Positions 1 to 64,000 of a DNA stretch of 64,000 nucleotides are shown in pieces. Under the pieces are notes generated by a model. That model was not told where the DNA came from, made no database searches, and saw nothing but the letters and a program-made list of their open reading frames with translations. A program made the position numbers and the translations under genes. Position 1 is the first letter of the stretch. Every line of letters begins with the position of its first letter. Source of the DNA: Mycobacterium sherrisii (GTDB lineage: Bacteria > Actinomycetota > Actinomycetes > Mycobacteriales > Mycobacteriaceae); contig NZ_LQPT01000077.1 of the NCBI RefSeq assembly GCF_002102355.1, forward strand, positions 60,152 through 124,151. Reading direction: 5' to 3'.

Positions 1-20
1 TGGTCGAACAGCATTCGCAT
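1..20 (-). CDS. 5' end of an unidentified gene cut by the window edge
   Basis: Only the first six codons are inside the window. An ATG on the minus strand at 20 is preceded by GAGGGG (27-32), a good ribosome binding site at six bases spacing, and the reading runs M-R-M-L-F-D into the edge. It would follow wzm in the same direction with about 100 bases between. Too little is present to name it. Confidence 0.3.
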
Positions 21-118
21 CGCAATCCCCTCGCCGCGTGCCGGTACCTGGTCAGCACAGCGTCAAAGCGGCGCCTTGGCGGATCCTCAAAGGCTTCTTG
101 GCGCCGGACCGCAACGGG

Positions 119-949
119 TCAGACCCAATAGGGAACCCGGGCGCGGTATTGCCGCATCGCGAACGCGGCCAGCAACCAGCCGACGACGGTCAGCACCAGC
201 ACCACGGCCCAGTGTCGCAACTCTTGGTGGGCGCCGAGCAGCGGCGCGCGCACGATGTCGAGATAGTGCAGCAGCGGGTTGAGTTCGACAATTTTCGACC
301 AGCGGCCGGCGCCCTGCTGCCGCAGCGTGTCGTCGTTCCAGATGATCGGCGTCATAAAGAACAGCAGCTGCACGACCGAAAACAGCAGCGGTCCGATGTC
401 GCGGTAGCGGGTCGCCAGAATGCCGAAGCACAAAGACACCCAGATGCAGTTGAGCACGATCAGCCCGAGCGCGGGGATCACCGAAAGATCGGCCCACGAC
501 CAGGGTTTGGGGAAGATCACTGCGACGACGAAGTAGATGACGATGTTGTGAGCGAACAAGATCATCTGTCGCCACACCAGCCGGTAGACGTGCACGCTCA
601 ACGGGGTGGGCAACTGCTTGATCAGTCCTTCGTTGGCTACGAAGACGTCGGCGCCTTCCAGGATGGCCGCGTTGATCAGGTTCCAGATGATCAGCCCGAG
701 GGTGACGTAGGGCAGGTGCACCGCCAGGTCGAGATGAAACAGCTTCGAGTACAGCCCGCCCATCGCGACGGCGGTGGTGCCGGTCGCGATGGTGATCCAG
801 AACGGACCCAGCACCGAGCGGCGGTAGCGCTGCTTGATGTCCTGCCAGCCCAGATGCAACCACAGCTCGTGCCGGCGGAAACCAGAGACCAGGTCGCCCC
901 AGGCCCGGGCGAATGTCCGCGACTGCGCGGCGGCGTCGATGAAAGTCAT
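119..949 (-). CDS. wzm: ABC transporter permease for galactan export (Wzm/RfbD)
   Basis: Membrane half of an ABC-2 type polysaccharide exporter, 276 residues, equivalent to M. tuberculosis Rv3783, thought to move the lipid-linked galactan precursor of arabinogalactan across the plasma membrane. The protein has a soluble N-terminal stretch with a conserved WQDIKQRYRRSVLGPFW region (residues about 35-51), followed by about six hydrophobic segments. The start at 949 is chosen because its ATG overlaps the glfT1 stop in an ATGA, which also signals translational coupling. The longer open frame upstream belongs to the glfT1 region read out of frame. The ATPase partner is wzt, two genes upstream in the same operon. 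Confidence 0.9.
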   Translation of the reverse strand: MTFIDAAAQSRTFARAWGDLVSGFRRHELWLHLGWQDIKQRYRRSVLGPFWITIATGTTAVAMGGLYSKLFHLDLAVHLPYVTLGLIIWNLINAAILEGADVFVANEGLIKQLPTPLSVHVYRLVWRQMILFAHNIVIYFVVAVIFPKPWSWADLSVIPALGLIVLNCIWVSLCFGILATRYRDIGPLLFSVVQLLFFMTPIIWNDDTLRQQGAGRWSKIVELNPLLHYLDIVRAPLLGAHQELRHWAVVLVLTVVGWLLAAFAMRQYRARVPYWV

Positions 950-1857
950 GATCCTCCCGGCTTGCCGAACTGTTCGCGACGGCCCATGCGGCGCAACCGA
1001 ATCCACTCCTGCAGGCCCTTGGGATCGCGCCGTGATATCAGGAAGAACCAGCCGAACCGCAGCCACTCCTGAGCGATCAGTTTGCGCAGGCCCGGCTGGG
1101 CCAGCAGATAGCCGCGGTTGCGGTAGGTGTAGAACCGCTTCGTCGGATTGTCGGGGTACTGGGTGTGCATGCGGCCACCCAGAATCGGCCGGAACTCGTC
1201 GGACCCACACGGATGCAGATAGACGGCGTTCAGGCAAGTTCCGAACGGCAGGCCCGACCGCACCAGCCGGCGGTGCAGTTCCACCTCGTCGCCGCGGATG
1301 AACAACCGCATGTCCGGGACGCCGACGGCATCCAGCGTCGACGCCCGGAACAACGCGCCATTGAACAGCGACGCGATGCCGGGCAGCAAGTCCTGTCCCG
1401 ATTCGGTGCGCAATTCGCTTGCGCGCCTGCGCCATACCAGGCCGCGACGCAACGGAAACGCCAGCCGCTCCGGGTCGTCGAGGTTGCACACCATCGGTGA
1501 CACCTCGGCCAGGCCGTGTTTGTCGGCGCAGGCCAACAGCGTGGCCAGCACCCCGGGGTCCTGCGGGCGGCCGTCGTCGTCGGCCAGCCACACCCAGTCG
1601 GCACCCTGCGCCAGCGCGTGCAAAATGCCGAGTGCGAAGCCGCCCGCTCCGCCGAGGTTGCGGCGTGACGGCAGGTAGGTGGTCGAGATGGGTTGGGCGG
1701 CAACCAGTTCGGCTATCCGACTGTCCGCGGCGCCGTCGTTGTCGACGACGATCAGGTGATCGGGTAGCCGGGTCTGGGTGCTGAGCATGTCCAGCGATTT
1801 GGCGAGTTCTTGCGCGCGCCGGTGGGTGACCACGACGGCGAAGATGGATTCACTCAT
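946..1857 (-). CDS. glfT1: Galactofuranosyltransferase GlfT1
   Basis: GT2-family glycosyltransferase, 303 residues against 304 in M. tuberculosis Rv3782. It adds the first galactofuranose residues to the decaprenyl-linked rhamnosyl-GlcNAc acceptor and so starts the galactan chain. The N-terminal beta strand (IFAVVVTHRR), the VVDNDG motif near residue 40 and the metal-binding D93-D94-D95 are visible, with an acceptor-side GDEVELHRR motif around residue 200. The start at 1857 (M-S-E-S) matches the known N-terminus and overlaps the wzt stop by 8 bases; the longer frame starting at 1950 would run back into wzt. It sits between the two exporter genes, so initiation and export are co-expressed. Confidence 0.93.
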   Translation of the reverse strand: MSESIFAVVVTHRRAQELAKSLDMLSTQTRLPDHLIVVDNDGAADSRIAELVAAQPISTTYLPSRRNLGGAGGFALGILHALAQGADWVWLADDDGRPQDPGVLATLLACADKHGLAEVSPMVCNLDDPERLAFPLRRGLVWRRRASELRTESGQDLLPGIASLFNGALFRASTLDAVGVPDMRLFIRGDEVELHRRLVRSGLPFGTCLNAVYLHPCGSDEFRPILGGRMHTQYPDNPTKRFYTYRNRGYLLAQPGLRKLIAQEWLRFGWFFLISRRDPKGLQEWIRLRRMGRREQFGKPGGS

Positions 1858-2698
1858 CCCCGGAAGCGCTTTGCGCCAGCGGCCGGTCGGTGTGGTTTTG
1901 CAGGCGGGTTTCTTCGAGCACCTCGCGCACGTGGCGTGCCGCGTCTTCACCCTCGTAGGCGCGCACCACGTCTTCGATGCCGCCCGATTGCCGGATGCTT
2001 CCGTGGTCGATCCACATCGCCGTCTTGCACAGCCGGGCCAAAAATTCGTTGGAATGGCTGGCGAAAACCAGGATTCCGGAACGCTCCACCAGCTTCTGCA
2101 GCCGTGACTGCGCCTTCTTCAGAAAGTCGGCGTCCACGGCGCCGATACCCTCGTCCAGCAGCAGGATCTCTGGATCGATGCTGGTGACCACGCCCATCGC
2201 CAGCCGGACCCGCATACCGGTGGAGTAGGTGCGCAGCGGCATCGACAGATAATCCCCGAGCTCGGTGAACTCGGCGATCTCGTCGACCTTGCTCAGCATC
2301 TGTTTTCGGGTCTGCCCGAGAAACAGGCCGCGGATGATGATGTTTTCGTAACCGGAGATCTCGGGGTCCATGCCCACGCCGAGGTCGAACACCGGTGCGA
2401 CCCGGCCGGTCACCCTCGCCCAGCCACGGGTGGGCTCGTAGATGCCCGAAAGTAACCGCAGCAGTGTCGATTTCCCGGCCCCGTTGTGGCCGACCAGGCC
2501 GACGCGGTCGCCCAGCTCGAGCGACATGGTGATGTCCCGCAACGCCTCGACGACGACGACGTTGGAGTTGTTGCGTCCGATCGTGCCGCCCGCCTTACCC
2601 AGAAAGGCTTTCTTCAACGAACGCGACTTGGCGTCGAAGATGGGAAACTCCACCCACGCGCTGCTGGTCTCGATATGCGGACCGCCAGGACCGGACAC
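1850..2698 (-). CDS. wzt: ABC transporter ATPase for galactan export (Wzt/RfbE)
   Basis: Nucleotide-binding subunit, 282 residues, partner of the permease at 119-949 and equivalent to M. tuberculosis Rv3781. Walker A reads GHNGAGKS, the signature YSTGM, and Walker B ILLLDEGIGAVD, followed by the switch histidine in FASHS. There is no long C-terminal carbohydrate-binding extension of the kind found in O-antigen Wzt proteins that recognise a modified chain end, so this is the short form. It is the first gene of the wzt-glfT1-wzm unit, and its start lies 11 bases beyond the bpa stop, so the operon may begin further upstream at bpa. Confidence 0.92.
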   Translation of the reverse strand: MSGPGGPHIETSSAWVEFPIFDAKSRSLKKAFLGKAGGTIGRNNSNVVVVEALRDITMSLELGDRVGLVGHNGAGKSTLLRLLSGIYEPTRGWARVTGRVAPVFDLGVGMDPEISGYENIIIRGLFLGQTRKQMLSKVDEIAEFTELGDYLSMPLRTYSTGMRVRLAMGVVTSIDPEILLLDEGIGAVDADFLKKAQSRLQKLVERSGILVFASHSNEFLARLCKTAMWIDHGSIRQSGGIEDVVRAYEGEDAARHVREVLEETRLQNHTDRPLAQSASGDE

Positions 2699-2709
2699 TG
2701 ACGCTGCTC

Positions 2710-3267
2710 TTACAGGTACTGCCCGGTGCCCGAGCCGTGTCCGTGGCCCGAGCGCCCGATGCCGGGCGGCAGCGCGCCTTGGCGCATCTGCTCGAGCTGC
2801 GCGCGGGCCGCCATCTGCTGGGCGAACAATGCGGTCTGGATGCCGTGGAACAGTCCCTCGAGCCAGCCGACGAGCTGCGCCTGCGCGATGCGCAACTCGG
2901 CATCCGAGGGTTCGGAGTTCTCGCTGAACGGCAGCGTCAGGCGGTCGAGCTCCTCGCGAAGCTCCGGCGCCAGTCCGTCTTCCAGCTCGCGGATGCTGGT
3001 GGCGTGGATGTCGCGCAGCCGCTTGCGGCTGGCCTCGTCCAGCGGTGCCGCGCGCACCTCTTCCAGCAGTTGTTTGATCATCGTCCCGATCCGCATCACC
3101 TTGGCCGGCTGCTCGACCAGGTCGGTCAGGGAGCGCTCCTCGGAGTCTTCGTCGTCAGCGCCCGCGCGTATTGCCATGACGCGCGGATCGACGCCACCAA
3201 TGATTTCGACACCGTCGGCGTCTGGGCCATCAGGGCTACCTGAGCCGTTACTCAATCCGGTCACCAT
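2710..3267 (-). CDS. bpa: Bacterial proteasome activator Bpa (PafE)
   Basis: ATP-independent ring-forming activator that opens the 20S proteasome gate, 185 residues, equivalent to M. tuberculosis Rv3780 (174 residues). The very C-terminus is G-Q-Y-L, the motif used by mycobacterial proteasome activators to dock in the alpha-ring pockets. The middle (about 45-150) is helical and charged, consistent with the four-helix bundle that makes the dodecamer, and the N-terminal 40 residues are acidic and low in complexity. The start is the ATG at 3267; the C-terminal linker before GQYL is glycine- and histidine-rich (GRSGHGHGSGTG). The function is established for the family, and this copy keeps every visible hallmark. 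Confidence 0.9.
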   Translation of the reverse strand: MVTGLSNGSGSPDGPDADGVEIIGGVDPRVMAIRAGADDEDSEERSLTDLVEQPAKVMRIGTMIKQLLEEVRAAPLDEASRKRLRDIHATSIRELEDGLAPELREELDRLTLPFSENSEPSDAELRIAQAQLVGWLEGLFHGIQTALFAQQMAARAQLEQMRQGALPPGIGRSGHGHGSGTGQYL

Positions 3268-3279
3268 CCTCGTGTGGTC

Positions 3280-5271
3280 CTAGCGGCGGGGCTGATCGGC
3301 ATCTGCGCGCCATTCGTAGATCTTCGCCCCACCGTTGTCGTAGATCAGCGCCCACGACTTCGATTTTTCCAGCGACACTAGTCCGTCCGGTACGGCGAAT
3401 CCGCGGACCGTCGGAGTGCTGGTGAGGATGTACCGAATATTGAGGGCTTTAATCGCCTCGACCACCCTGGGATCGGATATGCCGCGCCGGGCGAAGGCCC
3501 AGAAGTTGTAACGCTGCGGTCCGGGTCCCATTTGTTGCGGATAGTCATAGTGGGTCCAGAGCGGGTGCAGGTCGGCCACGGCGTACATCCAGGCGGTGCC
3601 GTCGGTGTTGGCGTTGCCGATCAGCGTGCTGCGCGCCCCGGGCAACCTGGCCAGATAGGCCATCGCCATCAGGTCGCGCTGGTCGATCATCACGGAGTCG
3701 TATTTGTCTCCCATCAGCCACAGGTGCCGGTAGAAGTAGTGCCGAGCGATGAACACGGTGGACAGCACCAGCAGCGCCGCGGTCGCAACCACCCAGATCC
3801 GCTCGTGCTGCTTCTCGCTGGTGGGGGAGGGTTTGAGCCGTTCGGTGCCGCGCCGGGCCCCGGCCACCAGCGCGACGACGATCGCGAACAACCCCACCCC
3901 GGCCATCGGCTCGAGCAGCAGGGTGATCGCCGCGGAGATGCGGCGGGGATCCTTGTAAAAGAACTCCCCGATGCCCCCGGCCAGCGTGCCGATCACCCCG
4001 CCGACCGGGGTGCCGGCGTCGACCCCGACCACGACCAGCAACAGCCACACCACCAGTGGCCACCAGACTTTTTTTACGAGGAAGATCAGACCCCCGATCG
4101 CTGTCAGGGCGGTCAGGCCGTACTGGACCGGGAAGTCGTTGAGGTGGCGGGAGTGCTGGAAGACCATGTCGAAGACGCCCCGCCTGGTGCTCAGGTAGGT
4201 CAAAAACGAATGCCCGGCGATGATGTCTTCCTGCTGCTGGACGCTGATGAACTGCGGCAACAGGATCAACCCCGCCACCACCACGACACCAGCCAATGCC
4301 AGTGCGTCGGCGAGCCTGCCCCGAACCGGACGCCACAAGCAGTCGGCGGCCCACCACGCCAGCAGGAACAGCAGGACGATGAACCCGCCGGTGATGTGCA
4401 CCGACATGACGCCCACCAGGGCCAGCACGGCGACGGGGATGCGGTCGCGGTGCCGCAGCGTCGAGGTGATCAACACGAAGGTCGGCACGGCGACGCCGTA
4501 GGCGGCCAGGTTGGGCATCGCCGCGACGCCGAACTCGACGTAGGGGAGCGCGGTGAATGACGCCGACAGCGCGGCCGCGGTGGCCGACGCTCCCGCCGTG
4601 CGCCATTGGCTGGTGTGCGGTCGAACCAGCTGCCAGGTCAGCATCGCCGCGCTGGTCGGGAACAGCCAGACCGACCCCGCCACCGCGTTGAGCGTGTAGG
4701 CCGTCGTCGGCGCCGCCCCGGTGAGCTGGCAGAACACGGCGGTCAGCGCGTGAAAAACCGACGGGTAGTAGAGCAGGTGGTGGGTTTCGACGTTGCGCAG
4801 CTCGCCCATGTGGGTCGAGGACGCCTGGCCGGTGTCGAGGATGAACCGGACCTCGTTGGCGTGCCAGACCGCGTCCCAGGTGCTGGGGATGGTCTGCCAG
4901 TGAGCCGCCAATCCGCGGTAGGCCGCCCACATGACCAGCAGTGCGCCCAATAGGACGCCGGCCGCCACCGCCAGCGCCGGCCAGCCCCCGATGCCGCGGG
5001 CTTCGGCCTCGGTGTCGCGGTAGCGGGCGAGCACCAGCTGCAGAGCCGTCATCACGATGCACACGACGGCCAGTGCGGCGAGCGCAGTCCAACCGTTCCA
5101 CGGTATTCCGACGGCACCGAAGGGGATGATCGCCAGCGCGATCACGCCGTAGGTCAGCGCCGGGCCCACGGCGACCGCGACCGGCCAGCTCAGCTGGGCT
5201 ATGCGCGCGATGATGGTCCCCGGGGCGATCAGCAAGAACAGCGCGGTCAGCGTTCCGATCCAGAGCCCCAC
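3280..5271 (-). CDS. Large polytopic membrane protein (Rv3779 family)
   Basis: Integral membrane protein of about 663 residues with a dozen or more hydrophobic segments from the N-terminus to about residue 540 and a soluble tail. It corresponds to M. tuberculosis Rv3779 (666 residues), for which a role in polyprenyl-phosphomannose synthesis has been reported; I cannot judge the activity from sequence. A longer frame opens at 5352, but the extra 27 residues are not hydrophobic and carry no family signal, and starting at the GTG at 5271 gives the family length. A CATACT box lies six bases before this GTG, which fits a leaderless start. It is divergent from the gene at 5390. Confidence 0.75.
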   Translation of the reverse strand: MGLWIGTLTALFLLIAPGTIIARIAQLSWPVAVAVGPALTYGVIALAIIPFGAVGIPWNGWTALAALAVVCIVMTALQLVLARYRDTEAEARGIGGWPALAVAAGVLLGALLVMWAAYRGLAAHWQTIPSTWDAVWHANEVRFILDTGQASSTHMGELRNVETHHLLYYPSVFHALTAVFCQLTGAAPTTAYTLNAVAGSVWLFPTSAAMLTWQLVRPHTSQWRTAGASATAAALSASFTALPYVEFGVAAMPNLAAYGVAVPTFVLITSTLRHRDRIPVAVLALVGVMSVHITGGFIVLLFLLAWWAADCLWRPVRGRLADALALAGVVVVAGLILLPQFISVQQQEDIIAGHSFLTYLSTRRGVFDMVFQHSRHLNDFPVQYGLTALTAIGGLIFLVKKVWWPLVVWLLLVVVGVDAGTPVGGVIGTLAGGIGEFFYKDPRRISAAITLLLEPMAGVGLFAIVVALVAGARRGTERLKPSPTSEKQHERIWVVATAALLVLSTVFIARHYFYRHLWLMGDKYDSVMIDQRDLMAMAYLARLPGARSTLIGNANTDGTAWMYAVADLHPLWTHYDYPQQMGPGPQRYNFWAFARRGISDPRVVEAIKALNIRYILTSTPTVRGFAVPDGLVSLEKSKSWALIYDNGGAKIYEWRADADQPRR

Positions 5272-5389
5272 TCGACTAGTATGGCTGCCCGGGTGACCTG
5301 GCTCGGGAAGCCGCCGTCTGGCTTGAACCGTCGCGGCGCCCGCAACCGTCACAGTTTCGCGGGATTACGCAAGCTCTAAGGTGGCTGGC

Positions 5390-6586
5390 ATGGCTTACGA
5401 CGTCGCCCGGGTGCGCGGACTGCATCCATCGCTGGGTGACGGGTGGGTGCACTTCGACGCCCCGGCCGGGATGTTGATTCCCGATTCCGTGGCGACCACC
5501 GTTTCCACGGCGTTCCGCCGGTCGGCCGCCACGACCGTGGGGGCGCACCCGTCGGCGCAGCGCAGCGCGGCGGTGTTGGACGCGGCCCGGGCCGCGGTGG
5601 CCGACCTGTTCAACGCGGACCCCGCGGGCGTGGTGCTGGGCGCCGACCGCGCGATCCTGCTGTCCTCGCTCGCCGAGGCGTCGTCCTCGCGGGCCGGGCT
5701 GGGATATGAGGTGGTCGTCAGCCGGCTGGACGACGAGGCCAACATCGCGCCCTGGCTGCGGGCGGCGCACCGCTACGGCGCCAAGGTGAAGTGGGCCGAG
5801 GTCGACATCGAGACCGGTGAGCTGCCGACGTGGCAGTGGGAAGGCTTGGTCGGGAAATCCACCCGGCTGATTGCTGTGACGTCGGCGTCGGGCACGTTGG
5901 GCACCGTCACCGAGCTGCGGGCGATGACCAAGCTGGTGCACGACGTCGGCGGCATGGTGATCGTGGACCATTCGGCGGCCGCGCCGTATCGGCTGCTCGA
6001 CGTCAAAGAGACCGACATCGACGTGGTGGCGGTGAACGCGCTTGCTTGGGGCGGCCCGCCGATCGGGGCGATCGTGTTTCGCGATCCGGCGCTGATCAAC
6101 ACGTTCAGCGCGGTTTCCACCGATCCCAACGCCAGCGGCCCGGCGCGTTTGGAGGTCGGTGCGCATCAGTACGGTCTGCTGGCCGGCGTGGTGGCCAGCA
6201 TCGAATACCTTGCCGCGCTGGACGAGTCGGCGCGCGGCACCCGGCGCGAGCGGCTGTCGGTGTCCATGCAATCCGCCGCGGCGTATATGACCCGCATCTT
6301 CGATTACCTGATGACGTCGTTGCGGTCGTTGCCGTTGATGATGCTGATCGGTCGCCCGGAGGTGCGCATCCCGGTGGTCAGCTTCGCGTTGCACGGTGTG
6401 CCGGCCGAGCGGGTCGTTCAGCGGTTGGCGGACAACGGAATTCTGGCCGTCTCGAACGCAAGCTCGCGGGTGCTCGACGCGCTGGGCGCCAACGAGGTAG
6501 GCGGCGCGGTGACCGTCGGGCTGGCGCACTACTCGACGATGGCCGAGGTCGACCAGCTGGTGCGTGCACTGGCATCGTTCGGCTGA
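5390..6586 (+). CDS. Class V aminotransferase-fold protein lacking the PLP lysine
   Basis: A 398-residue protein of the cysteine desulfurase/SufS fold, equivalent to M. tuberculosis Rv3778c. The ATG at 5390 has AAGGTGG just upstream; a GTG at 5381 is less likely. An ungapped match by eye to SufS runs from the VD of the cofactor-binding aspartate (D193) through GPPIGAIVF, and it puts alanine (A219) where SufS has its Schiff-base lysine and leucine where the neighbouring histidine should be. The histidine pair before ANI-PW is replaced by D-D-E. The fold is clear, but normal PLP chemistry is doubtful, so the usual label of aminotransferase may be wrong. Confidence 0.85.
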
Positions 6587-6713
6587 TCGACGTCTATCTC
6601 ACGCTCGCCCGTGTCGTGATGGCGTTCCCGGTGCCTGGAAGGCGGCGACACGCCGACCCATGCCGCCCTGTCAGCACGGCGAAAACCTCAGCGGCACAAC
6701 GGAGATGGGACGG

Positions 6714-7685
6714 CTAAACGGTCAGCACGATCTTGCCGTGCACCTCGCCGGCCACCAGGCTGCGGTGGGCCTCGCCGGCCTTGTTGACCGGCATCCGCGC
6801 CCCGATGATCGGCCGGACCCGCCCGTCGGCAATCATCGGCCAGACCGACTTCGTCACCGCCGCAACGATTTCGCCCTTGCTGTTCGGGCCGGTCACCGGC
6901 CGGGCCCGCAACGTGGTGCCGATGACCCGCAAGCGTTTCGGCAGCAGTTTGCCGATGTTCAGCTCGGCCTTCAGCCCGCCCTGCATGCCGATGATGACCA
7001 GCTGACCGTCGGGGGCCAGCGCGTCCAGATTGCGGTCCAGGTAGGAGGCGCCCATGATGTCGAAGATCACGTCGGCGCCGTCGGTCTGCTCGCGCAGCCG
7101 CGCGACGAAGTCCTCTTCGTGATAGTTGATCGTGATCTCGGCGCCTAGGTCGCGACAGATGTCGAGCTTGGCCGCCGAGCCGGCGGTGACCGCCACCCGC
7201 GCACCCAACGCCCTGGCGATCTGGATCGCGTGCGTGCCGATGCCGCTGGCCCCGCCGTGCATCAGCAGCAGCTGACCCTTGCTCAGATTCGCGGTCAGCA
7301 CCAGATTCGACCACACCGTGCAGGCCACCTCGGGCAGCCCCGCGGCGTCCTCCAGCGTTACCCCGTGGGGTACCGGCAACACCTGCACCGCGGGAACCGC
7401 GACGTATTCGGCGTAGCCGCCGCCGGCCAGCAACGCGCAAACCTCTTGTCCCACGGACCATCCCGTGACACCAGACCCCACTTCGGCGATCAGGCCGGAC
7501 ACTTCCATGCCGATGGTGTCGCTGGCTCCCGGCGGTGGCGGATACTTCCCGGCGGCCTGCAGCACGTCGGCCCGGTTGACCCCGGCCGCGGCGACTTTGA
7601 TCAAGACCTCGCCGGGACCCGCAGAGACATCGGGGATCTCTTGCCAGACGAGTTGGTCGGAGGATTCGGCGACGATAGCGCGCAT
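6714..7685 (-). CDS. Quinone oxidoreductase-like MDR enzyme (Rv3777)
   Basis: Zinc-free medium-chain dehydrogenase/reductase, 323 residues. The N-terminal GroES-like part includes GEVLIKVAAAGVNRAD and the central Rossmann domain has the HGGASGIGTHAIQIARALG segment that binds NADPH. The C-terminal PTADGRV-like region of quinone reductases is seen as PMIADGRVRPIIG. The frame stays open past this start through tRNA-Ser and into a remnant, but the ATG at 7685 is supported by TACCGT followed by seven bases, a leaderless configuration. The natural substrate is unknown; enzymes of this type reduce quinones or alpha,beta-unsaturated ketones. Confidence 0.87.
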   Translation of the reverse strand: MRAIVAESSDQLVWQEIPDVSAGPGEVLIKVAAAGVNRADVLQAAGKYPPPPGASDTIGMEVSGLIAEVGSGVTGWSVGQEVCALLAGGGYAEYVAVPAVQVLPVPHGVTLEDAAGLPEVACTVWSNLVLTANLSKGQLLLMHGGASGIGTHAIQIARALGARVAVTAGSAAKLDICRDLGAEITINYHEEDFVARLREQTDGADVIFDIMGASYLDRNLDALAPDGQLVIIGMQGGLKAELNIGKLLPKRLRVIGTTLRARPVTGPNSKGEIVAAVTKSVWPMIADGRVRPIIGARMPVNKAGEAHRSLVAGEVHGKIVLTV

Positions 7686-7692
7686 GCGGGCC

Positions 7693-7698
7693 ACGGTA
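7693..7698 (-). promoter_or_regulatory. -10 box TACCGT for a leaderless start at 7685
   Basis: TACCGT fits TANNNT and ends seven bases before the ATG, so transcription should begin at or next to the start codon. No ribosome binding site is visible. Confidence 0.5.
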
Positions 7699-7721
7699 CT
7701 AGCCCCGTTACCCTGGTCAGC

Positions 7722-7808
7722 GGTGGCGTGGCAGAGCGGCCTAATGCACTCGCCTTGAAAGCGAGAGACGGCAAAAACCGTCCGGGGGTTCAAATCCCTC
7801 CGCCACCG
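7722..7808 (+). tRNA. tRNA-Ser(TGA)
   Basis: A 7-bp acceptor stem GGTGGCG/CGCCACC with G73 closes an 87-base type II tRNA. The anticodon loop reads CTTGAAA with anticodon TGA, the variable arm is long, and the T-loop is GGTTCAAATCC. CCA is not encoded. Confidence 0.95.
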
Positions 7809-7814
7809 CTGCGT

Positions 7815-7830
7815 GCAGCGGCGACGCTGC
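7815..7830 (+). terminator. Hairpin just after tRNA-Ser(TGA)
   Basis: GCAGCG-GCGA-CGCTGC forms a six-pair stem with a four-base loop six bases after the tRNA. There is no T tract, which is common for mycobacterial terminators, but the call is weak. Confidence 0.35.
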
Positions 7831-7858
7831 GACCGTGTCGGTGAACAGCGAACGACTA

Positions 7859-8030
7859 GTGCAGCGTCGGCGCCTTGCTGTTCGAGCTGCTCACGCAGCG
7901 CCCGCCACTTGAGCTCGCGTTGGGCCTCGGCGTCATGGGTGTCGTGGGAATCGTCGAAGTAAACCGAGGCGAATGGCCCCGGGCCGTCCAGCAGCGAACG
8001 GAAGCGCCCAGTATCGATAGCGCTTAGGGT
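7859..8030 (-). pseudogene. Remnant of an Rv2629/Vms1-like (baeRF) gene
   Basis: Minus-strand codons read GPFASVYFDDSHDT, then a basic-acidic helix with W-R-LREQLEQQ. This is the N-terminal signature of the actinobacterial Rv2629 family, related to eukaryotic Vms1/eRF1-like release factors, whose full proteins are about 370 residues. Only some 57 codons match. The frame then runs into the tRNA with no further similarity, and no start codon is found at the upstream end. The remnant ends 50 bases from tRNA-Ser(TGA). It looks like debris from recombination near the tRNA. The family match is from memory, but the FASVYFDDSHDT string is distinctive. Confidence 0.6.
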
Positions 8031-8058
8031 GCCCGCCGAGACAGCAGACGGATCGGAC

Positions 8059-8247
8059 TCAGGCCCGGTCGCCCTCGGTGTCGTCGAAGAACGACCACTG
8101 CCCGTCATGCTCGACTTCCATGCGCCAGCCTAGTTCGCTGTTGTCGGCCTTGTTGTCGACGAACCATGCGTGCGCGTCGTCGGCGCTTTCGATGTCCTTG
8201 GTGGCGACGACTTCACCGTGCGGGTTGATCACTCGATAGTTGGCCAT
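8059..8247 (-). CDS. Small conserved hypothetical protein (62 aa)
   Basis: A soluble, acidic 62-residue protein starting M-A-N-Y-R-V-I-N-P-H-G. It begins with a short beta-like segment (residues 3-14), then a helix with DDAHAWFVDN, and ends WSFFDDTEGDRA. A GTG two codons upstream (8253) is possible; the ATG is preferred. No catalytic motif is visible and I do not recognise the family, although the composition and codon use look like a real mycobacterial gene. It lies between the baeRF remnant and lipE in the same orientation, 28 bases after lipE's stop. Confidence 0.6.
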   Translation of the reverse strand: MANYRVINPHGEVVATKDIESADDAHAWFVDNKADNSELGWRMEVEHDGQWSFFDDTEGDRA

Positions 8248-8275
8248 TGCCACAGTGTTCCCACCGGGGGCGCGG

Positions 8276-9520
8276 TCAACCCGTCGGGATTTCGGCGGCG
8301 ATGGTGTTCATCAGGGCGACGTAGCGGCGGCCTTCCGGATCGCGGCCGGGTTTGCCGCTGCTGATCAGGCCGGCCGCCAGGCTGCGTTGCGGGTCGGCCC
8401 AGATCGCGATGTTGACCAGCCCGAGGTGACCGAACGCGGCCGGCGCGTTGCGTCCGAACGGGCCGAACCTGTTGGTGCCCAGGATGAATCCGGTCGACCA
8501 GCGTGCCGGCATCAGGCCGACCGCGAAGTCCGGCCGCAACCGCCGGCTTTCGGCGGTCGCGGCACGCAGCGTGTCCGGCCGCATCACCTGTACGCCGTCG
8601 AGTTCGCCTCCGCGGCGCCATATTTCGGCGAAGCGGGACATCTCGTCGGCCGTCGAGACGGTGTTGGACGACGGGATCACGGTGGTCAGGAAGAACGGCG
8701 TGTTGGTCACCGGGATCATCTCGTGCATGGTGCCGCCGATGGCCTTGCGGAATATCTGCGCGATGACCGGAGTCAACGGCCGGCCGGTCGCGTGGCTCGG
8801 CGCGACCAGCTCGAGGTCTTTTTTGTCGACACCGAAGTTGGTCCAGCGGAAGCCGAGCGGGTCGAGGATCTCGGCGGCCAGGATTTCGCGGATGTCCTTG
8901 CCGGTGGCCGCGTAGACGATTTCGCGCATCAGCGGGCCCCATGTCAGCGCGTGATAAACGTGCACCAGGCCGGGACGGTAGAGCGGCCGCAGGTTGCTGA
9001 GCATCTCCTGCGCGTACTGGTGATCGTCGGTCCGCTTGAGGTCCGGCATCGGCCCTGTGGGGAAGGGCAGCCCGGCGCTGTGGGTCATCACGTGGCGGAT
9101 CGTGATGCGGTCCTTGCCGTGGCTGGTGAAGTTGGGCAGGTACTCGCACACCCGATCGTCGAGCGAGAAAACGCCGCGTTCGACGAGCATGTGCACCACG
9201 GTCGCGGTGATGCCCTTGGCCGCTGAGTACACGCAGAACGGCGTGTCGGTGGTGACGGGGATTTTGTCGCTGTCGGGGGCATCGGTGGGGGCGTTGCCCC
9301 AGCCGTGGCCGATTGCGCGGTTGAGCACGACGCGCCCACGGTGCCGGAGGCACAGCTGGATGGCCGGATGCATGCCCGCCCGATACCAGTGCCGGACGGC
9401 CTGCCAGATGCGTTCGACGGCGGCGGGGTCGATGCCGGAATGGTCTTCCTCGCCGACGGCGGTGACCGCATCCACGTCGGCCGGGACGCGGATCTTTCCG
9501 TCTTCAGTCGTAGTCGCCAC
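8276..9520 (-). CDS. lipE: Serine beta-lactamase-fold esterase LipE
   Basis: Class C beta-lactamase/penicillin-binding-protein-fold esterase, 414 residues, equivalent to M. tuberculosis Rv3775. The nucleophile motif SxxK is S99-A-A-K102 within CVYSAAKG. A tyrosine motif is likely YHA in VYHALTWG, and the third box is near FGHLGLVNIAIWAD toward the C-terminus. Family members hydrolyse short-chain esters and some have a role in lipid turnover. The GTG start at 9520 is preceded by TACCCT with seven bases between, a leaderless arrangement that supports it over internal starts. No signal peptide is seen, so it is expected in the cytosol. Confidence 0.88.
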   Translation of the reverse strand: MATTTEDGKIRVPADVDAVTAVGEEDHSGIDPAAVERIWQAVRHWYRAGMHPAIQLCLRHRGRVVLNRAIGHGWGNAPTDAPDSDKIPVTTDTPFCVYSAAKGITATVVHMLVERGVFSLDDRVCEYLPNFTSHGKDRITIRHVMTHSAGLPFPTGPMPDLKRTDDHQYAQEMLSNLRPLYRPGLVHVYHALTWGPLMREIVYAATGKDIREILAAEILDPLGFRWTNFGVDKKDLELVAPSHATGRPLTPVIAQIFRKAIGGTMHEMIPVTNTPFFLTTVIPSSNTVSTADEMSRFAEIWRRGGELDGVQVMRPDTLRAATAESRRLRPDFAVGLMPARWSTGFILGTNRFGPFGRNAPAAFGHLGLVNIAIWADPQRSLAAGLISSGKPGRDPEGRRYVALMNTIAAEIPTG

Positions 9521-9527
9521 CCCAGCG

Positions 9528-9533
9528 AGGGTA
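9528..9533 (-). promoter_or_regulatory. -10 box TACCCT for leaderless lipE
   Basis: TACCCT is followed by seven bases and then GTG at 9520. No Shine-Dalgarno sequence precedes the GTG. Confidence 0.5.
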
Positions 9534-9545
9534 CGTGGCGGCGAA

Positions 9546-10370
9546 TTACTCCCCGGTGAACTGCGGCGCGCGATTGGCGAACGTCGCCGAGATGCCTTCG
9601 GTGAGGTCCTTGGAGGGCAGGAACGCCGCGTTCCACGCCGCGACGTACCGCAGGCTCTCTGCGACGGCGGCGGCGCGCTGCTGGTCCAGCACGTCCTTGA
9701 TGCCGTGCACGGTCAGCGGTGGGTTGGCGGCAATCTCCGCGGCGGTGGCGTGGGCGGCGGCCAGCGTCGCCTCGGCGTCGGTGTACACGTCGTTGACCAG
9801 GCCGATCTTCTCGGCGCGGGCGGCGTCGATGTCCTTGCCGGTCAGCGCGAGCTCGCGCAGATGACCGTCGTTGAGGATCAGCGGCAGCCGGGCCAGGCTG
9901 CCGACGTCGGCGACGATGGCGAGTTTGACTTCCCGTACCGAGAACTTGGCGTCGGCGCTGGCGTAGCGGATGTCGACGGCGGAGATCAAGTCCACGCCGC
10001 CGCCGATGCACCAGCCGTGCACCGACGCGATGGTGGGCGTGCGGCAGTCGGCGACCGCGGTGATCGCCGCCTGCATGCGCTTGACCTCGCGGTGGAACAC
10101 CGCGCGGGGCCCGGCAAGCGCATCGCCGGACAGCAGCGGCGTGAAGGAGCCGCCCATGGCCGGCACGTCCAGGCCGTAGCTGAAGTTCTTGCCGGAACCG
10201 GTCAGCACGATGGCCCGCACCTCGGGGTCGGCGTCCAGGGTGGCGAATAGTTCGGGCAACTCCGACCAGAACGCGGGCCCCATCGCGTTGCCCTTGCCCG
10301 GCCCGATCAGTGTCACCTGTGCGACCAGGTCTTTGATCTCGACGGTGACGGATTCGTATGTTTCGCCCAT
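9546..10370 (-). CDS. echA21: Enoyl-CoA hydratase/isomerase family protein EchA21
   Basis: Crotonase-fold protein, 274 residues, equivalent to Rv3774. The CoA-binding and oxyanion-hole segments are visible as FSYGLDVPAMGG (about 67-78) and VHGWCIGGGVDLISAVDIRYAS (about 119-140). In place of the second glutamate of classical hydratases there is an aspartate-rich region as in isomerases (VKLAIVADVGSLARLP), so delta(3,5)-delta(2,4)-dienoyl-CoA isomerase activity is at least as likely as hydration. The ATG at 10370 is taken because TACGGT lies six bases upstream; the longer open frame starting at 10523 overlaps the divergent gene and is not used. Confidence 0.88.
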   Translation of the reverse strand: MGETYESVTVEIKDLVAQVTLIGPGKGNAMGPAFWSELPELFATLDADPEVRAIVLTGSGKNFSYGLDVPAMGGSFTPLLSGDALAGPRAVFHREVKRMQAAITAVADCRTPTIASVHGWCIGGGVDLISAVDIRYASADAKFSVREVKLAIVADVGSLARLPLILNDGHLRELALTGKDIDAARAEKIGLVNDVYTDAEATLAAAHATAAEIAANPPLTVHGIKDVLDQQRAAAVAESLRYVAAWNAAFLPSKDLTEGISATFANRAPQFTGE

Positions 10371-10376
10371 GTGCAG

Positions 10377-10386
10377 ACCGTAGCGT
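10377..10386. promoter_or_regulatory. Overlapping divergent -10 boxes of echA21 and the gene at 10394
   Basis: On the plus strand TAGCGT (10381-10386) ends seven bases before the ATG at 10394. On the minus strand TACGGT (10382-10377) ends six bases before the ATG at 10370. The two hexamers share two base pairs, so one 23-bp gap serves two leaderless genes. Confidence 0.6.
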
Positions 10387-10393
10387 GGCAAAT

Positions 10394-10978
10394 ATGTCTC
10401 GTGATTTGCGACCCGGCCCTCATTCCCCGCCCGCCGACGAGCTGCACAGCGCGGAGGACACGTTAGGCATCTTGCAGCGCGTGCTTCATCCCATCGCCAC
10501 CGACGATCTGTCCAAGCAGACACCGTGCACCGAGTTCGACGTCGCCAAGTTGACCGAGCATCTACTCAAGTCGATCGGCGGCATCGGCGGCATGGTCGGC
10601 GCCGAGATTCCGGCGAGCGAGGGACAAGGTTCCGTCGAGCGGCAAATCATCGCCGCGGCTCGGCCCGCCCTGGACGCCTGGCATCGCCGGGGCCTGGACG
10701 GCACGGTCAGTGTCGGCGACAACGAAATGTCGGCCCGGGCGGCGTGCGGCATCTTCTCGATCGAATTCCTGGTCCACGCTTGGGATTACGCGGTCGCGGT
10801 GGGGCATCAGCTCAACGCCCCCCAACCGCTGGCCGAGTACGTGCTGGATCTCGCGCACAAGACGATCCGGCCGGAGTTCCGCGGGTCCGCAGGCTTCGCC
10901 GATCCCGTCGAGGTGCCCGACGACGCGGGGGCGCTGGAGAGGCTGGTCGCGTTCACCGGCCGCGACCCGGCCGCCTAA
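10394..10978 (+). CDS. TIGR03086-type maleylpyruvate isomerase-fold protein (Rv3773c)
   Basis: A 194-residue protein of the actinobacterial mycothiol-dependent maleylpyruvate isomerase/DinB fold, the same length as Rv3773c. Visible family features are the N-terminal helix ending TPCTEFDVAKLTEHL (about 47-61), the conserved D-A-W region, and the metal-site-like histidine in SIEFLVHAWDYAVAVG (about 129-144). Proteins of this group use mycothiol or bind metal, but the substrate is generally unknown. The start at 10394 fits a leaderless transcript (TAGCGT, seven bases, ATG); an upstream ATG at 10358 lies inside echA21 and is rejected. Confidence 0.85.
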   Translation: MSRDLRPGPHSPPADELHSAEDTLGILQRVLHPIATDDLSKQTPCTEFDVAKLTEHLLKSIGGIGGMVGAEIPASEGQGSVERQIIAAARPALDAWHRRGLDGTVSVGDNEMSARAACGIFSIEFLVHAWDYAVAVGHQLNAPQPLAEYVLDLAHKTIRPEFRGSAGFADPVEVPDDAGALERLVAFTGRDPAA

Positions 10979-10994
10979 CGGCGCATACCGGCCG

Positions 10995-11456
10995 TTACAC
11001 CCGTTCGAGGTAGAAGTAGAAGTACCGGCCCTTATCGCGCACACCCTTGCCGTTCATGATGCCCATCACGGCGTCGTCGTCGATCTTCTTGAAGTGGTCG
11101 TGCACCGGCTGCCCGTCGTAAACCATCGTCGCGGTGACCTCGCCGCGGAACTCCTCCAGCCACAGGCTGGCCTCGCCCTTACCCATCTCGGTGTTGGAGA
11201 ACTTGTTGCCGTCGGCGTCCAGGCACACCAGGGGCTGCACGTCGCGCTCGGAGTTGAAGTTCTTGCCAAACCAGCGGGCCTTTTCCAGCAGATCGTTCAT
11301 GCGGTGGCCGGTGGCGAACCCGCCGCCCCTCCACTGTCCGATCATGCCGTCGAGTGTGGCCGGCTCCAGGCTCGCCCAAAAATCGTCGAGCTCGACGTCA
11401 TCGATCGGGCTGCTGCGTTCTTTGAAGTCGGTGAACTTCTTGCGCGCCAAGCTCAT
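10995..11456 (-). CDS. GXWXG/DUF4334 domain protein
   Basis: A 153-residue protein with the two parts of this family: an N-terminal GXWXG box (M-I-G-Q-W-R-G-G, about residues 38-45, followed by TGH) and a C-terminal DUF4334-like beta region (about 100-153) ending YFYFYLERV. The family is thought to bind small hydrophobic ligands, but I know of no established activity. Its ATG overlaps the hisC2 stop by 4 bases, so it is translated from the hisC2 transcript. The opposing gene ends 16 bases away, tail to tail. Confidence 0.75.
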   Translation of the reverse strand: MSLARKKFTDFKERSSPIDDVELDDFWASLEPATLDGMIGQWRGGGFATGHRMNDLLEKARWFGKNFNSERDVQPLVCLDADGNKFSNTEMGKGEASLWLEEFRGEVTATMVYDGQPVHDHFKKIDDDAVMGIMNGKGVRDKGRYFYFYLERV

Positions 11457-12520
11457 TCGTCACTCCCGGCTATCCAGTTGCCGGCGAACTGAAGCAGGGC
11501 GTCGTTCTCCTGTGGCGCGCCGATGGAGACGCGGACCCCATCGTCGCCGTAGGGACGCAGCACGATCCCCGCGTCGGCGGCCCGCGCGACGAAGCCCGGC
11601 GTCCTGGGCCCCAACGGCAGCCAGACGAAGTTGGCCTGCGACGGCGGCAAACTGAACCCGGCGTCGCGCAACCCGGTGCTCACCCGCACCCGGTCGGCCA
11701 CCACCGCGTCGGTGCGGGCCAACAGTTCGTCGGCGGCATCCAACGAGGCAATCGCGGCGGCCTGCGAGACGTTCGTGACGGAGAACGGGACGAAAACCTG
11801 ATCCAGCGCGGTGATCACGTCGGGGTGGCCGACGGCGTAGCCGACGCGCAGTCCTGCCAACCCGTAGGCCTTCGAAAACGTGCGCAGCACAACAACATTG
11901 GGGTGTGTGCGGACCAACCCCAGGCTGTCGGGCAACATGTCGTCGCGAATGTACTCGACGTAGGCCTCGTCGAGGGCGATCACGATGTGCGGCGGGACGG
12001 CCTCGACGAAGCGCGTCAACGCGTCCGGGTCGACGACCGTCGACGTGGGGTTGTTGGGGTTGCATACGAAGATCAGCCGGGTGCGTTCGGTGATCGCGGC
12101 CAGCATCGCGTACAGGTCGAAGGTGTGGTCGGTCAACGGCACCTTGACCCCGACGGCACCGGCGACCTGGGCCAGCGGCGGATAAAGCTCGAAGCTGCGC
12201 CAGCCGAAGATCACCTCGTCGCCGGCCGAGGCGGTGATCTGAACCAGCTGCTGGCAAAGGCTTACCGAGCCGGCGCCGACGGCGACGTGCTCGGGTTCGA
12301 AGCCGGAGCCGAGATGTTTGGCGAGCGCGGCCTTGAGGTGAACGCAGCCGTTGTCGGGATAGCGGTTGACGATGTCAGTCGCTCGTTCGATCGCGGCGCG
12401 AACGCTCGGCAGCGGGCCGAACACCGTTTCGTTGCTGGCCAGTTTGATCGAGCCCGGCACGGTCTTACCAGGCACGTATACCGGCAGCCCGGCCAGCTCG
12501 GGCCGTAGGCGGGCAGTCAC
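11453..12520 (-). CDS. hisC2: Histidinol-phosphate/aromatic aminotransferase HisC2
   Basis: Class I PLP aminotransferase, 355 residues, equivalent to Rv3772, which acts mainly on aromatic amino acids. The cofactor-contacting CNPNNPTS (153-160), the aspartate of ALDEAYVEY (182-190), the Schiff-base lysine K217 in TFSKAYGLAGLRVG, and a C-terminal arginine in GDDGVRVSIG are all present. The GTG at 12520 is six bases after TATGCT, so it is probably leaderless. It is cotranscribed with the DUF4334 gene downstream. tyrA further along (34.6 kb) supplies the same pathway, but the two are not linked here. Confidence 0.9.
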   Translation of the reverse strand: MTARLRPELAGLPVYVPGKTVPGSIKLASNETVFGPLPSVRAAIERATDIVNRYPDNGCVHLKAALAKHLGSGFEPEHVAVGAGSVSLCQQLVQITASAGDEVIFGWRSFELYPPLAQVAGAVGVKVPLTDHTFDLYAMLAAITERTRLIFVCNPNNPTSTVVDPDALTRFVEAVPPHIVIALDEAYVEYIRDDMLPDSLGLVRTHPNVVVLRTFSKAYGLAGLRVGYAVGHPDVITALDQVFVPFSVTNVSQAAAIASLDAADELLARTDAVVADRVRVSTGLRDAGFSLPPSQANFVWLPLGPRTPGFVARAADAGIVLRPYGDDGVRVSIGAPQENDALLQFAGNWIAGSDE

Positions 12521-12526
12521 TTCGAC

Positions 12527-12532
12527 AGCATA
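12527..12532 (-). promoter_or_regulatory. -10 box TATGCT for leaderless hisC2
   Basis: TATGCT is followed by GTCGAA and then the GTG start at 12520. Confidence 0.5.
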
Positions 12533-12609
12533 TGTCGCGGCTGTGTACGCTATGCCTCCGGCGGTTCCGGGACGCCCGCCATGCGTCCGGTACCCTCAGA
12601 AAGTCCAAG

Positions 12610-12698
12610 GGAGGCGTGCCAGAGCGGCCGAATGGGGCTCACTGCTAATGAGTTGTCCCCCTCAAAGGGGACCGGAGGTTCAAATCCTCTCGCCTCCG
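12610..12698 (+). tRNA. tRNA-Ser(GCT)
   Basis: Acceptor stem GGAGGCG/CGCCTCC with G73, anticodon loop CTGCTAA with anticodon GCT, a long variable arm built from CCCC/GGGG, and T-loop GGTTCAAATCC. Length is 89 bases. CCA is not encoded. Confidence 0.95.
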
Positions 12699-12702
12699 CT
12701 GA

Positions 12703-12716
12703 GTCCTTTCGAGGAC
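12703..12716 (+). terminator. UUCG hairpin between tRNA-Ser(GCT) and tRNA-Arg(ACG)
   Basis: GTCCT-TTCG-AGGAC is a five-pair stem capped by a stable UUCG-type tetraloop, four bases after the tRNA. It could end transcription or be a processing signal, since tRNA-Arg follows 17 bases later. Confidence 0.4.
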
Positions 12717-12732
12717 GCATAACTGAACACCG

Positions 12733-12805
12733 GCGCCCGTAGCTCAACGGATAGAGCATCTGACTACGGATCAGAAGGTTAGGGGTTCGAATCCCTTCGG
12801 GCGCG
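12733..12805 (+). tRNA. tRNA-Arg(ACG)
   Basis: A 73-base cloverleaf with acceptor stem GCGCCCG/CGGGCGC, D-arm AGCTCAACGGATAGAGC, anticodon loop CTACGGA with anticodon ACG, and T-arm AGGGGTTCGAATCCCTT. CCA is not encoded. Confidence 0.95.
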
Positions 12806-12828
12806 CTTTGCAGCAGCGAATGTCCGGC

Positions 12829-13332
12829 CTATCCCGGTTTGGCGGGGCAGTAAATGGCCACCGCGGTGTTGACGAACACCACCGATTCGGTGAATGTCAT
12901 GCCTTCCCGCGTGAGGCGGTTGGCAAGCTCTGTCAGGGTCCGGCCTTCAGCGGCTCGGGTGCACGTCTCGTGGGCGGCCTTGACCAGTGCGGCACCGCCA
13001 TCGGCGGGGGCGCTGCCGTGCAAGGTGGTCATGACCGCGATCAGCCGCTCGTCGGCGTTCTTGGGCATTGCGCCGCGCGACGGGATCGCCGGTGGTGCAC
13101 CGGCCGAGCCGTACGGCGACAGGATCACGGTCGGCCGGGTCGCGACCAGCAGCACGCCCACGACCGCGATCACCAGGAAGGCACCCGCGATCACCACGCC
13201 GGAAAAGCCCTCGGTGGTGACCTTGTGGCGGGGGCTGCGGTGCAGGGCTGCGCCCGGGTCGGGCGGGGCGCCCCCAGCGTGTGTCTGGACGTGATCGGTT
13301 GCGGCGGGCTTTGTTCGGCGCGCGATATGCAT
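12829..13332 (-). CDS. DUF732-like single-pass membrane protein
   Basis: A 167-residue protein with a basic, disordered N-terminus (1-40), one transmembrane segment (GVVIAGAFLVIAVVGVLLVA, about 45-64) and an extracytoplasmic domain of the mycobacterial DUF732 type. That domain shows a conserved cysteine in HETCTRAAEG, a helix with LANRLTREGMTFTESVVFVNTAV and the terminal Y-C-P. The two cysteines probably form a disulfide outside the membrane. Function is unknown for the family. GGGGGAACG upstream of the ATG at 13332 serves as ribosome binding site. Confidence 0.75.
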   Translation of the reverse strand: MHIARRTKPAATDHVQTHAGGAPPDPGAALHRSPRHKVTTEGFSGVVIAGAFLVIAVVGVLLVATRPTVILSPYGSAGAPPAIPSRGAMPKNADERLIAVMTTLHGSAPADGGAALVKAAHETCTRAAEGRTLTELANRLTREGMTFTESVVFVNTAVAIYCPAKPG

Positions 13333-13460
13333 CGTCGACGTTCCCCCGCTGACTCGATGAATTTCAGCCGTGGCCAGCCCGTTAGCACCCGGTCGAATAA
13401 GGCCGCAGTCTAATTCGGCGACGTTCGCCGTGGGGCCGGTTCGTGCGATTCGCCGCGGAC

Positions 13461-13676
13461 CTACTCCGGATGCCGGTCGCTGTCGGCGCCGTCGGTGTCG
13501 GGCATCGGCCCGATAGTGGCGATCATCGGGACTCGCAGCGTCTTACCGCCGGCGATCGGCAGGTGGATCGAGAAGAAGACGATCTTGAGCTCCAGGCTCA
13601 CTTGCCGCATCGGCTGGGCATAGAGGTCAAAGCGCATGTCCCGCAACCGCGCCAGGCCGCGTTCGAGCCGACTCAT
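13461..13676 (-). CDS. Small conserved hypothetical protein (71 aa)
   Basis: A 71-residue protein starting MSRLERGLARLRDMRFDLYAQ. It has a basic amphipathic N-terminus, a beta-like stretch (SLELKIVFFSIHLPI, about 26-40) and an acidic end (DTDGADSDRHPE). I do not recognise a family, although a small gene occupies this place in M. tuberculosis (about Rv3769). The start at 13676 is supported by TAGGGT seven bases upstream, the same leaderless pattern as its neighbours. That pattern is the main reason for accepting so short a gene. Confidence 0.6.
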   Translation of the reverse strand: MSRLERGLARLRDMRFDLYAQPMRQVSLELKIVFFSIHLPIAGGKTLRVPMIATIGPMPDTDGADSDRHPE

Positions 13677-13683
13677 GGCGTCG

Positions 13684-13689
13684 ACCCTA
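13684..13689 (-). promoter_or_regulatory. -10 box TAGGGT for the 71-aa gene
   Basis: TAGGGT, seven bases, then ATG at 13676. Confidence 0.45.
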
Positions 13690-13744
13690 GTTGCTCGCGT
13701 TGCGGGTGCGCCACGGGCGCTGATCAAACCCCGGGGCGACGTGG

Positions 13745-14779
13745 TCAGGACTCGGTGGCGATCAAGGCCAGCGCCCGCTCGAACAGGTGGACCGTGCCGG
13801 CGTGCAATTGATCGCCGACCTGCTTCTCGGCCTTGCCGGCACACGCGCGTGCCAAGGTGCCCTCGATGACGATGCCCAGCTTGAAACAGGCCAGCACGGT
13901 ATACCAGGTGATCTGGGACAGGTCGCGGGTGGTGTTGGCGGCGTAACGCTCGAGGAGCTCGTCGGTGCTGGCCAACCCGTCCTGCCCGCCGAGCGCATGG
14001 CTGAACACGCTCGATCCGTCCGGCTGACGCCAAGTGGCCAGCAGCCAGCCCAGGTCCAGCAGCGGATCCCCGATGGTGCACATCTCCCAGTCGACGATCG
14101 CCACGACGTCGGACCCGGTGTGGGAGAACATGACGTTGGCGGCGTGGTAGTCGCCGTGCATGATGCCGGGCGTCCACGTCGCCGGGCGGTGATGTTCGAG
14201 CCAGCCGGATACCTCATCGATCCCCGGGATGTCGGGGCCGGGATAGCCGTCGTACTCGCTGTAGGAGTCCAGCTCGGCGAGCCAGCGCGGGACCTGGCGT
14301 TCCAGAAAGCCCTGCGGCTTGCCGAAATCGCTGAGACCCACCGCGGCGTGGTCGACGGCACCCAGTCTTGCCAGGGCGTCGGCCATGGACAGGCCCATGC
14401 CGTGCCGGATCTCGGCGTTACCGGCGTGCAGCGGCGGCAGGCCCTCGCCGGCGTTGAACCCGTCGATCGGGTCCATCAAATAGAACACGGCGTCGCCCAG
14501 CACACCCGGGTCCTCGCAGACGGCGATCAGGTGGGGGTGTGGCACGTCGGAACCGGCAAGTGCCGCAAGCACTTTCGTTTCCCGCAGGATCACGCTGTTG
14601 CTGCGCGGACGCAGATGCCGCGGTCCGCGGCGCAGCACATAGGGCCGACCGGATCGTTCGAACCGCAGCATCACGTTCTGTGTTCCGCCGGTCACGGGGG
14701 AAACGTTGTCCAGCGGTCCTTCGCCCAGGCCCTGCGCAGACATCCATTCCGCAACGGCTGTCAAGTCCACGTGCTCCAC
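13745..14779 (-). CDS. APH-family phosphotransferase (kinase fold), copy 1 of 3
   Basis: Aminoglycoside phosphotransferase/choline kinase-fold protein, 344 residues. The catalytic loop HGDYHAANVMF (in GIMHGDYHAAN) and the metal-binding IVDWEMCTIGDPLLDLG are intact, so it should bind ATP. Mycobacterial members are close to the eukaryotic ACAD10/11 N-terminal kinase domain that phosphorylates hydroxy-acyl substrates, and aminoglycosides are unlikely to be the substrate. Two GTG starts are possible (14779, 14770). The first is taken because TAGGTT lies eight bases before it. The SnoaL-like gene upstream ends 11 bases away in the same direction. Confidence 0.83.
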   Translation of the reverse strand: MEHVDLTAVAEWMSAQGLGEGPLDNVSPVTGGTQNVMLRFERSGRPYVLRRGPRHLRPRSNSVILRETKVLAALAGSDVPHPHLIAVCEDPGVLGDAVFYLMDPIDGFNAGEGLPPLHAGNAEIRHGMGLSMADALARLGAVDHAAVGLSDFGKPQGFLERQVPRWLAELDSYSEYDGYPGPDIPGIDEVSGWLEHHRPATWTPGIMHGDYHAANVMFSHTGSDVVAIVDWEMCTIGDPLLDLGWLLATWRQPDGSSVFSHALGGQDGLASTDELLERYAANTTRDLSQITWYTVLACFKLGIVIEGTLARACAGKAEKQVGDQLHAGTVHLFERALALIATES

Positions 14780-14790
14780 GTGGTGTGAAC

Positions 14791-15156
14791 CTACTCTGCG
14801 GCTACGCGTCGGCCCTTCGGTGCCAGGGTGTAACAGAAAGTCTGTGCGAGGATCATGCCGTCGCGGAACACGAAGGTGTCGACGCCGTCGTCGGCGCGAT
14901 GGTCGGCCGTCTCGGCGCGCCACTGAAGGAAGAGAAAGTCACCGTCGAAGATCTGCGTCTTGAGGGCCCATTCCGCGCTCGGCAGATCGTCGAGCAGCGC
15001 GGCGAAGGCCTTGCGGATGGCGTCTTTGCCGCGCGCACTGCCCATCGGGCTGATCACCACGGCGTCCTCGTGGTAGTCGGCGACGATCGCGTCGAGGTCG
15101 CCGGCGACAATCGCCTTGACGTGTTGATCGAATACTTCCTGGGGCGTACGTATCAT
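14791..15156 (-). CDS. SnoaL-like/NTF2-fold protein
   Basis: A 121-residue protein of the NTF2/SnoaL fold with the usual helix [31 protein letters not shown] split over residues 5-35, the [13 protein letters not shown] helix, and a beta sheet ending [13 protein letters not shown]. Such proteins bind small molecules or act as isomerases, hydrolases or dimerisation modules; nothing in the sequence fixes which. GAGGAG sits seven bases before the ATG at 15156. It shares direction with the APH gene after it and is divergent from the methyltransferase at 15281. Confidence 0.82.
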
Positions 15157-15280
15157 GGCGCTCCTCGCTGAAACTGTGGACCGTCTGGGAATCAGCCTAG
15201 GTGCCCATGGTCGCGACGCCAGCGGTCCGAGAGCCTGGAAGAATAGTGAACGCAACCGACTATCAAGGTGGAGGAACGGC

Positions 15281-16222
15281 ATGCCGCGGACCGATAACGA
15301 TTCTTGGGACATCACGCAGAGCGTGGGGGCCACCGCGCTCGGCGTCGCGGCGGCCCGTGCCGCGGAGACCGAGAGCGACGATCCCCTCATCCGCGACCCG
15401 TTCGCACGCGTCTTCGTCGACGCCGCGGGGGAGGGTGTGTGGAGCATCTACGCCGATCCCGCGCTGTTGGCCAAGGCCGTCGCGATCGAACCGGACGTGC
15501 AACATCGGCTGCAGCTGATGGTCGACTTCATGGCGACCCGCACGGCGTTTTTCGACGAGTTCTTTCTCGGTGCGGCCGAGTCCGGCGTTCGGCAGGTGGT
15601 GATCCTGGCGTCCGGCTTGGACGCCCGGAGCTGGCGGTTGCCCTGGCCGGACGGCACCGTCGTCTACGAGCTGGACCAACCGAAGGTTCTTCAGTTCAAA
15701 AACGAGACGCTGCGCGAACACGGTGCACACCCGAGGGCGCGGCTGGTGAACATCGCCGTGGATCTGCGGCAGGATTGGCCGAAAGCATTGCAGGACGCCG
15801 GTTTTGACCCTTCGCAGCCCAGCGCATGGTCGGCCGAGGGGTTGATTCGGTATCTGCCGGCGCAGGCTCAGGACTTGTTGTTCGAACGGATCCTTTCCCT
15901 GAGCGCGCCGGGCAGCTGGTTGGCGTCCAACGTTCCGGGGGAGGGATTCGCCGATCCCGAGAAGGTGCGTCGGCACCGCGAAGACATGGCGCGGGTGCGC
16001 GCCGCAGCCGCGAAGGTCATCGACGCGGAAGTCACCGATTTCGACGAGCTGTGGTATCCGGAAGAGCGCACGCCCGTCGACAGCTGGCTGCGTGAGCGTG
16101 GTTGGGACGTACTGTCGTTGAGCTTCCCCGAACTGATGGCCCGCTACGGGCGCAGCATTCCGGCGGGGCACGAGGACTCGATGTCGCCGATGCAGTTCAT
16201 CTCGGCGCACCTCACGGCGTAA
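15281..16222 (+). CDS. Class I SAM-dependent methyltransferase, TIGR00027 family (Rv3767c type)
   Basis: A 313-residue putative S-adenosyl-methionine methyltransferase of the mycobacterial family that includes Rv3767c. N-terminal [19 protein letters not shown] (about 8-26) and [14 protein letters not shown] (about 37-50) are family hallmarks. The SAM site is [17 protein letters not shown] (about 104-120) followed by the acidic [12 protein letters not shown]. The start at 15281 has GGAGG nine bases upstream; the longer frame from 15155 overlaps the divergent promoter. Substrates are unknown for most members; leucine carboxyl methyltransferase-like activity is suggested only by distant similarity. 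A hairpin at 16241-16259 follows. Confidence 0.87.
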
Positions 16223-16240
16223 ACATCGCCCGGCGGTTCG

Positions 16241-16259
16241 GACGAACCTCGAGTTCGTC
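16241..16259 (+). terminator. Hairpin after the methyltransferase gene
   Basis: GACGAAC-CTCGA-GTTCGTC is a perfect seven-pair stem starting 19 bases after the stop codon. There is no T tract. Confidence 0.45.
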
Positions 16260-16395
16260 ACGGCGCCTACCGGTTTCGGCCGGGACAATCACGATTAATC
16301 GGGCCAGGCTACTCAGGTTAGATCAGCACGTGTGGTACTGCCCGTTGACCGGGTCCGAATGGCATTTCTGCTGCCGCGGAGTTTGCCGTGCCGAT

Positions 16396-16420
16396 GTTTA
16401 GACATAAGTCCAATGGGTAC
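16396..16420 (+). promoter_or_regulatory. SigF-type promoter GTTT-N15-GGGTAC
   Basis: GTTT (16396-16399), 15 bases, then GGGTAC (16415-16420) matches the mycobacterial SigF consensus GTTT-N15-17-GGGTA. It lies 40 bases before the ATG at 16461 and would drive both small membrane genes downstream, which suggests stress or stationary-phase expression. Confidence 0.6.
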
Positions 16421-16460
16421 CGTTAGGCCACGGGAATGTCTTTCTCGAACGGAGGTCACG

Positions 16461-16697
16461 ATGCGTGGTCGCGGAATAATCGGCGCGGTCGTTCTGGTGT
16501 GGCTGCTCATTGGGGTCTTCGCGGCTTGGCAACGCGGTTACTTCAAAAATGAGCAAACCAACTGTGTCACAGCAGGAAACATCGCTCTAACTGTGGTGGC
16601 GGGTCCGCTGAATTACGGGGGCGTCAACCCGAAAGTCAAGGATTGCCATGTGCCGCAACCCAGTTCTATGCCGAGTCAACTAGTGTCACTCACGTAA
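16461..16697 (+). CDS. Small membrane protein with one TM segment (78 aa)
   Basis: A 78-residue protein with one transmembrane segment (IIGAVVLVWLLIGVFAAWQRGYF, about 6-28) and a small outer domain with two cysteines (NCVTAG near 34-39 and KDCHVP near 61-66), which could form a disulfide. GGAGG lies five bases before the ATG. I do not recognise a named family, but proteins of this form are often paired with DUF6131-type proteins in mycobacteria, as here: the next gene starts 11 bases after. The SigF-like promoter upstream points to a general stress role, by inference. Confidence 0.72.
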   Translation: MRGRGIIGAVVLVWLLIGVFAAWQRGYFKNEQTNCVTAGNIALTVVAGPLNYGGVNPKVKDCHVPQPSSMPSQLVSLT

Positions 16698-16708
16698 AGG
16701 AAACTGTC

Positions 16709-16864
16709 ATGATTGTCTTGGGCGTCGTTCTGCTCATTCTTGGATATGTTTTCACCATTCCTTTGCTATGGACGATCGGCATCATTCTGATCGTTATCGG
16801 CGCGGTGATGTGGGTGCTCGGCGCGGTGGGCCGTCCGGTCGCCGGCAGGCGGTACTGGTACTAG
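16709..16864 (+). CDS. DUF6131-like two-segment membrane peptide (51 aa), copy 1
   Basis: A 51-residue, almost wholly hydrophobic protein with two membrane segments (about 2-17 and 20-39) and a conserved end G-A-V-G-R-P-V-A-G-R followed by aromatic residues. AAAGGAAA provides a ribosome binding site. A paralogue of exactly the same length lies at 52419 and shares the I-LG-(IV)L-I-GY frame and the GAVGRPVAGR end. Function is unknown. Both copies follow SigF-like sequences, so membrane stress or envelope adaptation is a reasonable guess. Confidence 0.78.
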   Translation: MIVLGVVLLILGYVFTIPLLWTIGIILIVIGAVMWVLGAVGRPVAGRRYWY

Positions 16865-16949
16865 TGGCTCCTGGCGCTCGATAACGCCTCACAGGACACA
16901 CATAGGAATGTCATAGCGGTGGCTCAGTAGGCCGCGGATACTGGAACTT

Positions 16950-17690
16950 GTGACGCAGTCTCGATCCTCCGTAGAGCGTGTTGTCATGTGCCGCGCCGAC
17001 GGCAATCCGATCAACGTGCTGGTCGTCGACGACGAATCGGTGTTGGCCGAAATGGTCTCCATGGCACTGCGATACGAGGGCTGGAACATCGCCACGGCCG
17101 GGGATGGCGCCTCGGCCATCGCCTCGGCCCGTGCCCATCGGCCCGACGTCGTCGTGCTGGATGTCATGTTGCCCGACATGAGCGGCCTTGAGGTCCTGCA
17201 CAAACTGCGCGAGGAGAACCCGCAACTTCCGGTGCTGTTGTTGACGGCCAAGGATGCGGTGGAGGATCGGATCGCGGGGCTGACCGCTGGCGGCGACGAC
17301 TACGTCACCAAGCCGTTCAGCATCGAAGAGGTGGTGCTGAGGTTGCGAGCGCTGTTGCGGCGCACCGGCGTAACCACCGTGGACAGCGGCGCCCAGCTCG
17401 TTGTGGGCGACTTGGTGCTCGACGAGGACAGCCACGAGGTGACCCGCGGGGGGGAGCCGATCTCGTTGACTTCCACCGAATTTGAGTTGCTGCGCTTCAT
17501 GATGCGCAATTCCAAGCGGGTGCTCAGTAAAGCGCAGATCCTCGACCGGGTGTGGAGCTACGACTTCGGTGGCCGATCCAACATCGTCGAGCTGTACATC
17601 TCGTACTTGCGCAAAAAGATCGACAGTGGCCGTGACCCGATGATCCACACGCTGCGGGGTGCGGGTTATGTCCTCAAACCAGCCCGTTAG
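16950..17690 (+). CDS. tcrX: Two-component response regulator TcrX
   Basis: OmpR/PhoB-type response regulator, 246 residues from the GTG at 16950 (an ATG at 16986 is the alternative and gives 234, the M. tuberculosis length). The receiver domain has D27-D28, the phospho-acceptor D71 in VVLDVMLPDM, and K121 in VTKPF. The winged-helix domain occupies about 140-245, with the recognition part ending SYLRKKIDSG and the wing [11 protein letters not shown]. It is the partner of TcrY, whose gene overlaps its 3' end. Published work on M. tuberculosis links TcrXY to low-iron or starvation conditions; nothing in this sequence tests that. Confidence 0.9.
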   Translation: MTQSRSSVERVVMCRADGNPINVLVVDDESVLAEMVSMALRYEGWNIATAGDGASAIASARAHRPDVVVLDVMLPDMSGLEVLHKLREENPQLPVLLLTAKDAVEDRIAGLTAGGDDYVTKPFSIEEVVLRLRALLRRTGVTTVDSGAQLVVGDLVLDEDSHEVTRGGEPISLTSTEFELLRFMMRNSKRVLSKAQILDRVWSYDFGGRSNIVELYISYLRKKIDSGRDPMIHTLRGAGYVLKPAR

Positions 17691-19191
17691 GTCACGGCGG
17701 GTCTGGTCGCTTCGGCTGCGGCTTCTGGTTGGCCAGGTCGTGGTGCTCGCCCTGGTCTGCGTCGGAATCACCGCGGCCACCGAACTTTCGCTCAATCATC
17801 ACCTGATGCGCCAGCTTGACGCGCAGCTCGACGGCACCTCGCACCGCTCCGCTCTGCTGTACCCGGAACCGAACCACCCCGGTCGGCACCGCGACCGGGA
17901 TCGGGTCTACTACCCGCGGCCGGGGCCGGGCCCGCGCTTCCTCGACGCGCCCGGCCAGCCCGCCGGCATGGTCGCCGCGGTGGTCAGCGATGGCAAGACG
18001 GTCGATGCTGGCTACTTGACCAGCATCGGTTCCCGGGCCGCGCTGAGCGACAAGGCTCAGGAGCAGCTCGCGGCGATCGCCGGCGGCCGCGCCCCGGTGA
18101 CGCTGGACCTCGACGGCCTCGGCCGCTACCGCGTGGTGGCAGCCCCGAGCCGCCGGGGCGGCGACCTGATCGTCACGGGGCTGTCGATGTCCGACGTCGA
18201 TGCCACCCTGCTGCAGATGCTGGTCATCTTCGGAATCGTCACCGTCATCGCCATCGCCGCGGCGACGATCGCTGGAGCCGTGATCATCCGCCGCGCGCTC
18301 GCCCCGCTCCGCCGCGTCGCCCAGACCGCGCGCCGGGTTTCCAACCTGCCGCTGGACCGCGGCGAGGTCGAACTGCCGGTGCGGGTGCCCGAATCCGACG
18401 CCAATCCCGCGACGGAGGTCGGTCAACTCGCCTCGGCGCTCAACCGCATGCTCGACCACATCGCGGCCGCGCTGTCGGCGCGGCAGGCCAGCGAGACCCG
18501 GGTGCGGCAGTTCGTCGCGGACGCCAGTCACGAACTACGCACCCCGTTGGCCGCGATCCGCGGCTACACCGAACTCACGCAACGGATGGGCGACGACCGC
18601 GAGGCGGTGGCGCACGCGATGAGCCGGGTCGCCTCCGAGACGGAGCGGATAACGCGTCTCGTCGAGGACCTGTTGTTGTTGGCACGGTTGGACTCGGGCC
18701 GGCCGTTAGAACGCGAACAGGTGGACCTGTCCCGGCTCGCCGTGGACGCGGTCAGCGACGCGCACGTTGCGGGACCGGATCACCAGTGGGAGCTCGACCT
18801 GCCGGAGGAACCGGTGGTCGTCGTCGGCGACGCGGCTCGCCTGCACCAGGTGCTGACGAATCTGCTTGCCAATGCCCGCATTCACACCGGCGCCGGGGCC
18901 GTGGTGACAACACGGCTCAGCACCGACGCGACGCACAGCGTGCTGCAGGTCATCGACAATGGCCCCGGTATTCCGAAAGCGTTGCAGTCGGAGATTTTCG
19001 AACGGTTCGCCCGCGGCGATACCTCACGCTCCCGCAAGGGCGGCAGTACCGGGCTGGGTCTGGCGATCGTGTCCGCAGTTGTCAAGGCGCACAACGGAAC
19101 CATCACGGTCGACAGTTCGCCCGGGCGGACCGAGTTCACGGTGCGGTTGCCACTGGATGGGTGGCAACCGCCCGCAGACTTGGCTAGCTAG
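17668..19191 (+). CDS. tcrY: Two-component sensor histidine kinase TcrY
   Basis: Membrane sensor kinase, 507 residues. Two transmembrane segments (about 17-38 and 182-206) bracket a periplasmic sensor rich in proline, histidine and arginine. A HAMP region follows ([17 protein letters not shown]), then the H box S-H-E-L-R-T-P with phospho-accepting His near residue 288, and the ATP-binding N box (LLANARIH), G1 (DNGPGIP) and G2 (GSTGLGLAI). The ATG at 17668 overlaps tcrX by 23 bases; a GTG three codons earlier is possible. The last codon and the stop are shared with lpqH, which runs the other way. Confidence 0.92.
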
Positions 19192-19657
19192 AGCAGGTTA
19201 CGTCGATTTCGAAGGACTTGTTCACCGGCTGTGTTGGGTTGGCGGTGTCGATGCCGGTGGCGGTGCCGGTGATTTTGTAGCTGTTGCCGTTCTTGGTGGC
19301 CGACGCGTTGCCGCCGCCGCCCGCCGAGGAGTACGCGAGGGCGACGCCATTGACGTTGCCCAACCCGACGGAGGTCACCTGGGGCGGGTTCGCGTCGGTC
19401 AGCACCGCGGCGATGCCCGAAGCGGCCCCGCCGATTGCGATGTTGACGTTGCCGCCTGCCGTCGTGCAGACGACCGAGCCGGTCACGTTCTGATCTTTGC
19501 CGTCGATGACCACCTTGGTACCGCCACCCCCGCTGGCGGTAGCCGACGAACTCGCCGACGACGACCCACTCGTGCTCTTCTTGTCGCTCGAACAACCGGA
19601 AAGACCGGCGACCAGAATCGCTGCTCCGGCAACCGCGACCGTCAGTTCACGCTTCAC
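19184..19657 (-). CDS. lpqH: 19-kDa lipoprotein LpqH
   Basis: Major mycobacterial lipoprotein antigen and TLR2 agonist, 157 residues against 159 in M. tuberculosis Rv3763. The signal peptide ends in the lipobox L19-S-G-C22. A serine/alanine-rich linker (about 24-43) is followed by a beta domain with paired cysteines (V-V-C-T-T and D-V-T-C-S-S at the end). The GTG at 19657 has AGGAGA just upstream, the strongest ribosome binding site in the area, in keeping with high expression. Its stop and that of tcrY are read from the same palindrome CTAGCTAG. Confidence 0.94.
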
Positions 19658-19708
19658 CTGTTCTCCTTTGCCCGATCGTTGCGGCCCACCACATTGCGGG
19701 CCGTTCAG

Positions 19709-19737
19709 GCAGTATGCGGCTTTGCCGGGCCGCGCAA
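19709..19737 (-). promoter_or_regulatory. Candidate SigA-type promoter of lpqH
   Basis: On the minus strand TTGCGC (19737-19732), 17 bases, then TACTGC (19714-19709). The leader contains a CGGCCC/GGGCCG hairpin at about 19681-19703 before the GGAGA site. Both hexamers are imperfect. Confidence 0.4.
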
Positions 19738-19828
19738 AAGAGGTTCGAGCAAATTGTTTCGTTTTGGTTAACTGGCCACTCCCAGCAAGTTCTTCCCGGC
19801 GAGGGGACGTTGATGGCACTGTATTGCC

Positions 19829-21703
19829 GTGGACCACAAACCCCCTAGCGCGACCATCGAATCGGCGCATCGGAACAATTCCCTGCCCTGGCACGACACA
19901 ACAGATTTCGACAACGCCGACCGCGGGTTCATCGGGGCGCTGTCCCCATGCGTGATCACGGCGGCCGACGGACGCGTGGTGTGGGACAACGACGCCTACA
20001 CCTTTCTGGACGGCCCCGCGCCGACGTCGGTGCATCCGAGTCTGTGGCGACAATCGATCCTCAACGCCAAACAAGGCCTCTACGAGGTGGTGCCGGGAAT
20101 CTATCAAGTGCGTGGCTTCGACATCTCCAACATCACTTTCGTCGAGGGCGACACCGGGATCATCGTCATCGACCCGTTGGTCTGCACCGAGGTCGCGGCC
20201 GCCGCGCTCGGCCTGTACCGCGCCCACCGGGGTGGCGAGCGTCCCGTCGTCGCCGTGATCTACACCCATAGCCACGTCGACCATTTCGGGGGCGTGCTGG
20301 GTGTCACCTCGCAGGCCGACGTCGACGCCGGCACGGTGGCCGTGCTGGCACCGGAGGGGTTCACCGCACATGCGGTGCAGGAGAACGTCTATGCCGGCCC
20401 GGCCATGCTGCGTCGTGCGACGTACATGTACGGCAGCCTGCTGGCGCGCGGACCCCAAGACCAGGTGGGTTGCGGCCTCGGTCAGATCCCCTCGTCGGGT
20501 GAGGTCGCCATCATCGTGCCGACTATCGACATTCGCGCGACGGGCCAGACGCACACCATCGACGGCGTGGAGATCGAATTCCAGATGGCGCCCGGCACCG
20601 AGGCGCCGGCCGAAATGCATTTCTACTTCCCCCGTTTCCGCGCGCTGTGCATGGCCGAAAACGCCACCCACAACCTGCACAACCTGCTGACGTTGCGCGG
20701 GGCCTTGGTCCGCGACCCGCACGCGTGGGCCGGCTACCTCACCGAGGCCATCGATACCTTTGCCGCGCGTACCGATGTCGTGTTCGCGTCGCACCATTGG
20801 CCGACGTGGGGCCGGGACAACATCGTCGCGTTCTTGTCGCTGCAGCGCGATCTCTACGCCTACCTGCACGACCAAACGCTGCGCCTGCTCAACCAGGGCT
20901 ACACCGGTGTCGAAATCGCCGAAATGTTCCAGCTGCCACCGGCTTTGGACGACGCATGGCACACCCGCGGCTATTACGGGTCGGTCAGCCACAACGTCAA
21001 GGCCGTTTACCAGCGTTACATGGGATGGTTCGATGGAAATCCGGGCCGGCTGTGGCCACATCCACCCGAGGCGCTGGCACCCCGATACGTGGCGGCGATG
21101 GGCGGGATCGAGCGTGTCGTCGAGCTGGCCCGAACTGCCTTCGATTCCGGCGACTTCCGTTGGGCGGCGACACTACTCGATCATGCGATCTTCACCGACA
21201 GCGACCACGCCGCGGCGCGGGCACTGTATGCCGACACCTTGGAGCAACTGGCCTACGGCGCCGAAAACGCCACCTGGCGTAACTTTTTCCTCAGCGGGGC
21301 AGCAGAACTGCGGAATGGCAACTTCGGCACGGCCGGTCAGGTCACCTCGCAGACCATGCTGTCCCAGCTGACACCGGAACAGATATTCGACGGCCTCGCC
21401 ATTCGGGTCAACGGACCGCGCAGCTGGGAGCTCGACATCACCACCGACATCACATTCGCCGACCTGGGTGTGAATTACCGGCTAACGTTGCGCAACGGCG
21501 TACTCGTGCACCGCCAGGTCGCCGCCGACCCCGCGACGGCAACGGTGACGATCAAGCTGGACAACAAGTCTCGCTTGTTGGCGACCGCCATGGGCGACTT
21601 TGATTCGCCCGGCCTGCAAATCTCCGGCGATCGCGGTGCACTGCAGGCCTTCCTGGGTGCACTCGAACAACCGAACCCGAACTTCAACATCGTCACACCC
21701 TAG
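19829..21703 (+). CDS. Metallo-beta-lactamase-fold alkylsulfatase (Rv3762c type)
   Basis: A 624-residue zinc hydrolase of the linear primary alkylsulfatase family. The metal site T-H147-S-H149-V-D151-H152 is intact, with the second ligand set in [27 protein letters not shown]. The dimerisation helical region (about 340-480) and the C-terminal SCP2-like lipid-binding domain (about 500-624) complete the usual three-domain layout. Such enzymes release sulfate from alkyl sulfates such as SDS. The GTG at 19829 is the first good start in frame. No signal peptide is seen. It is divergent from lpqH and convergent with the gene at 21830. Confidence 0.9.
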
Positions 21704-21720
21704 GCGTGTCCCTTGTGCCC

Positions 21721-21779
21721 GCCTCCGAGCGACAATCAGGCGAGCGCACCCACCGAACCCGGCGTTGTCGCTCGGAGGC
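21721..21779. repeat. Long inverted repeat between convergent genes
   Basis: GCCTCCGAGCGACAA (21721-21735) is repeated perfectly as its reverse complement at 21765-21779, with a 29-base loop. Outside the arms GGCA/TGCC pairs after one mismatch. The position, 17 bases after one stop and 50 before the opposing one, fits a bidirectional terminator, but the arms are unusually long and the loop large. Confidence 0.65.
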
Positions 21780-21829
21780 AGGCAAATCGGCACCGACCTC
21801 GGCGAGCAACCAGTGTGGCGCTTGTGACC

Positions 21830-22801
21830 TCATGCGACATCGATGACGACCTTGCCGAGCACCTTGCGGTCGGCGACGTGGCGCAACGCCGCGGCGGTCT
21901 GCGACAGCGGGAACCGCGCACCGATATAGGGGCGCACGGTGCCGGTGGCGAACATCCGCGTCAGCTCCGCGATGTCCCTGGCCGCCTCGTCCGGGTAATC
22001 GGTCATGAACGTGCGGATTTCCATACCCCGCACGCAGATATCTTTGAGCAGAACGAGATTGAGCGGGATGGCCGGGATGCTGCCCGCGGCATAGCCCAGC
22101 GTGACGAACGTGCCGCCGCGCGCCAGGGCGCGCAGCGCCGGCTCGGCATACGCTCCTCCGACCGGATCCAGGACAACACGGGCGGCGTCGCCGGTGAGTT
22201 CACGGATCCGCGACTTGAGATCCTCGCGGTCGTAGTCCACCACGGCCGCGGCGCCCCGCTGGCGGCACAGCTCGAGTTTCTCCGGGCTCGACGCCGCCGC
22301 CAGCACTCGCATGCCCATCGCCACGCCCAGATCCACCGCCGCCAGACCGACGCCGCCCGCGGCGCCCAGCACCACAACCCAGTCACCGGCCGTCACGGCG
22401 GCGGTCGAGCGCAGCGCGTGATACGCGGTGCGGTAAGTCACCCCGAACGCGGCGGCCTCGGCGAAGTCCGCATCGTCGGGCACGACGGTCGCCTGGGTCG
22501 CGTCCAGCAGCGCCTGTTCGGCGAACGCCCCGAAGGTGGTGCCGGACACCCGCTGCCCGGGGCTGAACGGCGCGCCCGCCCCGACGGCGAGCACCTCGCC
22601 GGCGATCTCATTGCCCGGGATGAACGGTGGCGGAATTTTGACCTGATACTTGCCGGCGATGAACAGCACATCGGGAAAGTTGACCGCCGCGGCGTGTACC
22701 CGCACCAGCAGCTGGCCCGGTGCGGGCACGGGTTCGGGCACGTCATCGAGTTCCAGGCTTTCCGGCGGACCATACGAGCGACAGACAACAGCGCGCATCA
22801 T
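21830..22801 (-). CDS. NADPH:quinone oxidoreductase-like MDR enzyme
   Basis: Medium-chain reductase, 324 residues, zinc-free. GroES-like N-terminal half with AAAVNFPDVLFIAGKYQ and IPGNEIAGEV (about 37-70), and Rossmann half with VLGAAGGVGLAAVDLGVAMG (about 140-160). It is the last gene of the five-gene operon led from 26544. Its ATG overlaps the TetR stop in an ATGA. In this context it is likely to act on an enoyl or quinone intermediate of the same pathway as FadE and the SDR, by inference. Confidence 0.86.
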   Translation of the reverse strand: MMRAVVCRSYGPPESLELDDVPEPVPAPGQLLVRVHAAAVNFPDVLFIAGKYQVKIPPPFIPGNEIAGEVLAVGAGAPFSPGQRVSGTTFGAFAEQALLDATQATVVPDDADFAEAAAFGVTYRTAYHALRSTAAVTAGDWVVVLGAAGGVGLAAVDLGVAMGMRVLAAASSPEKLELCRQRGAAAVVDYDREDLKSRIRELTGDAARVVLDPVGGAYAEPALRALARGGTFVTLGYAAGSIPAIPLNLVLLKDICVRGMEIRTFMTDYPDEAARDIAELTRMFATGTVRPYIGARFPLSQTAAALRHVADRKVLGKVVIDVA

Positions 22802-23409
22802 GCGACCCCCAGACCGTTGAGACAGAATTGCACCACATGTGCGATGTCCTCGGGTCCCGGCCGGTTGGCCGCGCCCAGGTAGCGGCGCATCATCGCCGCC
22901 GTACAGCAGAACACGGCGTCGACATCGCGTTGTACATCGCTACTGCCCAGGGCCGCAATGGGTTCGACCAGAAGATCACGCAGCGGGCGCATCATTTCCT
23001 GGTCGACCGTACGCCAATCGGCGGCCGCCGAGATCTGACCGGCCGCGGCACGGCTCTTTCTGATCAGGTCGGGCGCGGCGACCTGGGCCAGCGTGCCCTC
23101 GATCCACCGGACGAGCTTGTCCCGGGGCGCCGACTCCTTTGCCATCTGATGCTCGAGATAGGACACCACGATCGCGATGCCCCGCTCCATGACGGCCAGG
23201 ATCAGTTCGTCCTTGCCGGCAAAGTATCGGTAGAACGCCTTATTGGAGGACCCAGCCTCCGCGACGATGTCACTCACCCGGGGCGCCTCGGGAGCGACGC
23301 GCTCCATGACGCGCACCGCGGCGGCCAGGATGCGTTCGACCTCCTCGGTCGCCTCCCGATGCCGGTCGTCGAGGGCACGCCCGACGGCCGCGGCGACTCT
23401 GTTGGTCAC
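22798..23409 (-). CDS. TetR/AcrR regulator inside the fadE operon
   Basis: A 203-residue regulator. The helix-turn-helix is visible at about 40-75 (helix 2 VSDIVAEAGSSNKAFYRYFAGKDEL). The GTG at 23409 overlaps the fadE stop by 4 bases, and its own stop overlaps the next gene by 4, so it is made from the operon transcript. The perfect palindrome at 26566-26590 in front of the operon is the natural candidate for its operator, which would make it autoregulatory with an acyl-CoA or substrate ligand. The longer frame upstream (to 23709) lies inside fadE and is rejected. Confidence 0.85.
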   Translation of the reverse strand: MTNRVAAAVGRALDDRHREATEEVERILAAAVRVMERVAPEAPRVSDIVAEAGSSNKAFYRYFAGKDELILAVMERGIAIVVSYLEHQMAKESAPRDKLVRWIEGTLAQVAAPDLIRKSRAAAGQISAAADWRTVDQEMMRPLRDLLVEPIAALGSSDVQRDVDAVFCCTAAMMRRYLGAANRPGPEDIAHVVQFCLNGLGVA

Positions 23410-24713
23410 GGCGAATGCGGCTGCGCCGGAACGCTGCCGACCAGGGCACCGTACTTCTCCCTGGCCACGGCACGGCGAACGTCGAGCATCTCGCTGGGCC
23501 AGGCACCGTCTTCGGCGTCGTATCCCTTGAGCAGCATCCGGGCCAAGTTGACCTTGTGCGCCTCGGTCGGCCCGTCGGCGAGACCCAATGCGATCCCGCC
23601 GAGCAGCACGTTGACCAACGGCAGCTGGTCGGTCAGACCGAGCGCGCCGTGGACCTGGATCGCCCGCAGCGCAATCGATTTCAGCACTTGAGAGGCGAGG
23701 ATCTTGCACGCGGCGATCTCGGCGCGGGCGGCATGCTCGTCGCCGTTGTCGATCAGCCAGGCGGCGTGCAGTACGGTCAACCGGAACGGAATCAGCTCGG
23801 TGTATGAGTCGGCGACGAACTCCTGCACCAATTGTTTGTCTGCCAGCGAACTGCCCTGCGTGAAACGGCTTTTCGCGCGCCGGGACATCATCTCGACGGC
23901 GCGCTGCGCCATCCCGATGGAACGCATCGCATGATGCAGCCGCCCGCCGGCCAATCGAGTCTGCAAAATCAGGAAGCCCTGTCCCGGCTCGCCCAGCAGC
24001 GCATCGGCCGGTACCCGTACCCCGTCGTAATGAACCAGCGAATGTCCCGGCTCGTGCGGGTCAGCTCCCACCAGATGGTGGTTGGCCTCCACCTTCAGTC
24101 CGTCGGTCCCGGCGGGGATTAGAAAGGTCGACGCCCCGCGGTGGACGGGTACGTCCGGGTCGGTGATCGCGACCACGATGAAGAACGACGCGACGGAGGC
24201 GTTGGAGGAGAAGTACTTTCGTCCGGTAATGACCCATTCGTCGCCGTCCCGGACGGCGCGGGTGGTGAATACGCGGGGGTCGGCCCCGCCCTGTGGTTCC
24301 GTCATCGAGAAGCAGGAGAAGATCTCCCCGGACAGCAGGCCGGCCAGATAGCGATCTTTTTGGGACTGGGTGCCGAAGCGCGCGATGATCTCCGCGTTGC
24401 CGGTGTCGGGCGCCTGGGTCCCGAAGACGATCGGTGCCCACGGGCTGCGGCCCAGAATCTCGTTGATCAATGTCAGCTTGACCGCCCCGAACCCCTGCCC
24501 GCCCAGTTCCGGGCCCAGATGCGGGGCCCACAAGCCATTCTCGCGGACCTGTTGCTTGAGCGGGTCGACGACGCGACGTCGTTCGTCGTTGAGCGGCAGG
24601 AACTCGCAGCCGGGAAACAGCACCTCCAGCGGTTCGACTTCCTCGCGTACGAACTCGCGAACCCAGGCGAGTTTCTTTTCGAACTCCGGCTCGGTGGAAA
24701 AGTCCCAAGGCAT
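23406..24713 (-). CDS. Acyl-CoA dehydrogenase (ACAD10/11-like FadE)
   Basis: FAD-dependent dehydrogenase of 435 residues. The N-terminal helices (1-120), the FAD/substrate loop CFSMTEPQGGADP (about 133-145), the beta domain with W-V-I-T-G-R-K-Y-F-S-S (about 160-170), and the C-terminal helices with QVHGALGLTDQLPLVN (about 353-368) are in order. In the ACAD10/11 branch the catalytic base differs in position from short-chain enzymes, and these enzymes often work with an APH-fold kinase. An APH gene does lead this operon. GGAG lies nine bases before the ATG at 24713. Confidence 0.88.
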   Translation of the reverse strand: MPWDFSTEPEFEKKLAWVREFVREEVEPLEVLFPGCEFLPLNDERRRVVDPLKQQVRENGLWAPHLGPELGGQGFGAVKLTLINEILGRSPWAPIVFGTQAPDTGNAEIIARFGTQSQKDRYLAGLLSGEIFSCFSMTEPQGGADPRVFTTRAVRDGDEWVITGRKYFSSNASVASFFIVVAITDPDVPVHRGASTFLIPAGTDGLKVEANHHLVGADPHEPGHSLVHYDGVRVPADALLGEPGQGFLILQTRLAGGRLHHAMRSIGMAQRAVEMMSRRAKSRFTQGSSLADKQLVQEFVADSYTELIPFRLTVLHAAWLIDNGDEHAARAEIAACKILASQVLKSIALRAIQVHGALGLTDQLPLVNVLLGGIALGLADGPTEAHKVNLARMLLKGYDAEDGAWPSEMLDVRRAVAREKYGALVGSVPAQPHSP

Positions 24714-24730
24714 GTCGAGTACTCCTGTTG

Positions 24731-25495
24731 TTACGGAATTCCGCCGTCGGCCCGCACGATGGAACCGGTGGTAAAGCTGGACGCGTCAGAGGCCAAAAAC
24801 AGTGCGGCACCGATGATTTCGGGAGGTTCGCCGGGGCGTTGCAGTGACAGATGTGCAAACCTGTTGGTCTTGTCCTGGTCAAGGTTCCAGGCCTTGCTGA
24901 CGTCGGTCAAGAAGGGACCGGCCATCAGCGTGTTGACCCGCACCGACGGTGCGAACGCCCGGGCCAGCCCCTCGGTCATCGCGTTGAGGCCGGCCTTGGC
25001 CGCCGCGTAGGGAACGATATCGGCGCCGGGACGCAATGATCCGGTGGAGCTGACGTTGATGATGGATCCGCTGCCCGCGGCCACCATCCGCTCACCCACC
25101 AGCGCCGACAGCCGAAATGGGCCCTTCATGTTCAGGTTGACCACCGCATCGAACAGCTTCTCGGTGACATCGCTCAGCTTGTCGTAGAGCGGTTGCATGC
25201 CGGCGTTGTTGATCAATGTGTCAATTTTGCCGAACTTTTCGTAGGTCGCCTCCACCAGGCCGTCGAGTTGCTCCCAGCGGCCGACGTGCACCTGATAGGG
25301 CAGGGCGGTGCGCCCGGTCTCGGCCTCGATTTCCTTGGCCGTCGCCACGCAGTTGTCCATCTTTCGGCTGGCGATCACTACATCGGCCCCACAGCGCGCG
25401 ACCGCGAACGCCATCTCCCGGCCCAGCCCGCGGCTGCCGCCGGTGATCAGCACCACCCGGTCGGTGAGGTCGAAAAGCCGGTCGGCGTAACCCAT
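24731..25495 (-). CDS. Short-chain dehydrogenase/reductase
   Basis: Classical SDR, 254 residues. The cofactor motif T-G-G-S-R-G-L-G (18-25), N-N-A-G (about 93-96), catalytic Ser in INVSSTGSL and Y-A-A-A-K are all present, and the end SIVRADGGIP is typical. An arginine after the first strand (IASRKMD) suggests NADP(H). It is the second gene of the operon, 5 bases after the APH stop, and 17 bases before fadE. Together they suggest a beta-oxidation-like route for a hydroxylated acid. Confidence 0.88.
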   Translation of the reverse strand: MGYADRLFDLTDRVVLITGGSRGLGREMAFAVARCGADVVIASRKMDNCVATAKEIEAETGRTALPYQVHVGRWEQLDGLVEATYEKFGKIDTLINNAGMQPLYDKLSDVTEKLFDAVVNLNMKGPFRLSALVGERMVAAGSGSIINVSSTGSLRPGADIVPYAAAKAGLNAMTEGLARAFAPSVRVNTLMAGPFLTDVSKAWNLDQDKTNRFAHLSLQRPGEPPEIIGAALFLASDASSFTTGSIVRADGGIP

Positions 25496-25500
25496 TTCGG

Positions 25501-26544
25501 CTAACCCTTCGTCTTCAGCGACCGGGACAACTCGGCAGCGGTCGCGATGAGTTGCAAAATCATCGGCCCGAACGCATCGGTGATTTTCGGGTCGACCTGG
25601 CCGGTGCGCACTCCGGCAGCGTAGGTCTTCTCCAGCACGATGCCCAGCTTCCAGTTGGCCAGCACCAGGTAGTAGTCGATGTGCTCGGTGGACAGGCCGC
25701 TGACGTCTTCGTAGTGGGCGAGCAACTCACTGCGGGTCGGCATGCCGCGCATGTCCAGATAAAACCCGTCGGCCTTGGGGGTTTCGCCGTCGTAGCCCAG
25801 CAATGCCCAGGCCAGATCCAGCAACGGATCTCCGACGGTGGTCATCTCCCAGTCCACGATCGCGGCGAGTCGAGGCTGGCTGCCGTGGGCGAACATGACG
25901 TTGGCGAACTGGTAGTCGCCGTGCATGATCCCCGGCCGGTACGAGGCGGGCCGGTTGTTGCGCAGCCAGTCGGCGGCCTCGTGCAGGCCGGGCAACTCGC
26001 GCACCCGATACGATTCGAGGAACGCCAGCCAGCGATCGACCTGGCGATCGTGGAACCCGTCCGGGCGGCCGAAGCCTTCGAGTCCTTGGCGGCGCCAATC
26101 GACGCGGCCGAGCTTGGCGGCGCCCTCGACGAGTTGGAATGCCAAGCCGCGTCGCGCATCCAGGTCGGTGTCGAATGGCGGCTGCCAGCCGCCGTCCACC
26201 GGGCTCCAGCCGTCGATCGCCCGCATTACGTAGAACGGCCTGCCCAGCACCGTGCCGCTGTCGTCGGCGGCGATCAACTCGGCGTGCGGTACGTCGGTGC
26301 CCGACAACGCCCGCACCAGCCGGATCTCCCGCAGCAGGCCGTCGATGCGAGCCGCGTCCGCGCGCGGGCCCGGCATCCGCAGCACCATGCGTTGTCCGCC
26401 GCGAGTAATCAGATACAGCGTGTTCTGCGAACCGCCCTTGAGGGGGTCCAGCAGCGGCTCTTCGCCACTGCCGGGGGCGTCGCTGGCGTCTAGCCAGCGG
26501 CCAAGTGCCCGCGGGTCCAGCTGGGTTTCACCGGCAGTCGTCAT
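25501..26544 (-). CDS. APH-family phosphotransferase (ACAD10/11 kinase type), copy 2 of 3
   Basis: A 347-residue kinase-fold protein leading the five-gene operon. The nucleotide loop is seen as DPLKGGSQNTLYLI (about 33-46). The catalytic H-G-D-Y-Q-F-A-N and metal-binding IVDWEMTTVGDPLLDLAW lie in the C-terminal half. In eukaryotic ACAD10/11 the same kinase domain is fused to an acyl-CoA dehydrogenase and phosphorylates 4-hydroxyacyl-CoA, and here the two parts are separate genes of one operon. The ATG at 26544 is downstream of a palindromic promoter region; AGAGAGTGGGG may serve as ribosome binding site. Confidence 0.85.
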   Translation of the reverse strand: MTTAGETQLDPRALGRWLDASDAPGSGEEPLLDPLKGGSQNTLYLITRGGQRMVLRMPGPRADAARIDGLLREIRLVRALSGTDVPHAELIAADDSGTVLGRPFYVMRAIDGWSPVDGGWQPPFDTDLDARRGLAFQLVEGAAKLGRVDWRRQGLEGFGRPDGFHDRQVDRWLAFLESYRVRELPGLHEAADWLRNNRPASYRPGIMHGDYQFANVMFAHGSQPRLAAIVDWEMTTVGDPLLDLAWALLGYDGETPKADGFYLDMRGMPTRSELLAHYEDVSGLSTEHIDYYLVLANWKLGIVLEKTYAAGVRTGQVDPKITDAFGPMILQLIATAAELSRSLKTKG

Positions 26545-26565
26545 TGTCCGCACACCCCACTCTCT

Positions 26566-26590
26566 CCATGGAGAATAGCATTCTCCATGG
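26566..26590. promoter_or_regulatory. Perfect 25-bp palindromic operator over a -10 box
   Basis: CCATGGAGAAT-AGC-ATTCTCCATGG has 11-bp perfect arms around a 3-bp centre. On the minus strand it contains TATTCT (26577-26572), which fits TANNNT and would start transcription about 20 bases before the ATG at 26544. A repressor bound here would block the promoter. The TetR at 22798-23409 is the likely binder. Confidence 0.75.
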
Positions 26591-26670
26591 GTGGCGCTAG
26601 CGTTATGCCTGACATCGCCGAACGTGCTTCGATGGCGAAAATCCAGCGGCAAAATCCTGCCAGTAGAGCG

Positions 26671-27342
26671 CTAGTTCGGTTTGTGGGCACTGAGCAGAAA
26701 GCCCGGTACCATGAAATGCCCCTCACCGTCGTGCTCTACGTTCGGTAACTCGGTGTCGAGGGCGGCCTCGTTGCCGTAGACCTTTGCGGGGCGAACGTCG
26801 TCGACCTGCCACTGTGCCCCGACCGACTCACGTAATTCGCCTTCGGTGAAACCGCGTGGACCGGGCCGATCATGCGAGTCACCGAGCGCCCCGGCGGCGA
26901 ACGCCAAGATGTACAACGCCGCACCGGGCGCGGCCGCGCGAAGAATCGACCGCAAATAGTCCTGGCGCCCCTCGGGAGGCAGGGCATGGAACAGCCCGCT
27001 ATCCACGATGGTGGCAAACCGGCCTTCGGAACCGGGTGGGTAGCCGCCGAAGGATGTGACATCAGCCTGCGCGAAAGTCGCTGTCGTCAAACCTCGTTCG
27101 GCAGCAGCGGCGGCCGCGGCGTTGACCGCGGTCGCGCTGGCATCCAGCCCGACGACGGTGTAGCCGCGCTCAGCGAGCGCCAGCGACAGGGCGGCATGGC
27201 CACAACCGGAGTCCAGCACGTCCCCGCGGATCTTGCCCTGATCGATCAGTGCCGCCAGCTCGGGCTGAGGCCGACCGATGCTCCATGGCGGTGGTGATTC
27301 CTGTCGGTAGGCGGCATCCCAATCGATGCTCGGTTGGGTCAT
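26671..27342 (-). CDS. Class I SAM-dependent methyltransferase
   Basis: A 223-residue methyltransferase of the thiopurine/tellurite-resistance-like small group. The N-terminal WDAAYRQESPPPWSIGRPQPEL (split about 8-29) is typical. Motif I reads V-L-D-S-G-C-G-H-A-A-L-S-L-A-L (about 41-55), and the acidic loop is G-L-D-A-S. The post-I motif is TIVDSGLFHALP. GAGGAGG lies five to eleven bases before the ATG at 27342; the longer frame upstream is not used. The gene is between the fadE operon and a divergent phosphatase gene. Substrate not predictable. Confidence 0.82.
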   Translation of the reverse strand: MTQPSIDWDAAYRQESPPPWSIGRPQPELAALIDQGKIRGDVLDSGCGHAALSLALAERGYTVVGLDASATAVNAAAAAAAERGLTTATFAQADVTSFGGYPPGSEGRFATIVDSGLFHALPPEGRQDYLRSILRAAAPGAALYILAFAAGALGDSHDRPGPRGFTEGELRESVGAQWQVDDVRPAKVYGNEAALDTELPNVEHDGEGHFMVPGFLLSAHKPN

Positions 27343-27455
27343 CTGTCCTCCTCGAGGTGGGCCTCCTTGCAGATTAGGCGGCGGCCGCGCGCGGCCGCAT
27401 CGCGCGATGAGAAACTGCGAACCCGTCACTGGACACCCGACCGACAGGGAGAGCC

Positions 27456-28064
27456 ATGCAAGTCCTTCTGGTCCGGCATGCGCTGCCGCTGCGCAGCGAA
27501 CACGGCCAGGGATCTGACCCCGATTTGTCCGAAGAGGGCATCGCGCAGATCGCGCGCCTGCCGCAGGCACTGGCCAGGTTCCCGATCGCGCGGGTGGTCA
27601 GCAGCCCGCAGCGGCGCGCCATCCAGACCGCCGAACCGGTTGCCGCCGCCCGAAACCTCGCCGTCGAGGTGGACGAGCGGTTCGCCGAATACGATCGCGA
27701 CCTGCCCGTGTACATCCCGGTCGAGCAGATCCGCGCGGAAAACCCCAAGGAGTGGCAGCGACTGGCCCAGGGGCATCTGCCCAGCGCGGTCGACGAGGAC
27801 GCGTTCCGGGCGCGGGTAATCGCGGGGATAGCTGATCTCGTCGCCTCGTCCGAGCCCCAGGACACCGTCGCGGTCTTCAGCCACGGCGGGGTGATCAACG
27901 TGGTGCTGCACCACATCCTGGGCACGCAGCGGCTGTTGTCGTTTCCCGTCGACTACGCGTCGGTCACGCGTCTGTTGTACTCGCGCACCGGTTCAGCAAC
28001 GGTGGCGGGAGTCAACGGCGTCGAACACGTGTGGGACCTGTTGCCGCGTAATCAGCGATGGTAA
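27456..28064 (+). CDS. Histidine phosphatase (phosphoglycerate mutase-like)
   Basis: A 202-residue protein of the histidine phosphatase superfamily. The phospho-accepting R-H-A is at residues 7-9, a second arginine is in S-S-P-Q-R-R-A (about 49-55), and the late histidine motif is F-S-H-G-G-V-I-N (about 146-153). The family includes broad-specificity phosphatases and mutases. The APH gene starts 9 bases downstream and is translated from the same message, so a sugar or acyl phosphate substrate made by that kinase is conceivable, by inference. AGGGAGAG precedes the ATG. Confidence 0.87.
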   Translation: MQVLLVRHALPLRSEHGQGSDPDLSEEGIAQIARLPQALARFPIARVVSSPQRRAIQTAEPVAAARNLAVEVDERFAEYDRDLPVYIPVEQIRAENPKEWQRLAQGHLPSAVDEDAFRARVIAGIADLVASSEPQDTVAVFSHGGVINVVLHHILGTQRLLSFPVDYASVTRLLYSRTGSATVAGVNGVEHVWDLLPRNQRW

Positions 28065-28073
28065 ACAAGTTCG

Positions 28074-29120
28074 GTGACTTCGGCTGATCGACTCGACGGG
28101 CTGGACCTGCCCGCCCTGGACCGGTATCTGCGTTCGCTCGGCATCGAACGCGACGGCGAACTGCGTGGCGAGTTCATCTCCGGCGGCCGCTCCAATCTGA
28201 CGTTCCGGATCTACGACGACAAGACGAATTGGTTGGTGCGCCGGCCGCCGCTGCACGGCCTCACGCCGTCCGCGCACGATATGGCCCGCGAGTACAAAGT
28301 TGTGGCGGCACTGCAGGACACGCCCGTACCGGTGGCGCGAGCTATCGCGCTGTGCGAGGACGACTCGGTGCTCGGTGCGCCGTTTCAGATCGTCGAGTTT
28401 GTCGCTGGCCAGGTGGTGCGCCGCCGCGCGCAGCTCGAAGCCCTCAGCCACACGGTGATCGACCGATGCGTGGACAGCTTGATCCGCGTGCTCGTCGACT
28501 TACACAATGTCGACCCGGATGCCGTGGGGCTGGCCGATTTCGGTAAGCCCAGCGGATACCTGGAGCGGCAGGTGCGCCGGTGGGGGTCGCAATGGGCATT
28601 GGTGCGACTGCCCGACGACCAGCGCGACGCCGACGTGGAACGCCTGCATTCCGGTCTGCAGCAAGCCATTCCGCCGCAAAGCCGCACCTCGATCGTGCAC
28701 GGCGACTACCGGATCGACAACACCATCCTCGACGCCGACGACCCGACGCGGGTGCGCGCCGTGGTGGACTGGGAACTCTCGACGCTGGGCGACCCGCTCT
28801 CGGACGCCGCCCTGATGTGCGTGTACCGCGACCCGGCGCTGGATCTGATCGTCAACGCGCAAGCGGCCTGGACGTCGCCGCTGCTGCCGACGGCCGACGA
28901 ACTGGCCGACCGCTATTCACTAGTCGCGGGTCTGCCGCTGGCGCATTGGGAGTTCTACATGGCGTTGGCCTACTTCAAGCTGGCCATCATCGCCGCGGGT
29001 ATCGATTTCCGCCGACGCATGGCCGATCAGGCCAGCGGCCGGGAGTCCGAGCACACGCCCGAAGTCGTCGCGCCGTTGATCTCCCGCGGTCTGGCGGAGC
29101 TTGCCAAGCTGCCGGGCTAG
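28074..29120 (+). CDS. APH-family phosphotransferase (Rv3761c/FadE36 type), copy 3 of 3
   Basis: A 348-residue kinase-fold protein matching M. tuberculosis Rv3761c, which carries the historical name fadE36 although it is not an acyl-CoA dehydrogenase. FISGGRSNLTFRI (about 35-47) is the nucleotide loop, and IVHGDYRIDNTIL plus VVDWELSTLGDPLSD are the catalytic and metal segments. The GTG at 28074 is 9 bases after the phosphatase stop. The last four bases overlap the end of the converging gene at 29117. Confidence 0.85.
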   Translation: MTSADRLDGLDLPALDRYLRSLGIERDGELRGEFISGGRSNLTFRIYDDKTNWLVRRPPLHGLTPSAHDMAREYKVVAALQDTPVPVARAIALCEDDSVLGAPFQIVEFVAGQVVRRRAQLEALSHTVIDRCVDSLIRVLVDLHNVDPDAVGLADFGKPSGYLERQVRRWGSQWALVRLPDDQRDADVERLHSGLQQAIPPQSRTSIVHGDYRIDNTILDADDPTRVRAVVDWELSTLGDPLSDAALMCVYRDPALDLIVNAQAAWTSPLLPTADELADRYSLVAGLPLAHWEFYMALAYFKLAIIAAGIDFRRRMADQASGRESEHTPEVVAPLISRGLAELAKLPG

Positions 29121-29491
29121 CCGCGCGGCCCGGCGTGCTGCTTCTTGGCGGCGCGGCGCAACTGCAGGATCCGCGCGGTCCCGACGGCGACGGTGATCAG
29201 CCCGCCGACCACGGCCGCGAGCAAGATGGCCACCCCCAGCGGCAGGCTCCAGTGCCAGCCCAAGAACTGGAACGGCGTCGACGTCGTGTTCTGGGTGATG
29301 AAGATCAGCAGCAGGATCAAAATCAGGAAACCCGCGATCAGGGCCGTCCACAGCGCCCCGGCGCGGGTGAACCCGATCGCGGGATCGCCGGGTTTGGCGC
29401 CGACGCGGCGACCTGAAGCTGGGGCCGGGGGCGGTACCGGAGGTGGTTCAGGCGGCGGGTTACCCGGCGAACCGGGTGTGTTGCTGCTCAT
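29117..29491 (-). CDS. LapA-domain membrane protein (Rv3760 type)
   Basis: A 124-residue protein with a proline-rich cytoplasmic N-terminus (about 1-40), two membrane segments (ALWTALIAGFLILILLLIFI, about 46-65, and LGVAILLAAVVGGLITVAVG, about 84-103) and a basic C-terminal tail (LRRAAKKQH). The segment ITQNTTSTPFQFLGWHWSLP is the signature of lipopolysaccharide-assembly LapA (DUF1049) proteins. Its exact role in mycobacteria is unknown. The start is the ATG at 29491 with AAAGATAG upstream, a weak site. Confidence 0.78.
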   Translation of the reverse strand: MSSNTPGSPGNPPPEPPPVPPPAPASGRRVGAKPGDPAIGFTRAGALWTALIAGFLILILLLIFITQNTTSTPFQFLGWHWSLPLGVAILLAAVVGGLITVAVGTARILQLRRAAKKQHAGPRG

Positions 29492-29581
29492 AGATCTATC
29501 TTTGTCCCATCCGGGCCAGATTGAAACCAAACCCGCCGAACCGCTCGCATTTCCGGCCCGGCGTCCGGGCGATTCTGCCGA

Positions 29582-29587
29582 TAGGGT
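29582..29587 (+). promoter_or_regulatory. -10 box TAGGGT for leaderless proX
   Basis: TAGGGT ends seven bases before the ATG at 29595, which puts the transcript start on the start codon. Confidence 0.55.
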
Positions 29588-29594
29588 CACCGTT

Positions 29595-30542
29595 ATGCGG
29601 ATGCTGCGGCGCGTGCGGCGCCCGATCATCTTCGCGGCGGTGGGCGTTGCGGCCATGTGTCTGATGGTGTCCTGCATCAACTCCGACCCGCTGGGACCGC
29701 AGGTCCGGAGCATGAATTCCATCGTGGTCGGCTCGGCGGATTTCCCGGAATCCCAGATCGTGGCCGAGATCTACGCACAGGCGTTGCGGGCCAATGGTTT
29801 CGAGGTGGGCCGACGGATGGGCATCGGCAGCCGCGAGACGTACATCCCGGCACTCAAAGACCATTCCATCGATCTGGTGCCGGAATACGTCGGCAATCTG
29901 CTGCGGTATTTCGCCCCGGAGTCCACCGCAACCATGCTCGCCCCCGTCGAATTGGAGCTCTACCAGAAACTGCCGGGTGATCTGTCATTGCTGACGCCGT
30001 CCCCGGCCACCGACACCGACACGGTGAGCGTCACCAGTGCGACCGCGGCGATGTGGCGTCTCAAGACGATCGGAGACTTGGCCCGGCATTCGCCGGAGGT
30101 GAAATTCGGCGCCCCGTCGGCCTTCGAAACCCGGCCGTTCGGCCTGCCGGGGCTGCGCCAGAAGTACGGGCTGCTCATCAGTCCCGGGAACTTCGTGGCA
30201 ATCAACGATAGTGGCGGGGCCGTCACGGTGCGGGCGCTGGTGCAGGGGCGGGTGACGGCCGCCAACATCTTCACCACCTCCCCGGCGATACAGCAAAACG
30301 ATCTGGTCACGTTGGACGATCCCGAACACAACTTCTTGGCGGGTAACATTGTGCCGCTTGTGAATTCGCAAAAGAAGTCCGACCGGCTCAAACGTGTGCT
30401 GGACGCGGTGTCGGCAAAGTTGACGACGGCCGGCATGGCCGCGCTCAATGCGTCCGTGGCGGGCAATTCGGGTGTCGATCCGGACCAGGCAGCACGAAAC
30501 TGGGTGCGGGAAAACGGTTTCAACCACCCGATCGGACAGTGA
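29595..30542 (+). CDS. proX: Osmoprotectant-binding lipoprotein ProX
   Basis: Substrate-binding protein of an osmolyte (glycine betaine/choline/carnitine-type) ABC transporter, 315 residues as in Rv3759c. A lipoprotein signal ends M-V-S-C27. The OpuAC-type fold begins SIVVGSADFPESQIVAEIYAQAL split over about 41-63, and the SRETYIPALKDHSIDLVPEYVGNLL segment lines the ligand pocket. It is the first gene of proXVWZ and its start is fixed by a leaderless -10 box. The longer frame from 29145 is rejected because it crosses the opposing gene. Confidence 0.92.
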   Translation: MRMLRRVRRPIIFAAVGVAAMCLMVSCINSDPLGPQVRSMNSIVVGSADFPESQIVAEIYAQALRANGFEVGRRMGIGSRETYIPALKDHSIDLVPEYVGNLLRYFAPESTATMLAPVELELYQKLPGDLSLLTPSPATDTDTVSVTSATAAMWRLKTIGDLARHSPEVKFGAPSAFETRPFGLPGLRQKYGLLISPGNFVAINDSGGAVTVRALVQGRVTAANIFTTSPAIQQNDLVTLDDPEHNFLAGNIVPLVNSQKKSDRLKRVLDAVSAKLTTAGMAALNASVAGNSGVDPDQAARNWVRENGFNHPIGQ

Positions 30543-30564
30543 TGGGCGGCTGGAGAGTGGGAAA

Positions 30565-31656
30565 GTGATCGTCTTCGACGACGTCTGCAAGACATTTGCC
30601 GACGGGACCACCGCCGTGGACCACCTGAACCTGGTGGCCGCCAACGGTAAGCTGACCGTCTTCGTCGGCTCGTCCGGCAGCGGCAAAACGACGGCGCTGC
30701 GGATGATCAATCGGATGATCGAGCCGACCTCGGGCCGCATCACCGTTGACGGCAAAGACGTTTCGGCCGTCAACCCGGTGACCTTGCGGCTCGGTATCGG
30801 CTATGTGATTCAACACGCCGGGCTGATGCCGCACCAGCGGGTCATCGACAACGTCGCGACCGTCCCGGTGTTGCGAGGACAGTCGCGGCGGGACGCGCGC
30901 GCGGCCGCTTACCAGGTGCTCGAACGCGTCGGCCTGGACGCCAGACTCGCCAACCGTTACCCGGCGCAACTCTCCGGCGGCGAGCAGCAACGCGTCGGCG
31001 TGGCCCGCGCGCTGGCCGCCGATCCGCCAATTCTGTTGATGGACGAGCCATTTTCGGCAGTCGACCCCGTGGTCCGTGTCGACCTGCAGAACGAAATCTT
31101 GCGTCTGCAAAGCGAATTACGCAAGACCATCGTGTTCGTCACCCATGACATCGACGAGGCGCTCAAACTGGCCGACCGGGTCGCGATTTTCGGGCCCGGC
31201 GGCGTCTTGCAGCAGTACGCCGAACCCGCCGAATTGCTTTCACGCCCGGCCAACCGTTTCGTGTCGAACTTCATCGGTCTCGGCCGCGGTTACCGATGGC
31301 TGCAGCTGATCGACGCGGACGGCCTGCCACTGCACCCGGTCGACAAGATCTCGGTCAGCAGTGTGCGCGACGGCACGCCCGCCGGCTGGGCGCTGGTCGT
31401 CGACGATCGCGGCCTGCCGTTGGGCTGGATCGACGGCGAGGGCCTGCGTCGGCATCGCGGCGGAGCTGCGCTGGCGGACAGCATGACGGCGGTCGGGTCG
31501 CTGTTTCGCCCCGGCGACAACCTGAGCCGGGCGCTGGACGCCGCCCTGTCGTCGCCGTCGAGTATCGGCGTCGCCGTGGACCGCGACGGCATGGTGATCG
31601 GCGGAGTCCTGGCCGCCGACGTTCTCGCTGTCGCCGATGCCCAGCGGCGGGCCTGA
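30565..31656 (+). CDS. proV: Osmoprotectant ABC transporter ATPase ProV
   Basis: A 363-residue ATPase. Walker A is G-S-S-G-S-G-K-T-T (about 35-43), the Q loop is V-I-Q-H-A-G-L-M, the signature is L-S-G-G-E-Q-Q-R, Walker B is ILLMDEPFSAVDP, and the switch histidine is in VTHDIDEA. The C-terminal 100 residues resemble a decayed CBS regulatory region (GVAVDRDGMVIGGVLAADVL), which in OpuA-type systems senses ionic strength. GTG start at 30565 with GAGAGTGGGAAA upstream. Four genes of the system follow each other with gaps of 22, 2 and -4 bases. Confidence 0.92.
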   Translation: MIVFDDVCKTFADGTTAVDHLNLVAANGKLTVFVGSSGSGKTTALRMINRMIEPTSGRITVDGKDVSAVNPVTLRLGIGYVIQHAGLMPHQRVIDNVATVPVLRGQSRRDARAAAYQVLERVGLDARLANRYPAQLSGGEQQRVGVARALAADPPILLMDEPFSAVDPVVRVDLQNEILRLQSELRKTIVFVTHDIDEALKLADRVAIFGPGGVLQQYAEPAELLSRPANRFVSNFIGLGRGYRWLQLIDADGLPLHPVDKISVSSVRDGTPAGWALVVDDRGLPLGWIDGEGLRRHRGGAALADSMTAVGSLFRPGDNLSRALDAALSSPSSIGVAVDRDGMVIGGVLAADVLAVADAQRRA

Positions 31657-31658
31657 CC

Positions 31659-32345
31659 ATGCACTATCTGCTCAACCACCTCGGCGAGGCCTGGGCGCTG
31701 GCGGTGATTCATCTGCGGTTGTCGTTGCTGCCGGTTCTGATCGGATTGGCGATCGCGGTCCCGCTCGGTGTGTTGGTGTGGCGTAACCCGATTGCGCGAT
31801 GGCTGACGACGGCGACGGCCAGCGTCGTGTTCACCGTCCCGTCGCTGGCACTGTTCGTGGTGCTGCCGGTGCTCATCGGGACCCGCATCCTCGACGAGGC
31901 CAACGTCCTGGTTGCGCTGACTGCCTACACCACCGCGCTGATGGTGCGTGCGGTGCTCGAAGCGCTGGACGCGGTGCCGGCCGAGGTGCGCGACGCCGCC
32001 ACCGCGGTCGGGTATTCGCCGGTCGACCGGATCTTGAAAGTCGAACTTCCGCTTGCAATTCCGGTGATGGTGGCCGGGATACGTGTGGTGGTGGTGACCA
32101 ACATTGCGATGGTGTCGGTGGGCTCGGTGATCGGCATCGGCGGGCTGGGCACCTGGTTCACGATCGGCTACCAGACCGACAAGAGCGACCAGATCCTGGC
32201 AGGCATCATCGCGCTGTTCGTGTTGGCGGTCGTCATCGATTTGCTGATCGTGGCGGCGGGCCGGCTCGCCACACCGTGGACACGCGCTGGGAAGAGGCCG
32301 CGACGCCGGTCGGTGGTCGCCCCCGTGGTTGGTGGTGCCCGATGA
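31659..32345 (+). CDS. proW: Osmoprotectant ABC transporter permease ProW
   Basis: A 228-residue permease with about five membrane segments and the EAA-type loop for ATPase contact (EVRDAATAVGYSPVDRILKVELPLAIP, about 109-135). It forms the channel with ProZ. The ATG at 31659 is 2 bases after the proV stop and the stop overlaps proZ's ATG in an ATGA, so expression is coupled. Confidence 0.92.
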   Translation: MHYLLNHLGEAWALAVIHLRLSLLPVLIGLAIAVPLGVLVWRNPIARWLTTATASVVFTVPSLALFVVLPVLIGTRILDEANVLVALTAYTTALMVRAVLEALDAVPAEVRDAATAVGYSPVDRILKVELPLAIPVMVAGIRVVVVTNIAMVSVGSVIGIGGLGTWFTIGYQTDKSDQILAGIIALFVLAVVIDLLIVAAGRLATPWTRAGKRPRRRSVVAPVVGGAR

Positions 32346-33100
32346 ACTTCGTCCAGCAAGCCGTCTCCTACCTGTTGACCGTCGACAACTGGACCGGACC
32401 GGTCGGACTCGCGGCGAGGATCTTGGAGCACCTCGAGTACACGGCCGTCGCGGTGGGCGCATCGGCGGTGATCGCGGTACCGATCGGCCTGGTCATCGGG
32501 CACACCGGCCGCGGCACCCTGCTGGTGGTGGGCGCGGTCAATGGGCTGCGCTCGCTGCCGACCCTCGGCGTGCTGTTGCTGGGCGTGCTGCTGTTCGGCC
32601 TGGGGCTCGGGCCGCCGCTGGTCGCCCTGACGCTGCTCGGGGTGCCGTCGCTGTTGGCGGGGACCTATGCGGGCATCGCAAACGTCGACCCCGTGGTGGT
32701 CGACGCGGCTCGCGCGATGGGCATGACCGAGGCGCAGGTGCTGCTGCGGGTGGAGGTGCCCAACGCGATGCCGTTGATCCTGGGCGGATTGCGCAGCGCG
32801 ACGCTGCAGGTGGTCGCCACGGCGACGGTGGCCGCCTACGCGAGTCTCGGCGGCCTGGGCCGCTACCTGATCGACGGGATCAAGGAGCGGGAATTCCAGC
32901 TCGCCTTGGTCGGGGCGCTGATGGTGGCCGCGCTCGCGCTGATCCTCGACGGATTGCTGGCGATGGCCGTGTGGGTGTCGGTGCCGGGCACCGGACGGTT
33001 ACGCCGGGTTCACCGGCGCGACGATGTGACGATGACCGCAGTGACGATGACCGCAGTTGGTGACCAGCCTGCGGCGGCCGGCGGCCAAGTTTTACGGTAG
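32342..33100 (+). CDS. proZ: Osmoprotectant ABC transporter permease ProZ
   Basis: A 252-residue permease, about six membrane segments, with the loop VVDAARAMGMTEAQVLLRVEVPNAMP (about 120-145) that mates with ProV. The C-terminal tail after residue 220 is hydrophilic and carries a tandem duplication, VTMTAVTMTAV, encoded by two copies of a 15-base unit at about 33026-33055. The ATG at 32342 overlaps proW. The -10 box for the next gene lies inside its last codons. Confidence 0.92.
   Translation: MNFVQQAVSYLLTVDNWTGPVGLAARILEHLEYTAVAVGASAVIAVPIGLVIGHTGRGTLLVVGAVNGLRSLPTLGVLLLGVLLFGLGLGPPLVALTLLGVPSLLAGTYAGIANVDPVVVDAARAMGMTEAQVLLRVEVPNAMPLILGGLRSATLQVVATATVAAYASLGGLGRYLIDGIKEREFQLALVGALMVAALALILDGLLAMAVWVSVPGTGRLRRVHRRDDVTMTAVTMTAVGDQPAAAGGQVLR
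33093..33098 (+). promoter_or_regulatory. -10 box TACGGT for the gene at 33106
   Basis: TACGGT ends seven bases before GTG 33106. AGGGAG is also there but is too close to the start to act as a normal ribosome binding site. Confidence 0.4.
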
Positions 33101-33105
33101 GGAGT

Positions 33106-33702
33106 GTGAACAGCCCCTCTGACCCGACTCAACGCGTCTGGCCCGCGATGCTGACCTGGCGCGCGCCCGACATCTCGCGCATGGAATCGGTGCGAGTTCA
33201 GGTGTCCGGCAAGCGAATCAAGGCCACCGGCCGAATCGTTGCCGCGGCCACCGAGACCAACCCGGCCTTCGGTGCCTTCTACGAGCTGCAGACCGACGAC
33301 AGCGGGGCCACCAAGCGCTTCGGGCTGACGATCACCCTCGCGGAGCGCGAGCGCCAACTCGCGATCGCCCGTGACGAAGAGAACATGTGGATGATCACCG
33401 ACCACCAGGGGGAGCGGCGCGAGGGGTACCAAGGAGCACTCGACGTCGACGTTGTGTTCAGCCCGTTCTTCAACGCGTTGCCCATCCGCCGGCTCGGGCT
33501 GCACGAGCACGCGGACACCACCACGCTGCCGATGGTGTACGTCAATGTGCCGGAGATGTCGGTCGCCGCAGCGACGGTGAGTTACGCCAGCGAAGGCAGA
33601 TTGGACGGGATCAAGCTGCGTTCGCCGGTCGCCGACACCACCGTCAGCGTCGACGCCGACGGATTCATCGTGGAGTATCCCGGATTGGCAGAGCGGATCT
33701 GA
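33106..33702 (+). CDS. Putative glycolipid-binding protein (DUF1089, Rv3755c type)
   Basis: A 198-residue, mainly beta protein. Motifs typical of the putative glycolipid-binding family are W-P-A-M-L-T-W-R-A near the N-terminus, [18 protein letters not shown] (about 55-72), and [20 protein letters not shown] (about 109-128). No signal peptide or membrane segment. The family is known to bind lipids only by inference from structure. GTG start 6 bases after proZ. The last 38 bases overlap the 3' end of tyrA on the other strand. Confidence 0.72.
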
Positions 33703-34648
33703 TCACGCCGCCGGCGCGGCCGGCGGCGGCCAGTTCCTCGCGCCAGTTCTCCGCGCCGATCACGACGGTGAAGATGTCCGAGCGCGGGAATCGGTCGTAG
33801 CGCGTCCGCGCGGCGTGCCCGGCCTCTACGAGTTCGGCCACCGAGTGGTCCCAGTCCAGCGAGTCGCGTGCGCGGCCGAGCAGATCCATCACCCGGTCGA
33901 GGGCCGTCAGCAGGTGGCTGCAGTTGCCCTCGCACATCGCGCGCACCAGGTCCGGGGCACTGCCCGCCACCCGGGTGCCATCCCGGAATGATCCGGCAGC
34001 CAGCGCGAATGCCAGGGGGACCTCGGCCGCGGTCACCGCCAGCGCTTCGGCGAGCAGATGCGGCAGATGCGAGATGGCGGCTGCGGCGGCGTCGTGCTCG
34101 TCCGATTTGGCCGGGACCACCACCGAGCCGCATTCCAGCGCCAGGTTCATCACCATCGACCACACCACCGGGTCGACATGGTCGTCGACGCTAACCACCC
34201 ACGGCGCGGCGGTGAACAATCCGGCGTGCCCGGCCGACCAGCCCGAGCTTTCGGTGCCGGTCATCGGGTGCCCGCCCACAAAACGTTCCTGCAGGCCGGC
34301 CGCGATGACCTCGTCGAGCACTGCCGATTTGACACTGGTCACGTCGGTGAGCGGGCACTTGGGTGCCAATTCGCTCACATGCGCCAGCATCAGCGGCAGG
34401 GCCGGCATCGGCACGGCCAGCACGATCAGCGCGCGAGTGTCGGCGGCGCGGGTGAGCGTCTCGTGAACGTCGGTGGTGGCGGCGAAACCCTCGGCCAGGG
34501 CCCCGTGTGCCCCCTCCACCGAGCGGTTGTAACCGAACACTTCGCGGCCGGCGGCCGCGGCGGCCCGCATGATCGAGCCGCCGATCAGCCCCAAGCCGAG
34601 CACGCATACCGGGGTTTTGCTACCCGCCCCGGTCGAAGTCGAAGACAC
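33665..34648 (-). CDS. tyrA: Prephenate dehydrogenase TyrA
   Basis: NAD-dependent enzyme of tyrosine synthesis, 327 residues, equivalent to Rv3754. The Rossmann motif [10 protein letters not shown] is at about 16-25. The catalytic region has T-D-V-T-S-V-K-S (about 105-112) and [13 protein letters not shown] (about 128-140) with the histidine and the arginine-equivalent residues in place. The C-terminal helical dimerisation domain fills 180-310. No ACT domain is present. GTG start at 34648 with TTGGAGG before it. Tail-to-tail overlap of 38 bp with the gene at 33106. Confidence 0.92.
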
Positions 34649-34753
34649 CCTCCAAGGTTGGCACAGTTGGGCGGCGAGCGGTGCCCGCAGGTCCCCGCGC
34701 CGGGGCCGTGCTGTCTGGTCAAGCGGCCTGGTCAGCGACTAGCGTAGGCGGCC

Positions 34754-35275
34754 ATGGGACGAGAGCGGGCTGCAACGCAAGGGGCGTCCGTGGACACGCC
34801 GGATGGCTTCGGCGTGGCCGTCGTACGCGAAGAGGGTCAGTGGCGTTGTTCTGTGATGTCACCCAAAGCGCTGACGAGTCTGGCGGCCGCCGAGACGGAA
34901 CTGCGCGAACTGCGTAGTGCGGGCGCGGTGTTTGGCCTGCTCGACATCGACGACGAGTTCTTCGTCATCGTGCGACCCGCGCCGTCGAGGACCCGGCTGC
35001 TGCTCTCGGATGCCACCGCGGCGCTGGACTACGACATCGCCGCCGAAGTGCTGGACAGCCTGGACGCGGACATCGATCCCGAAGACCTCGAGGACTCCGA
35101 GCCGTTCGAGGAGGGCGACCTCGGCTTGCTGTCCGACATCGGCCTGCCCGAAGCGGTGCTCGGCGTCATCCTCGACGAGTCCGACCTCTACGCCGACGAG
35201 CAGTTGGGGCGCATTGCCCGCGAGATGGGCTTTGCCGACCAGTTGTCGGCGGTGATCGACCGTCTCGGTCGGTGA
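34754..35275 (+). CDS. tRNA adenosine deaminase-associated protein (Rv3753c type)
   Basis: A 173-residue acidic protein of the actinobacterial family always found beside the TadA-like deaminase. FGVAVVREEGQWRCSVM opens the domain (about 19-35), and a strongly acidic stretch (DADIDPEDLEDSEPFEEGDLG, split about 103-123) separates it from a C-terminal helical part with LDESDLYADEQLGRIA. No catalytic residues. TAGCGT at 34740-34745 is eight bases before the ATG, so this too may be leaderless. The deaminase gene follows after 76 bases. Confidence 0.82.
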   Translation: MGRERAATQGASVDTPDGFGVAVVREEGQWRCSVMSPKALTSLAAAETELRELRSAGAVFGLLDIDDEFFVIVRPAPSRTRLLLSDATAALDYDIAAEVLDSLDADIDPEDLEDSEPFEEGDLGLLSDIGLPEAVLGVILDESDLYADEQLGRIAREMGFADQLSAVIDRLGR

Positions 35276-35351
35276 TCGCAAGCGTGGCCGCAGCGGGTCG
35301 CCACCCGTGACAGAGCCGGGCGCAGCGGGTCGCCGTCATCAGACTCGGTCG

Positions 35352-35810
35352 GTGAGGACTGACGAGGAGCTGATCCGGGCCGCGCTGGAGGTTGCCGGCA
35401 CTGCGGGCCCGCGCGATGTGCCGATCGGAGCGGTGGTCGTCGCCGCGGACGGAACCGAGCTTGCCCGGGCGGTGAATGCTCGTGAGGCCCTTGGTGATCC
35501 GACCGCCCACGCGGAAGTCCTGGCGCTACGCGCGGCGGCCGCGGTGCTGGGCGACGGGTGGCGGCTGGAGGGAGCCACGTTGGCGGTCACCGTCGAACCG
35601 TGCACGATGTGCGCGGGTGCTCTGATCCTGGCCCGCGTCGCGCGGCTGGTGTTCGGCGCGTGGGAACCCAAGACCGGCGCGGTCGGGTCATTGTGGGACG
35701 TGGTGCGCGACCGGCGGCTCAATCACCGCCCGCAGGTGCGGGGCGGTGTCCTGGCAGAACAGTGCGCCGCGCCGCTGGAGGACTTCTTCGCCCGCCAGCG
35801 ATTGGGGTGA
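35352..35810 (+). CDS. tadA: tRNA-specific adenosine deaminase TadA
   Basis: Zinc cytidine-deaminase-fold enzyme, 152 residues as in Rv3752c, that makes inosine at the wobble base of tRNA-Arg(ACG). The zinc and catalytic motif T-A-H-A-E-V-L (about 52-58) and P-C-T-M-C-A-G (about 81-87) are intact. The GTG at 35352 gives the family length; an earlier GTG at 35307 would add a poorly conserved leader. The substrate tRNA-Arg(ACG) is itself encoded in this window at 12733. Confidence 0.9.
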   Translation: MRTDEELIRAALEVAGTAGPRDVPIGAVVVAADGTELARAVNAREALGDPTAHAEVLALRAAAAVLGDGWRLEGATLAVTVEPCTMCAGALILARVARLVFGAWEPKTGAVGSLWDVVRDRRLNHRPQVRGGVLAEQCAAPLEDFFARQRLG

Positions 35811-35839
35811 GCGGCTGGTCGTTGGGTAAGCTGCTCGGC

Positions 35840-35926
35840 GGTGGCGTGTCCGAGCGGCCTAAGGAGCACGCCTCGAAAGCGTGTGACGGCTAAAACCGTC
35901 CGAGGGTTCAAATCCCTCCGCCACCG
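35840..35926 (+). tRNA. tRNA-Ser(CGA)
   Basis: Acceptor stem GGTGGCG/CGCCACC, G73, anticodon loop CTCGAAA with anticodon CGA, long variable arm, T-loop GGTTCAAATCC. The three bases after G73 are CCA, so here the 3' end is encoded. This gene marks the end of synteny with M. tuberculosis in this window. Confidence 0.95.
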
Positions 35927-35956
35927 CCATGTGATGTCTCAAGACATCGGAATAGG

Positions 35957-35988
35957 TCCGAACCCTCGTTTAGGGTTCGGATTTTTTT
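35957..35988 (+). terminator. Strong intrinsic terminator after tRNA-Ser(CGA)
   Basis: TCCGAACCCT-CGTTT-AGGGTTCGGA is a perfect ten-pair stem followed by seven T. A second, weaker hairpin GATGTCT-CA-AGACATC lies just upstream (35933-35948). Such complete U-tract terminators are rare in mycobacteria. Confidence 0.9.
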
Positions 35989-36037
35989 CTTCGGAGGTCG
36001 GGTGCGGCGGCCGCCACCGCCAAAGTGATGAGTCGCG

Positions 36038-36172
36038 TCATGGCTGACAGATTTCCTTCAGGACGTGGTGGCCGGCGTTGCTGATGGCGGCGACCGTGTA
36101 GGAGCGCACCGGGGGCGGATGATCCGCACATTCCACCGAGGCGGCGAGCCCCTGCGACACCAGGCGGCCCAT
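36038..36172 (-). pseudogene. Possible C-terminal gene remnant (44 codons)
   Basis: In the 319-base gap between tRNA-Ser(CGA) and the hydrolase gene, the minus strand has a short frame M-G-R-L-V-S-Q-G-L-A-A-S-V-E-C, ending A-G-H-H-V-L-K-E-I-C-Q-P. Its composition is protein-like, but an in-frame TAA lies ten codons upstream of the ATG and no good ribosome binding site is seen. It may be the tail of a decayed gene or chance. I do not recognise it. Confidence 0.25.
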
Positions 36173-36188
36173 GAATTGTTGACCCTGG

Positions 36189-36201
36189 ACTAAAAATTAG
36201 T
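36189..36201. promoter_or_regulatory. AT-rich palindrome ACTAA-AAA-TTAGT
   Basis: A perfect 5-bp inverted repeat with a 3-bp centre, in the only AT-rich spot of the area, 45 bases before the hydrolase ATG. It is a candidate promoter/operator for the hydrolase-tetR pair. Confidence 0.4.
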
Positions 36202-36245
36202 AGCGTTGGCGCGCAGCACGGGCCATCGCCGCGAGGGGGCACGAG

Positions 36246-37109
36246 ATGCGTTTCGAAGACTGGGATTGTGGGCGCGTGGCCACCCAAGACGTGAGTCTGT
36301 TCTATCGTCGCCACGGGGCGGGCGATCCACTGCTCCTCATCCATGGCTGTCCACAGCACTCGTTGATGTGGCACGCGATTGGTCCTGAGCTGGCCAAGGC
36401 TTTCGACGTGATCGCGTACGACCAACGCGGGATGGGGTTGTCGACCATCGTGCCGACCGGTTTCGATGGCACCACCAAGGCCCGGGATCTACTGGCACTC
36501 TTCGACGAGCTGGGGATCGAGCAAGCCCACATCGTCGGGTTCGACCTGGGCGCCCAGACTGCCGCCTCCTTCGCCCGGGACTATCCCGAAAGGGTCAAGC
36601 GCATCGCGTTTTTGGAGTACGCATTGGCCGGATTCGGCTACGAGGAGCACATGAACCCGAAACCGGATTGGACCCTGGCCTCCAACTGGCACCTAGCCTT
36701 TTTCATGGTGCCCGAGGCGGCCGAGTTCCTGATCCGTGACCGGGAACGGCAGATGCTGTCGTGGTGGTTCTACCACATCAGCTATTCCGGTGACAGCTAC
36801 ATGAGTCCCGAACACTTCGAGGCCTATGTGCGCTCACTGTCCAAGCCCGGCGCGCTGCGCGCCTGCATCGAGCATTACGCCCAAGTGTGGGACGATGCTC
36901 GCGACAACGCGGTGATCCGCGAAAACCCTTTGACCATGCCTACGTTGGCCATGGGAGGCGAGGCGTCATTGGGTCCGGCGGTCGAACCGGCGTGGCGCGA
37001 CGTCGCGACGAATCTGACCACCAGGGTGATTCCCAAGGCGGGCCATTGGCTCAGTGACGAAAACCCCGGATTCACCGCCCAGGCGCTGGGAGACTTCTTC
37101 AAGGGATAA
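36246..37109 (+). CDS. Alpha/beta hydrolase with Asp nucleophile (epoxide hydrolase/dehalogenase class)
   Basis: A 287-residue hydrolase. The oxyanion motif H-G-C-P-Q is at residues 33-37. The nucleophile elbow is G-F-D100-L-G-A, so the nucleophile is aspartate as in epoxide hydrolases and haloalkane dehalogenases, and the late catalytic histidine is in K-A-G-H-W. A tryptophan follows that histidine, as in dehalogenases, but the halide-binding pair next to the nucleophile is absent (leucine follows D100), which favours epoxide hydrolase. GAGGGGGC precedes the ATG. The TetR gene lies 50 bases downstream. Confidence 0.83.
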   Translation: MRFEDWDCGRVATQDVSLFYRRHGAGDPLLLIHGCPQHSLMWHAIGPELAKAFDVIAYDQRGMGLSTIVPTGFDGTTKARDLLALFDELGIEQAHIVGFDLGAQTAASFARDYPERVKRIAFLEYALAGFGYEEHMNPKPDWTLASNWHLAFFMVPEAAEFLIRDRERQMLSWWFYHISYSGDSYMSPEHFEAYVRSLSKPGALRACIEHYAQVWDDARDNAVIRENPLTMPTLAMGGEASLGPAVEPAWRDVATNLTTRVIPKAGHWLSDENPGFTAQALGDFFKG

Positions 37110-37159
37110 GACTTGAGTGCGCGGACAGCGCGGCTCCGCGCCGACGGGAAGAGGCCACG

Positions 37160-37792
37160 ATGCCAGCGGGACGACCGCGGACCTTCGACAAAGACGCAGC
37201 GCTGCATGCCGCGATGGAGGTGTTTTGGCGCGATGGCTTCGAGGGCGCCTCCACCGAAACGCTCAGGTGTGCCATGGGTATTCGCCACGCCGCCAGCTTC
37301 TACCGGGTGTTCGGCGACAAACGAAATCTGTTCTTCCTCGCCGTCGAGCACTACGCCGCCACGGTGGGGTCGGCGCCGATCGCCGCCCTGAGCCAAGGGA
37401 AGACTGCCGATGAAGCGGTGGCCGCCATGCTGGCCTCCGGAGCACAGCTCTATACCGAAAAGTCCTCTGGCATCGGATGTTTGATCGTGAGCGGCGCAGT
37501 CAACTGCACACCGGAGAACGCCGATGTCGCCGAGTTCCTCGCTGCCTACCGCGTCACGATCCAGAAGAAGCTCGTCGAACGCCTGGAACGCGCCGTCGCG
37601 GACGGCGAGCTGTCACGGCACACCAACATCGGCGCAGTGGCGGAATTCTATGCCTCACTGCTGCACGGCATCGCGGTGCGCGCTCGCGACGGAGCCCCTG
37701 GTGCGGATCTCCGCGCCGCCGTCGCCCTCGCCCCGCGGGTTTCCCAGCTAAGTGCCTGCCCCGCCGACAATTTCGATACCCGCAGCGACTAA
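37160..37792 (+). CDS. TetR/AcrR-family regulator
   Basis: A 210-residue regulator starting M-P-A-G-R-P-R-T-F-D, typical of the AcrR branch. The helix-turn-helix spans about 25-60 (ALHAAMEVFWRDGFEGAS, then SFYRVFGDKRNLF). The usual T-x-x-x-I-A of helix 2 is altered to STETLRCAMGI. It is encoded just after the hydrolase and probably controls that gene through the palindrome at 36189. GAGG lies upstream of the ATG. The ligand is unknown. Confidence 0.83.
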   Translation: MPAGRPRTFDKDAALHAAMEVFWRDGFEGASTETLRCAMGIRHAASFYRVFGDKRNLFFLAVEHYAATVGSAPIAALSQGKTADEAVAAMLASGAQLYTEKSSGIGCLIVSGAVNCTPENADVAEFLAAYRVTIQKKLVERLERAVADGELSRHTNIGAVAEFYASLLHGIAVRARDGAPGADLRAAVALAPRVSQLSACPADNFDTRSD

Positions 37793-37852
37793 CCTTCCCG
37801 AGCCTGCCTATCAGCACGTTGCTCGCTGCTTAGTTGTATATGGACAGGTGTT

Positions 37853-38023
37853 ATGTCGCAATCAGATTCGCTCGGAGCTGACGAAGCGGCCGCGCACGCG
37901 GCCGTGTGGGAGATCATCACCGGCCATTGGAGGAGCCAGATCCTGCGGTCGCTGGCCAGGCCTTCGGTAGCAGACCATCTGGCGGTGATCACGACGACTT
38001 TGCCACTGCCGCAGCGGCTTTGA
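37853..38023 (+). pseudogene. 5' remnant of a SAM-dependent O-methyltransferase gene
   Basis: The 56-codon frame reads MSQSDSLGADEAAAHAAV, then W-E-I-I-T-G-H-W-R-S-Q, then SLARPSVADHLAV. This is the N-terminal dimerisation helix of mycobacterial O-methyltransferases (W-x-I-T-G-x-x-x-S-Q... A-x-L-x-V-A-D-H-L), which are normally about 340-360 residues. After about residue 46 the similarity stops and a stop follows at 38021. The SAM domain is missing entirely. The TetR gene that follows, on the other strand, lies where the rest should be. Confidence 0.55.
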
Positions 38024-38058
38024 GACGCAGGGCGCGCAGGTACCGGGCCACGAACTGC

Positions 38059-38646
38059 TCAGGACCTGGCGCGGGTCTTCTTTCGCCGGGCATTGGTCGG
38101 CCGAGCCGCACCGGATGTTTGAGTCAACCCGGCGAGCAATATTTGCACCGCCTTGGACCGGCCGGCATGGTCGTCGGCGGCGACGGTCATGCGTATGAGC
38201 ATTGCAATGTCGTCGGCAGTGATGCCCGGGTGCAGACCCCCGGCATCGCGGAGTCGAACGGTGAACGGTTCCACCAGATCGGTGATCAGTCGATGAGCGT
38301 GTGCCCGGGTGCGCGGGCTGGTCGCCGCGAGCCGCAGAAAGGTCTCCGTGTCGGCGTCGCTGAGGTCGCAAGTGCCGATGAACATCGAACGAAACGCCTC
38401 GAGCGCGTCGGGGATGTCCGCGGCCGAGTCCGTCCCCTCGCGCGCTTCGGCAATCAACTCGTCGAGAACCGCGATCACCAGATCGTCCTTGTCCGCGAAG
38501 TGGCGGTAGAGCGTGGTGGCGCCGACGCCGGCACGGCGGGCGATCTCTTCCAGGCTCGTCCCGGGTCCCTGCTCGTTGAATGCCTCGCGGGCCGCGGCGA
38601 CCAACCGTTGCCGATTGCGTTGTACGTCTTTGCGCGGCGCCCGCAT
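38059..38646 (-). CDS. TetR-family regulator divergent from the hydrolase fusion gene
   Basis: A 195-residue regulator. The N-terminus MRAPRKDVQRNRQRLVAAA is basic. The DNA-binding segment is TSLEEIARRAGVGATTLYRHFADKDDL, split over about 30-56. The C-terminus is very basic (ARPTNARRKKTRARS). A near-ideal GAGGAGG precedes the ATG at 38646; the longer frame to 38745 is not used. It is divergent from 38818, and a 25-bp palindrome lies between the two, so it probably represses the neighbour. Confidence 0.87.
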   Translation of the reverse strand: MRAPRKDVQRNRQRLVAAAREAFNEQGPGTSLEEIARRAGVGATTLYRHFADKDDLVIAVLDELIAEAREGTDSAADIPDALEAFRSMFIGTCDLSDADTETFLRLAATSPRTRAHAHRLITDLVEPFTVRLRDAGGLHPGITADDIAMLIRMTVAADDHAGRSKAVQILLAGLTQTSGAARPTNARRKKTRARS

Positions 38647-38780
38647 CTGACCTCCTCGCCCCGATTGCGTAGCCCCATGGTAGGGGCCGCGCGACCGAAC
38701 CGGTGGTGTAACACCCGTATTAGTCCAGACCGTGATCGCCGTCAAAGCGGTAGCAACACCACCATTTTATCACTACAGTC

Positions 38781-38805
38781 TAAGTGGATGTATAACTACC
38801 ACTTA
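38781..38805. promoter_or_regulatory. TetR-type operator TAAGTGG-N11-CCACTTA
   Basis: Seven-bp perfect arms with partly symmetric centre, 25 bp in all. The centre holds TATAAC (38791-38796), a good -10 box for the plus-strand gene. The site ends 12 bases before the ATG at 38818. Confidence 0.65.
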
Positions 38806-38817
38806 AGGGAGTGCGAG

Positions 38818-40143
38818 ATGAGGAGCCAACCGACCTCCGGGGCCGGGGCGTGCCGTCGGCTTGACGACGCGGTGTGCGTGCAGCGGGTGACGTTCGACTC
38901 GTCCGGTGAGGTCCTTGCCGGCGACATGTACCTACCCGGTCCCTCGACCGGCGGTCCGCGGCCGGCCGTCGTGGTGGCCGGAGCATGGGCGACAGTCAAG
39001 GAACAGATGGCCGCGGGGTATGCGCGCGAGCTGGCCGCCCGGGGCTACATCGCCATGGCGTTCGACTTTCGCAGTTGGGGGCGCAGCGGTGGGCAGCCAC
39101 GGTCCATGGAGGACCCCGCTGCGAAGAGCGCCGATATCGTCGCTGCCGCAGAGTTTCTCGCGCGGCACGCCGCCGTCGATTTCGACGCCATCGGCGGGCT
39201 GGGTATCTGTGCGGGGAGTAGTTACCTGGTGGCCGCGGCGACCGTATCGCCGCTCATTAAATCGCTCGTCCTGGTCGCCCCGGCATTACCGACGCGGGCC
39301 GACGTTCGGCAGAACCTCGGAGGCGAGCAGAACATGGCCGCATTGATCGCCGCGGCGGAGCAGGCATCGGCGGAATACGAGCGCAGCGGTCAGCAGCGGC
39401 TGGTACCGGCAGTCCCACCGGCAGACGACGATCGCGCAGCCCGGGAGAGCTACTTCAGCGACCCTGATCGCGGGCTGATTCCCGAGTGGGACAACACCTT
39501 CAACCCGGCATCGTGGTCGCGCTGGATTCCCTTCGATGTGCATGCCCTTGCCCACCGGCTGGCCCAGCCGACCTGCGTCGTGCACAGCGACGTTGCGGTC
39601 AACCCCGACAGTGTGCGCGCGTTCCTGTCCAAGGTGTCGGGTCCGGTCGACCAGTTATCGCTGGACGGCCTAAGCCAATTCGACTTTTATGACCAACCCC
39701 ACGCGATGGCCGCTGCGACCGGCGCCGCGGTGGCGCATTTCAGCCGCACACTCCGACCGGCTGGTGCCACCGCATTGCTCGATCACCTCGCCGCGTCGGA
39801 AGTGGTCACGATAGGCACGATCACGACAAGGGGGCACGTGATCAACACACTCGTCGGCGCGGTCGTCGTCGACGATGCCGGCTACATACGCAGCCAGCAC
39901 GGTGCTAAAGCCAAGTGGTATCGCAGAGCGACACGGGTGCCCCACGGATTCGTCATCCACGACGCTGCCCGCTTCCCGGTGGGCTTTAGCCGTGTGACTG
40001 ACGCCGAGACGATTCACCGCGTGGACCGCGCGGCTTACCGCAAGTACGGTGGCAAAGTTCGATCACTGCTGTTGCGGCCGTTGCTGTGGCGGACGCGTCA
40101 CCACGTCCTGAAGATCACCCCGCAAGGTTGCCCCACCGATTAA
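38818..40143 (+). CDS. Alpha/beta hydrolase fused to a DUF2255-like domain
   Basis: A 441-residue two-domain protein. Residues about 15-315 are an alpha/beta hydrolase of the dienelactone-hydrolase/X-Pro peptidase-like type, with the conserved FDFRSWGRSGG (about 80-90) and the elbow G-I-C-A-G-S, so the nucleophile may be Cys or the following Ser. Residues about 325-425 (EVVTIGTITTRG, then SQHGAKAKWYRRA, then VDRAAYRKYGG) look like DUF2255, a split-barrel flavin-reductase-like domain. AAGGGAG lies seven bases before the ATG at 38818. An ATG at 38787 is possible but falls inside the operator. I do not know a described enzyme with this fusion. Confidence 0.78.
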   Translation: MRSQPTSGAGACRRLDDAVCVQRVTFDSSGEVLAGDMYLPGPSTGGPRPAVVVAGAWATVKEQMAAGYARELAARGYIAMAFDFRSWGRSGGQPRSMEDPAAKSADIVAAAEFLARHAAVDFDAIGGLGICAGSSYLVAAATVSPLIKSLVLVAPALPTRADVRQNLGGEQNMAALIAAAEQASAEYERSGQQRLVPAVPPADDDRAARESYFSDPDRGLIPEWDNTFNPASWSRWIPFDVHALAHRLAQPTCVVHSDVAVNPDSVRAFLSKVSGPVDQLSLDGLSQFDFYDQPHAMAAATGAAVAHFSRTLRPAGATALLDHLAASEVVTIGTITTRGHVINTLVGAVVVDDAGYIRSQHGAKAKWYRRATRVPHGFVIHDAARFPVGFSRVTDAETIHRVDRAAYRKYGGKVRSLLLRPLLWRTRHHVLKITPQGCPTD

Positions 40144-40226
40144 CCTGAACCGCTCCACATCATTTAGATCAGGTGTGAGCGCGACATTCTCGTCGATTCG
40201 GGGCGGCGTCTATCGGTGACGCACGA

Positions 40227-41357
40227 TTAGCCGATACCGCCGGTCAACCCCCGCACCGTTTGCATCTCGGTGCTGCGGTAGGGCCGCCCATCGGGTAGCA
40301 GCAAATCGTGGAACCAGAGCTTCGGTGGCGCCGTATACGGATGATCCCACGAATCCCAGGGGAAATAGGTTTGTGTCTTCCCGGCGACGAACCCCCAGTT
40401 GAACGCACCGACGTTGTGCCGCTTGGCAATTGGCAGAATCGTCTCGATGGTGCTGCCCTGGGACCGGGCCATGTATTCGGTGCAGATGATCGGTCGTCCC
40501 AGCGGCGCCAACTCGTTGACCTTCGCCTCGAATTCGGCCGGTTTGCCGTAGTTGTGGAAGGTGATCACGTCGGCGTTGTCGAGCTGGATACCGCTGATGG
40601 TGCTACGGCTACCGGGGTCTCCCCAAGATCCTTGCCAGACGCCACTTGTCAGCGGTTGTGCCGGATCGACCGCGCGGGCCCAGCGAAACACCTGGGGCAG
40701 CAGGTCGGCGACGAGTTGCAGCTTGTCTTTGCGCTCGACCTTGCGGTACTCCTTGGCGGGGTTGTCGGGCTCATTCCACAGGTCCCAGCCGAGCACCCGG
40801 TCGTCATTGCGGAACTGCCGCAAGACTCCCGTCACGTAATCCTGCATCACCGGGAGGTAGCGGGGGTCGCCCATCCGCTCGGCCCCCGGGCTTTGCACCC
40901 ATCCGGAGTTGTGCACCCCGCGCACCGGCGGGTGCTGCGGGCCGGACTTGGGCAGCGGATCCCAGCATGAATCGAACAATACGAACAGCGGCTTGATGCT
41001 GTGGCGGGCGGCGATCCCGACGAACTGGCCGAGGCGGCTCTGAAAGCCCTGGCGGTCCTGGGCCCAAAGCTGATCGTGGAGAAAGACCCGCATGGTGTTG
41101 AATCCCATGGCGCGCGCCACATTCAGTTCGCTGTCGATGCGTTGAGCGTCAAACGTTCCCGCCTGAAACATCTCCAGCTGGTTGATGGCGGTCGATGGGA
41201 CGTAGTTCGCGCCGACCAGCCAGCCTTGCGCCTGATACCAGGCCTTGGCGCGGTCCGGCGACCATCGTCCCGCGTCCGCGACTGCGCGGGGAGTGTGGGC
41301 TAACACGGCACCCGCCGCGAGCATCAGCGGCAGCTTCATGGCCGTGCGGCGGTTCAC
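40227..41357 (-). CDS. Secreted GH5-like glycoside hydrolase (cellulase/mannanase type)
   Basis: A 376-residue exported enzyme. The N-terminus N-R-R-T-A-M-K-L plus a hydrophobic stretch ending A-R/V-A-D-A looks like a Tat-type signal. The TIM-barrel has the GH clan-A residues: acid/base E196 in WDLWNEPDN and nucleophile E294 in IICTEYMAR, with TFHNYGKP and a substrate-stacking FNWGFVAGKTQTYFPWDSW in between and after. Family members cut beta-1,4-glycans or glycosides; the mycobacterial substrate is unclear. The GTG start is supported by TAGTGT six bases upstream (leaderless). Confidence 0.83.
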   Translation of the reverse strand: MNRRTAMKLPLMLAAGAVLAHTPRAVADAGRWSPDRAKAWYQAQGWLVGANYVPSTAINQLEMFQAGTFDAQRIDSELNVARAMGFNTMRVFLHDQLWAQDRQGFQSRLGQFVGIAARHSIKPLFVLFDSCWDPLPKSGPQHPPVRGVHNSGWVQSPGAERMGDPRYLPVMQDYVTGVLRQFRNDDRVLGWDLWNEPDNPAKEYRKVERKDKLQLVADLLPQVFRWARAVDPAQPLTSGVWQGSWGDPGSRSTISGIQLDNADVITFHNYGKPAEFEAKVNELAPLGRPIICTEYMARSQGSTIETILPIAKRHNVGAFNWGFVAGKTQTYFPWDSWDHPYTAPPKLWFHDLLLPDGRPYRSTEMQTVRGLTGGIG

Positions 41358-41363
41358 GACGTG

Positions 41364-41369
41364 ACACTA
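41364..41369 (-). promoter_or_regulatory. -10 box TAGTGT for the glycosidase gene
   Basis: TAGTGT, then CACGTC, then the GTG at 41357. It fits a leaderless start. Confidence 0.45.
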
Positions 41370-41452
41370 ATTTTCGCTGTTCCCGCAATTGGTTTGCCAC
41401 GCCGTGGGCAATGACGCGAGGTTGGGAATCGTTATCTTCCCGTGACCCAGGA

Positions 41453-41944
41453 CTAGCGAAGTCGACGGCCGTGGTTGTCCTTCACGCTGCCGGTGAACAT
41501 CATGATCGCGTCGACGATCGCCCAGACGACGCTGCCGAGCAGGACCGGGAATCCGAGGAAGCAGAACAAACTGAAGACCAGTCCGAACAGGCCCAGCACC
41601 AGTTGCGCCACCGCGATCTGTGTCGAGTCGATGTAGAACCGACCGATGCCGAACACGCCGAAGAACAGTTGCAAGAGGCCAGCCGTGGCGCTCGATTTGT
41701 CCGATAGCGGGACCCCCGTGGCGGGATCGCGCCCGAACGGCGCCTGCGGATCGGATGGGTAGCCCGGGTAGCCGGCATAACCGGGATAGGGCTGGGGCTG
41801 CGGGTATCCGTGTGGCTGCGCTGACCCCGGATACCCCGGGTAGCCCGGATATCCGAAGGGCGGTGGTGGCGGGCCCGGGGGCGGCTGGTAGCCGGGCGGC
41901 TGCCAGCCCTCGGGAGGTTCTCCGGGTGGGCGCGGCGTCGACAT
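41453..41944 (-). CDS. TM2-domain protein with a Pro/Gly/Tyr-rich N-terminus
   Basis: A 163-residue membrane protein. The first 75 residues are low-complexity (repeated Y-P-G-Y and P-P-G units). A TM2 domain follows (about 82-150): first segment after K-S-S-A-T-A-G-L-L-Q, then the polar turn GIGRFYIDS, then a second hydrophobic segment of about 30 residues and a terminal N-H-G-R-R-L-R. TM2 proteins are widespread, and their role is not settled. It is likely in the plasma membrane with the Pro-rich part in the cytosol. Confidence 0.82.
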   Translation of the reverse strand: MSTPRPPGEPPEGWQPPGYQPPPGPPPPPFGYPGYPGYPGSAQPHGYPQPQPYPGYAGYPGYPSDPQAPFGRDPATGVPLSDKSSATAGLLQLFFGVFGIGRFYIDSTQIAVAQLVLGLFGLVFSLFCFLGFPVLLGSVVWAIVDAIMMFTGSVKDNHGRRLR

Positions 41945-42088
41945 TTGCTAAGTGACTCTCCCGTCGCGGCTGCAGCGAATTACTGGGCATCGCTGTCCCT
42001 GTCGCCAGCACTACTTTGGCACAAATTTGCCGAGCGCAGTCGGCGAAGTCTCTTCTAACTTCCGCCCCGACGGGGCAATACTAACGAG

Positions 42089-42475
42089 GTGTCCGATCGC
42101 AACGTGCTGGGCGGCCCGCTGCAACCGTGCGGCAGCGAACCCCTCACCGGCTATTACCGTGACGGTTGTTGTTCGAGCGGGGCCGAGGACGTCGGCCGCC
42201 ACACGATCTGCGCCGTGATGACGACGGAATTCCTGGAGCACCAGCGTTCTATCGGCAACGACCTGTTGACGCCGGTGCCCGAGTACCGGTTTCCGGGCCT
42301 GCTGCCGGGTGACCGCTGGTGCGTCACCGCCCTCAACTGGCTTCGGGCCCACCAGGATGGCTGCGCGGCACCGGTGGTGTTGGCCTCCACCCATGAACGC
42401 ACCCTCGAGGTGGTGCCGCTGGAGGTGTTGCGGGAGCACCAAGTCGACGTTCCCGACGATCTGGCAAACCTGTAA
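42089..42475 (+). CDS. DUF2237 family protein
   Basis: A 128-residue soluble protein. DUF2237 hallmarks are N-V-L-G-G-P-L-Q-P-C (5-14), TGYYRDGCCSSGAEDVGRHT (20-39) with three cysteines, and the block P-G-D-R-W-C-V-T-A-L-N-W (about 73-84). The cysteines may bind metal, but the function is unknown. The GTG at 42089 is preceded by AATACT and six bases. The sulfotransferase gene starts 44 bases after it in the same direction. Confidence 0.82.
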   Translation: MSDRNVLGGPLQPCGSEPLTGYYRDGCCSSGAEDVGRHTICAVMTTEFLEHQRSIGNDLLTPVPEYRFPGLLPGDRWCVTALNWLRAHQDGCAAPVVLASTHERTLEVVPLEVLREHQVDVPDDLANL

Positions 42476-42519
42476 GGCCCGCGGTCCCACCATTCGATAC
42501 CCGTCCGGGAGGCGGTCAC

Positions 42520-43788
42520 ATGAGCGCTGCGGGCTCCGACATCGCAGACCTGGATTTCGACGACCTGACCTCGCCGCGCCTGACCGACGTCCAGCGTCAG
42601 ATCTTGGAATACACCGAGGCCAGGCCGGTGGACTTCGATATCGACCGGATGCTCGCGGAGGCCGTCGAGCAAGCCGGTGCCGACGATTTGGACGACACCG
42701 ACGGCTTCGGAGACCGCCTACGAGCGCACGTCGCCGCGATCGAAGCCGACCACGGGCTGCGCCAGCTCACCCGGTCGACCCTGCGGCAACGGGTGGTCCG
42801 CCTGCTCCGAAACCGGTTATCCCTGACCGAACTGATCAAGCGCTACCCCGAGATCGAGTCGATCACGATCGAGCAGCCCTTCGTCGTGGTCGGCATGCCG
42901 CGGTCGGGCACCACTCATCTGGTGAATCTCATCGCCGCCGACCCGCGCCGACGCGCCCTGCCGTACTGGGAGAGCCAGGAGCCGATACCGGCGCGCGGCG
43001 AGGGCCCGGGCATCGACGGCATCGACCCGCGCTATGCCCGCGCGAAGGCCGAGCACGATGCACTGATGGTCAGCGCACCCGTCGTGGCGGCTATGCACGA
43101 TCGCTTCCCCGAAGCGATCGAGGAGGAGGTCGAACTCCTCGACCTTGACCTGGCTGGCTACGTCCTGGAATGGCATGCGCGCGTGCCGGATTGGCGTGAC
43201 TACTATCTGGCACTCGACCAGACCCGGCATTACGGCTACCTGAAGAAGGTGCTGCAGGCCCTCACCTTTCTGCGTGGACCGCAAACGTGGATCCTCAAGA
43301 GCCCCCAACACTGCGAGCAACTGGGTGCGCTGATGACGACATTCCCCGACGCGACCGTCGCGTTCACCCACCGCGATCCGGTCGCGGTTGTGCAGTCGGC
43401 GATCACGATGATGGCCTACTCCGATCGGCTGCGCCGCACCAGTATCGATCCGCAGTGGCTGCTCGACTACTGGACCGATCGGGTGCACCGGCTGCTGACC
43501 GCGTGTGTCCGTGACCGCGAGCTGGTCGAAGCCGACCGGAGCATCGACATCAATTTCCACCAACTCAACGGCACCGAAATGCCGGTGCTCGACCAGCTTT
43601 ACCGCCGCGCCGGTGTTGAGCTGACACCTAAGGTGCGCAACCGGTTTCAGCAATATCTGGACGGCAATCCGCGCGGTAAGCACGGCCGCATCCGTTACGA
43701 TCTGCAGCGGCACTTCGGCGTGTCGGCCGACGAACTGCGCCGTCGGTTCGGCTTCTACTTCGACCGGTTCGACGTCCACCCCGAATGA
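42520..43788 (+). CDS. PAPS-dependent sulfotransferase family protein
   Basis: A 422-residue enzyme of the mycobacterial/stf-like sulfotransferase family. The 5'-phosphosulfate loop G-M-P-R-S-G-T-T-H-L is at 125-134. The 3'-phosphate-binding part is likely T-H-R-D-P-V-A-V-V-Q-S (about 289-299). K-S-P-Q-H at about 265 corresponds to the lysine/histidine region of the active site. The first 110 residues form a helical extension. GGAGG precedes the ATG. The next gene, an alkylsulfatase-like protein, begins 15 bases later, so a sulfated compound is probably handled here. Confidence 0.86.
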   Translation: MSAAGSDIADLDFDDLTSPRLTDVQRQILEYTEARPVDFDIDRMLAEAVEQAGADDLDDTDGFGDRLRAHVAAIEADHGLRQLTRSTLRQRVVRLLRNRLSLTELIKRYPEIESITIEQPFVVVGMPRSGTTHLVNLIAADPRRRALPYWESQEPIPARGEGPGIDGIDPRYARAKAEHDALMVSAPVVAAMHDRFPEAIEEEVELLDLDLAGYVLEWHARVPDWRDYYLALDQTRHYGYLKKVLQALTFLRGPQTWILKSPQHCEQLGALMTTFPDATVAFTHRDPVAVVQSAITMMAYSDRLRRTSIDPQWLLDYWTDRVHRLLTACVRDRELVEADRSIDINFHQLNGTEMPVLDQLYRRAGVELTPKVRNRFQQYLDGNPRGKHGRIRYDLQRHFGVSADELRRRFGFYFDRFDVHPE

Positions 43789-43803
43789 AGGAGACAGCAG
43801 CGA

Positions 43804-45063
43804 ATGTTCGAGCCGGTATGGCGCAGCAGGCCGGGGGCCGACGCGCTACAACCCGCAGCCGCCGAACGGGCCGAGCAAATTGCCCCCGGATTGTGGTGCT
43901 CACCGGGACTGTCCAATTCGTACCTGCTGACCACCCGCGACGGCCGGGTCATTGTCAACACCGGCATGGGTTTCGAGGGCCCGGTGCACCGGGCCAACTT
44001 CGACGCCGTCGACTCCTCGCCGGTGCGCTACATCATCTTCACCCAGGGTCACGTCGACCATGTGGGCGGGCTGGACAGCGTTCGGGACCCGGAGACCGTC
44101 GTTGTAGCCCAGGCTAATTGGACGGCATGGCGTGACGACAACGAACGCCTCATCCCCTACCGGGCGAACCGCAGCGCGTTCGCGTTCAAAGACAAACTGG
44201 CGACCGGCATTCAAGCAATTCACCGCCGTCTCGGCACCAAAAAGCTTCCCGCCCAGAGCGTTCCGAGTGTCGATCTGTCCTTCGACGACACCCTTCTTCT
44301 CGAGGTCGGTGGGCGCCGACTGGAGCTGCTGTCGGTGCCGGGTGGCGAGACCACCGACTCGCTAGTGGTCTGGCTGACCGATGAACGAATCTGTCTGTGC
44401 GGGAACACCTTCGGGCCGATATTTGGGCACATCCCAAATCTGGTCACCATCCGCGGCGACCGGTACCGCGACGCCCTGACCGCCATCTCGTCGGTGGAAC
44501 GGGTACGTGACCTGCGGCCCGAACTGCTGGTGACCGGCCACTTCGAGCCGATCGCCGGCGCCGACCGGATCCACGCCGAACTGACCCGGTTGCGCAACGC
44601 CATCGAGTACATACACGATCAGACCGTGGCCGGGATGAACGCCGGCAAAGACGTGCAGACCCTGATGCGGGAGATCACGTTGCCCGCCGAATACGAAGTG
44701 GGGCAAGGCTACGGCAAGGTCTCCTGGGACGTACGGGCCATCTGGGAGAACTACTCGGGCTGGTTCCACCACCGGTCGACCACCGAGCTCTACCCCGTCG
44801 GCTTCGACGCCGTCAGCGCCGACGTGGTGCAGCTCGCCGGCGCGGGCGCGCTGGTGGATCGGGCTCGGGCCCACCTCGCCGAGCATCGACCGCTGCACGC
44901 CATCCACCTTGCCGAGCTCGTCACCACCGTGCAGCCCGACCATCCGGGTGCGCACGACGTGTTGCGAGCAGCCCACCAGGACCTGCTGGCCGACAGCACC
45001 AACTTTTGGGAAACCGCCTGGCTACGTAACTATTTGGATCATCAGACAGCGAGGACCGCATGA
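43804..45063 (+). CDS. Metallo-beta-lactamase-fold protein, alkylsulfatase-like, first metal His replaced
   Basis: A 419-residue relative of the alkylsulfatases (compare 19829). The metal motif, normally T-H-x-H-x-D-H, reads T-Q81-G-H83-V-D85-H86 here. The first zinc ligand is therefore glutamine and the di-zinc site may hold only one metal or act differently. Other family parts remain: V-P-G-G-E-T-T-D-S-L-V (about 171-181), V-T-G-H-F-E-P (about 241-247) and a helical region with YGKVSWDVRAIWENYSGWF (about 302-320). The C-terminal SCP2-like domain of the long enzyme is absent. AAGGAG lies ahead of the ATG. Confidence 0.8.
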   Translation: MFEPVWRSRPGADALQPAAAERAEQIAPGLWCSPGLSNSYLLTTRDGRVIVNTGMGFEGPVHRANFDAVDSSPVRYIIFTQGHVDHVGGLDSVRDPETVVVAQANWTAWRDDNERLIPYRANRSAFAFKDKLATGIQAIHRRLGTKKLPAQSVPSVDLSFDDTLLLEVGGRRLELLSVPGGETTDSLVVWLTDERICLCGNTFGPIFGHIPNLVTIRGDRYRDALTAISSVERVRDLRPELLVTGHFEPIAGADRIHAELTRLRNAIEYIHDQTVAGMNAGKDVQTLMREITLPAEYEVGQGYGKVSWDVRAIWENYSGWFHHRSTTELYPVGFDAVSADVVQLAGAGALVDRARAHLAEHRPLHAIHLAELVTTVQPDHPGAHDVLRAAHQDLLADSTNFWETAWLRNYLDHQTARTA

Positions 45064-45539
45064 CGCTTCGAGCCGAAGACCTCTATCACACCGGCATCGT
45101 GGTCTCCGACCTCGACGCCGCGATGGCGCGGCTGACCGCGTTGGCAGGCTACCGGTGGATCACCCCGCTGCGCTACACGTTGCCCTTCCGCACCACGGCC
45201 GGGATTCGCGACCTGACCTCGACCATCGTGTACTCGGTCCAGGGCCCGCACCTGGAACTGATTCAGGAGGTACCGGGTACGCCGTGGACGGTGCCACCCG
45301 GTAATGCCGTACACCATGTGGGCTACTTCACCGACAACCTTGCCGACACCGCACGCCAGTTGGAAGCCAACGGTTTCACCTTCGAAATGACCGGCGAGGT
45401 GGATGGAGCGGAGTTCGGGATGTTTGCCTACTACATCGACCCGGACGGCGCCCGCATCGAGATCGTCGATCGCGCCGTGTTTCCCGACTTCACCGCCTTC
45501 GTGGAATCCATGGCGGCACCGGCCTCCCATGGGGCCTGA
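45060..45539 (+). CDS. VOC-superfamily (glyoxalase/dioxygenase-fold) protein
   Basis: A 159-residue protein with the paired beta-alpha-beta-beta-beta units of the VOC fold. L-Y-H-T-G-I-V-V-S-D-L-D (8-19) begins the first unit with the metal-ligand histidine, HLELIQE (about 61-67) ends it with Glu, and AVHHVGYFTDNL (about 83-94) begins the second. A last glutamate is in ARIEIVD. The metal site H-E-H-E thus looks intact. The start overlaps the previous stop (ATGA). Reaction unknown; isomerase, lyase and dioxygenase activities all occur. Confidence 0.85.
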   Translation: MTLRAEDLYHTGIVVSDLDAAMARLTALAGYRWITPLRYTLPFRTTAGIRDLTSTIVYSVQGPHLELIQEVPGTPWTVPPGNAVHHVGYFTDNLADTARQLEANGFTFEMTGEVDGAEFGMFAYYIDPDGARIEIVDRAVFPDFTAFVESMAAPASHGA

Positions 45540-45540
45540 C

Positions 45541-46530
45541 ATGCTGCTGACGGTCCTGCGCTTCAATTTCGCTTCGCCGCAAGGAGATCCGCGGACCCAG
45601 AACAAGCTGTTGTCGGCTGCCCTCGAGTTGGCGCAATGGGGCGAGTCGCACGGCATCACGTCGGTGAGCGTGGACGAGCACCACGCCACCGGTCACGGCT
45701 GGAGCTGCAACCCGATCATGGCCGCGGCGATGTTCTTGGCGCGCACCTCCACGATGATCGCCAGCGTGGATTGCGCGCTGGGTCCGTTGTGGAGTCCGGT
45801 CCGACTCGCCGAGGACATCGCGCTGGTCGACAACATGAGCCGCGGCCGGCTGCACACCACCGTCGGACTGGGTTATCGCAGCGCCGAATATGTGGCCTTG
45901 GGCTTGGATTTCAACAAACGCGGCGATCTGATGGACAGCCTGCTCGAGCGGATGCTGTCCGTATGGTCCGGCCAGGCGGACACGGCAATCTGCCCCGGCA
46001 CCTGGAGCCGGCCGCACCCACCGCTGTATGTCGGCGGCGGGGTTCGGGCCACCGCGCGCCGCGCCGCCCGGTTCGGCTTGCCGCTCAGCCTGGCCGACCA
46101 TTTGCCCGACATCGCCGGCTACTACCGCGAGCTGTGTTCGGCCGCCGGTATCAAACCTCTGGTACTGATGCCGGGACCGGTCAATCGCGGAATGATCTAC
46201 CTACATGAAGACCCCGACCGGGCCTGGGCCGAGCTGGGGGAGCACATCCTGTGGGAGGCAGTCACTTACGGACGGTGGTCGTCCGATCAGCGTTCGCTGA
46301 TGCACCTGCCCGGGGTGCAGACGCTCGACGAGGTCCGAGCATCGGGGCGGTATCGGTTCCTCACCCCGGACCAGCTCATCACCGAAATTCGCGACAGCGA
46401 CGAGTACGGACCGCTCGTGCTGCACCCCCTGGTCGGTGGTATGCCCGTCGATGAGGCCTGGAAGTCGGTGCAGTTACTCACCGACACGGTATTGCCCGCG
46501 CTGACACCTCGTTCCGGATCGTCTGGTTGA
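45541..46530 (+). CDS. Luciferase-like (LLM class) flavin-dependent monooxygenase
   Basis: A 329-residue TIM-barrel protein of the bacterial luciferase group. S-V-D-E-H-H-A (about 43-49) is the family motif, with RTSTMIASVDCALGPLWSPVRLAED (split about 67-91) and the RLHTTVGLGYRSAEYVALG region (about 101-119). Whether it uses FMN or F420 is not clear from what I can see. The ATG at 45541 lies one base after the VOC stop, so the two are coupled. Monooxygenation of a sulfated or sulfonated compound would fit the neighbours, by inference. Confidence 0.85.
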   Translation: MLLTVLRFNFASPQGDPRTQNKLLSAALELAQWGESHGITSVSVDEHHATGHGWSCNPIMAAAMFLARTSTMIASVDCALGPLWSPVRLAEDIALVDNMSRGRLHTTVGLGYRSAEYVALGLDFNKRGDLMDSLLERMLSVWSGQADTAICPGTWSRPHPPLYVGGGVRATARRAARFGLPLSLADHLPDIAGYYRELCSAAGIKPLVLMPGPVNRGMIYLHEDPDRAWAELGEHILWEAVTYGRWSSDQRSLMHLPGVQTLDEVRASGRYRFLTPDQLITEIRDSDEYGPLVLHPLVGGMPVDEAWKSVQLLTDTVLPALTPRSGSSG

Positions 46531-46583
46531 GCCCGCAGCGAGCGGGTACGGCAACGAGATCCGACAGGAATGAGGGGAATGCG

Positions 46584-46829
46584 ATGACATCTGATGCGGT
46601 GAAGCGGGCCTGCGCCTTCCTTGGCGGTGCGGCGGTGCTGAGTCTGACGGCAGCCTGCGGCAGTGGTGGTGGCTTGCCGCTGGGGGTGCCCCCGCCGACC
46701 TCGTCGCCGCCGACTTCGACTGGGACACCGGGCCCGGTCACGTCGGTGGTGCCGGCACCCGGCCAATACCCGGCGGATGGATCGGGAACCGGTGGCGGTA
46801 GCGCTGGCGGCGGGGCAGCCGGGGGCTGA
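46584..46829 (+). CDS. Small Pro/Ser/Thr/Gly-rich putative lipoprotein (81 aa)
   Basis: An 81-residue protein. The N-terminus (K-R-A-C then AFLGGAAVLSLTAAC) ends in a lipobox-like T-A-A-C25, followed by a fully low-complexity tail (PPPTSSPPTSTGTPG, then GSGTGGGSAGGGAAGG). It would be an anchored peptide with an unstructured outer part. GAGGGGAA is the ribosome binding site. It ends two bases from the stop of the opposing peptidase gene. No homologue is recognised. Confidence 0.6.
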   Translation: MTSDAVKRACAFLGGAAVLSLTAACGSGGGLPLGVPPPTSSPPTSTGTPGPVTSVVPAPGQYPADGSGTGGGSAGGGAAGG

Positions 46830-46831
46830 GT

Positions 46832-48154
46832 TCAGGGCACTTTCGTCGCGTAGAGCCACTGGTCCCACAGCGGGCGCAGCGAATCGCTTGCGTAGTTCGC
46901 CGCCAGGCCGGTGAAATCGCCGGTGACGGCGGTGCTGTGGCGGTGCCGCGTGGTCCAATCATTTAGCAGCGCAACGAAGTTGTCGTCGCCAAGGTGGCGG
47001 CGCAGCGCGTGCAGCGTCAGGGCGCCGCGCTTGTACACGCGATCGTCGAACATGTCCCGGGCACCGGGATCGGCCAGTAACAGGTCCTGGGGCTGGGCGC
47101 GCAACTGCGCGTGATGCGCCGCGGCCAGCTCGTCGGCGTCGGGTCCGCCGCTGTGCTCCGACCACAGCCACTCCGCATAGCAGGCGAATCCTTCGTGCAG
47201 CCAGATGTCGCGCCATTGACCGGCGGTCACCGAGTTACCGAACCACTGGTGTGCCAGTTCGTGGGCGATCAGCCGCTCACTGGCCCGGGTGCCGTCACAG
47301 TGGTTGGCGCCGAAGATCGAAATGCCTTGCGCTTCAACCGGTATCTCCAACACATCGTCGGTGACGACGACGGTGTACCCGCTGCCCAGGGGATACGGCC
47401 CGAACAGCTCGATGAACAACCGCATCATCTCGGGCTGGCGGGCGAAGTCGTGGTCGAAGTTTCCCCGCAGGCGGGCGGGCAGTGCGGCGGTAATCGCCAC
47501 CGGTGTGCGCGTCAACCGGTGCATCTCGTAGCTGCCGATCTGCAGCGTGATCAGGTAGGTGGACGTGGGCTCACGCTGTTCGTAGGTCCATACGGTTCGC
47601 GACGCGCGAGCCCGCCGGGACAGCAGTTCCCCGTTGGCGATCACGCGGTACCGGCTTTCGGTGCTGACCTGGATGTGAAACGCGGCTTTGGCGCTGGGGT
47701 GGTCGTTGCAGGGAAACCAGGACGCGGCGCCGTTGGGCTGCCCGGCCACCAACGCGCCCTCGGTCAGCTCCTCGAAACCGACGTTGCCCCAAAGGGACCG
47801 GATCGGTCGCGGTGAACCACCATAGTGCACCACGATCGACAGGGCGGCGCCGATGGGCACCGTCGAGCCGAGACGGATCCGCAATTTCCCTGCTCGACAA
47901 GAGAACTGGTCCACCCGCCTGCCGTTCACCGACACCTTGGACACCGTCAATGCGTTGGACAGGTCCAGGGTGAGCTGCCGCAGTTCGGTCAGCGCCACGG
48001 CGGTGATCGTGGCTACCCCGGAAAGCCGGTTGAGGGCCACCCGGTAGTCCAGGTCCAGTTCGTAGCGGGACACCTGGTAGCCGGGGTCGCCGTTCTTCGG
48101 CAGGTACTCGTCGAGCACCTCCGGTGGTGCCGCCTTGTTGGCCGAGGCTTTCAC
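46832..48154 (-). CDS. M1-family zinc aminopeptidase
   Basis: A 440-residue metallopeptidase. Zinc motif H298-E-L-A-H302 with the third ligand E321 in W-L-H-E-G-F-A; a beta-saddle N-terminal domain (about 20-225) precedes it. The exopeptidase G-x-M-E-N motif of classical M1 enzymes is replaced by VEAQGISIFGAN, so specificity may differ. The long C-terminal helical domain of PepN is missing, as in short actinobacterial M1 proteins. No signal peptide. The GTG start overlaps the stop of the A-PCP synthetase gene by 4 bases, a clear sign that they are co-translated. Confidence 0.88.
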   Translation of the reverse strand: MKASANKAAPPEVLDEYLPKNGDPGYQVSRYELDLDYRVALNRLSGVATITAVALTELRQLTLDLSNALTVSKVSVNGRRVDQFSCRAGKLRIRLGSTVPIGAALSIVVHYGGSPRPIRSLWGNVGFEELTEGALVAGQPNGAASWFPCNDHPSAKAAFHIQVSTESRYRVIANGELLSRRARASRTVWTYEQREPTSTYLITLQIGSYEMHRLTRTPVAITAALPARLRGNFDHDFARQPEMMRLFIELFGPYPLGSGYTVVVTDDVLEIPVEAQGISIFGANHCDGTRASERLIAHELAHQWFGNSVTAGQWRDIWLHEGFACYAEWLWSEHSGGPDADELAAAHHAQLRAQPQDLLLADPGARDMFDDRVYKRGALTLHALRRHLGDDNFVALLNDWTTRHRHSTAVTGDFTGLAANYASDSLRPLWDQWLYATKVP

Positions 48155-51100
48155 GCCGCGGTGTCCTGCACGCCGCGCCGGGCGGCGTTCTTGCGGGGCT
48201 TCTTGCGGCGGACAGTCCATGGCTTGATCGGATTGCCTTGCCAGCGTGTCGATGCTGGGACCTCGTCGCCGCGCACCACCAGCGAGGCCGGCCCGACTGT
48301 TGCGCCGGCGCCGATCCTGGCGGCGGGCAGCGCCACACCGTGCGGGCCCAGCGTCGCGCCGGGTTCGAATACCACGGCGTCCATCCGCATTATCCGATCG
48401 TGGAACAGGTGGGTCTGCACCACACAGCCACGGCCGACGGCGGCGCCCGCACCGAGGGTGACGAGGTCCGCCTCGGGAAGCCAATAGGTTTCACACCACA
48501 CCCCGCGCCCGATGCGGGCGCCCAGGGCCCGCAGCCACAGGTTCAGCATCGGCGTGCCGCTGGCCGCGCGGGCGAACCAGGGGGCGGCCACGGTTTCGAC
48601 GAACGTGTCGGCGACCTCGTTGCGCCACACAAACGACGACCACAGCGGAAACTCGCCGGCCCGGATCCGCCCGACGAGAAGCCATTTCGCAGCTACCGTG
48701 GTCACTCCGGCGATCACGCCCGCCGCCAGCATGACCAGCCCGCCACCCACGGCCGCCCACCAGATGCCGAAAATTCTTGCCAGCGCCTGCAATCCGCCGA
48801 GCACCGCAAGTCCGATGCCGGCCGACACGAACACCGGCACCAGCCGGAGCGTTTCGACCAACGCCCGCATCACCTTCAGCCGCTGCGGCGGATCGTAGGT
48901 GGTCGCCTCGTCGGTGTCGACGGGGCGACGGCGCAGCCGCATCGGCGGGCTGCCCAGCCAGGACGAGCCCCGCTTGGCCTTCGGCGGCGCCGCCGACAGC
49001 ACCGCGACCAATCCGTCGTCGGGCACGCGACGGCCCGGCTGGGTGATGCCGGAGTTGCCAAGAAACGCACGCCGGCCCACGGCCGTCGGCGCCGCATGGA
49101 TCCAGCCACCGCCGAGTTCGTAGGACGCGACCATGGTGTCGTCGGCCAGGAACGCGCCGTCCTCGATCACGGTGAACTTCGGCGTGGCCAATACCGTCGA
49201 AATTTCGGTGCCCCGACCAACTTTGGCGCCCAACAGCCGTAGCCACACCGGGGTCAACAGGCTGGCGTACAGCGGGAACAGGTAGGTGCGCGCGGCATCC
49301 ATCAGCCGCTGGGTGGCCCACAGCTGCCACCCGGGGCGGCTGCGCACCGGGTGATACCCCTCGCGCAGGCCCAACGACAGCGTCCGCACCGCCAGCACCG
49401 TCAGCACGGCGTAGACCAACAGCGCGATCAACGCCGCCAACGGCGTCCAGGCCAGTGCCGGAATCACGGCTTGCGACAACCGATGGGTATGCCGGACGCC
49501 GAAGCCGATGACCGCGATACCGGAACCGGCCGCCAGCAACGGCAGCGCTGCCAACACCACAGACGTCAACCCGTACCAGGCCGCCCAAGAGGCGCCGCGC
49601 GGTGGCCGCTCATCCGGCCATGGATGGTTGACCCGCCCGGACTTGACCGCCGGCGAGCCTTTCCAATACTGACCGTTCTTGATCTTGTCCCGCACGCCGC
49701 CGCCCGGGGCCACATCGGCGTTCTTGCCGACGACCGCTCCGGGCAACAGCGTCGATCGCGCACCGATCGTGGCGTCGTTGCCGATCGTGATCTCGCCGAC
49801 GTGGAAGGCGTCCCCGTCGATCCAGTGACCGCACAGGTCGACTTCGGGTTCGACCGCGCTGCGGTGGCCCATGGTGAGCAGACCGGTGACGGGGGGCAGC
49901 GAGTGCAGATCGACTCCCTTGCCGATGCGGGCGCCGAGCGCGCGGGCGTAGTACACCAGCCACGGTGCGCCCGACAGGTTGTGGGCCCCGCCGGCCTCGG
50001 CAAGCCGTTCGACGAACCAGATCCGCAGATGCACCGATCCGCCGCGCCGGTAGGTGCCCGGCCGTAGCTTCCTCAACAACAACCGCGCGCACAGCACCGT
50101 GATCCCCATCCGGCCGACGGGCGTGACGAACACCGCGAACGCCGCGGCGATCAGCCACCAGTTCACCGCGACGGTCCAGGGCACGACGTGCAGCGCGCGG
50201 GCGACGTTGTTGCCCAACGCCAGCCACGTCAGCCAGGGCAGTGCCGACAACGTCGCCAACGGCAGGGCAAGCACGGCCTGCGCGAGTTGCGTCACCGCCG
50301 GGGTCGGACGCACCACGCGCTCGGTCACCGGCGGCGGCGGGTCGAGCTCGTCGAGAAACGCGGCAAGAGAGCCCAGCCGCGGATGGTCGTAGAGGTCGGC
50401 GACCGTCACCTCCGGGTACTGGCGGCGCAGCGCCGCGACGAGCTGCGCCGCAGCCAGCGATCCACCACCCAGCGCAAAGAAGTCGGCCTCCAAAGTGTCG
50501 ACCTGTCCGGTCTCGAAGGCCCCGAGCAGGTCCCGCCACAACCTGGTAAGCCACCCGGCGGTGCCGCTCAGCACGGCCGAACCGTCGGACTCGTCGACCG
50601 GCGGCGGCCAGGGCAGCGCGTCACGGTCGACCTTGCCCGAGGTGCGGGTCGGCAACTCCGCGATCCGCACCAGCCGCGGCGCCAGCGCGGCCGGCAGTTG
50701 CGCGGCGAGCGCGGCGCGTGCCTGCTGAAGGTCGAACGACGGGTCGGGGCTCACGACGTAGCCGACCAGCACGGGAGCGCCGGCGGCGGTGTGCCGCACC
50801 GCGGCCGCGCCGCCGCTGACACCGGGCAAATGCACCAGCGCCGAGTCGATCTCACCCAATTCGATCCGTCGACCACCGACCTTGACCTGGTCGTCGCTGC
50901 GGCCACAGAAATACAGCCCGTCGCGCTCCAGCCGAACCAGATCACCGCTGCGGTAGGCGCGCGACCATCCCAGCGACGGCATCGGGGCGTACTTTTCGGC
51001 GTCACGGTCCTTGTCCAGGTATCGGGCCAGCCCGACGCCCCCGATCACCAGCTCACCGACATCGCCGTAGGCGACCGGCAGGGTGTCGGCGTCGACGACC

Positions 51101-52092
51101 GCCAGGTCCCAGCCCGGCAGCGGCAGTCCGATGCTGATCGGCCCCGGGCCGCCGAGCTTCGCCGCACACGCGACCACGGTGGCCTCGGTGGGGCCGTAAG
51201 TGTTCCACACCTCCCGACCGTCGACAGCGAGCCGCTCGACCAGCTCCGGTGGGCAGGCCTCGCCGCCAAAGATCAACAACCGCACGGCTTCTAGCGCCTC
51301 GCTGGGCCATAACGCGGCCAGGGCGGGCACGGTCGACACCACGGTCACATCGCGGGTGACCAGCCAGGGACCCAGGTCCATTCCGCTGCGCACGAGCGAC
51401 CGCGGCGCGGGGACCAGACACGCGCCGTGCCGCCACGCCAGCCACATCTCCTCACAGGAGGCGTCGAACGCCACCGAAAGCCCGGCCAGGACCCGGTCAC
51501 CGGGTCCAATGGGGTTGTCTTGTAGGAAGATTCGCGCCTCAGCGTCGACGAACGCGGCGGCACTGCGGTGCGTGACGGCTACCCCCTTCGGCGTGCCGGT
51601 GGACCCGGACGTGAAGATGATCCAGGCGTCGTCGCGCGCCAACGGCGCGGTGGCCCGCCAGCCTCGCGACGACCCGACACCGCGCACCAGGCCCGCCTCG
51701 GTGATGACGCCGACGACGCCGGCCTCGCCGAACACCAAGTCGGCGCGTTCGTCGGGGTCGTCCGCGTCGACCGGGACGTAGGCCGCGCCCGTGGCCAGCG
51801 TCGACAAGATCGCCACATACAGCGCGTAGTTGCCCGACGGCATCCGGATGCCGATCCGGTCGCCGCGGCCGATGCCCCGGGCGGCCAGCCATTCCACGCT
51901 CGCTTCGATGTCGCCGATCAGTTCGCTGTAGGTGAGTTGGACGGTGCCGTCGTCGATCGCGGTGGCGTCGGGGTGGCGCGCCGCGGTCTCGTAAAGGATG
52001 TCGATCAGCGTGCGCGGGCTGGGCGCAGCAGCGGACAGCGTGTACTGCGCCGGTACTCGCGCGGGGATGGGAGGCCCAGGAGGTAAAGGCAC
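48151..52092 (-). CDS. Pls/PosA-type membrane nonribosomal peptide synthetase (A-PCP-TM-LbH)
   Basis: A 1313-residue single-module synthetase. The adenylation domain (about 30-500) has IFTSGSTGTPKGVA, NTYGPTEATV, YRSGDLV, GRSDDQVKVGGRRIELGEID and GKVDRDALP. The carrier domain holds F-A-L-G-G-G-S545. The C-terminal half alternates membrane segments with three hexapeptide-repeat-like domains (about 690-870, 950-1080, 1170-1300). This is the layout of epsilon-poly-lysine synthetase. By eye the first specificity positions read D-A-E-S, as in lysine-activating domains. The GTG at 52092 lies six bases after TATTTT and gives the family length; the frame open to 52386 is ignored. Product unknown. Confidence 0.87.
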   Translation of the reverse strand: MPLPPGPPIPARVPAQYTLSAAAPSPRTLIDILYETAARHPDATAIDDGTVQLTYSELIGDIEASVEWLAARGIGRGDRIGIRMPSGNYALYVAILSTLATGAAYVPVDADDPDERADLVFGEAGVVGVITEAGLVRGVGSSRGWRATAPLARDDAWIIFTSGSTGTPKGVAVTHRSAAAFVDAEARIFLQDNPIGPGDRVLAGLSVAFDASCEEMWLAWRHGACLVPAPRSLVRSGMDLGPWLVTRDVTVVSTVPALAALWPSEALEAVRLLIFGGEACPPELVERLAVDGREVWNTYGPTEATVVACAAKLGGPGPISIGLPLPGWDLAVVDADTLPVAYGDVGELVIGGVGLARYLDKDRDAEKYAPMPSLGWSRAYRSGDLVRLERDGLYFCGRSDDQVKVGGRRIELGEIDSALVHLPGVSGGAAAVRHTAAGAPVLVGYVVSPDPSFDLQQARAALAAQLPAALAPRLVRIAELPTRTSGKVDRDALPWPPPVDESDGSAVLSGTAGWLTRLWRDLLGAFETGQVDTLEADFFALGGGSLAAAQLVAALRRQYPEVTVADLYDHPRLGSLAAFLDELDPPPPVTERVVRPTPAVTQLAQAVLALPLATLSALPWLTWLALGNNVARALHVVPWTVAVNWWLIAAAFAVFVTPVGRMGITVLCARLLLRKLRPGTYRRGGSVHLRIWFVERLAEAGGAHNLSGAPWLVYYARALGARIGKGVDLHSLPPVTGLLTMGHRSAVEPEVDLCGHWIDGDAFHVGEITIGNDATIGARSTLLPGAVVGKNADVAPGGGVRDKIKNGQYWKGSPAVKSGRVNHPWPDERPPRGASWAAWYGLTSVVLAALPLLAAGSGIAVIGFGVRHTHRLSQAVIPALAWTPLAALIALLVYAVLTVLAVRTLSLGLREGYHPVRSRPGWQLWATQRLMDAARTYLFPLYASLLTPVWLRLLGAKVGRGTEISTVLATPKFTVIEDGAFLADDTMVASYELGGGWIHAAPTAVGRRAFLGNSGITQPGRRVPDDGLVAVLSAAPPKAKRGSSWLGSPPMRLRRRPVDTDEATTYDPPQRLKVMRALVETLRLVPVFVSAGIGLAVLGGLQALARIFGIWWAAVGGGLVMLAAGVIAGVTTVAAKWLLVGRIRAGEFPLWSSFVWRNEVADTFVETVAAPWFARAASGTPMLNLWLRALGARIGRGVWCETYWLPEADLVTLGAGAAVGRGCVVQTHLFHDRIMRMDAVVFEPGATLGPHGVALPAARIGAGATVGPASLVVRGDEVPASTRWQGNPIKPWTVRRKKPRKNAARRGVQDTAA

Positions 52093-52098
52093 CCCACG

Positions 52099-52104
52099 AA
52101 AATA
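52099..52104 (-). promoter_or_regulatory. -10 box TATTTT for the Pls-type gene
   Basis: TATTTT, then CGTGGG, then GTG at 52092. It decides the start of a gene whose open frame extends 98 codons further upstream. Confidence 0.5.
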
Positions 52105-52344
52105 CTCACCATCCGGCGCCAGACCGGCGAGCGCGCGCGGCGTGTGACGGTGGTCGGTCTCCGGCGCGCTGCTCGAGCCAGTCGGCCAGCGAGCGCCCGC
52201 GTTCAGTACCTGGCGCTCGGCGATCGCGCGGGCCCGCTCGGCATCCTTCCCGCCGAGCGCGTGATCACGTCCCGGTATTCGTCGAGCGAATGTTTCTCGC
52301 GGTCGGGAAACAGCGTGAGGAAGTTGCTCGGCACTACTCGGGTT

Positions 52345-52370
52345 GATTGAAGGCGCTCTTGTCGGGGTAG
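52345..52370 (+). promoter_or_regulatory. SigF-like promoter GATT-N16-GGGTAG
   Basis: GATT (one change from GTTT), 16 bases, then GGGTAG, 49 bases before the second DUF6131 gene. It mirrors the stronger SigF site before the first copy. Confidence 0.4.
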
Positions 52371-52418
52371 TCCGGTGAATGATCAATTCGACTGACGCCC
52401 AATAGAAAGGGGCACGAC

Positions 52419-52574
52419 GTGATTATCCTCGGTATCATCCTCGCGATCATCGGTTATGTCGCCGGAATCGCGATTCTCGAGACGATTGGCGGCATCCTCG
52501 TCCTGGTCGGTGTGGTCCTGTGGATTCTGGGAGCGGTCGGACGTCCGGTCGCCGGCCGCAAAGTCTGGTTTTAG
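52419..52574 (+). CDS. DUF6131-like two-segment membrane peptide (51 aa), copy 2
   Basis: A 51-residue protein with GTG start, two hydrophobic segments (residues about 2-17 and 20-38) and the end G-A-V-G-R-P-V-A-G-R-K-V-W-F. It matches the copy at 16709 in length and at most positions of the second half. AGAAAGGGG lies upstream of the GTG. It is followed 60 bases later by the broken DJ-1 gene, in the same direction. Function unknown. Confidence 0.78.
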   Translation: MIILGIILAIIGYVAGIAILETIGGILVLVGVVLWILGAVGRPVAGRKVWF

Positions 52575-52634
52575 CGGCGCCCAAGTCGTTTCGCCGCCGT
52601 TGCCGACGGTGAAGGGTCCACGTAAGTTCGTTTG

Positions 52635-53330
52635 ATGGCCGAGATCCTCTTCGTCGTCTCCGCAACGAGTTACTGGACGCTCAACGATGGGACGCGGCAC
52701 CCGACCCGCTATTGGGCCGAGGAATTCGCGGCACCCTATGACGCGCTCCGCCGGGCCGGCCACCAGATCGTGGTGGCCACGCCCGGCGGAGTCGTGCCGT
52801 ATGTCGATGTGATGAGCTTGCGCCCGTCGATGGCCGGCAGCGCCGAGATCGCCGAGAAGTTGGAGGAGATACTGCGCGGTGCCGAGGAACTCCGCAGGCC
52901 GATTCAACTCGCCGGGGTGCGCTTGGACGATTACGACGCTATCTACTATCCCGGCGGCCACGGGCCGATGGAAGACCTATGGCGCGACGCCGACTCCGGC
53001 AGGTTGCTGATCGCTGCCCTCGCGTCGGGCACGCCGCTGGCGATCGTCTGTCACGCCCCCGCGGCGATGCTGGCCACGCGCCGCGACGGGTAGTCACCCT
53101 TCGCCGGTTACCGGGTCACCGCGTTCACCAACGAGGAGGAGGACGGCGTCGGCCTGCGCGCGAAGGCGCCGTGGACGGTCGAGGACGAATTGATCAAGAT
53201 GGGCGTCGAGTTCGTCAAGGGCGAAATGTGGAAGCCCTTCACGGTCGTCGATCGCAATCTGTACACCGGGCAAAACCCTGCGTCGGCGGGGCCCCTCGCC
53301 GAGAAGGTGCTCGAAGCGCTGCCGCGTTGA
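52635..53330 (+). pseudogene. DJ-1/PfpI-family gene with an in-frame amber codon
   Basis: The frame encodes a 231-codon Hsp31-like DJ-1/PfpI protein. N-terminal half: ILFVVSATSYWTLNDGT, YYPGGHGPMEDL and the nucleophile elbow A-I-V-C139-H140. A TAG at 53091-53093 (codon 153) ends it after T-R-R-D-G. The same frame continues without another stop through FAGYRVTAFTNEEE, MGVEFVKGEMWKPF and LYTGQNPASAGPLAEKVLEALPR to TGA at 53328. The missing part carries conserved structure, so the truncated protein should be inactive. Only one base differs from a sense codon, and no frameshift is involved. It may be a recent mutation, a sequencing error or readthrough. Confidence 0.85.
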
Positions 53331-53372
53331 CGGACGTGCAAATCGTTTATTACCGGGCGATATCGAAAGTCC

Positions 53373-54770
53373 TCACGCGTTGGGCGCCACCGCAATCGAC
53401 ATGGTGTCCAGGTAGCCATCGATGCCCTCGGGACCCAGCTCGCGACCATAGCCGCTGCCCTTGACGCCGCCGAACGGCGCGAAGGGATCCATGGTGTAGC
53501 CCTGGTTGATTCCCAACGTCCCGGTGCGGACGCGCCCGGCGATCACCAGTGCCCGTTCGGTGTCGGCGCTCCATACCGATCCGGCCAGGCCGTAGTCGGA
53601 ATCGTTGGCGATCGACAGCGCATCGTCCTCGTCGCGGTAGGGGACGACGGTGATCACGGGCCCGAAGATCTCTTCGCGCGCAATCCGCATCGAGTTGTCG
53701 GCGGCGGCGAACAGGGTGGGACGGACATACCAGCCGCGGTCGAGGCCATCGGGCGGCTCGGTACCGCCGAGCACCATGCGGGCCCCCTCGGATTGGCCGA
53801 CGTCGATGTAGTTGCACACCCGTTGCCGTTGGCGCTGGGACACCAGCGGCCCCATCTGTGTGGCGGGATCGCTGGGATCACCCACGCGGATGCCGGCCAT
53901 TTCCGCGGCCAGCGCGTCGACGTATTCATCGTGGCGCTGCTCGGGCACCAGAACCCGAGTCAGCGCGTTGCAGATCTGCCCGCTGTTGGACAGGCTGGCC
54001 GAGCGCACGCCAGCGGCCACCTTCTCGGGTACGGCGTCGTCGAGGACGATGGCCGCGGACTTGCCGCCCAGCTCGAGACCGACCCTGGTCAGGTTGGCGC
54101 CGCACACCGCGGCGACGGCGCGGCCCGCCGCGGTGGAACCGGTGAACGACACTTTGTCCACACCCGGGTGACCGACCAGCTGCTCGCCGATCGCCGCGCC
54201 GCCGGGCAGCACGCTGACCACACCCGGCGGCAGGCCGATCTCGTTGATCATCTCGGCCAAAAGCAGTGCATCCAAAGGAGATTCGGGTGCCGGCTTGAGT
54301 ACCACCGGGCAGCCGGCCAGCAGCGCTGGCACCAGCTTGCTGACGATGAGGAACTGCGGCATGTTCCACGGCACGATTGCGGCGACCACCCCGACCGGCT
54401 GCTTGCGCACCAGGACCTCGCCGCCAAAGAACCCCGGCCGATTCTCCTGCCATCGGTGGCGCTCGGCCAGATCGCAAAACGCGCGCATCATCATCGCGGG
54501 CAGACCGACCTGGGCGCGCTGGGCGAAGGTGATCGGCGCGCCGATCTCGGCGGTGATCACGTCGGCCATCTCCGCGCGCCGCTTGTCGTAGCCGTCGGCC
54601 AGGCGGCGGATCGCGTCGATGCGCTCCGCCGGCTCCGTCCGGCTCCACGGCCCCGTGTCGAACGCGGCGCGGGCCGCGCCGACCGCCGCGTCGACATCGG
54701 CCGGCTCGGCGGCGGTGACCTGGGCAATCGGCTGTTCGGTGTGCGGTGAGATGACTTCCAAAACGTTCAC
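53373..54770 (-). CDS. NAD(P)-dependent aldehyde dehydrogenase
   Basis: A 465-residue aldehyde dehydrogenase. The cofactor-site V-P-W-N-M-P (about 134-139), LELGGKSAAIVLDD with the general-base glutamate (about 235-248), S-N-S-G-Q-I-C with the catalytic cysteine (about 267-273), EEIFGPVITV (about 364-373), and the end FGGVKGSGYGRELG are all intact. GGGAGG is five bases before the GTG start at 54770. It is divergent from the Rieske gene and shares a MarR-type site with it (54795-54804). It likely oxidises an aldehyde produced by the cluster. Confidence 0.92.
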   Translation of the reverse strand: MNVLEVISPHTEQPIAQVTAAEPADVDAAVGAARAAFDTGPWSRTEPAERIDAIRRLADGYDKRRAEMADVITAEIGAPITFAQRAQVGLPAMMMRAFCDLAERHRWQENRPGFFGGEVLVRKQPVGVVAAIVPWNMPQFLIVSKLVPALLAGCPVVLKPAPESPLDALLLAEMINEIGLPPGVVSVLPGGAAIGEQLVGHPGVDKVSFTGSTAAGRAVAAVCGANLTRVGLELGGKSAAIVLDDAVPEKVAAGVRSASLSNSGQICNALTRVLVPEQRHDEYVDALAAEMAGIRVGDPSDPATQMGPLVSQRQRQRVCNYIDVGQSEGARMVLGGTEPPDGLDRGWYVRPTLFAAADNSMRIAREEIFGPVITVVPYRDEDDALSIANDSDYGLAGSVWSADTERALVIAGRVRTGTLGINQGYTMDPFAPFGGVKGSGYGRELGPEGIDGYLDTMSIAVAPNA

Positions 54771-54794
54771 CCGGCCCTCCCAAGGCGGCAGTAT

Positions 54795-54804
54795 CAACTA
54801 CTTG
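54795..54804. promoter_or_regulatory. Putative MarR site CAACTACTTG between ALDH and Rieske 1
   Basis: Nine of ten bases match the palindrome CAAGTACTTG at 58191. On the minus strand CAAGTAGTTG is followed directly by ATACTG, just as the ferredoxin-side site is followed by ATACTC, so operator and -10 region are arranged alike in front of the dehydrogenase gene. Confidence 0.55.
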
Positions 54805-54863
54805 CGATTACCGGTGCGAGGATATACCGTCGGCCCGACACAGTCCCACGGACAGGAGTTGTC

Positions 54864-56141
54864 ATGCCCCGATTCCCCAAGCCGTCGGAGGGAAGCTGGA
54901 CGCAGCACTACCCCGAACTGGGCACCGGGCCGGTGTCCTACGAGGACTCGATCAGCCCGCAGATTTACGACCTCGAGCGCGACGCCATCTTCAAACGAGC
55001 CTGGCTGAATGTCGGCCGGGCGGAACAGGTTCCACGGAAGGGGAGCTATTTCACCAAAGAGCTGAAGGTCGTCAACACCTCAATTATCGTGGTGCGCAAC
55101 GGCTCTGGCGAGGTCAAGGCATATCACAACATCTGCCGGCATCGCGGCAACAAGCTGGTGTGGAACGACATGCCGCTGCAGGAGACCAGCGGTGTGTGCC
55201 GGCAATTCACCTGTAAGTACCACGCCTGGCGCTACGACCTGGACGGAAACCTGACCTTCGTCCAGCAGGAAAACGAGTTCTTCGACCTCGACAAGAGCCG
55301 GTACGGGCTGGTGCCGGTGCACTGCGAGGTTTGGGAAGGCTTCATCTTCGTCAACTTTGCCAAGCAGCCCGCCCAGTCGCTGCGGGACTTTCTCGGGCCG
55401 ATGGTGCTGGGACTGCAGGGCTACCCCTTCACCCGGATGACCTCCCGGTGGGCCTACCGGTCCGAGGTGAAAGCGAACTGGAAACTGTACATGGACGCGT
55501 TCCAGGAGTTCTATCACGCGCCGGTGCTGCACGCGAACCAGTCACCGACCGCCTATTCAAAGGCGGCCGCCGAGGCGGGATTCGAGGCTCCGCACTACCG
55601 CCTGGACGGTCCGCACCGATTGGTCAGCACCTCCGGAGTCCGGGCCTGGGAGATGGCCCCAGAGATGCGCAAGCCGATCGAGGATATCTGTCAGAGCGGA
55701 CTGTTCGGTCCCTGGGACAAACCAGACCTCGGTGAAATGCCATCCGGCCTGAACCCCGCGAAATGCGAACCGTGGGGCCTGGATTCGTTCCAGCTCTTCC
55801 CCAACTTCGTGATCCTGATCTGGAGCCAGGGCTGGTATTTGACCTATCACTACTGGCCGACGTCGCATCACAGCCACATCTTCGAGGGCACTCTGTATTT
55901 CCCGCAGCCGCGCACCCCGCGCGAGCGGGTGGCGCAGGAACTGGCCGCGGTGTCGTTCAAGGAGTACGGACTGCAGGACGCCAACACGCTGGAGGCCACC
56001 CAGAGCATGATCGAATCCCAGGTGCTCGACCGGTTCCTGCTCTGTGATCAGGAGATCCTGATTCGGCACCTGCACAAGGAGACCGCCGCATGGATCGAGG
56101 ACTACCGGCGCGCCACGGAGCAATCAACGGCGGGAGTGTGA
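54864..56141 (+). CDS. Rieske non-heme iron oxygenase alpha subunit, copy 1
   Basis: A 425-residue ring-hydroxylating-oxygenase-type protein. The Rieske 2Fe-2S ligands are C91-x-H93 (in CRHRGNK) and C117-x-x-H120 (in FTCKYHAW), with 23 residues between the pairs instead of the usual 15-17. The catalytic iron histidines are likely H218 and H223 in FQEFYHAPVLH, with D211 or E215 bridging. The C-terminal half has the SRPBCC-like fold. GGAG precedes the ATG. Its stop overlaps the start of the small partner gene. The paralogue at 59320 keeps all these positions. Substrate unknown. Confidence 0.9.
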   Translation: MPRFPKPSEGSWTQHYPELGTGPVSYEDSISPQIYDLERDAIFKRAWLNVGRAEQVPRKGSYFTKELKVVNTSIIVVRNGSGEVKAYHNICRHRGNKLVWNDMPLQETSGVCRQFTCKYHAWRYDLDGNLTFVQQENEFFDLDKSRYGLVPVHCEVWEGFIFVNFAKQPAQSLRDFLGPMVLGLQGYPFTRMTSRWAYRSEVKANWKLYMDAFQEFYHAPVLHANQSPTAYSKAAAEAGFEAPHYRLDGPHRLVSTSGVRAWEMAPEMRKPIEDICQSGLFGPWDKPDLGEMPSGLNPAKCEPWGLDSFQLFPNFVILIWSQGWYLTYHYWPTSHHSHIFEGTLYFPQPRTPRERVAQELAAVSFKEYGLQDANTLEATQSMIESQVLDRFLLCDQEILIRHLHKETAAWIEDYRRATEQSTAGV

Positions 56142-56467
56142 TCGCAGTGCTGCCAACCGAATTCGCCGATCTCGAGCCCTTTACGGAGTGGTGCCTGCCC
56201 ACCGAGCCGGAGCGCTACGCCAAGCGATTGACCAGCTCGATGACGGAGATGAAGGCCTTCTACGACGCGATCACTCCGCGTGCCGAGGAAGCGCTCAGCT
56301 ACTGTGACAAGTTCCCGCTCGACGGCCTGCCCGAGGACGTCCTCAACCTGATGCACCTGTTGTATTCGATGATCATGGTGTCCTTCCCGGTGGAGTGCTG
56401 GAAGCAACCCCGGGTGCCCGACTCGGGGGCTTCCACCCTGGAGTGCGTGGCCGAGCCCAGTCCATGA
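56138..56467 (+). CDS. Unrecognised ~110-residue Rieske-associated protein, copy 1
   Basis: A 109-residue, probably all-helical acidic protein. It shares roughly half its residues with the protein at 60591, in the pattern LP--FA-LE-----WC--TE-ER, then SSM--M-AFYDA--PR-EEA--YCDKF-LD-LP-D-LNL-HL-YS-IMV. Two cysteines (W-C and Y-C-D-K-F) are conserved. The GTG start overlaps the Rieske stop by 4 bases and its own stop overlaps the amidohydrolase ATG (ATGA). It is not a usual oxygenase beta subunit, which has an NTF2 fold and about 170 residues. I do not recognise the family. A subunit, stabiliser or electron-transfer adaptor are possibilities. Confidence 0.85.
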   Translation: MIAVLPTEFADLEPFTEWCLPTEPERYAKRLTSSMTEMKAFYDAITPRAEEALSYCDKFPLDGLPEDVLNLMHLLYSMIMVSFPVECWKQPRVPDSGASTLECVAEPSP

Positions 56468-57711
56468 CCACCGTCCTGCGCGCGGCCCGCTGGGCCGACG
56501 TCGACACCGGCGAGATCCACTCACCGGCAGTCGTGGTGATCGACGGCAACCGCATCACCGCCATCAATCCGGAAGGGCTAGTGCAGGATCCGTCCACGGT
56601 CGTCGACCTCGGCGACGTGACACTGCTGCCCGGCCTGATGGACATGGAACTCAACCTGCTCATCGGCGGGCCGGGCGGACCCGATGGATTACCCGCGCCG
56701 ATGCACGGCGTTCAAGACGACCCCGCGTACCGCACCCTGCGCGGCGCCGTCAACGCGCGGACCACCCTAAACGCCGGGTTCACCACCGTGCGCAACCTCG
56801 GGCTGATGGTCAAGACCGGTGGTTACCTGCTGGACGTCGCGCTGCAGCGGGCCATCGATCAGGGCTGGCATCCCGGTCCGCGGATCTATCCCGCGGGACA
56901 CGCCGTGACGCCGTACGGCGGACACCTGGATCCCACCGTGTTCCAACGGCTGGCGCCGGGCATCATGCCGCTATCGGTCGCCGAAGGCATCGCCAACGGG
57001 GTGCCCGACGTCATCGCGTGTGTGCGTTACCAGATTCGTCACGGCGCCAAGCTGATCAAGGTGTCGGCCTCCGGCGGGGTCATGTCACACAGCACCGCCC
57101 CGGGCGCCCAGCAGTATTCGGACGCCGAATTCGCCGCGATCGCCGACGAAGCCCACCGCGCCGGGGTGCGAGTCGCCGCCCACGCCGTCGGCGACTCGGC
57201 GATCCGGGCGTGCATTCGCGCGGGGATCGACTGCATCGAACACGGCTTTCTGGCCACCGACGAGACGATCCAGATGATGGTCGATCACGGCACCTTCCTG
57301 GTGTCCACCACCGGCCTCACCGACCTGATGGCGATCGACCGGATCGCCCCGGAACTGCGCAAGAAGGCCCAAGAAGTCTTCCCGCAGGCAAAAGCTATGC
57401 TGCCCAAAGCAATTGCCGCCGGCGTCCGTATCGCCTGCGGCTCCGATGCACCCGCGATCCCGCACGGTCAGAACGCGGAGGAGCTCGAGGCCCTGGTGGC
57501 GCGGGGAATGACTCCGATGCAAGCGATCCGGGCGGCCACCGTGGTGGCCGCCGAACTCATCGACGCCGATCATGAGCTGGGCCGCCTCAAACCCGGCTAC
57601 CTCGCCGACGTGATCGCGGTTCCGGGCGACCCATCACGCGATATCACAGCCACAATGGACGTCTCCTTCGTGATGAAGGATGGACAAATCCACAAGTCGC
57701 CCATCAGCTAG
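56464..57711 (+). CDS. Amidohydrolase-superfamily protein without the HxH metal motif
   Basis: A 415-residue TIM-barrel protein of the imidazolonepropionase/prolidase-like group. The first strand normally ends P-G-L-I-D-x-H-x-H. Here it is P-G-L-M-D60-M-E62-L-N64, so both histidines are lost. The rest of the metal site is present: K in KLIKVSASGG (about 199-208), H in VAAHAVGD (about 239-246), H in IEHGF (about 260-264) and D in CGSDAP (about 328-333). It may use one metal or a different set of ligands. It starts within the small partner gene (ATGA) and is followed by the MarR gene after 14 bases. Confidence 0.85.
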   Translation: MTTVLRAARWADVDTGEIHSPAVVVIDGNRITAINPEGLVQDPSTVVDLGDVTLLPGLMDMELNLLIGGPGGPDGLPAPMHGVQDDPAYRTLRGAVNARTTLNAGFTTVRNLGLMVKTGGYLLDVALQRAIDQGWHPGPRIYPAGHAVTPYGGHLDPTVFQRLAPGIMPLSVAEGIANGVPDVIACVRYQIRHGAKLIKVSASGGVMSHSTAPGAQQYSDAEFAAIADEAHRAGVRVAAHAVGDSAIRACIRAGIDCIEHGFLATDETIQMMVDHGTFLVSTTGLTDLMAIDRIAPELRKKAQEVFPQAKAMLPKAIAAGVRIACGSDAPAIPHGQNAEELEALVARGMTPMQAIRAATVVAAELIDADHELGRLKPGYLADVIAVPGDPSRDITATMDVSFVMKDGQIHKSPIS

Positions 57712-57725
57712 AGCGGAGCCCCGGC

Positions 57726-58181
57726 ATGGAACTCAGCGAAAACATTCTGTGGCTGCTCAAGCAGGCCTTCTACTTCTCGTTGACGACGGTGAACGACGCG
57801 ATCAGTCCGCACGGAGTCAGCACGGCCCAGATCGGTGTGCTGCGCCAACTTTCCAACGAACCCGGCCTGTCCGGCGCCGAACTGGCCCGGCGGCTGCTGA
57901 TCACCCCGCAAGGTGTCCAGCTGGCGGTCACCGCCCTGGAACGCCGCGGTCTGGTGGAGCGCAGACCGGATCCCGGGCACAAGCGCATCCTGCGGGCCTA
58001 TCTGACGGATCAGGGACGAGATGTCGTGGCCCAGGTACTCGGCGCTGCCATTGACGCGCACGAAAAGGTGTTCGGCGTGCTCAGCGCCGACGAACAGGAG
58101 ACGCTATGCGAATTGCTGGGCCGGGTCGTGGAAAAGGGCACCGGCCACGAGCTGACCCAGCGCGATATATCTAGTACTTGA
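57726..58181 (+). CDS. MarR-family regulator of the Rieske cluster
   Basis: A 151-residue winged-helix regulator. The DNA-binding part has GLSGAELARRLLITPQGVQLAVTAL, split about 47-71, and the wing RRPDPGHKRILRAYLT (about 79-94). The dimer interface helices are the two ends. The 3' end of the gene contains the first of two CAAGTACTTG-like sites and the stop codon falls within it. It is therefore in an ideal position to control the promoter of the ferredoxin gene at 58214. MarR proteins are usually released by a phenolic or acyl-CoA ligand; none is indicated here. Confidence 0.88.
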   Translation: MELSENILWLLKQAFYFSLTTVNDAISPHGVSTAQIGVLRQLSNEPGLSGAELARRLLITPQGVQLAVTALERRGLVERRPDPGHKRILRAYLTDQGRDVVAQVLGAAIDAHEKVFGVLSADEQETLCELLGRVVEKGTGHELTQRDISST

Positions 58182-58200
58182 GATGAATAACAAGTACTTG
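58171..58200. promoter_or_regulatory. Two MarR-type operators 20 bp apart
   Basis: CTAGTACTTG (58171-58180) and the perfect palindrome CAAGTACTTG (58191-58200) have AGTACT centres exactly 20 bp apart, two helical turns. The second one touches the -10 box of the ferredoxin gene. A variant lies at 54795. Confidence 0.7.
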
Positions 58201-58201
58201 A

Positions 58202-58207
58202 TACTCT
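58202..58207 (+). promoter_or_regulatory. -10 box TACTCT for leaderless ferredoxin gene
   Basis: TACTCT, then six bases (GCCCAC), then ATG at 58214. No ribosome binding site is seen. Confidence 0.55.
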
Positions 58208-58213
58208 GCCCAC

Positions 58214-58534
58214 ATGCAGGAGTCCCGCGCGCCGTCGTATGCCGGACCTGCCGACGGTGGCACCGAGAAGGTGACCATCGAGCTCGATCGGTCCACCACC
58301 ACGGTGGCCTACTCGGCGGGCGACACCCTGCTGCAAACCGCGCGAATGGCCGGCCTGTCTCCGCCGTCGTCGTGCGAGGTCGGTTCGTGCGGAACATGTA
58401 TGGCCCGGCTGACCGAGGGTTGCGCGCGGATGCTCAACAACGATGCGCTCGAAGACGACGAGGTGGCCGAGGGTTGGGTGCTGACCTGCCAGGCCCTACC
58501 AACCAGCCCCACGGTACGGGTGGTCTACGAGTGA
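58214..58534 (+). CDS. Plant-type 2Fe-2S ferredoxin
   Basis: A 106-residue ferredoxin. The cluster ligands are C54, C59 and C62 in SCEVGSCGTC, and C92 in L-T-C-Q-A. The fold runs from about 18 (KVTIELD) to the end. Such ferredoxins feed electrons to Rieske oxygenases, and this is the only one in the cluster, so it probably serves both copies. No reductase gene is in sight, so one must be supplied from elsewhere. The gene is the first after the MarR operators and seems leaderless. Confidence 0.9.
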   Translation: MQESRAPSYAGPADGGTEKVTIELDRSTTTVAYSAGDTLLQTARMAGLSPPSSCEVGSCGTCMARLTEGCARMLNNDALEDDEVAEGWVLTCQALPTSPTVRVVYE

Positions 58535-58541
58535 GGTGGGC

Positions 58542-59285
58542 ATGAGCAGGGTGGCCGTCGTGACCGGCGGTGCGTCGGGTATGGGTGAGGCGACCTGCCA
58601 CGAGCTGGCGCGTAGGGGGCTCGGCGTCGCGGTCCTCGATATCAACGAGCAAGCGGCGCAACGTGTTACCGAAGACTTGCGGGCGGTCGGGGCCACCGCG
58701 ATCGGTCTGGTCGCCGATGTCACCGAACGGGACGCCGTCGAGCACGCGTTCGCCATGGTGCGCAGCGAGCTGGGACCGGTGTCGGTGCTGGTGACCAGCG
58801 CGGGGATGTTCGGGTTTTCCCCGTTCGCCGACATCACCCCGGAGTCCTGGTCGAAGATCATCGACGTCAATCTGACCGGGACGTTCCACTGCTGCCAGGT
58901 TGCATTGCCGGACATGGTCGCCGCGAAATGGGGCCGGATCGTGATGATTTCGTCGTCCAGCGCCCAGCGGGGGTCACCATTCGCCGCCCACTATGCGGCG
59001 GCTAAGGGTGCGGTCATCACCCTCACCAAATCGCTGGCCCGCGAGTACGCGTCGCACGGGATCACGGTAAACAACATCCCGCCCTCGGGCATCGAAACCC
59101 CGATGCAGCATCAGGCGCAGGCCGCGGGATACCTCAAGTCCAACGAAGAGATCGCCAGCAACATCCCGCTGGGGCACTTGGGCACCGGAGCCGACATCGC
59201 CGCGGCGGTCGGGTTCCTGGCGTCCGAAGAAGCCGGCTTCATCACCGGCCAGGTGCTGGGTGTCAACGGCGGAGCGGTGATGTGA
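58542..59285 (+). CDS. Short-chain dehydrogenase/reductase of the Rieske cluster
   Basis: Classical SDR of 247 residues. The cofactor motif T-G-G-A-S-G-M-G is at 8-15 and D33 in V-L-D-I-N suggests NAD. N-L-T-G and the catalytic Ser in MISSSSAQRG and Y-A-A-A-K (about 149-153) are intact. The usual N-N-A-G reads V-T-S-A-G here. G-V-N-G-G at the end is typical. It starts 7 bases after the ferredoxin stop. It would oxidise an alcohol or a cis-diol from the oxygenase step. Confidence 0.9.
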   Translation: MSRVAVVTGGASGMGEATCHELARRGLGVAVLDINEQAAQRVTEDLRAVGATAIGLVADVTERDAVEHAFAMVRSELGPVSVLVTSAGMFGFSPFADITPESWSKIIDVNLTGTFHCCQVALPDMVAAKWGRIVMISSSSAQRGSPFAAHYAAAKGAVITLTKSLAREYASHGITVNNIPPSGIETPMQHQAQAAGYLKSNEEIASNIPLGHLGTGADIAAAVGFLASEEAGFITGQVLGVNGGAVM

Positions 59286-59319
59286 CGGCTCAAAGCCGCC
59301 AAGCCACGAGGAGGTTCAG

Positions 59320-60588
59320 ATGACGCGAGAGGATAGGCCCCCGGAGGGCTCGTGGACCGAACACTATCCCGAACTGGGCACGGGCGATATCTCGTTCGCC
59401 GACTCCACGTCCAAAGAATTCTTCGAGGACGAACGGGAAGCGGTCTTCAAGCGCGCGTGGCTCAACGTGGCCCGGATCGACGAGCTGCCACGCATCGGTA
59501 GCTACGTCACCAAGGAGATCGAGGTCGCCCGGACGTCGGTCATCCTGGTCAAGGGGGGCGACGAACAGATCCGCGCCTTCTACAACGTCTGCCGTCACCG
59601 GGGAAACAAGCTGGTGTGGAACGACTTTCCCAACGAGGCGACCCACGGAACTTGTCGTCAGTTCACCTGCAAGTACCACGGCTGGCGCTACGATCTCGAC
59701 GGCACGCTGAAATTCGTGCAGCAGGAATCGGAGTTCTTCGACCTCGATACCGCCGACTACGGCCTGCGTCCGGTGCACTGCGACATCTGGAACGGTTTCA
59801 TCTTCATCAACTTCGACGCCGAGCCGCGGCAGAGCCTGCGAGAGTTCCTGGGCCCGATGATCACCGGCCTGGACGGCTACCCCTTCGGCAAATTGACCGA
59901 ACGCTACGAATGGGTGGCCCACAACAACAGCAACTGGAAGATTTTCGCCGACGCCTTTCAGGAGTACTATCACGTGCCGTCGCTGCACCCACAACAGGTG
60001 CCTCCGGAGGTGCGCGACCCAAAGGCCGGATTCACTTGCGGCCATTTCCAACTCGACGGTCCGCACCGATTGGTGTCGACGGCGGGACGGCGCCGCTGGC
60101 TGCTGCCGGAGGAATATATGTATCCGATCGAGCGCGTCACCCAGAGCGGGCTCGTCGGCCCCTGGCGCACCCCGGACATCGGCGAGTTGCCGGCCGGGCT
60201 CAACCCCGGCGGCATCGAACCCTGGGGGATCAGCAACTTCCAGATCTTCCCCAACACCGAAATATTGATCTACGGCGGCTGGTATCTGCTGTACCGATAC
60301 TGGCCCACGTCGCACAACACCCATCGGTTCGAGGCCTATACCTACTTCAGCCCGGCGCGTAGCGTACGCGAGCGCATCGAGCACGAAGTCGCCGCGGTCG
60401 TCCTCAAGGAATTTGCCCTGCAGGACGCCGGGATGCTCGGCGGCACCCAGGCCGCCCTGGAGTACGGCATCGTCGACGAGTTCCCGCTCAACGATCAGGA
60501 GATCTTGGTCCGGCATCTCCACAACGTGGTCGTCGACTGGGTTCAGGAGTATCGGCAGCAGCACGCTCCGGCGCGGGCGGGAGTTTGA
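59320..60588 (+). CDS. Rieske non-heme iron oxygenase alpha subunit, copy 2
   Basis: A 422-residue paralogue of the protein at 54864. The Rieske ligands C91, H93, C117, H120 fall at identical positions. The catalytic motif is FQEYYHVPSLH with H218 and H223. The N-terminal GSWTEHYPELGTG and many long stretches are nearly the same, while the helix after H223 and the region about 225-245 differ, which is where substrate contacts would be expected. GAGGAGG precedes the ATG. The small partner gene starts 2 bases after the stop. Confidence 0.9.
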   Translation: MTREDRPPEGSWTEHYPELGTGDISFADSTSKEFFEDEREAVFKRAWLNVARIDELPRIGSYVTKEIEVARTSVILVKGGDEQIRAFYNVCRHRGNKLVWNDFPNEATHGTCRQFTCKYHGWRYDLDGTLKFVQQESEFFDLDTADYGLRPVHCDIWNGFIFINFDAEPRQSLREFLGPMITGLDGYPFGKLTERYEWVAHNNSNWKIFADAFQEYYHVPSLHPQQVPPEVRDPKAGFTCGHFQLDGPHRLVSTAGRRRWLLPEEYMYPIERVTQSGLVGPWRTPDIGELPAGLNPGGIEPWGISNFQIFPNTEILIYGGWYLLYRYWPTSHNTHRFEAYTYFSPARSVRERIEHEVAAVVLKEFALQDAGMLGGTQAALEYGIVDEFPLNDQEILVRHLHNVVVDWVQEYRQQHAPARAGV

Positions 60589-60590
60589 CC

Positions 60591-60926
60591 ATGCCAGATG
60601 CGTTGCTGCCCAGCGGTTTCGCCGAGCTGGAGAGCTATGCCCGGATCTGGTGTATGGCCACCGAGACCGAGCGCTGGAATAGGCGCATAGCCAGCAGCAT
60701 GGCGGATATGCACGCGTTCTACGACGCGTTCTTCCCTCGACTCGAAGAGGCTATCAACTACTGCGACAAGTTCGACCTCGACGATCTCCCGGACGACACG
60801 CTGAACCTGTTGCACCTGATCTATTCCCTGATCATGGTCGCCATGGCGGTGGAGATCATGCACCAACCCGCCCCGACCGACGCCGCCGACGCGGTGATGA
60901 TCCGTACCGACGCGCCGGTGCCCTAG
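60591..60926 (+). CDS. Unrecognised ~110-residue Rieske-associated protein, copy 2
   Basis: A 111-residue paralogue of the protein at 56138. It keeps the WC, TETER, SSMADM, AFYDA and YCDKF blocks. The C-terminal 15 residues diverge. The fact that each Rieske gene has its own copy directly after it argues for a specific pairwise partnership. No signal peptide or membrane segment. The ATG at 60591 follows the Rieske stop by 2 bases; a TTG at 60585 is also possible. Confidence 0.85.
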   Translation: MPDALLPSGFAELESYARIWCMATETERWNRRIASSMADMHAFYDAFFPRLEEAINYCDKFDLDDLPDDTLNLLHLIYSLIMVAMAVEIMHQPAPTDAADAVMIRTDAPVP

Positions 60927-60952
60927 CGCATGTCGTGCAGAGAGGACAGACC

Positions 60953-61798
60953 ATGAGTCTGCTCACCATCACCAAGCTCAGCGCCTGCGTCGGTGCCGAA
61001 GTCACCGGCCTGGATCCCGCGCGCCTGGGCGGCAACGACCCAGTGGCGGAAACGATCCTGCAAGCGTTAGAGGACAACGGAGTTCTTGTCTTCCGCGAGT
61101 TGGGACTCCAACCGGAGGCCCAGGTCCAGTTCTGCCGCCGCCTCGGCGCCATCGACCACTCTTCGGACGGCCACCACCCGGTCGCCGGCATCTACCCAGT
61201 CACCCTGGACACTGCGAAGAACGCCTCGGCCGCCTACCTGAAGGCGACGTTCGATTGGCATATCGACGGATGCACGCCGACTGGCGACGACTATCCGCAA
61301 AAGGCCACCGTGCTGTCGGCCGTACAGGTGGCCGACCGGGGCGGTGAGACCGAGTTCGCCTCGGCCTACGCTGCTTACGAGGCGCTGACCGACGACGAGA
61401 AGCACCGCTTCGGTGTGTTGCGAGTGGTGCATTCGCTGGAGGCGTCCCAGCGTCGCGTCACGCCGGACCCCACTGCCGAGCAGTTGGCACGGTGGCGCTC
61501 CCGGCGCACCCACGAACATCCGTTGGTGTGGACGCACCGCAGCGGCCGCAAGTCCCTGGTGCTGGGCGCCTCGGCGGACTACGTGGTGGGGATGGATCTC
61601 GACGAGGGCCGCGCCCTGCTGGCCGAGCTGCTGGACCGGGCCACCATCCCGGACAACGTCTACAGTCATAGCTGGTCGATCGGTGACACCGTCATCTGGG
61701 ACAACCGCGGCGTGCTGCACCGGGCGGCGCCCTACGATCCGGATTCGCAGCGAGAGATGTTGCGCACCACCGTTCTTGGCGACGAGCCGATTCAGTAG
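60953..61798 (+). CDS. TauD/TfdA-type Fe(II)/2-oxoglutarate dioxygenase
   Basis: A 281-residue dioxygenase. The iron ligands are H103 and D105 in DWHIDG and the distal histidine in V-L-H-R-A-A-P. The 2-oxoglutarate-binding arginine is likely in R-E-M-L-R-T-T. The middle region (RGGETEFASAYAAYEAL) is typical of TauD-like enzymes. GAGAGGACAG precedes the ATG. Two oxygenase chemistries, Rieske and 2-oxoglutarate, in one cluster suggest that a substrate is hydroxylated or dealkylated at two places. Taurine is not implied. Confidence 0.9.
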   Translation: MSLLTITKLSACVGAEVTGLDPARLGGNDPVAETILQALEDNGVLVFRELGLQPEAQVQFCRRLGAIDHSSDGHHPVAGIYPVTLDTAKNASAAYLKATFDWHIDGCTPTGDDYPQKATVLSAVQVADRGGETEFASAYAAYEALTDDEKHRFGVLRVVHSLEASQRRVTPDPTAEQLARWRSRRTHEHPLVWTHRSGRKSLVLGASADYVVGMDLDEGRALLAELLDRATIPDNVYSHSWSIGDTVIWDNRGVLHRAAPYDPDSQREMLRTTVLGDEPIQ

Positions 61799-61806
61799 GT
61801 CCACAC

Positions 61807-62352
61807 ATGAGCAACCGGCATCCGCTGCGGCTGGCCCCGCTGCCCGCCGATGAATGGGACGACCACAGCCGCGGCGCCATCGCCGCGCTGATTCCGCCCG
61901 AGCGGGCCCATCCGGCGGGTGCCGGCAATGTGTTGTCGACCCTGGTTCGCCACCCGGAGCTGACGCGGGCCTATCTGCCGTTCAACGCCTATTTGCTGAC
62001 GCGCTCGACGTTGTCGCCCCGGGTCCGCGAAGTGGCGCTGCTGCGGGTGGTCTCCCGGCGCGACTGCGGCTATCTGTGGGGGCACCATCTTCCGATCGCC
62101 CGCCGGGCGGGACTGACCGACGGTGACATCGCGGGCATTCGGGACGGCAACCTCGCCGACGCCACCGACCAGGCGGTACTGCGGGCCGTGGACGACCTGG
62201 TCGACGGCGGCACCATCCGCACGCCGGTCTGGGAAGCGCTGGGCGACCATTTCACCGATCAGCAGCGGATGGATCTGGTGTTCACCATCGGTGGTTACGT
62301 GCTATTAGCCATGGCGGTCAACACGTTCGGCATAGCAGACGAGGAACAGTGA
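61807..62352 (+). CDS. Carboxymuconolactone decarboxylase/AhpD-fold protein
   Basis: A 181-residue protein of the CMD/AhpD fold. The active helix is VREVALLRVVSRRDCGYLWGHHLPIA, split about 74-99, with C88 and H94/H95. AhpD's C-x-x-C is not present; only the first cysteine is. C-terminal helices include DLVDGGTIRTPVWEALGDHF. Such proteins are often last in aromatic-degradation clusters, with unclear function. It starts 8 bases after the TauD stop and is the last plus-strand gene of the cluster. Confidence 0.84.
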   Translation: MSNRHPLRLAPLPADEWDDHSRGAIAALIPPERAHPAGAGNVLSTLVRHPELTRAYLPFNAYLLTRSTLSPRVREVALLRVVSRRDCGYLWGHHLPIARRAGLTDGDIAGIRDGNLADATDQAVLRAVDDLVDGGTIRTPVWEALGDHFTDQQRMDLVFTIGGYVLLAMAVNTFGIADEEQ

Positions 62353-62472
62353 ATTCCCTTCTCGTCCGAGATCGAGCCCGAAGGGTTCCGAGTCGGCCCA
62401 AACGGACACCGCGGTGACCGCCGTGGGGGTAGCGGCGGAACGAATTTCGATCCGGTCTCCGGGACAGCTACA

Positions 62473-63531
62473 TCAGCAGCGCCGCAGGGCCAAGGAAAGG
62501 TAGACAAGTCCAACGAGGACGGGGACTTCGATTAACGGTCCGACCACGCCGGCCAGGGCTTGGCCGGACGTCACGCCAAAGGTGCCGATCGCCACGGCGA
62601 TGGCTAGTTCGAAGTTGTTACCAGCCGCGGTGAACGCCAACGTGGTGGTCCGGGCGTAGCCGAGCCGCAGGGCCACTCCGAGGGCGTATCCGCCGGCCCA
62701 CATGATCGCGAAGTAGGCCAACAACGGGAGCGCGATGCGGGCGACATCCCATGGCCGGGAGGTGATCTGGTGTCCCTGCAAGGCGAACAGGATGACGATG
62801 GTGAACAACAGACCGTACAGTGCCCATGGTCCGATACGTGGAAGGAATTGGGCCTCGTACCAACGCCGGCCCTTGGCACGTTCGCCGAGAAGGCGGGACA
62901 GGTACCCGCCCAGCAGCGGGATGCCGAGAAAGATCAGCACGGATCTCGCGATGTCCCACGGGGAGACGGAGATGCCGGTTTGCGGCAGACCCAGCCATCC
63001 GGGCAGCACGGACAAATAGAACCAGCCCAGCACGGCAAACATCACCACTTGGAAGATCGAGTTGAGCGCGACCAGGACCGCTGCCGCTTCGCGGTCTCCG
63101 CACGCCAAGTCGTTCCAGATGATGACCATGGCGATGCAGCGGGCCAGGCCGACGATGATCAGACCGGTGCGGTATTCGGGAAGATCGGCGAGCAGCAGCC
63201 ATGCCAAGGTGAACATCATCGCCGGTCCAACCAGCCAATTGAGCACCAGCGAGGCGACCATGAGTTTGCGGTCGTCGGTGATCTCGCCGAGCTGGTCGTA
63301 GCGCACCTTGGCAAGCACCGGGTACATCATCACCAACAGGCCCAGCGCGATCGGTAGCGAAATGCCCTGGATCTCAACAGCGCTCAGCGCCGATCCCAAA
63401 CCTGGCACCATCCGGCCAAGTAGGAGACCGGCGGCGATGGCCAGCCCGATCCACAGCGGAAGCGTCCGGTCCAAGGTCGAAAGCCGGGCGACTGTGCGTG
63501 CGGCCGCCGGCCCGCCCCCGGTCTGTATCAC
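62473..63531 (-). CDS. acr3: Arsenite efflux permease Acr3
   Basis: A 352-residue transporter with ten membrane segments of the bile-acid/arsenite (ACR3) family. The conserved cysteine of the transport path is in GLARCIAMVIIWNDLACGD (about 132-150), and the NNFELAIAVAIGTFG segment (about 306-320) is typical. It expels As(III) across the plasma membrane. The GTG start overlaps the arsR stop (GTGA) and gives the family length; the longer frame upstream lies in arsR. No arsenate reductase gene is next to it in the window. Confidence 0.9.
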   Translation of the reverse strand: MIQTGGGPAAARTVARLSTLDRTLPLWIGLAIAAGLLLGRMVPGLGSALSAVEIQGISLPIALGLLVMMYPVLAKVRYDQLGEITDDRKLMVASLVLNWLVGPAMMFTLAWLLLADLPEYRTGLIIVGLARCIAMVIIWNDLACGDREAAAVLVALNSIFQVVMFAVLGWFYLSVLPGWLGLPQTGISVSPWDIARSVLIFLGIPLLGGYLSRLLGERAKGRRWYEAQFLPRIGPWALYGLLFTIVILFALQGHQITSRPWDVARIALPLLAYFAIMWAGGYALGVALRLGYARTTTLAFTAAGNNFELAIAVAIGTFGVTSGQALAGVVGPLIEVPVLVGLVYLSLALRRC

Positions 63532-63884
63532 GGGCAGCGCTCCGCGAGCATGTCGTTGACGTTCAATGTGGATGAAAGTTGCTGCAAAGCCGAGGGAATC
63601 ACCCAGTAGTACACCCAGGTGCCGCGACGTTCGCAATCGATCAGGCCGGCCGAACGCAACAGTTTGAGATGGTGGGAAATCGTTGGTTGGGAGACGTCGA
63701 ACGTCGCCGAGATTTCACAGACGCAAGCCTCCCCGCCGGGATGGCTCGCGATCAGGCTTAGCAATCGCAGCCGCACCGGGTCGCTGAGCGCTTTGAACAT
63801 CGTCGCCAAGGTAGCGGCCCGCGAGTCGTCGAGCGCCGTCGCGCCCAAACTCGGGCAACACCCCGGCGGCGTTTGATTCGACAT
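63528..63884 (-). CDS. arsR: Arsenical-responsive repressor ArsR
   Basis: A 118-residue SmtB/ArsR-type repressor. The metal-binding C-V-C is in EACVCEIS in helix alpha-3, the DNA-recognition helix is VSQPTISHHLKLL, and the wing is LIDCERRGTWVYYWV. A further Cys pair near the N-terminus (P-P-G-C-C-P) may take part in sensing. The ATG at 63884 is preceded by AGAAGA and by a TATA-rich -10 region (TTATATAG) where it probably represses itself and acr3. Confidence 0.9.
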   Translation of the reverse strand: MSNQTPPGCCPSLGATALDDSRAATLATMFKALSDPVRLRLLSLIASHPGGEACVCEISATFDVSQPTISHHLKLLRSAGLIDCERRGTWVYYWVIPSALQQLSSTLNVNDMLAERCP

Positions 63885-63901
63885 TCTTCTATATAAGCAC
63901 A

Positions 63902-63920
63902 TGCGGTGGGTTCCGCCGCA
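63902..63920 (-). terminator. Hairpin after the edge gene
   Basis: TGCGGTGG-GTT-CCGCCGCA makes an eight-pair stem with one G-U type pair, directly after the stop codon of the minus-strand gene at 63921. No T tract. Confidence 0.5.
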
Positions 63921-64000
63921 CTAGGTTGCGTCCAGCAGAGTGGTGTACGAGTCGGACCTGATCAGCGGTACCGGCGTGTCGTAGCCGAGTGATTGGAGGT
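63921..64000 (-). CDS. C-terminal end of an unidentified gene cut by the window edge
   Basis: The minus strand reads L-Q-S-L-G-Y-D-T-P-V-P-L-I-R-S-D-S-Y-T-T-L-L-D-A-T and then TAG at 63921-63923. The composition is protein-like and a hairpin follows. It is in the same direction as arsR, 36 bases upstream of its start. The family cannot be named from 25 residues. Confidence 0.5.
   Translation of the reverse strand, partial: LQSLGYDTPVPLIRSDSYTTLLDAT

What the first reader, a model, noticed from the sequence alone, without database searches (positions are those of the whole stretch)
53373..62352. Ten-gene cluster with two Rieske oxygenase/small-protein pairs: candidate undescribed catabolic system
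Seen directly: ALDH (divergent), then Rieske 1, a ~110-aa protein, an amidohydrolase, MarR, ferredoxin, SDR, Rieske 2, a second ~110-aa protein, TauD dioxygenase and an AhpD-fold protein, with overlaps or gaps of 1-44 bases. Each Rieske gene is directly followed by its own copy of the small gene. Established: Rieske alpha subunits need a ferredoxin and reductase and may have NTF2-fold beta subunits. Inferred: two oxygenases with dedicated partners attack one substrate class sequentially or at two sites, then SDR/ALDH and hydrolase steps follow. The substrate is unknown.
Basis: partly seen in the sequence, partly recalled or inferred. Interest (0 to 1): 0.88.

Follow-up and report, generated by a model that had tools for sequence, protein, structure and literature searches.

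The report
Paired Rieske oxygenases with unknown helical partner
A conserved mycobacterial gene cluster encodes two related oxygen-adding enzymes, each with its own small helical partner protein from an unnamed family, and in some relatives one of the two enzymes has rebuilt its iron-sulphur site while keeping its catalytic site, which suggests the two work together.

Summary
Genes: divergent ALDH, then R1-S1-amidohydrolase-MarR-Fd-SDR-R2-S2-TauD-CMD (eleven, not ten). The order recurs in 80 named loci, the best of 453 S relatives. S matches no Pfam or NCBIfam model; it is predicted as four helices (pLDDT 89), with no significant Foldseek match. All 214 S genes in three S-led locus sets (overlapping genomes) have R directly upstream; in 22 genomes R and S counts match (65:65). 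R-S pairs also occur on Rhodococcus and proteobacterial plasmids, some beside an NTF2-type protein; three plasmid regions opened have S without an adjacent complete R.

(2) The window's ferredoxin is the C-terminal domain of a reductase that is full-length in 38 of 75 loci. (3) R2 lacks the Rieske relay histidine in 24 of 79 sequences (21 now 3Cys+1His) while its catalytic triad stays in 79 of 79; R1 is canonical in 72 of 72 (window, canonical in both, counted). This favours R1 and R2 working together over two independent oxygenases. The substrate is unknown.

The parts
53373..54797 (-). Aldehyde dehydrogenase, divergent member of the regulon; true start probably 54770 (GTG), because operator 1 overlaps the TTG at 54797 (inference)
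   Evidence: PF00171 E 1.2e-154; present in 65 of 80 loci; the 7 ALDH genes that lie at the other end of the cluster all have the operator at their 5' end
54792..54807 (.). Operator 1, TATCAACTACTTGCGA (3 mismatches to TATCAAGTACTTGATA), ALDH/R1 divergent promoter
   Evidence: a site lies upstream of R1 in 71 of 71 loci with a readable R1 start
54864..56141 (+). R1, Rieske oxygenase alpha subunit, canonical Rieske ligands
   Evidence: PF00355 and PF00848; CHCH ligands in 72 of 72 R1 incl. the window
56138..56467 (+). S1, small helical partner (GTG start, 4-base overlap with R1)
   Evidence: no Pfam/NCBIfam match; 51% identical to S2
56464..57711 (+). Amidohydrolase-superfamily hydrolase (AMH) with ExN in place of the HxH metal motif
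   Evidence: PF01979; ExN in 92 of 92 distinct readable homologues; closest solved 3mtw, 8ihq
57726..58181 (+). MarR-family regulator, likely cluster repressor (inference)
   Evidence: PF12802 E 1.3e-17; present in 77 of 80 loci
58168..58183 (.). Operator 2, TATCTAGTACTTGAGA (2 mismatches)
58188..58203 (.). Operator 3, TAACAAGTACTTGATA (1 mismatch), in front of Fd
   Evidence: site in the MarR-Fd gap in 74 of 77 loci
58214..58534 (+). Plant-type [2Fe-2S] ferredoxin; C-terminal domain of a GbcB/PaaE-like reductase whose FAD/NAD domain is absent here
   Evidence: PF00111; best NCBIfam match PaaE positions 257-351; fused in 38 and short in 37 of 75 loci
58536..59285 (+). Short-chain dehydrogenase
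   Evidence: PF13561 E 3.6e-61
59320..60588 (+). R2, second Rieske oxygenase alpha subunit; canonical here, re-ligated Rieske site in 24 of 79 R2 examined
   Evidence: Rieske oxygenase fold
60585..60926 (+). S2, small helical partner of R2 (TTG start, 4-base overlap)
   Evidence: AlphaFold2 pLDDT 89, four helices; no Foldseek match at E <= 0.001
60935..61798 (+). TauD/TfdA-type 2-oxoglutarate dioxygenase
   Evidence: PF02668 E 4.1e-57; 79 of 80 loci
61807..62352 (+). CMD/AhpD-fold protein, optional member
   Evidence: PF02627 E 1.3e-10; 32 of 80 loci

Best explanation
It is a MarR-controlled Rieske mono- or dioxygenase system, probably catabolic, in which two paralogous alpha subunits (R1, R2) work together. 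Each alpha has its own small helical protein (S), which I take to be an obligate subunit or assembly factor. R1 kept a normal Rieske cluster in every sequence read and is the electron-donating alpha; R2 kept the catalytic iron site in every sequence read. In a mixed ring, R1's Rieske cluster would feed the catalytic iron of a neighbouring R2. NADH electrons enter through a GbcB/PaaE-like reductase encoded in the cluster, or, as in this window where only its ferredoxin domain remains, through a reductase encoded elsewhere. The product would be processed by the amidohydrolase, SDR, TauD enzyme and aldehyde dehydrogenase. Shown here by computation: conserved gene order, the R-S pairing, the operator sites, the reductase-to-ferredoxin reduction, the ligand changes in R2 orthologues and the ExN motif. 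Inferred: the R1:R2 mixed assembly, the role of S, MarR binding, the enzyme order and the substrate class (an amide or N/O-alkyl compound is my guess, low confidence).
For: R-S pairing: 32 of 32, 30 of 30 and 152 of 152 S genes in three S-led locus sets (overlapping genomes) have R directly upstream, BLAST ends -60 to 260 bases apart; R-led, 30 of 30 loci fetched hold S; R and S counts agree in 22 of 22 genomes, 65:65. S class matches R class in 207 of 209 pairs; R and S distances over 188 distinct pairs correlate at 0.93, mostly between classes (within R1 0.88, R2 0.59, R3 0.90). R1/R2 asymmetry: R1 CHCH in 72 of 72; R2 CHCH in 55 of 79, CRCC 13, CQCC 2, CHCC 7, CHCS 2, with H218/H223/D392 and E215 kept in 79 of 79. 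All 24 lose H120, by motif position the ligand that relays electrons to the adjacent subunit in biphenyl dioxygenase (H123-D230-H233; PMC3536784 passages; that H123 is the CxxH histidine is recalled). Non-canonical against canonical R2: Rieske domain 61% identical, catalytic domain 89%. One regulon: 215 operator sites in 83 kb of cluster promoter intervals against 15 in 1.43 Mb elsewhere, 7 of those 15 at the 5' ends of relocated ALDH genes.
Against: In the window both R1 and R2 are canonical, so nothing in this sequence forces a mixed assembly. The non-canonical R2 group could instead have a working 3Cys-1His cluster, or take electrons straight from the fused reductase, present in 23 of the 23 non-canonical loci where it could be read. 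Its Rieske domain is still under purifying selection (dN/dS 0.13-0.22 in the six close non-canonical pairs printed; 0.06-0.12 in the three canonical pairs), so it has some function. That S follows the catalytic domain of R2 more than its Rieske domain (0.70 against 0.47 over all R2) vanishes inside each group (canonical 0.71 and 0.67, non-canonical 0.85 and 0.84) and in R1 (0.68 and 0.69), so where S binds is open. No complex was modelled; the R2 model is only moderate (pLDDT 75.5). S occurs without an adjacent complete R beside linC and in Cupriavidus necator p1. Substrate and reaction are untested.
Confidence: 0.45

Rival explanations
1. Two independent Rieske oxygenases (each alpha plus S) act on one compound at two sites or in sequence.
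For: R1 and R2 are both complete and canonical in the window and only 56% identical; each has its own S copy.
Against: 24 of 79 R2 sequences have lost the relay histidine yet keep a strongly conserved catalytic domain, hard to explain if R2 must work alone; R1 and R2 share one reductase or ferredoxin gene and one operator.
Confidence: 0.3
2. R2 in the fast-growing lineage carries a redox-active 3Cys-1His [2Fe-2S] cluster that still delivers electrons, so R2 remains self-sufficient.
For: 21 of 24 non-canonical R2 have three Cys (91, 117, 120) plus one His at 93 or 96, an orderly re-ligation rather than random loss; all 23 with a readable reductase have the fused one.
Against: Two of 24 have Ser at 120 and one lacks the His; a Cys cannot take the same hydrogen bond as the relay His (inference); the domain evolves faster.
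Confidence: 0.15
3. S is an assembly chaperone or regulatory protein, not a resident subunit.
For: S is small, helical and without a significant fold match; a GST-like protein is needed for solubility and activity in NdmCDE (PMC4408171 passages); S coexists with NTF2-type proteins.
Against: One-to-one numbers of R and S even when several R genes are present suggest a dedicated partner rather than one shared chaperone.
Confidence: 0.35
4. The R2 Rieske changes are decay of a dispensable duplicate.
For: Faster evolution of the Rieske domain in that group (mean pairwise dN/dS 0.31 against 0.12 in canonical R2).
Against: The catalytic domain is about as constrained as elsewhere (0.08 against 0.06); Cys 91 and 117 are kept in 24 of 24 and Cys 120 in 22 of 24; S2 is no more variable there (mean distance 0.180 against 0.197).
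Confidence: 0.1

Closest known systems
CntA / GbcA / stachydrine demethylase (quaternary-ammonium Rieske oxygenases)
   Same: Nearest solved structure to R2 by sequence (6y9c, E 7.1e-27) and among the nearest by fold (4quq, 3vca, 6y9d, with terephthalate and biphenyl dioxygenases close behind); acidic residue three before the first Fe-ligand His is Glu in both (alignment); a GbcB/PaaE-like reductase in 38 of 75 loci
   Different: By sequence only the first ~225 residues align; NCBIfam GbcA score 131 (R1) and 119 (R2) against a cut-off of 670; no S protein is known to me for CntA or GbcA (recalled)
NdmC-NdmD-NdmE caffeine N7-demethylase
   Same: Precedent for a catalytic subunit without its own Rieske cluster that takes electrons from another polypeptide and needs a helper protein (PMC4408171, passages seen)
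   Different: There the extra Rieske domain sits on the reductase and the helper is GST-like; here the proposed donor is a paralogous alpha and the helper is a small helical family
Micromonas chlorophyllide a oxygenase in two chains
   Same: A Rieske oxygenase found in two polypeptide chains (PMC9615114, passages seen; that Rieske and Fe sites are divided between the chains is recalled, its reference 27 is not held)
   Different: Eukaryotic, chlorophyll synthesis, no S-like protein known to me
IadD/IadE-IadC auxin dioxygenase
   Same: Rieske oxygenase with a single reductase, which can be dispensable in some strains (PMC10374108, passages seen)
   Different: Heterohexamer with a beta subunit and a defined substrate; no second alpha described in the passages seen
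Xaa-Pro dipeptidase / arginine carboxypeptidase / ochratoxinase amidohydrolases (3mtw, 2qs8, 4c5y)
   Same: Closest relatives of the cluster amidohydrolase
   Different: HxH metal motif replaced by ExN in 92 of 92 distinct readable homologues, comparable to QxN of single-metal E. coli NagA (PMC6016474 passages)

Membership tests
Rieske non-haem iron oxygenase alpha subunit | Rieske motif C-x-H...C-x2-H | tested here: met
   Window R1 and R2 canonical; 24 of 79 R2 (window counted) do not meet it
Rieske non-haem iron oxygenase alpha subunit | 2-His-1-Asp mononuclear iron site | tested here: met
   H218, H223, D392 in 79 of 79 R2 (window counted); 71 of 72 R1, one row gapped at the Asp
Rieske non-haem iron oxygenase alpha subunit | Rieske plus catalytic domain fold | tested here: met
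   Pfam domains; Foldseek E 2.2e-22 to stachydrine demethylase from a moderate model
Rieske oxygenase beta subunit (NTF2-like), for S | NTF2-like fold or Ring_hydroxyl_B match | tested here: not met
   No Pfam match for S1, S2, S3 or 9 diverse S proteins; all-helical model
Glycine betaine monooxygenase GbcA | NCBIfam equivalog cut-off | tested here: not met
   R1 131.4 and R2 118.7 bits against 670
GbcB/PaaE-type FNR reductase, for Fd | FAD and NAD domains fused to C-terminal [2Fe-2S] domain | tested here: not met
   Window has the Fd domain alone (106 aa); 38 of 75 loci have the long form (domain identity of the long form judged from its translation, no Pfam scan run on it)
Xaa-Pro dipeptidase (NF051886), for AMH | Curated score and HxH binuclear metal site | tested here: not met
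   360.8 bits against 500; ExN instead of HxH
MarR regulator | MarR winged helix and palindromic operator near its own gene | tested here: met
   PF12802; 16-base palindrome. Binding not tested
Mixed R1:R2 oligomer with S | Physical complex of R1, R2 and S | not testable with these tools
   No complex prediction available

The most novel reading that the evidence does not exclude
A new architecture of Rieske oxygenase: a mixed ring of two paralogous alpha subunits, each with an obligate helical third-type subunit (S) from an unnamed family, in which one alpha (R1) is the dedicated electron donor and the other (R2) the catalytic subunit. In fast-growing mycobacteria and Aldersonia this division has gone so far that R2 exchanged its 2Cys-2His Rieske site for a 3Cys-1His metal site while its catalytic domain stayed nearly unchanged.
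Probability: 0.35. Interest if true: 0.85.

Novelty: new variant of a known kind. Interest (0 to 1): 0.7.

Why it matters
S is a conserved protein family without a Pfam, NCBIfam or PHROGs match in the members tested and tied to Rieske oxygenases from mycobacteria to Acinetobacter; where the plasmid records opened annotate it, it is called 'hypothetical protein'. If S is a subunit or assembly factor, expressing these alpha subunits without it may fail. The R2 ligand series (CHCH, CHCC, CRCC with a new His) lets one ask directly whether a Rieske oxygenase subunit can give up its own cluster and borrow a neighbour's. It also gives natural 3Cys-1His versions of a Rieske domain for study.

Tried and rejected
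S as NTF2-type beta subunit: rejected, all-helical and coexisting with SnoaL/NTF2-type proteins. S as phage-borne: no match in phages, no confirmed relative in viral contigs, none in PHROGs. Fold relatives of S: none at E <= 0.001 in PDB or BFVD (best E 1.9 and 1.4); the second structural aligner was not on the machine. CheA and designed-protein hits of a four-row S profile (E 0.01-0.06) were set aside as helical chance matches. Identification as a known pathway: ten literature searches gave no match that I recognised (listings only). Passages of five papers were seen. Auxin (iac/iad) identity was considered and rejected: no NTF2-type beta in the window cluster and no matching gene set; this is my judgement, not a scored test. 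Nitrogenous-substrate hint (formamidase beside R-S in Acinetobacter and Novosphingobium): left as a weak lead. The SBF/ArsR-like genes next door are shared by 2 of 80 loci only, so not part of the system. That S binds the catalytic domain was an idea; the within-group figures there do not support it, so it is not claimed.

Mended on checking: the 'R1 upstream' figure (71 of 77) counted six loci without R1, where the script took R2 instead; the recount is 71 of 71. The 146 likewise counts some R2 genes twice and is not used. The ExN figure (97 rows) holds repeats of the same gene; the recount is 92 of 92 distinct readable sequences. In one search the script named D211 as the electron-bridging acid; the residue at the right spacing is Glu215, three before H218, kept in 72 of 72 R1 and 79 of 79 R2. 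None of this changes the odds.

Rows dropped before counts: searches used R hits over 330 aa (71 R1 and 78 R2 of the 80 loci, plus the window); one search had 98 distinct amidohydrolase rows, 6 not covering ExN and 3 not covering the other ligands; one search used 72 of 80 loci with R2, SDR and Fd all readable, plus the window; trees used 69 thinned rows.
Full report
WHAT IS THERE. The window is G000:C77:60152-124151 of a 5.56-Mb genome. R1 and R2 are Rieske alpha subunits, 56% identical. S1 and S2 are 109 and 113 aa, 51% identical, with no Pfam or NCBIfam match.

THE CLUSTER IS CONSERVED. A scan of named genomes with an S alignment matched 475 stretches; 453 encode an S relative and the best 80 were kept, all Mycobacteriaceae or Aldersonia by title. 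They are ranked by likeness to S2, so they are enriched for this cluster; the other 373 were not seen. Mapping the window's proteins on those 80 loci gives one order: R1, S1, AMH, MarR, Fd, SDR, R2, S2, TauD, with CMD optional and ALDH divergent in front or, in seven loci, at the far end. Counts of 80: R2 80, S2 80, TauD 79, SDR 78, MarR 77, AMH 76, Fd 75, S1 73, R1 72, ALDH 65, CMD 32. In a sample of 198 genomes of the genus 157 have an S gene; about 110 have two or more with a best E of 1e-38 or better (my hand count from the table). In the phylum sample 13 of 396 genomes have S, ten of them in this genus.

R AND S ARE A PAIR. S-led: 32 of 32, 30 of 30 and 152 of 152 S genes have R directly upstream, BLAST ends -60 to 260 bases apart (the three locus sets overlap in genomes). 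R-led: in a sample of 200 genomes of the order, 23 have an R at E <= 1e-70; 30 of 30 loci fetched hold S. For the 22 genomes counted in both directions R and S numbers are equal, 65 and 65 (thresholds differ between the searches). The class of S follows the class of R in 207 of 209 pairs; over 188 distinct pairs R and S distances correlate at 0.93, and within classes at 0.88 (R1), 0.59 (R2) and 0.90 (R3). The own genome has a third pair, on contig C19, again followed by an AMH paralogue and then SnoaL and two acyl-CoA dehydrogenase-type genes. In the loci looked at, AMH follows S in most R1- and R3-type pairs but not in L056 and L066. So I take R-S-AMH as the basic unit, and R2-S2 as the added pair.

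S OUTSIDE MYCOBACTERIA. Two Sphingomonas plasmids match S2 directly, each beside R. Seven plasmid records have an R homologue at E <= 1e-60, 33-38% identical. I opened six of them; the seventh, Acinetobacter YH12138, was not opened, but an S hit lies just downstream of its R by coordinates. All six have an S-like gene beside R. S comes before R in Novosphingobium resinovorum, and a second S in Novosphingobium EMRT-2 precedes another Rieske gene. In Acinetobacter and EMRT-2 an NTF2/SnoaL-type protein also follows, so S does not replace the beta subunit there. A further S-led look at plasmids (6 and 14 records) opened eight regions: R is adjacent in five (L204-L208; S before R in L207 and L208; R annotated in two pieces in L205), and no complete R lies within 3 kb in three: L201 and L202, the same linC-EthD-S segment beside IS6100, and L203. 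Five further hits with the same identity and score as L201 were not opened. L201 has only a fragment of an R gene beyond IS6100. These are real exceptions to the pairing.

WHAT S LOOKS LIKE. AlphaFold2 on 69 S sequences gives four helices, pLDDT 89, pTM 0.77. Foldseek finds nothing at E <= 0.001 in PDB or BFVD. Positions invariant in those 69 are P9, F12, W22, E27, R30, R34 and L75. S2 distances follow R2's catalytic domain (r 0.70) better than its Rieske domain (0.47) over all R2, but not within canonical (0.71, 0.67) or non-canonical R2 (0.85, 0.84) nor for R1 (0.68, 0.69). So the data do not say which domain S touches; they say only that S2 did not speed up when the Rieske domain did (mean distance 0.180 against 0.197).

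REGULATION. A 16-base palindrome, TATCAAGTACTTGATA, occurs in the window at 54792 (3 mismatches), 58168 (2) and 58188 (1) and nowhere else at 4 or fewer mismatches. A 10-base core search finds 3 sites against 0.38 expected; 1 of 100 shuffles had as many. Over 80 loci there are 215 sites in 83 kb of the two promoter intervals and 15 in 1.43 Mb elsewhere; 71 of 71 readable R1 upstream regions and 74 of 77 MarR-Fd gaps have one, L084, L116 and L153 being without. Seven of the 15 others lie 6-89 bases from the 5' ends of the seven ALDH genes that stand at the other end of the cluster. So ALDH belongs to the regulon, and there is probably an internal promoter before Fd. That MarR binds these sites is inferred.

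THE FERREDOXIN. In 38 of 75 loci the gene at this place is a long open frame that reads as an FAD/NAD reductase with the ferredoxin domain at its C-terminus; in 37 of 75, as in the window, only the ferredoxin part remains (split at 250 aa of open frame). The window protein begins MQESRAPSYAGPADG, close to the start of the long protein in M. rhizamassiliense (MQDSRALSYAGPA), then goes straight into the ferredoxin. On a quick tree of 73 rows the label needs five changes, at least four forced by supported branches, so the reduction was repeated or the gene was exchanged. Other reductase genes exist in the genome, the best at 39% identity on C28, and a second lone ferredoxin on C19. A Rieske reductase can be dispensable in other systems (PMC10374108 passages).

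THE R2 SURPRISE. At the four Rieske ligands R1 reads CHCH in 72 of 72, the window included. R2 reads CHCH in 55 of 79, CRCC in 13, CQCC in 2, CHCC in 7 and CHCS in 2. The window's R2 is canonical. All 24 departures lose H120; 21 of 24 end with three Cys and one His, at 93 or at 96. H218, H223, D392 and E215 are kept in 79 of 79. Against canonical R2 the Rieske domain is 61% identical and the catalytic domain 89%. Twenty R sequences from elsewhere, plasmids included, all read CHCH. With R1, R3 and plasmid R sequences in the tree, 22 of 23 non-canonical sequences group together in the catalytic-domain tree with L154 apart (2 changes), and all 23 group in the Rieske-domain tree, where long branches may help. 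In the six close non-canonical pairs printed, dN/dS is 0.13-0.22 in the Rieske domain and 0.02-0.05 in the catalytic domain; in three canonical pairs 0.06-0.12 and 0.05-0.06: faster, but not neutral. In biphenyl dioxygenase the Rieske ligand H123 is hydrogen-bonded through D230 to H233 of the adjacent subunit, and changing the Asp kills activity (PMC3536784 passages). R2 has Glu215 at the Asp place, as the aligned CntA sequence has Glu. So the donor half of the relay is lost in these R2 proteins while the acceptor half is kept. The simplest reading is that R2 receives electrons from a neighbour that is not R2, and R1 is the obvious candidate. The fused reductase, present in 23 of 23 of these loci where readable but also in 15 of 52 canonical ones, is the alternative. 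Fast growers dominate the group, so the link with the reductase is confounded by ancestry.

THE AMIDOHYDROLASE. AMH is closest to the Xaa-Pro dipeptidase / carboxypeptidase / ochratoxinase branch but has M-E-[LVI]-N where 3mtw has HxH, in 92 of 92 distinct readable homologues (98 distinct rows, 6 not covering). Lys, two His and Asp at the other ligand positions are kept in 95 of 95. The only other paralogue found in the genome at E <= 1e-10, on C40, has HxH by my reading of its DNA. E. coli NagA has QxN and a single metal (PMC6016474 passages). I infer a single-metal hydrolase.

VERDICT. The nearest known kinds are Rieske oxygenases of the CntA/GbcA group and split systems such as NdmCDE. Novelty lies in S and in the R2 ligand series. 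No paper in the held library surfaced under the ten searches named in Tried and rejected; this is no proof that none exists. The claims on the mixed ring, the role of S and the substrate are untested.

Noticed in passing
L091, L096, L097, L098, L099, L103, L106, L115, L118, L124, L139, L148, L154, L100, L111, L110, L117, L137, L138, L143, L145, L151, L136, L146 (R2 genes): Rieske ligand sets other than 2Cys-2His in R2 orthologues, mostly of fast-growing mycobacteria and Aldersonia, with an intact catalytic triad.
   Followed up: yes
window 58214-58534; L149: Lone ferredoxin that keeps the N-terminal residues of a fused reductase, an apparent internal loss of the FAD/NAD domain, repeated in the genus.
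   Followed up: partly
window 56464-57711; L041:11496-12821: Rieske-linked amidohydrolases with ExN instead of HxH.
   Followed up: partly
L201, L202 (and hits H19, H20, H21, H23, H24, not opened): S orthologue beside linC and an EthD gene next to IS6100 copies in HCH-degrader plasmids, without a complete Rieske gene within 3 kb.
   Followed up: partly
window 62473-63902: SBF-family transporter (Acr3-like by my reading) with an ArsR-like gene (by my reading) next to the cluster; shared by 2 of 80 loci only.
   Followed up: no
window 48151-52386 (-): 1411-aa ORF that reads like an adenylation/carrier protein fused to membrane segments and left-handed-helix acyltransferase repeats (my reading of the translation; no domain search run).
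   Followed up: no
L154 between MarR and SDR, L152 between MarR and Fd: Insertions of 4.5 and 6.3 kb with large ORFs at the MarR/Fd junction.
   Followed up: no
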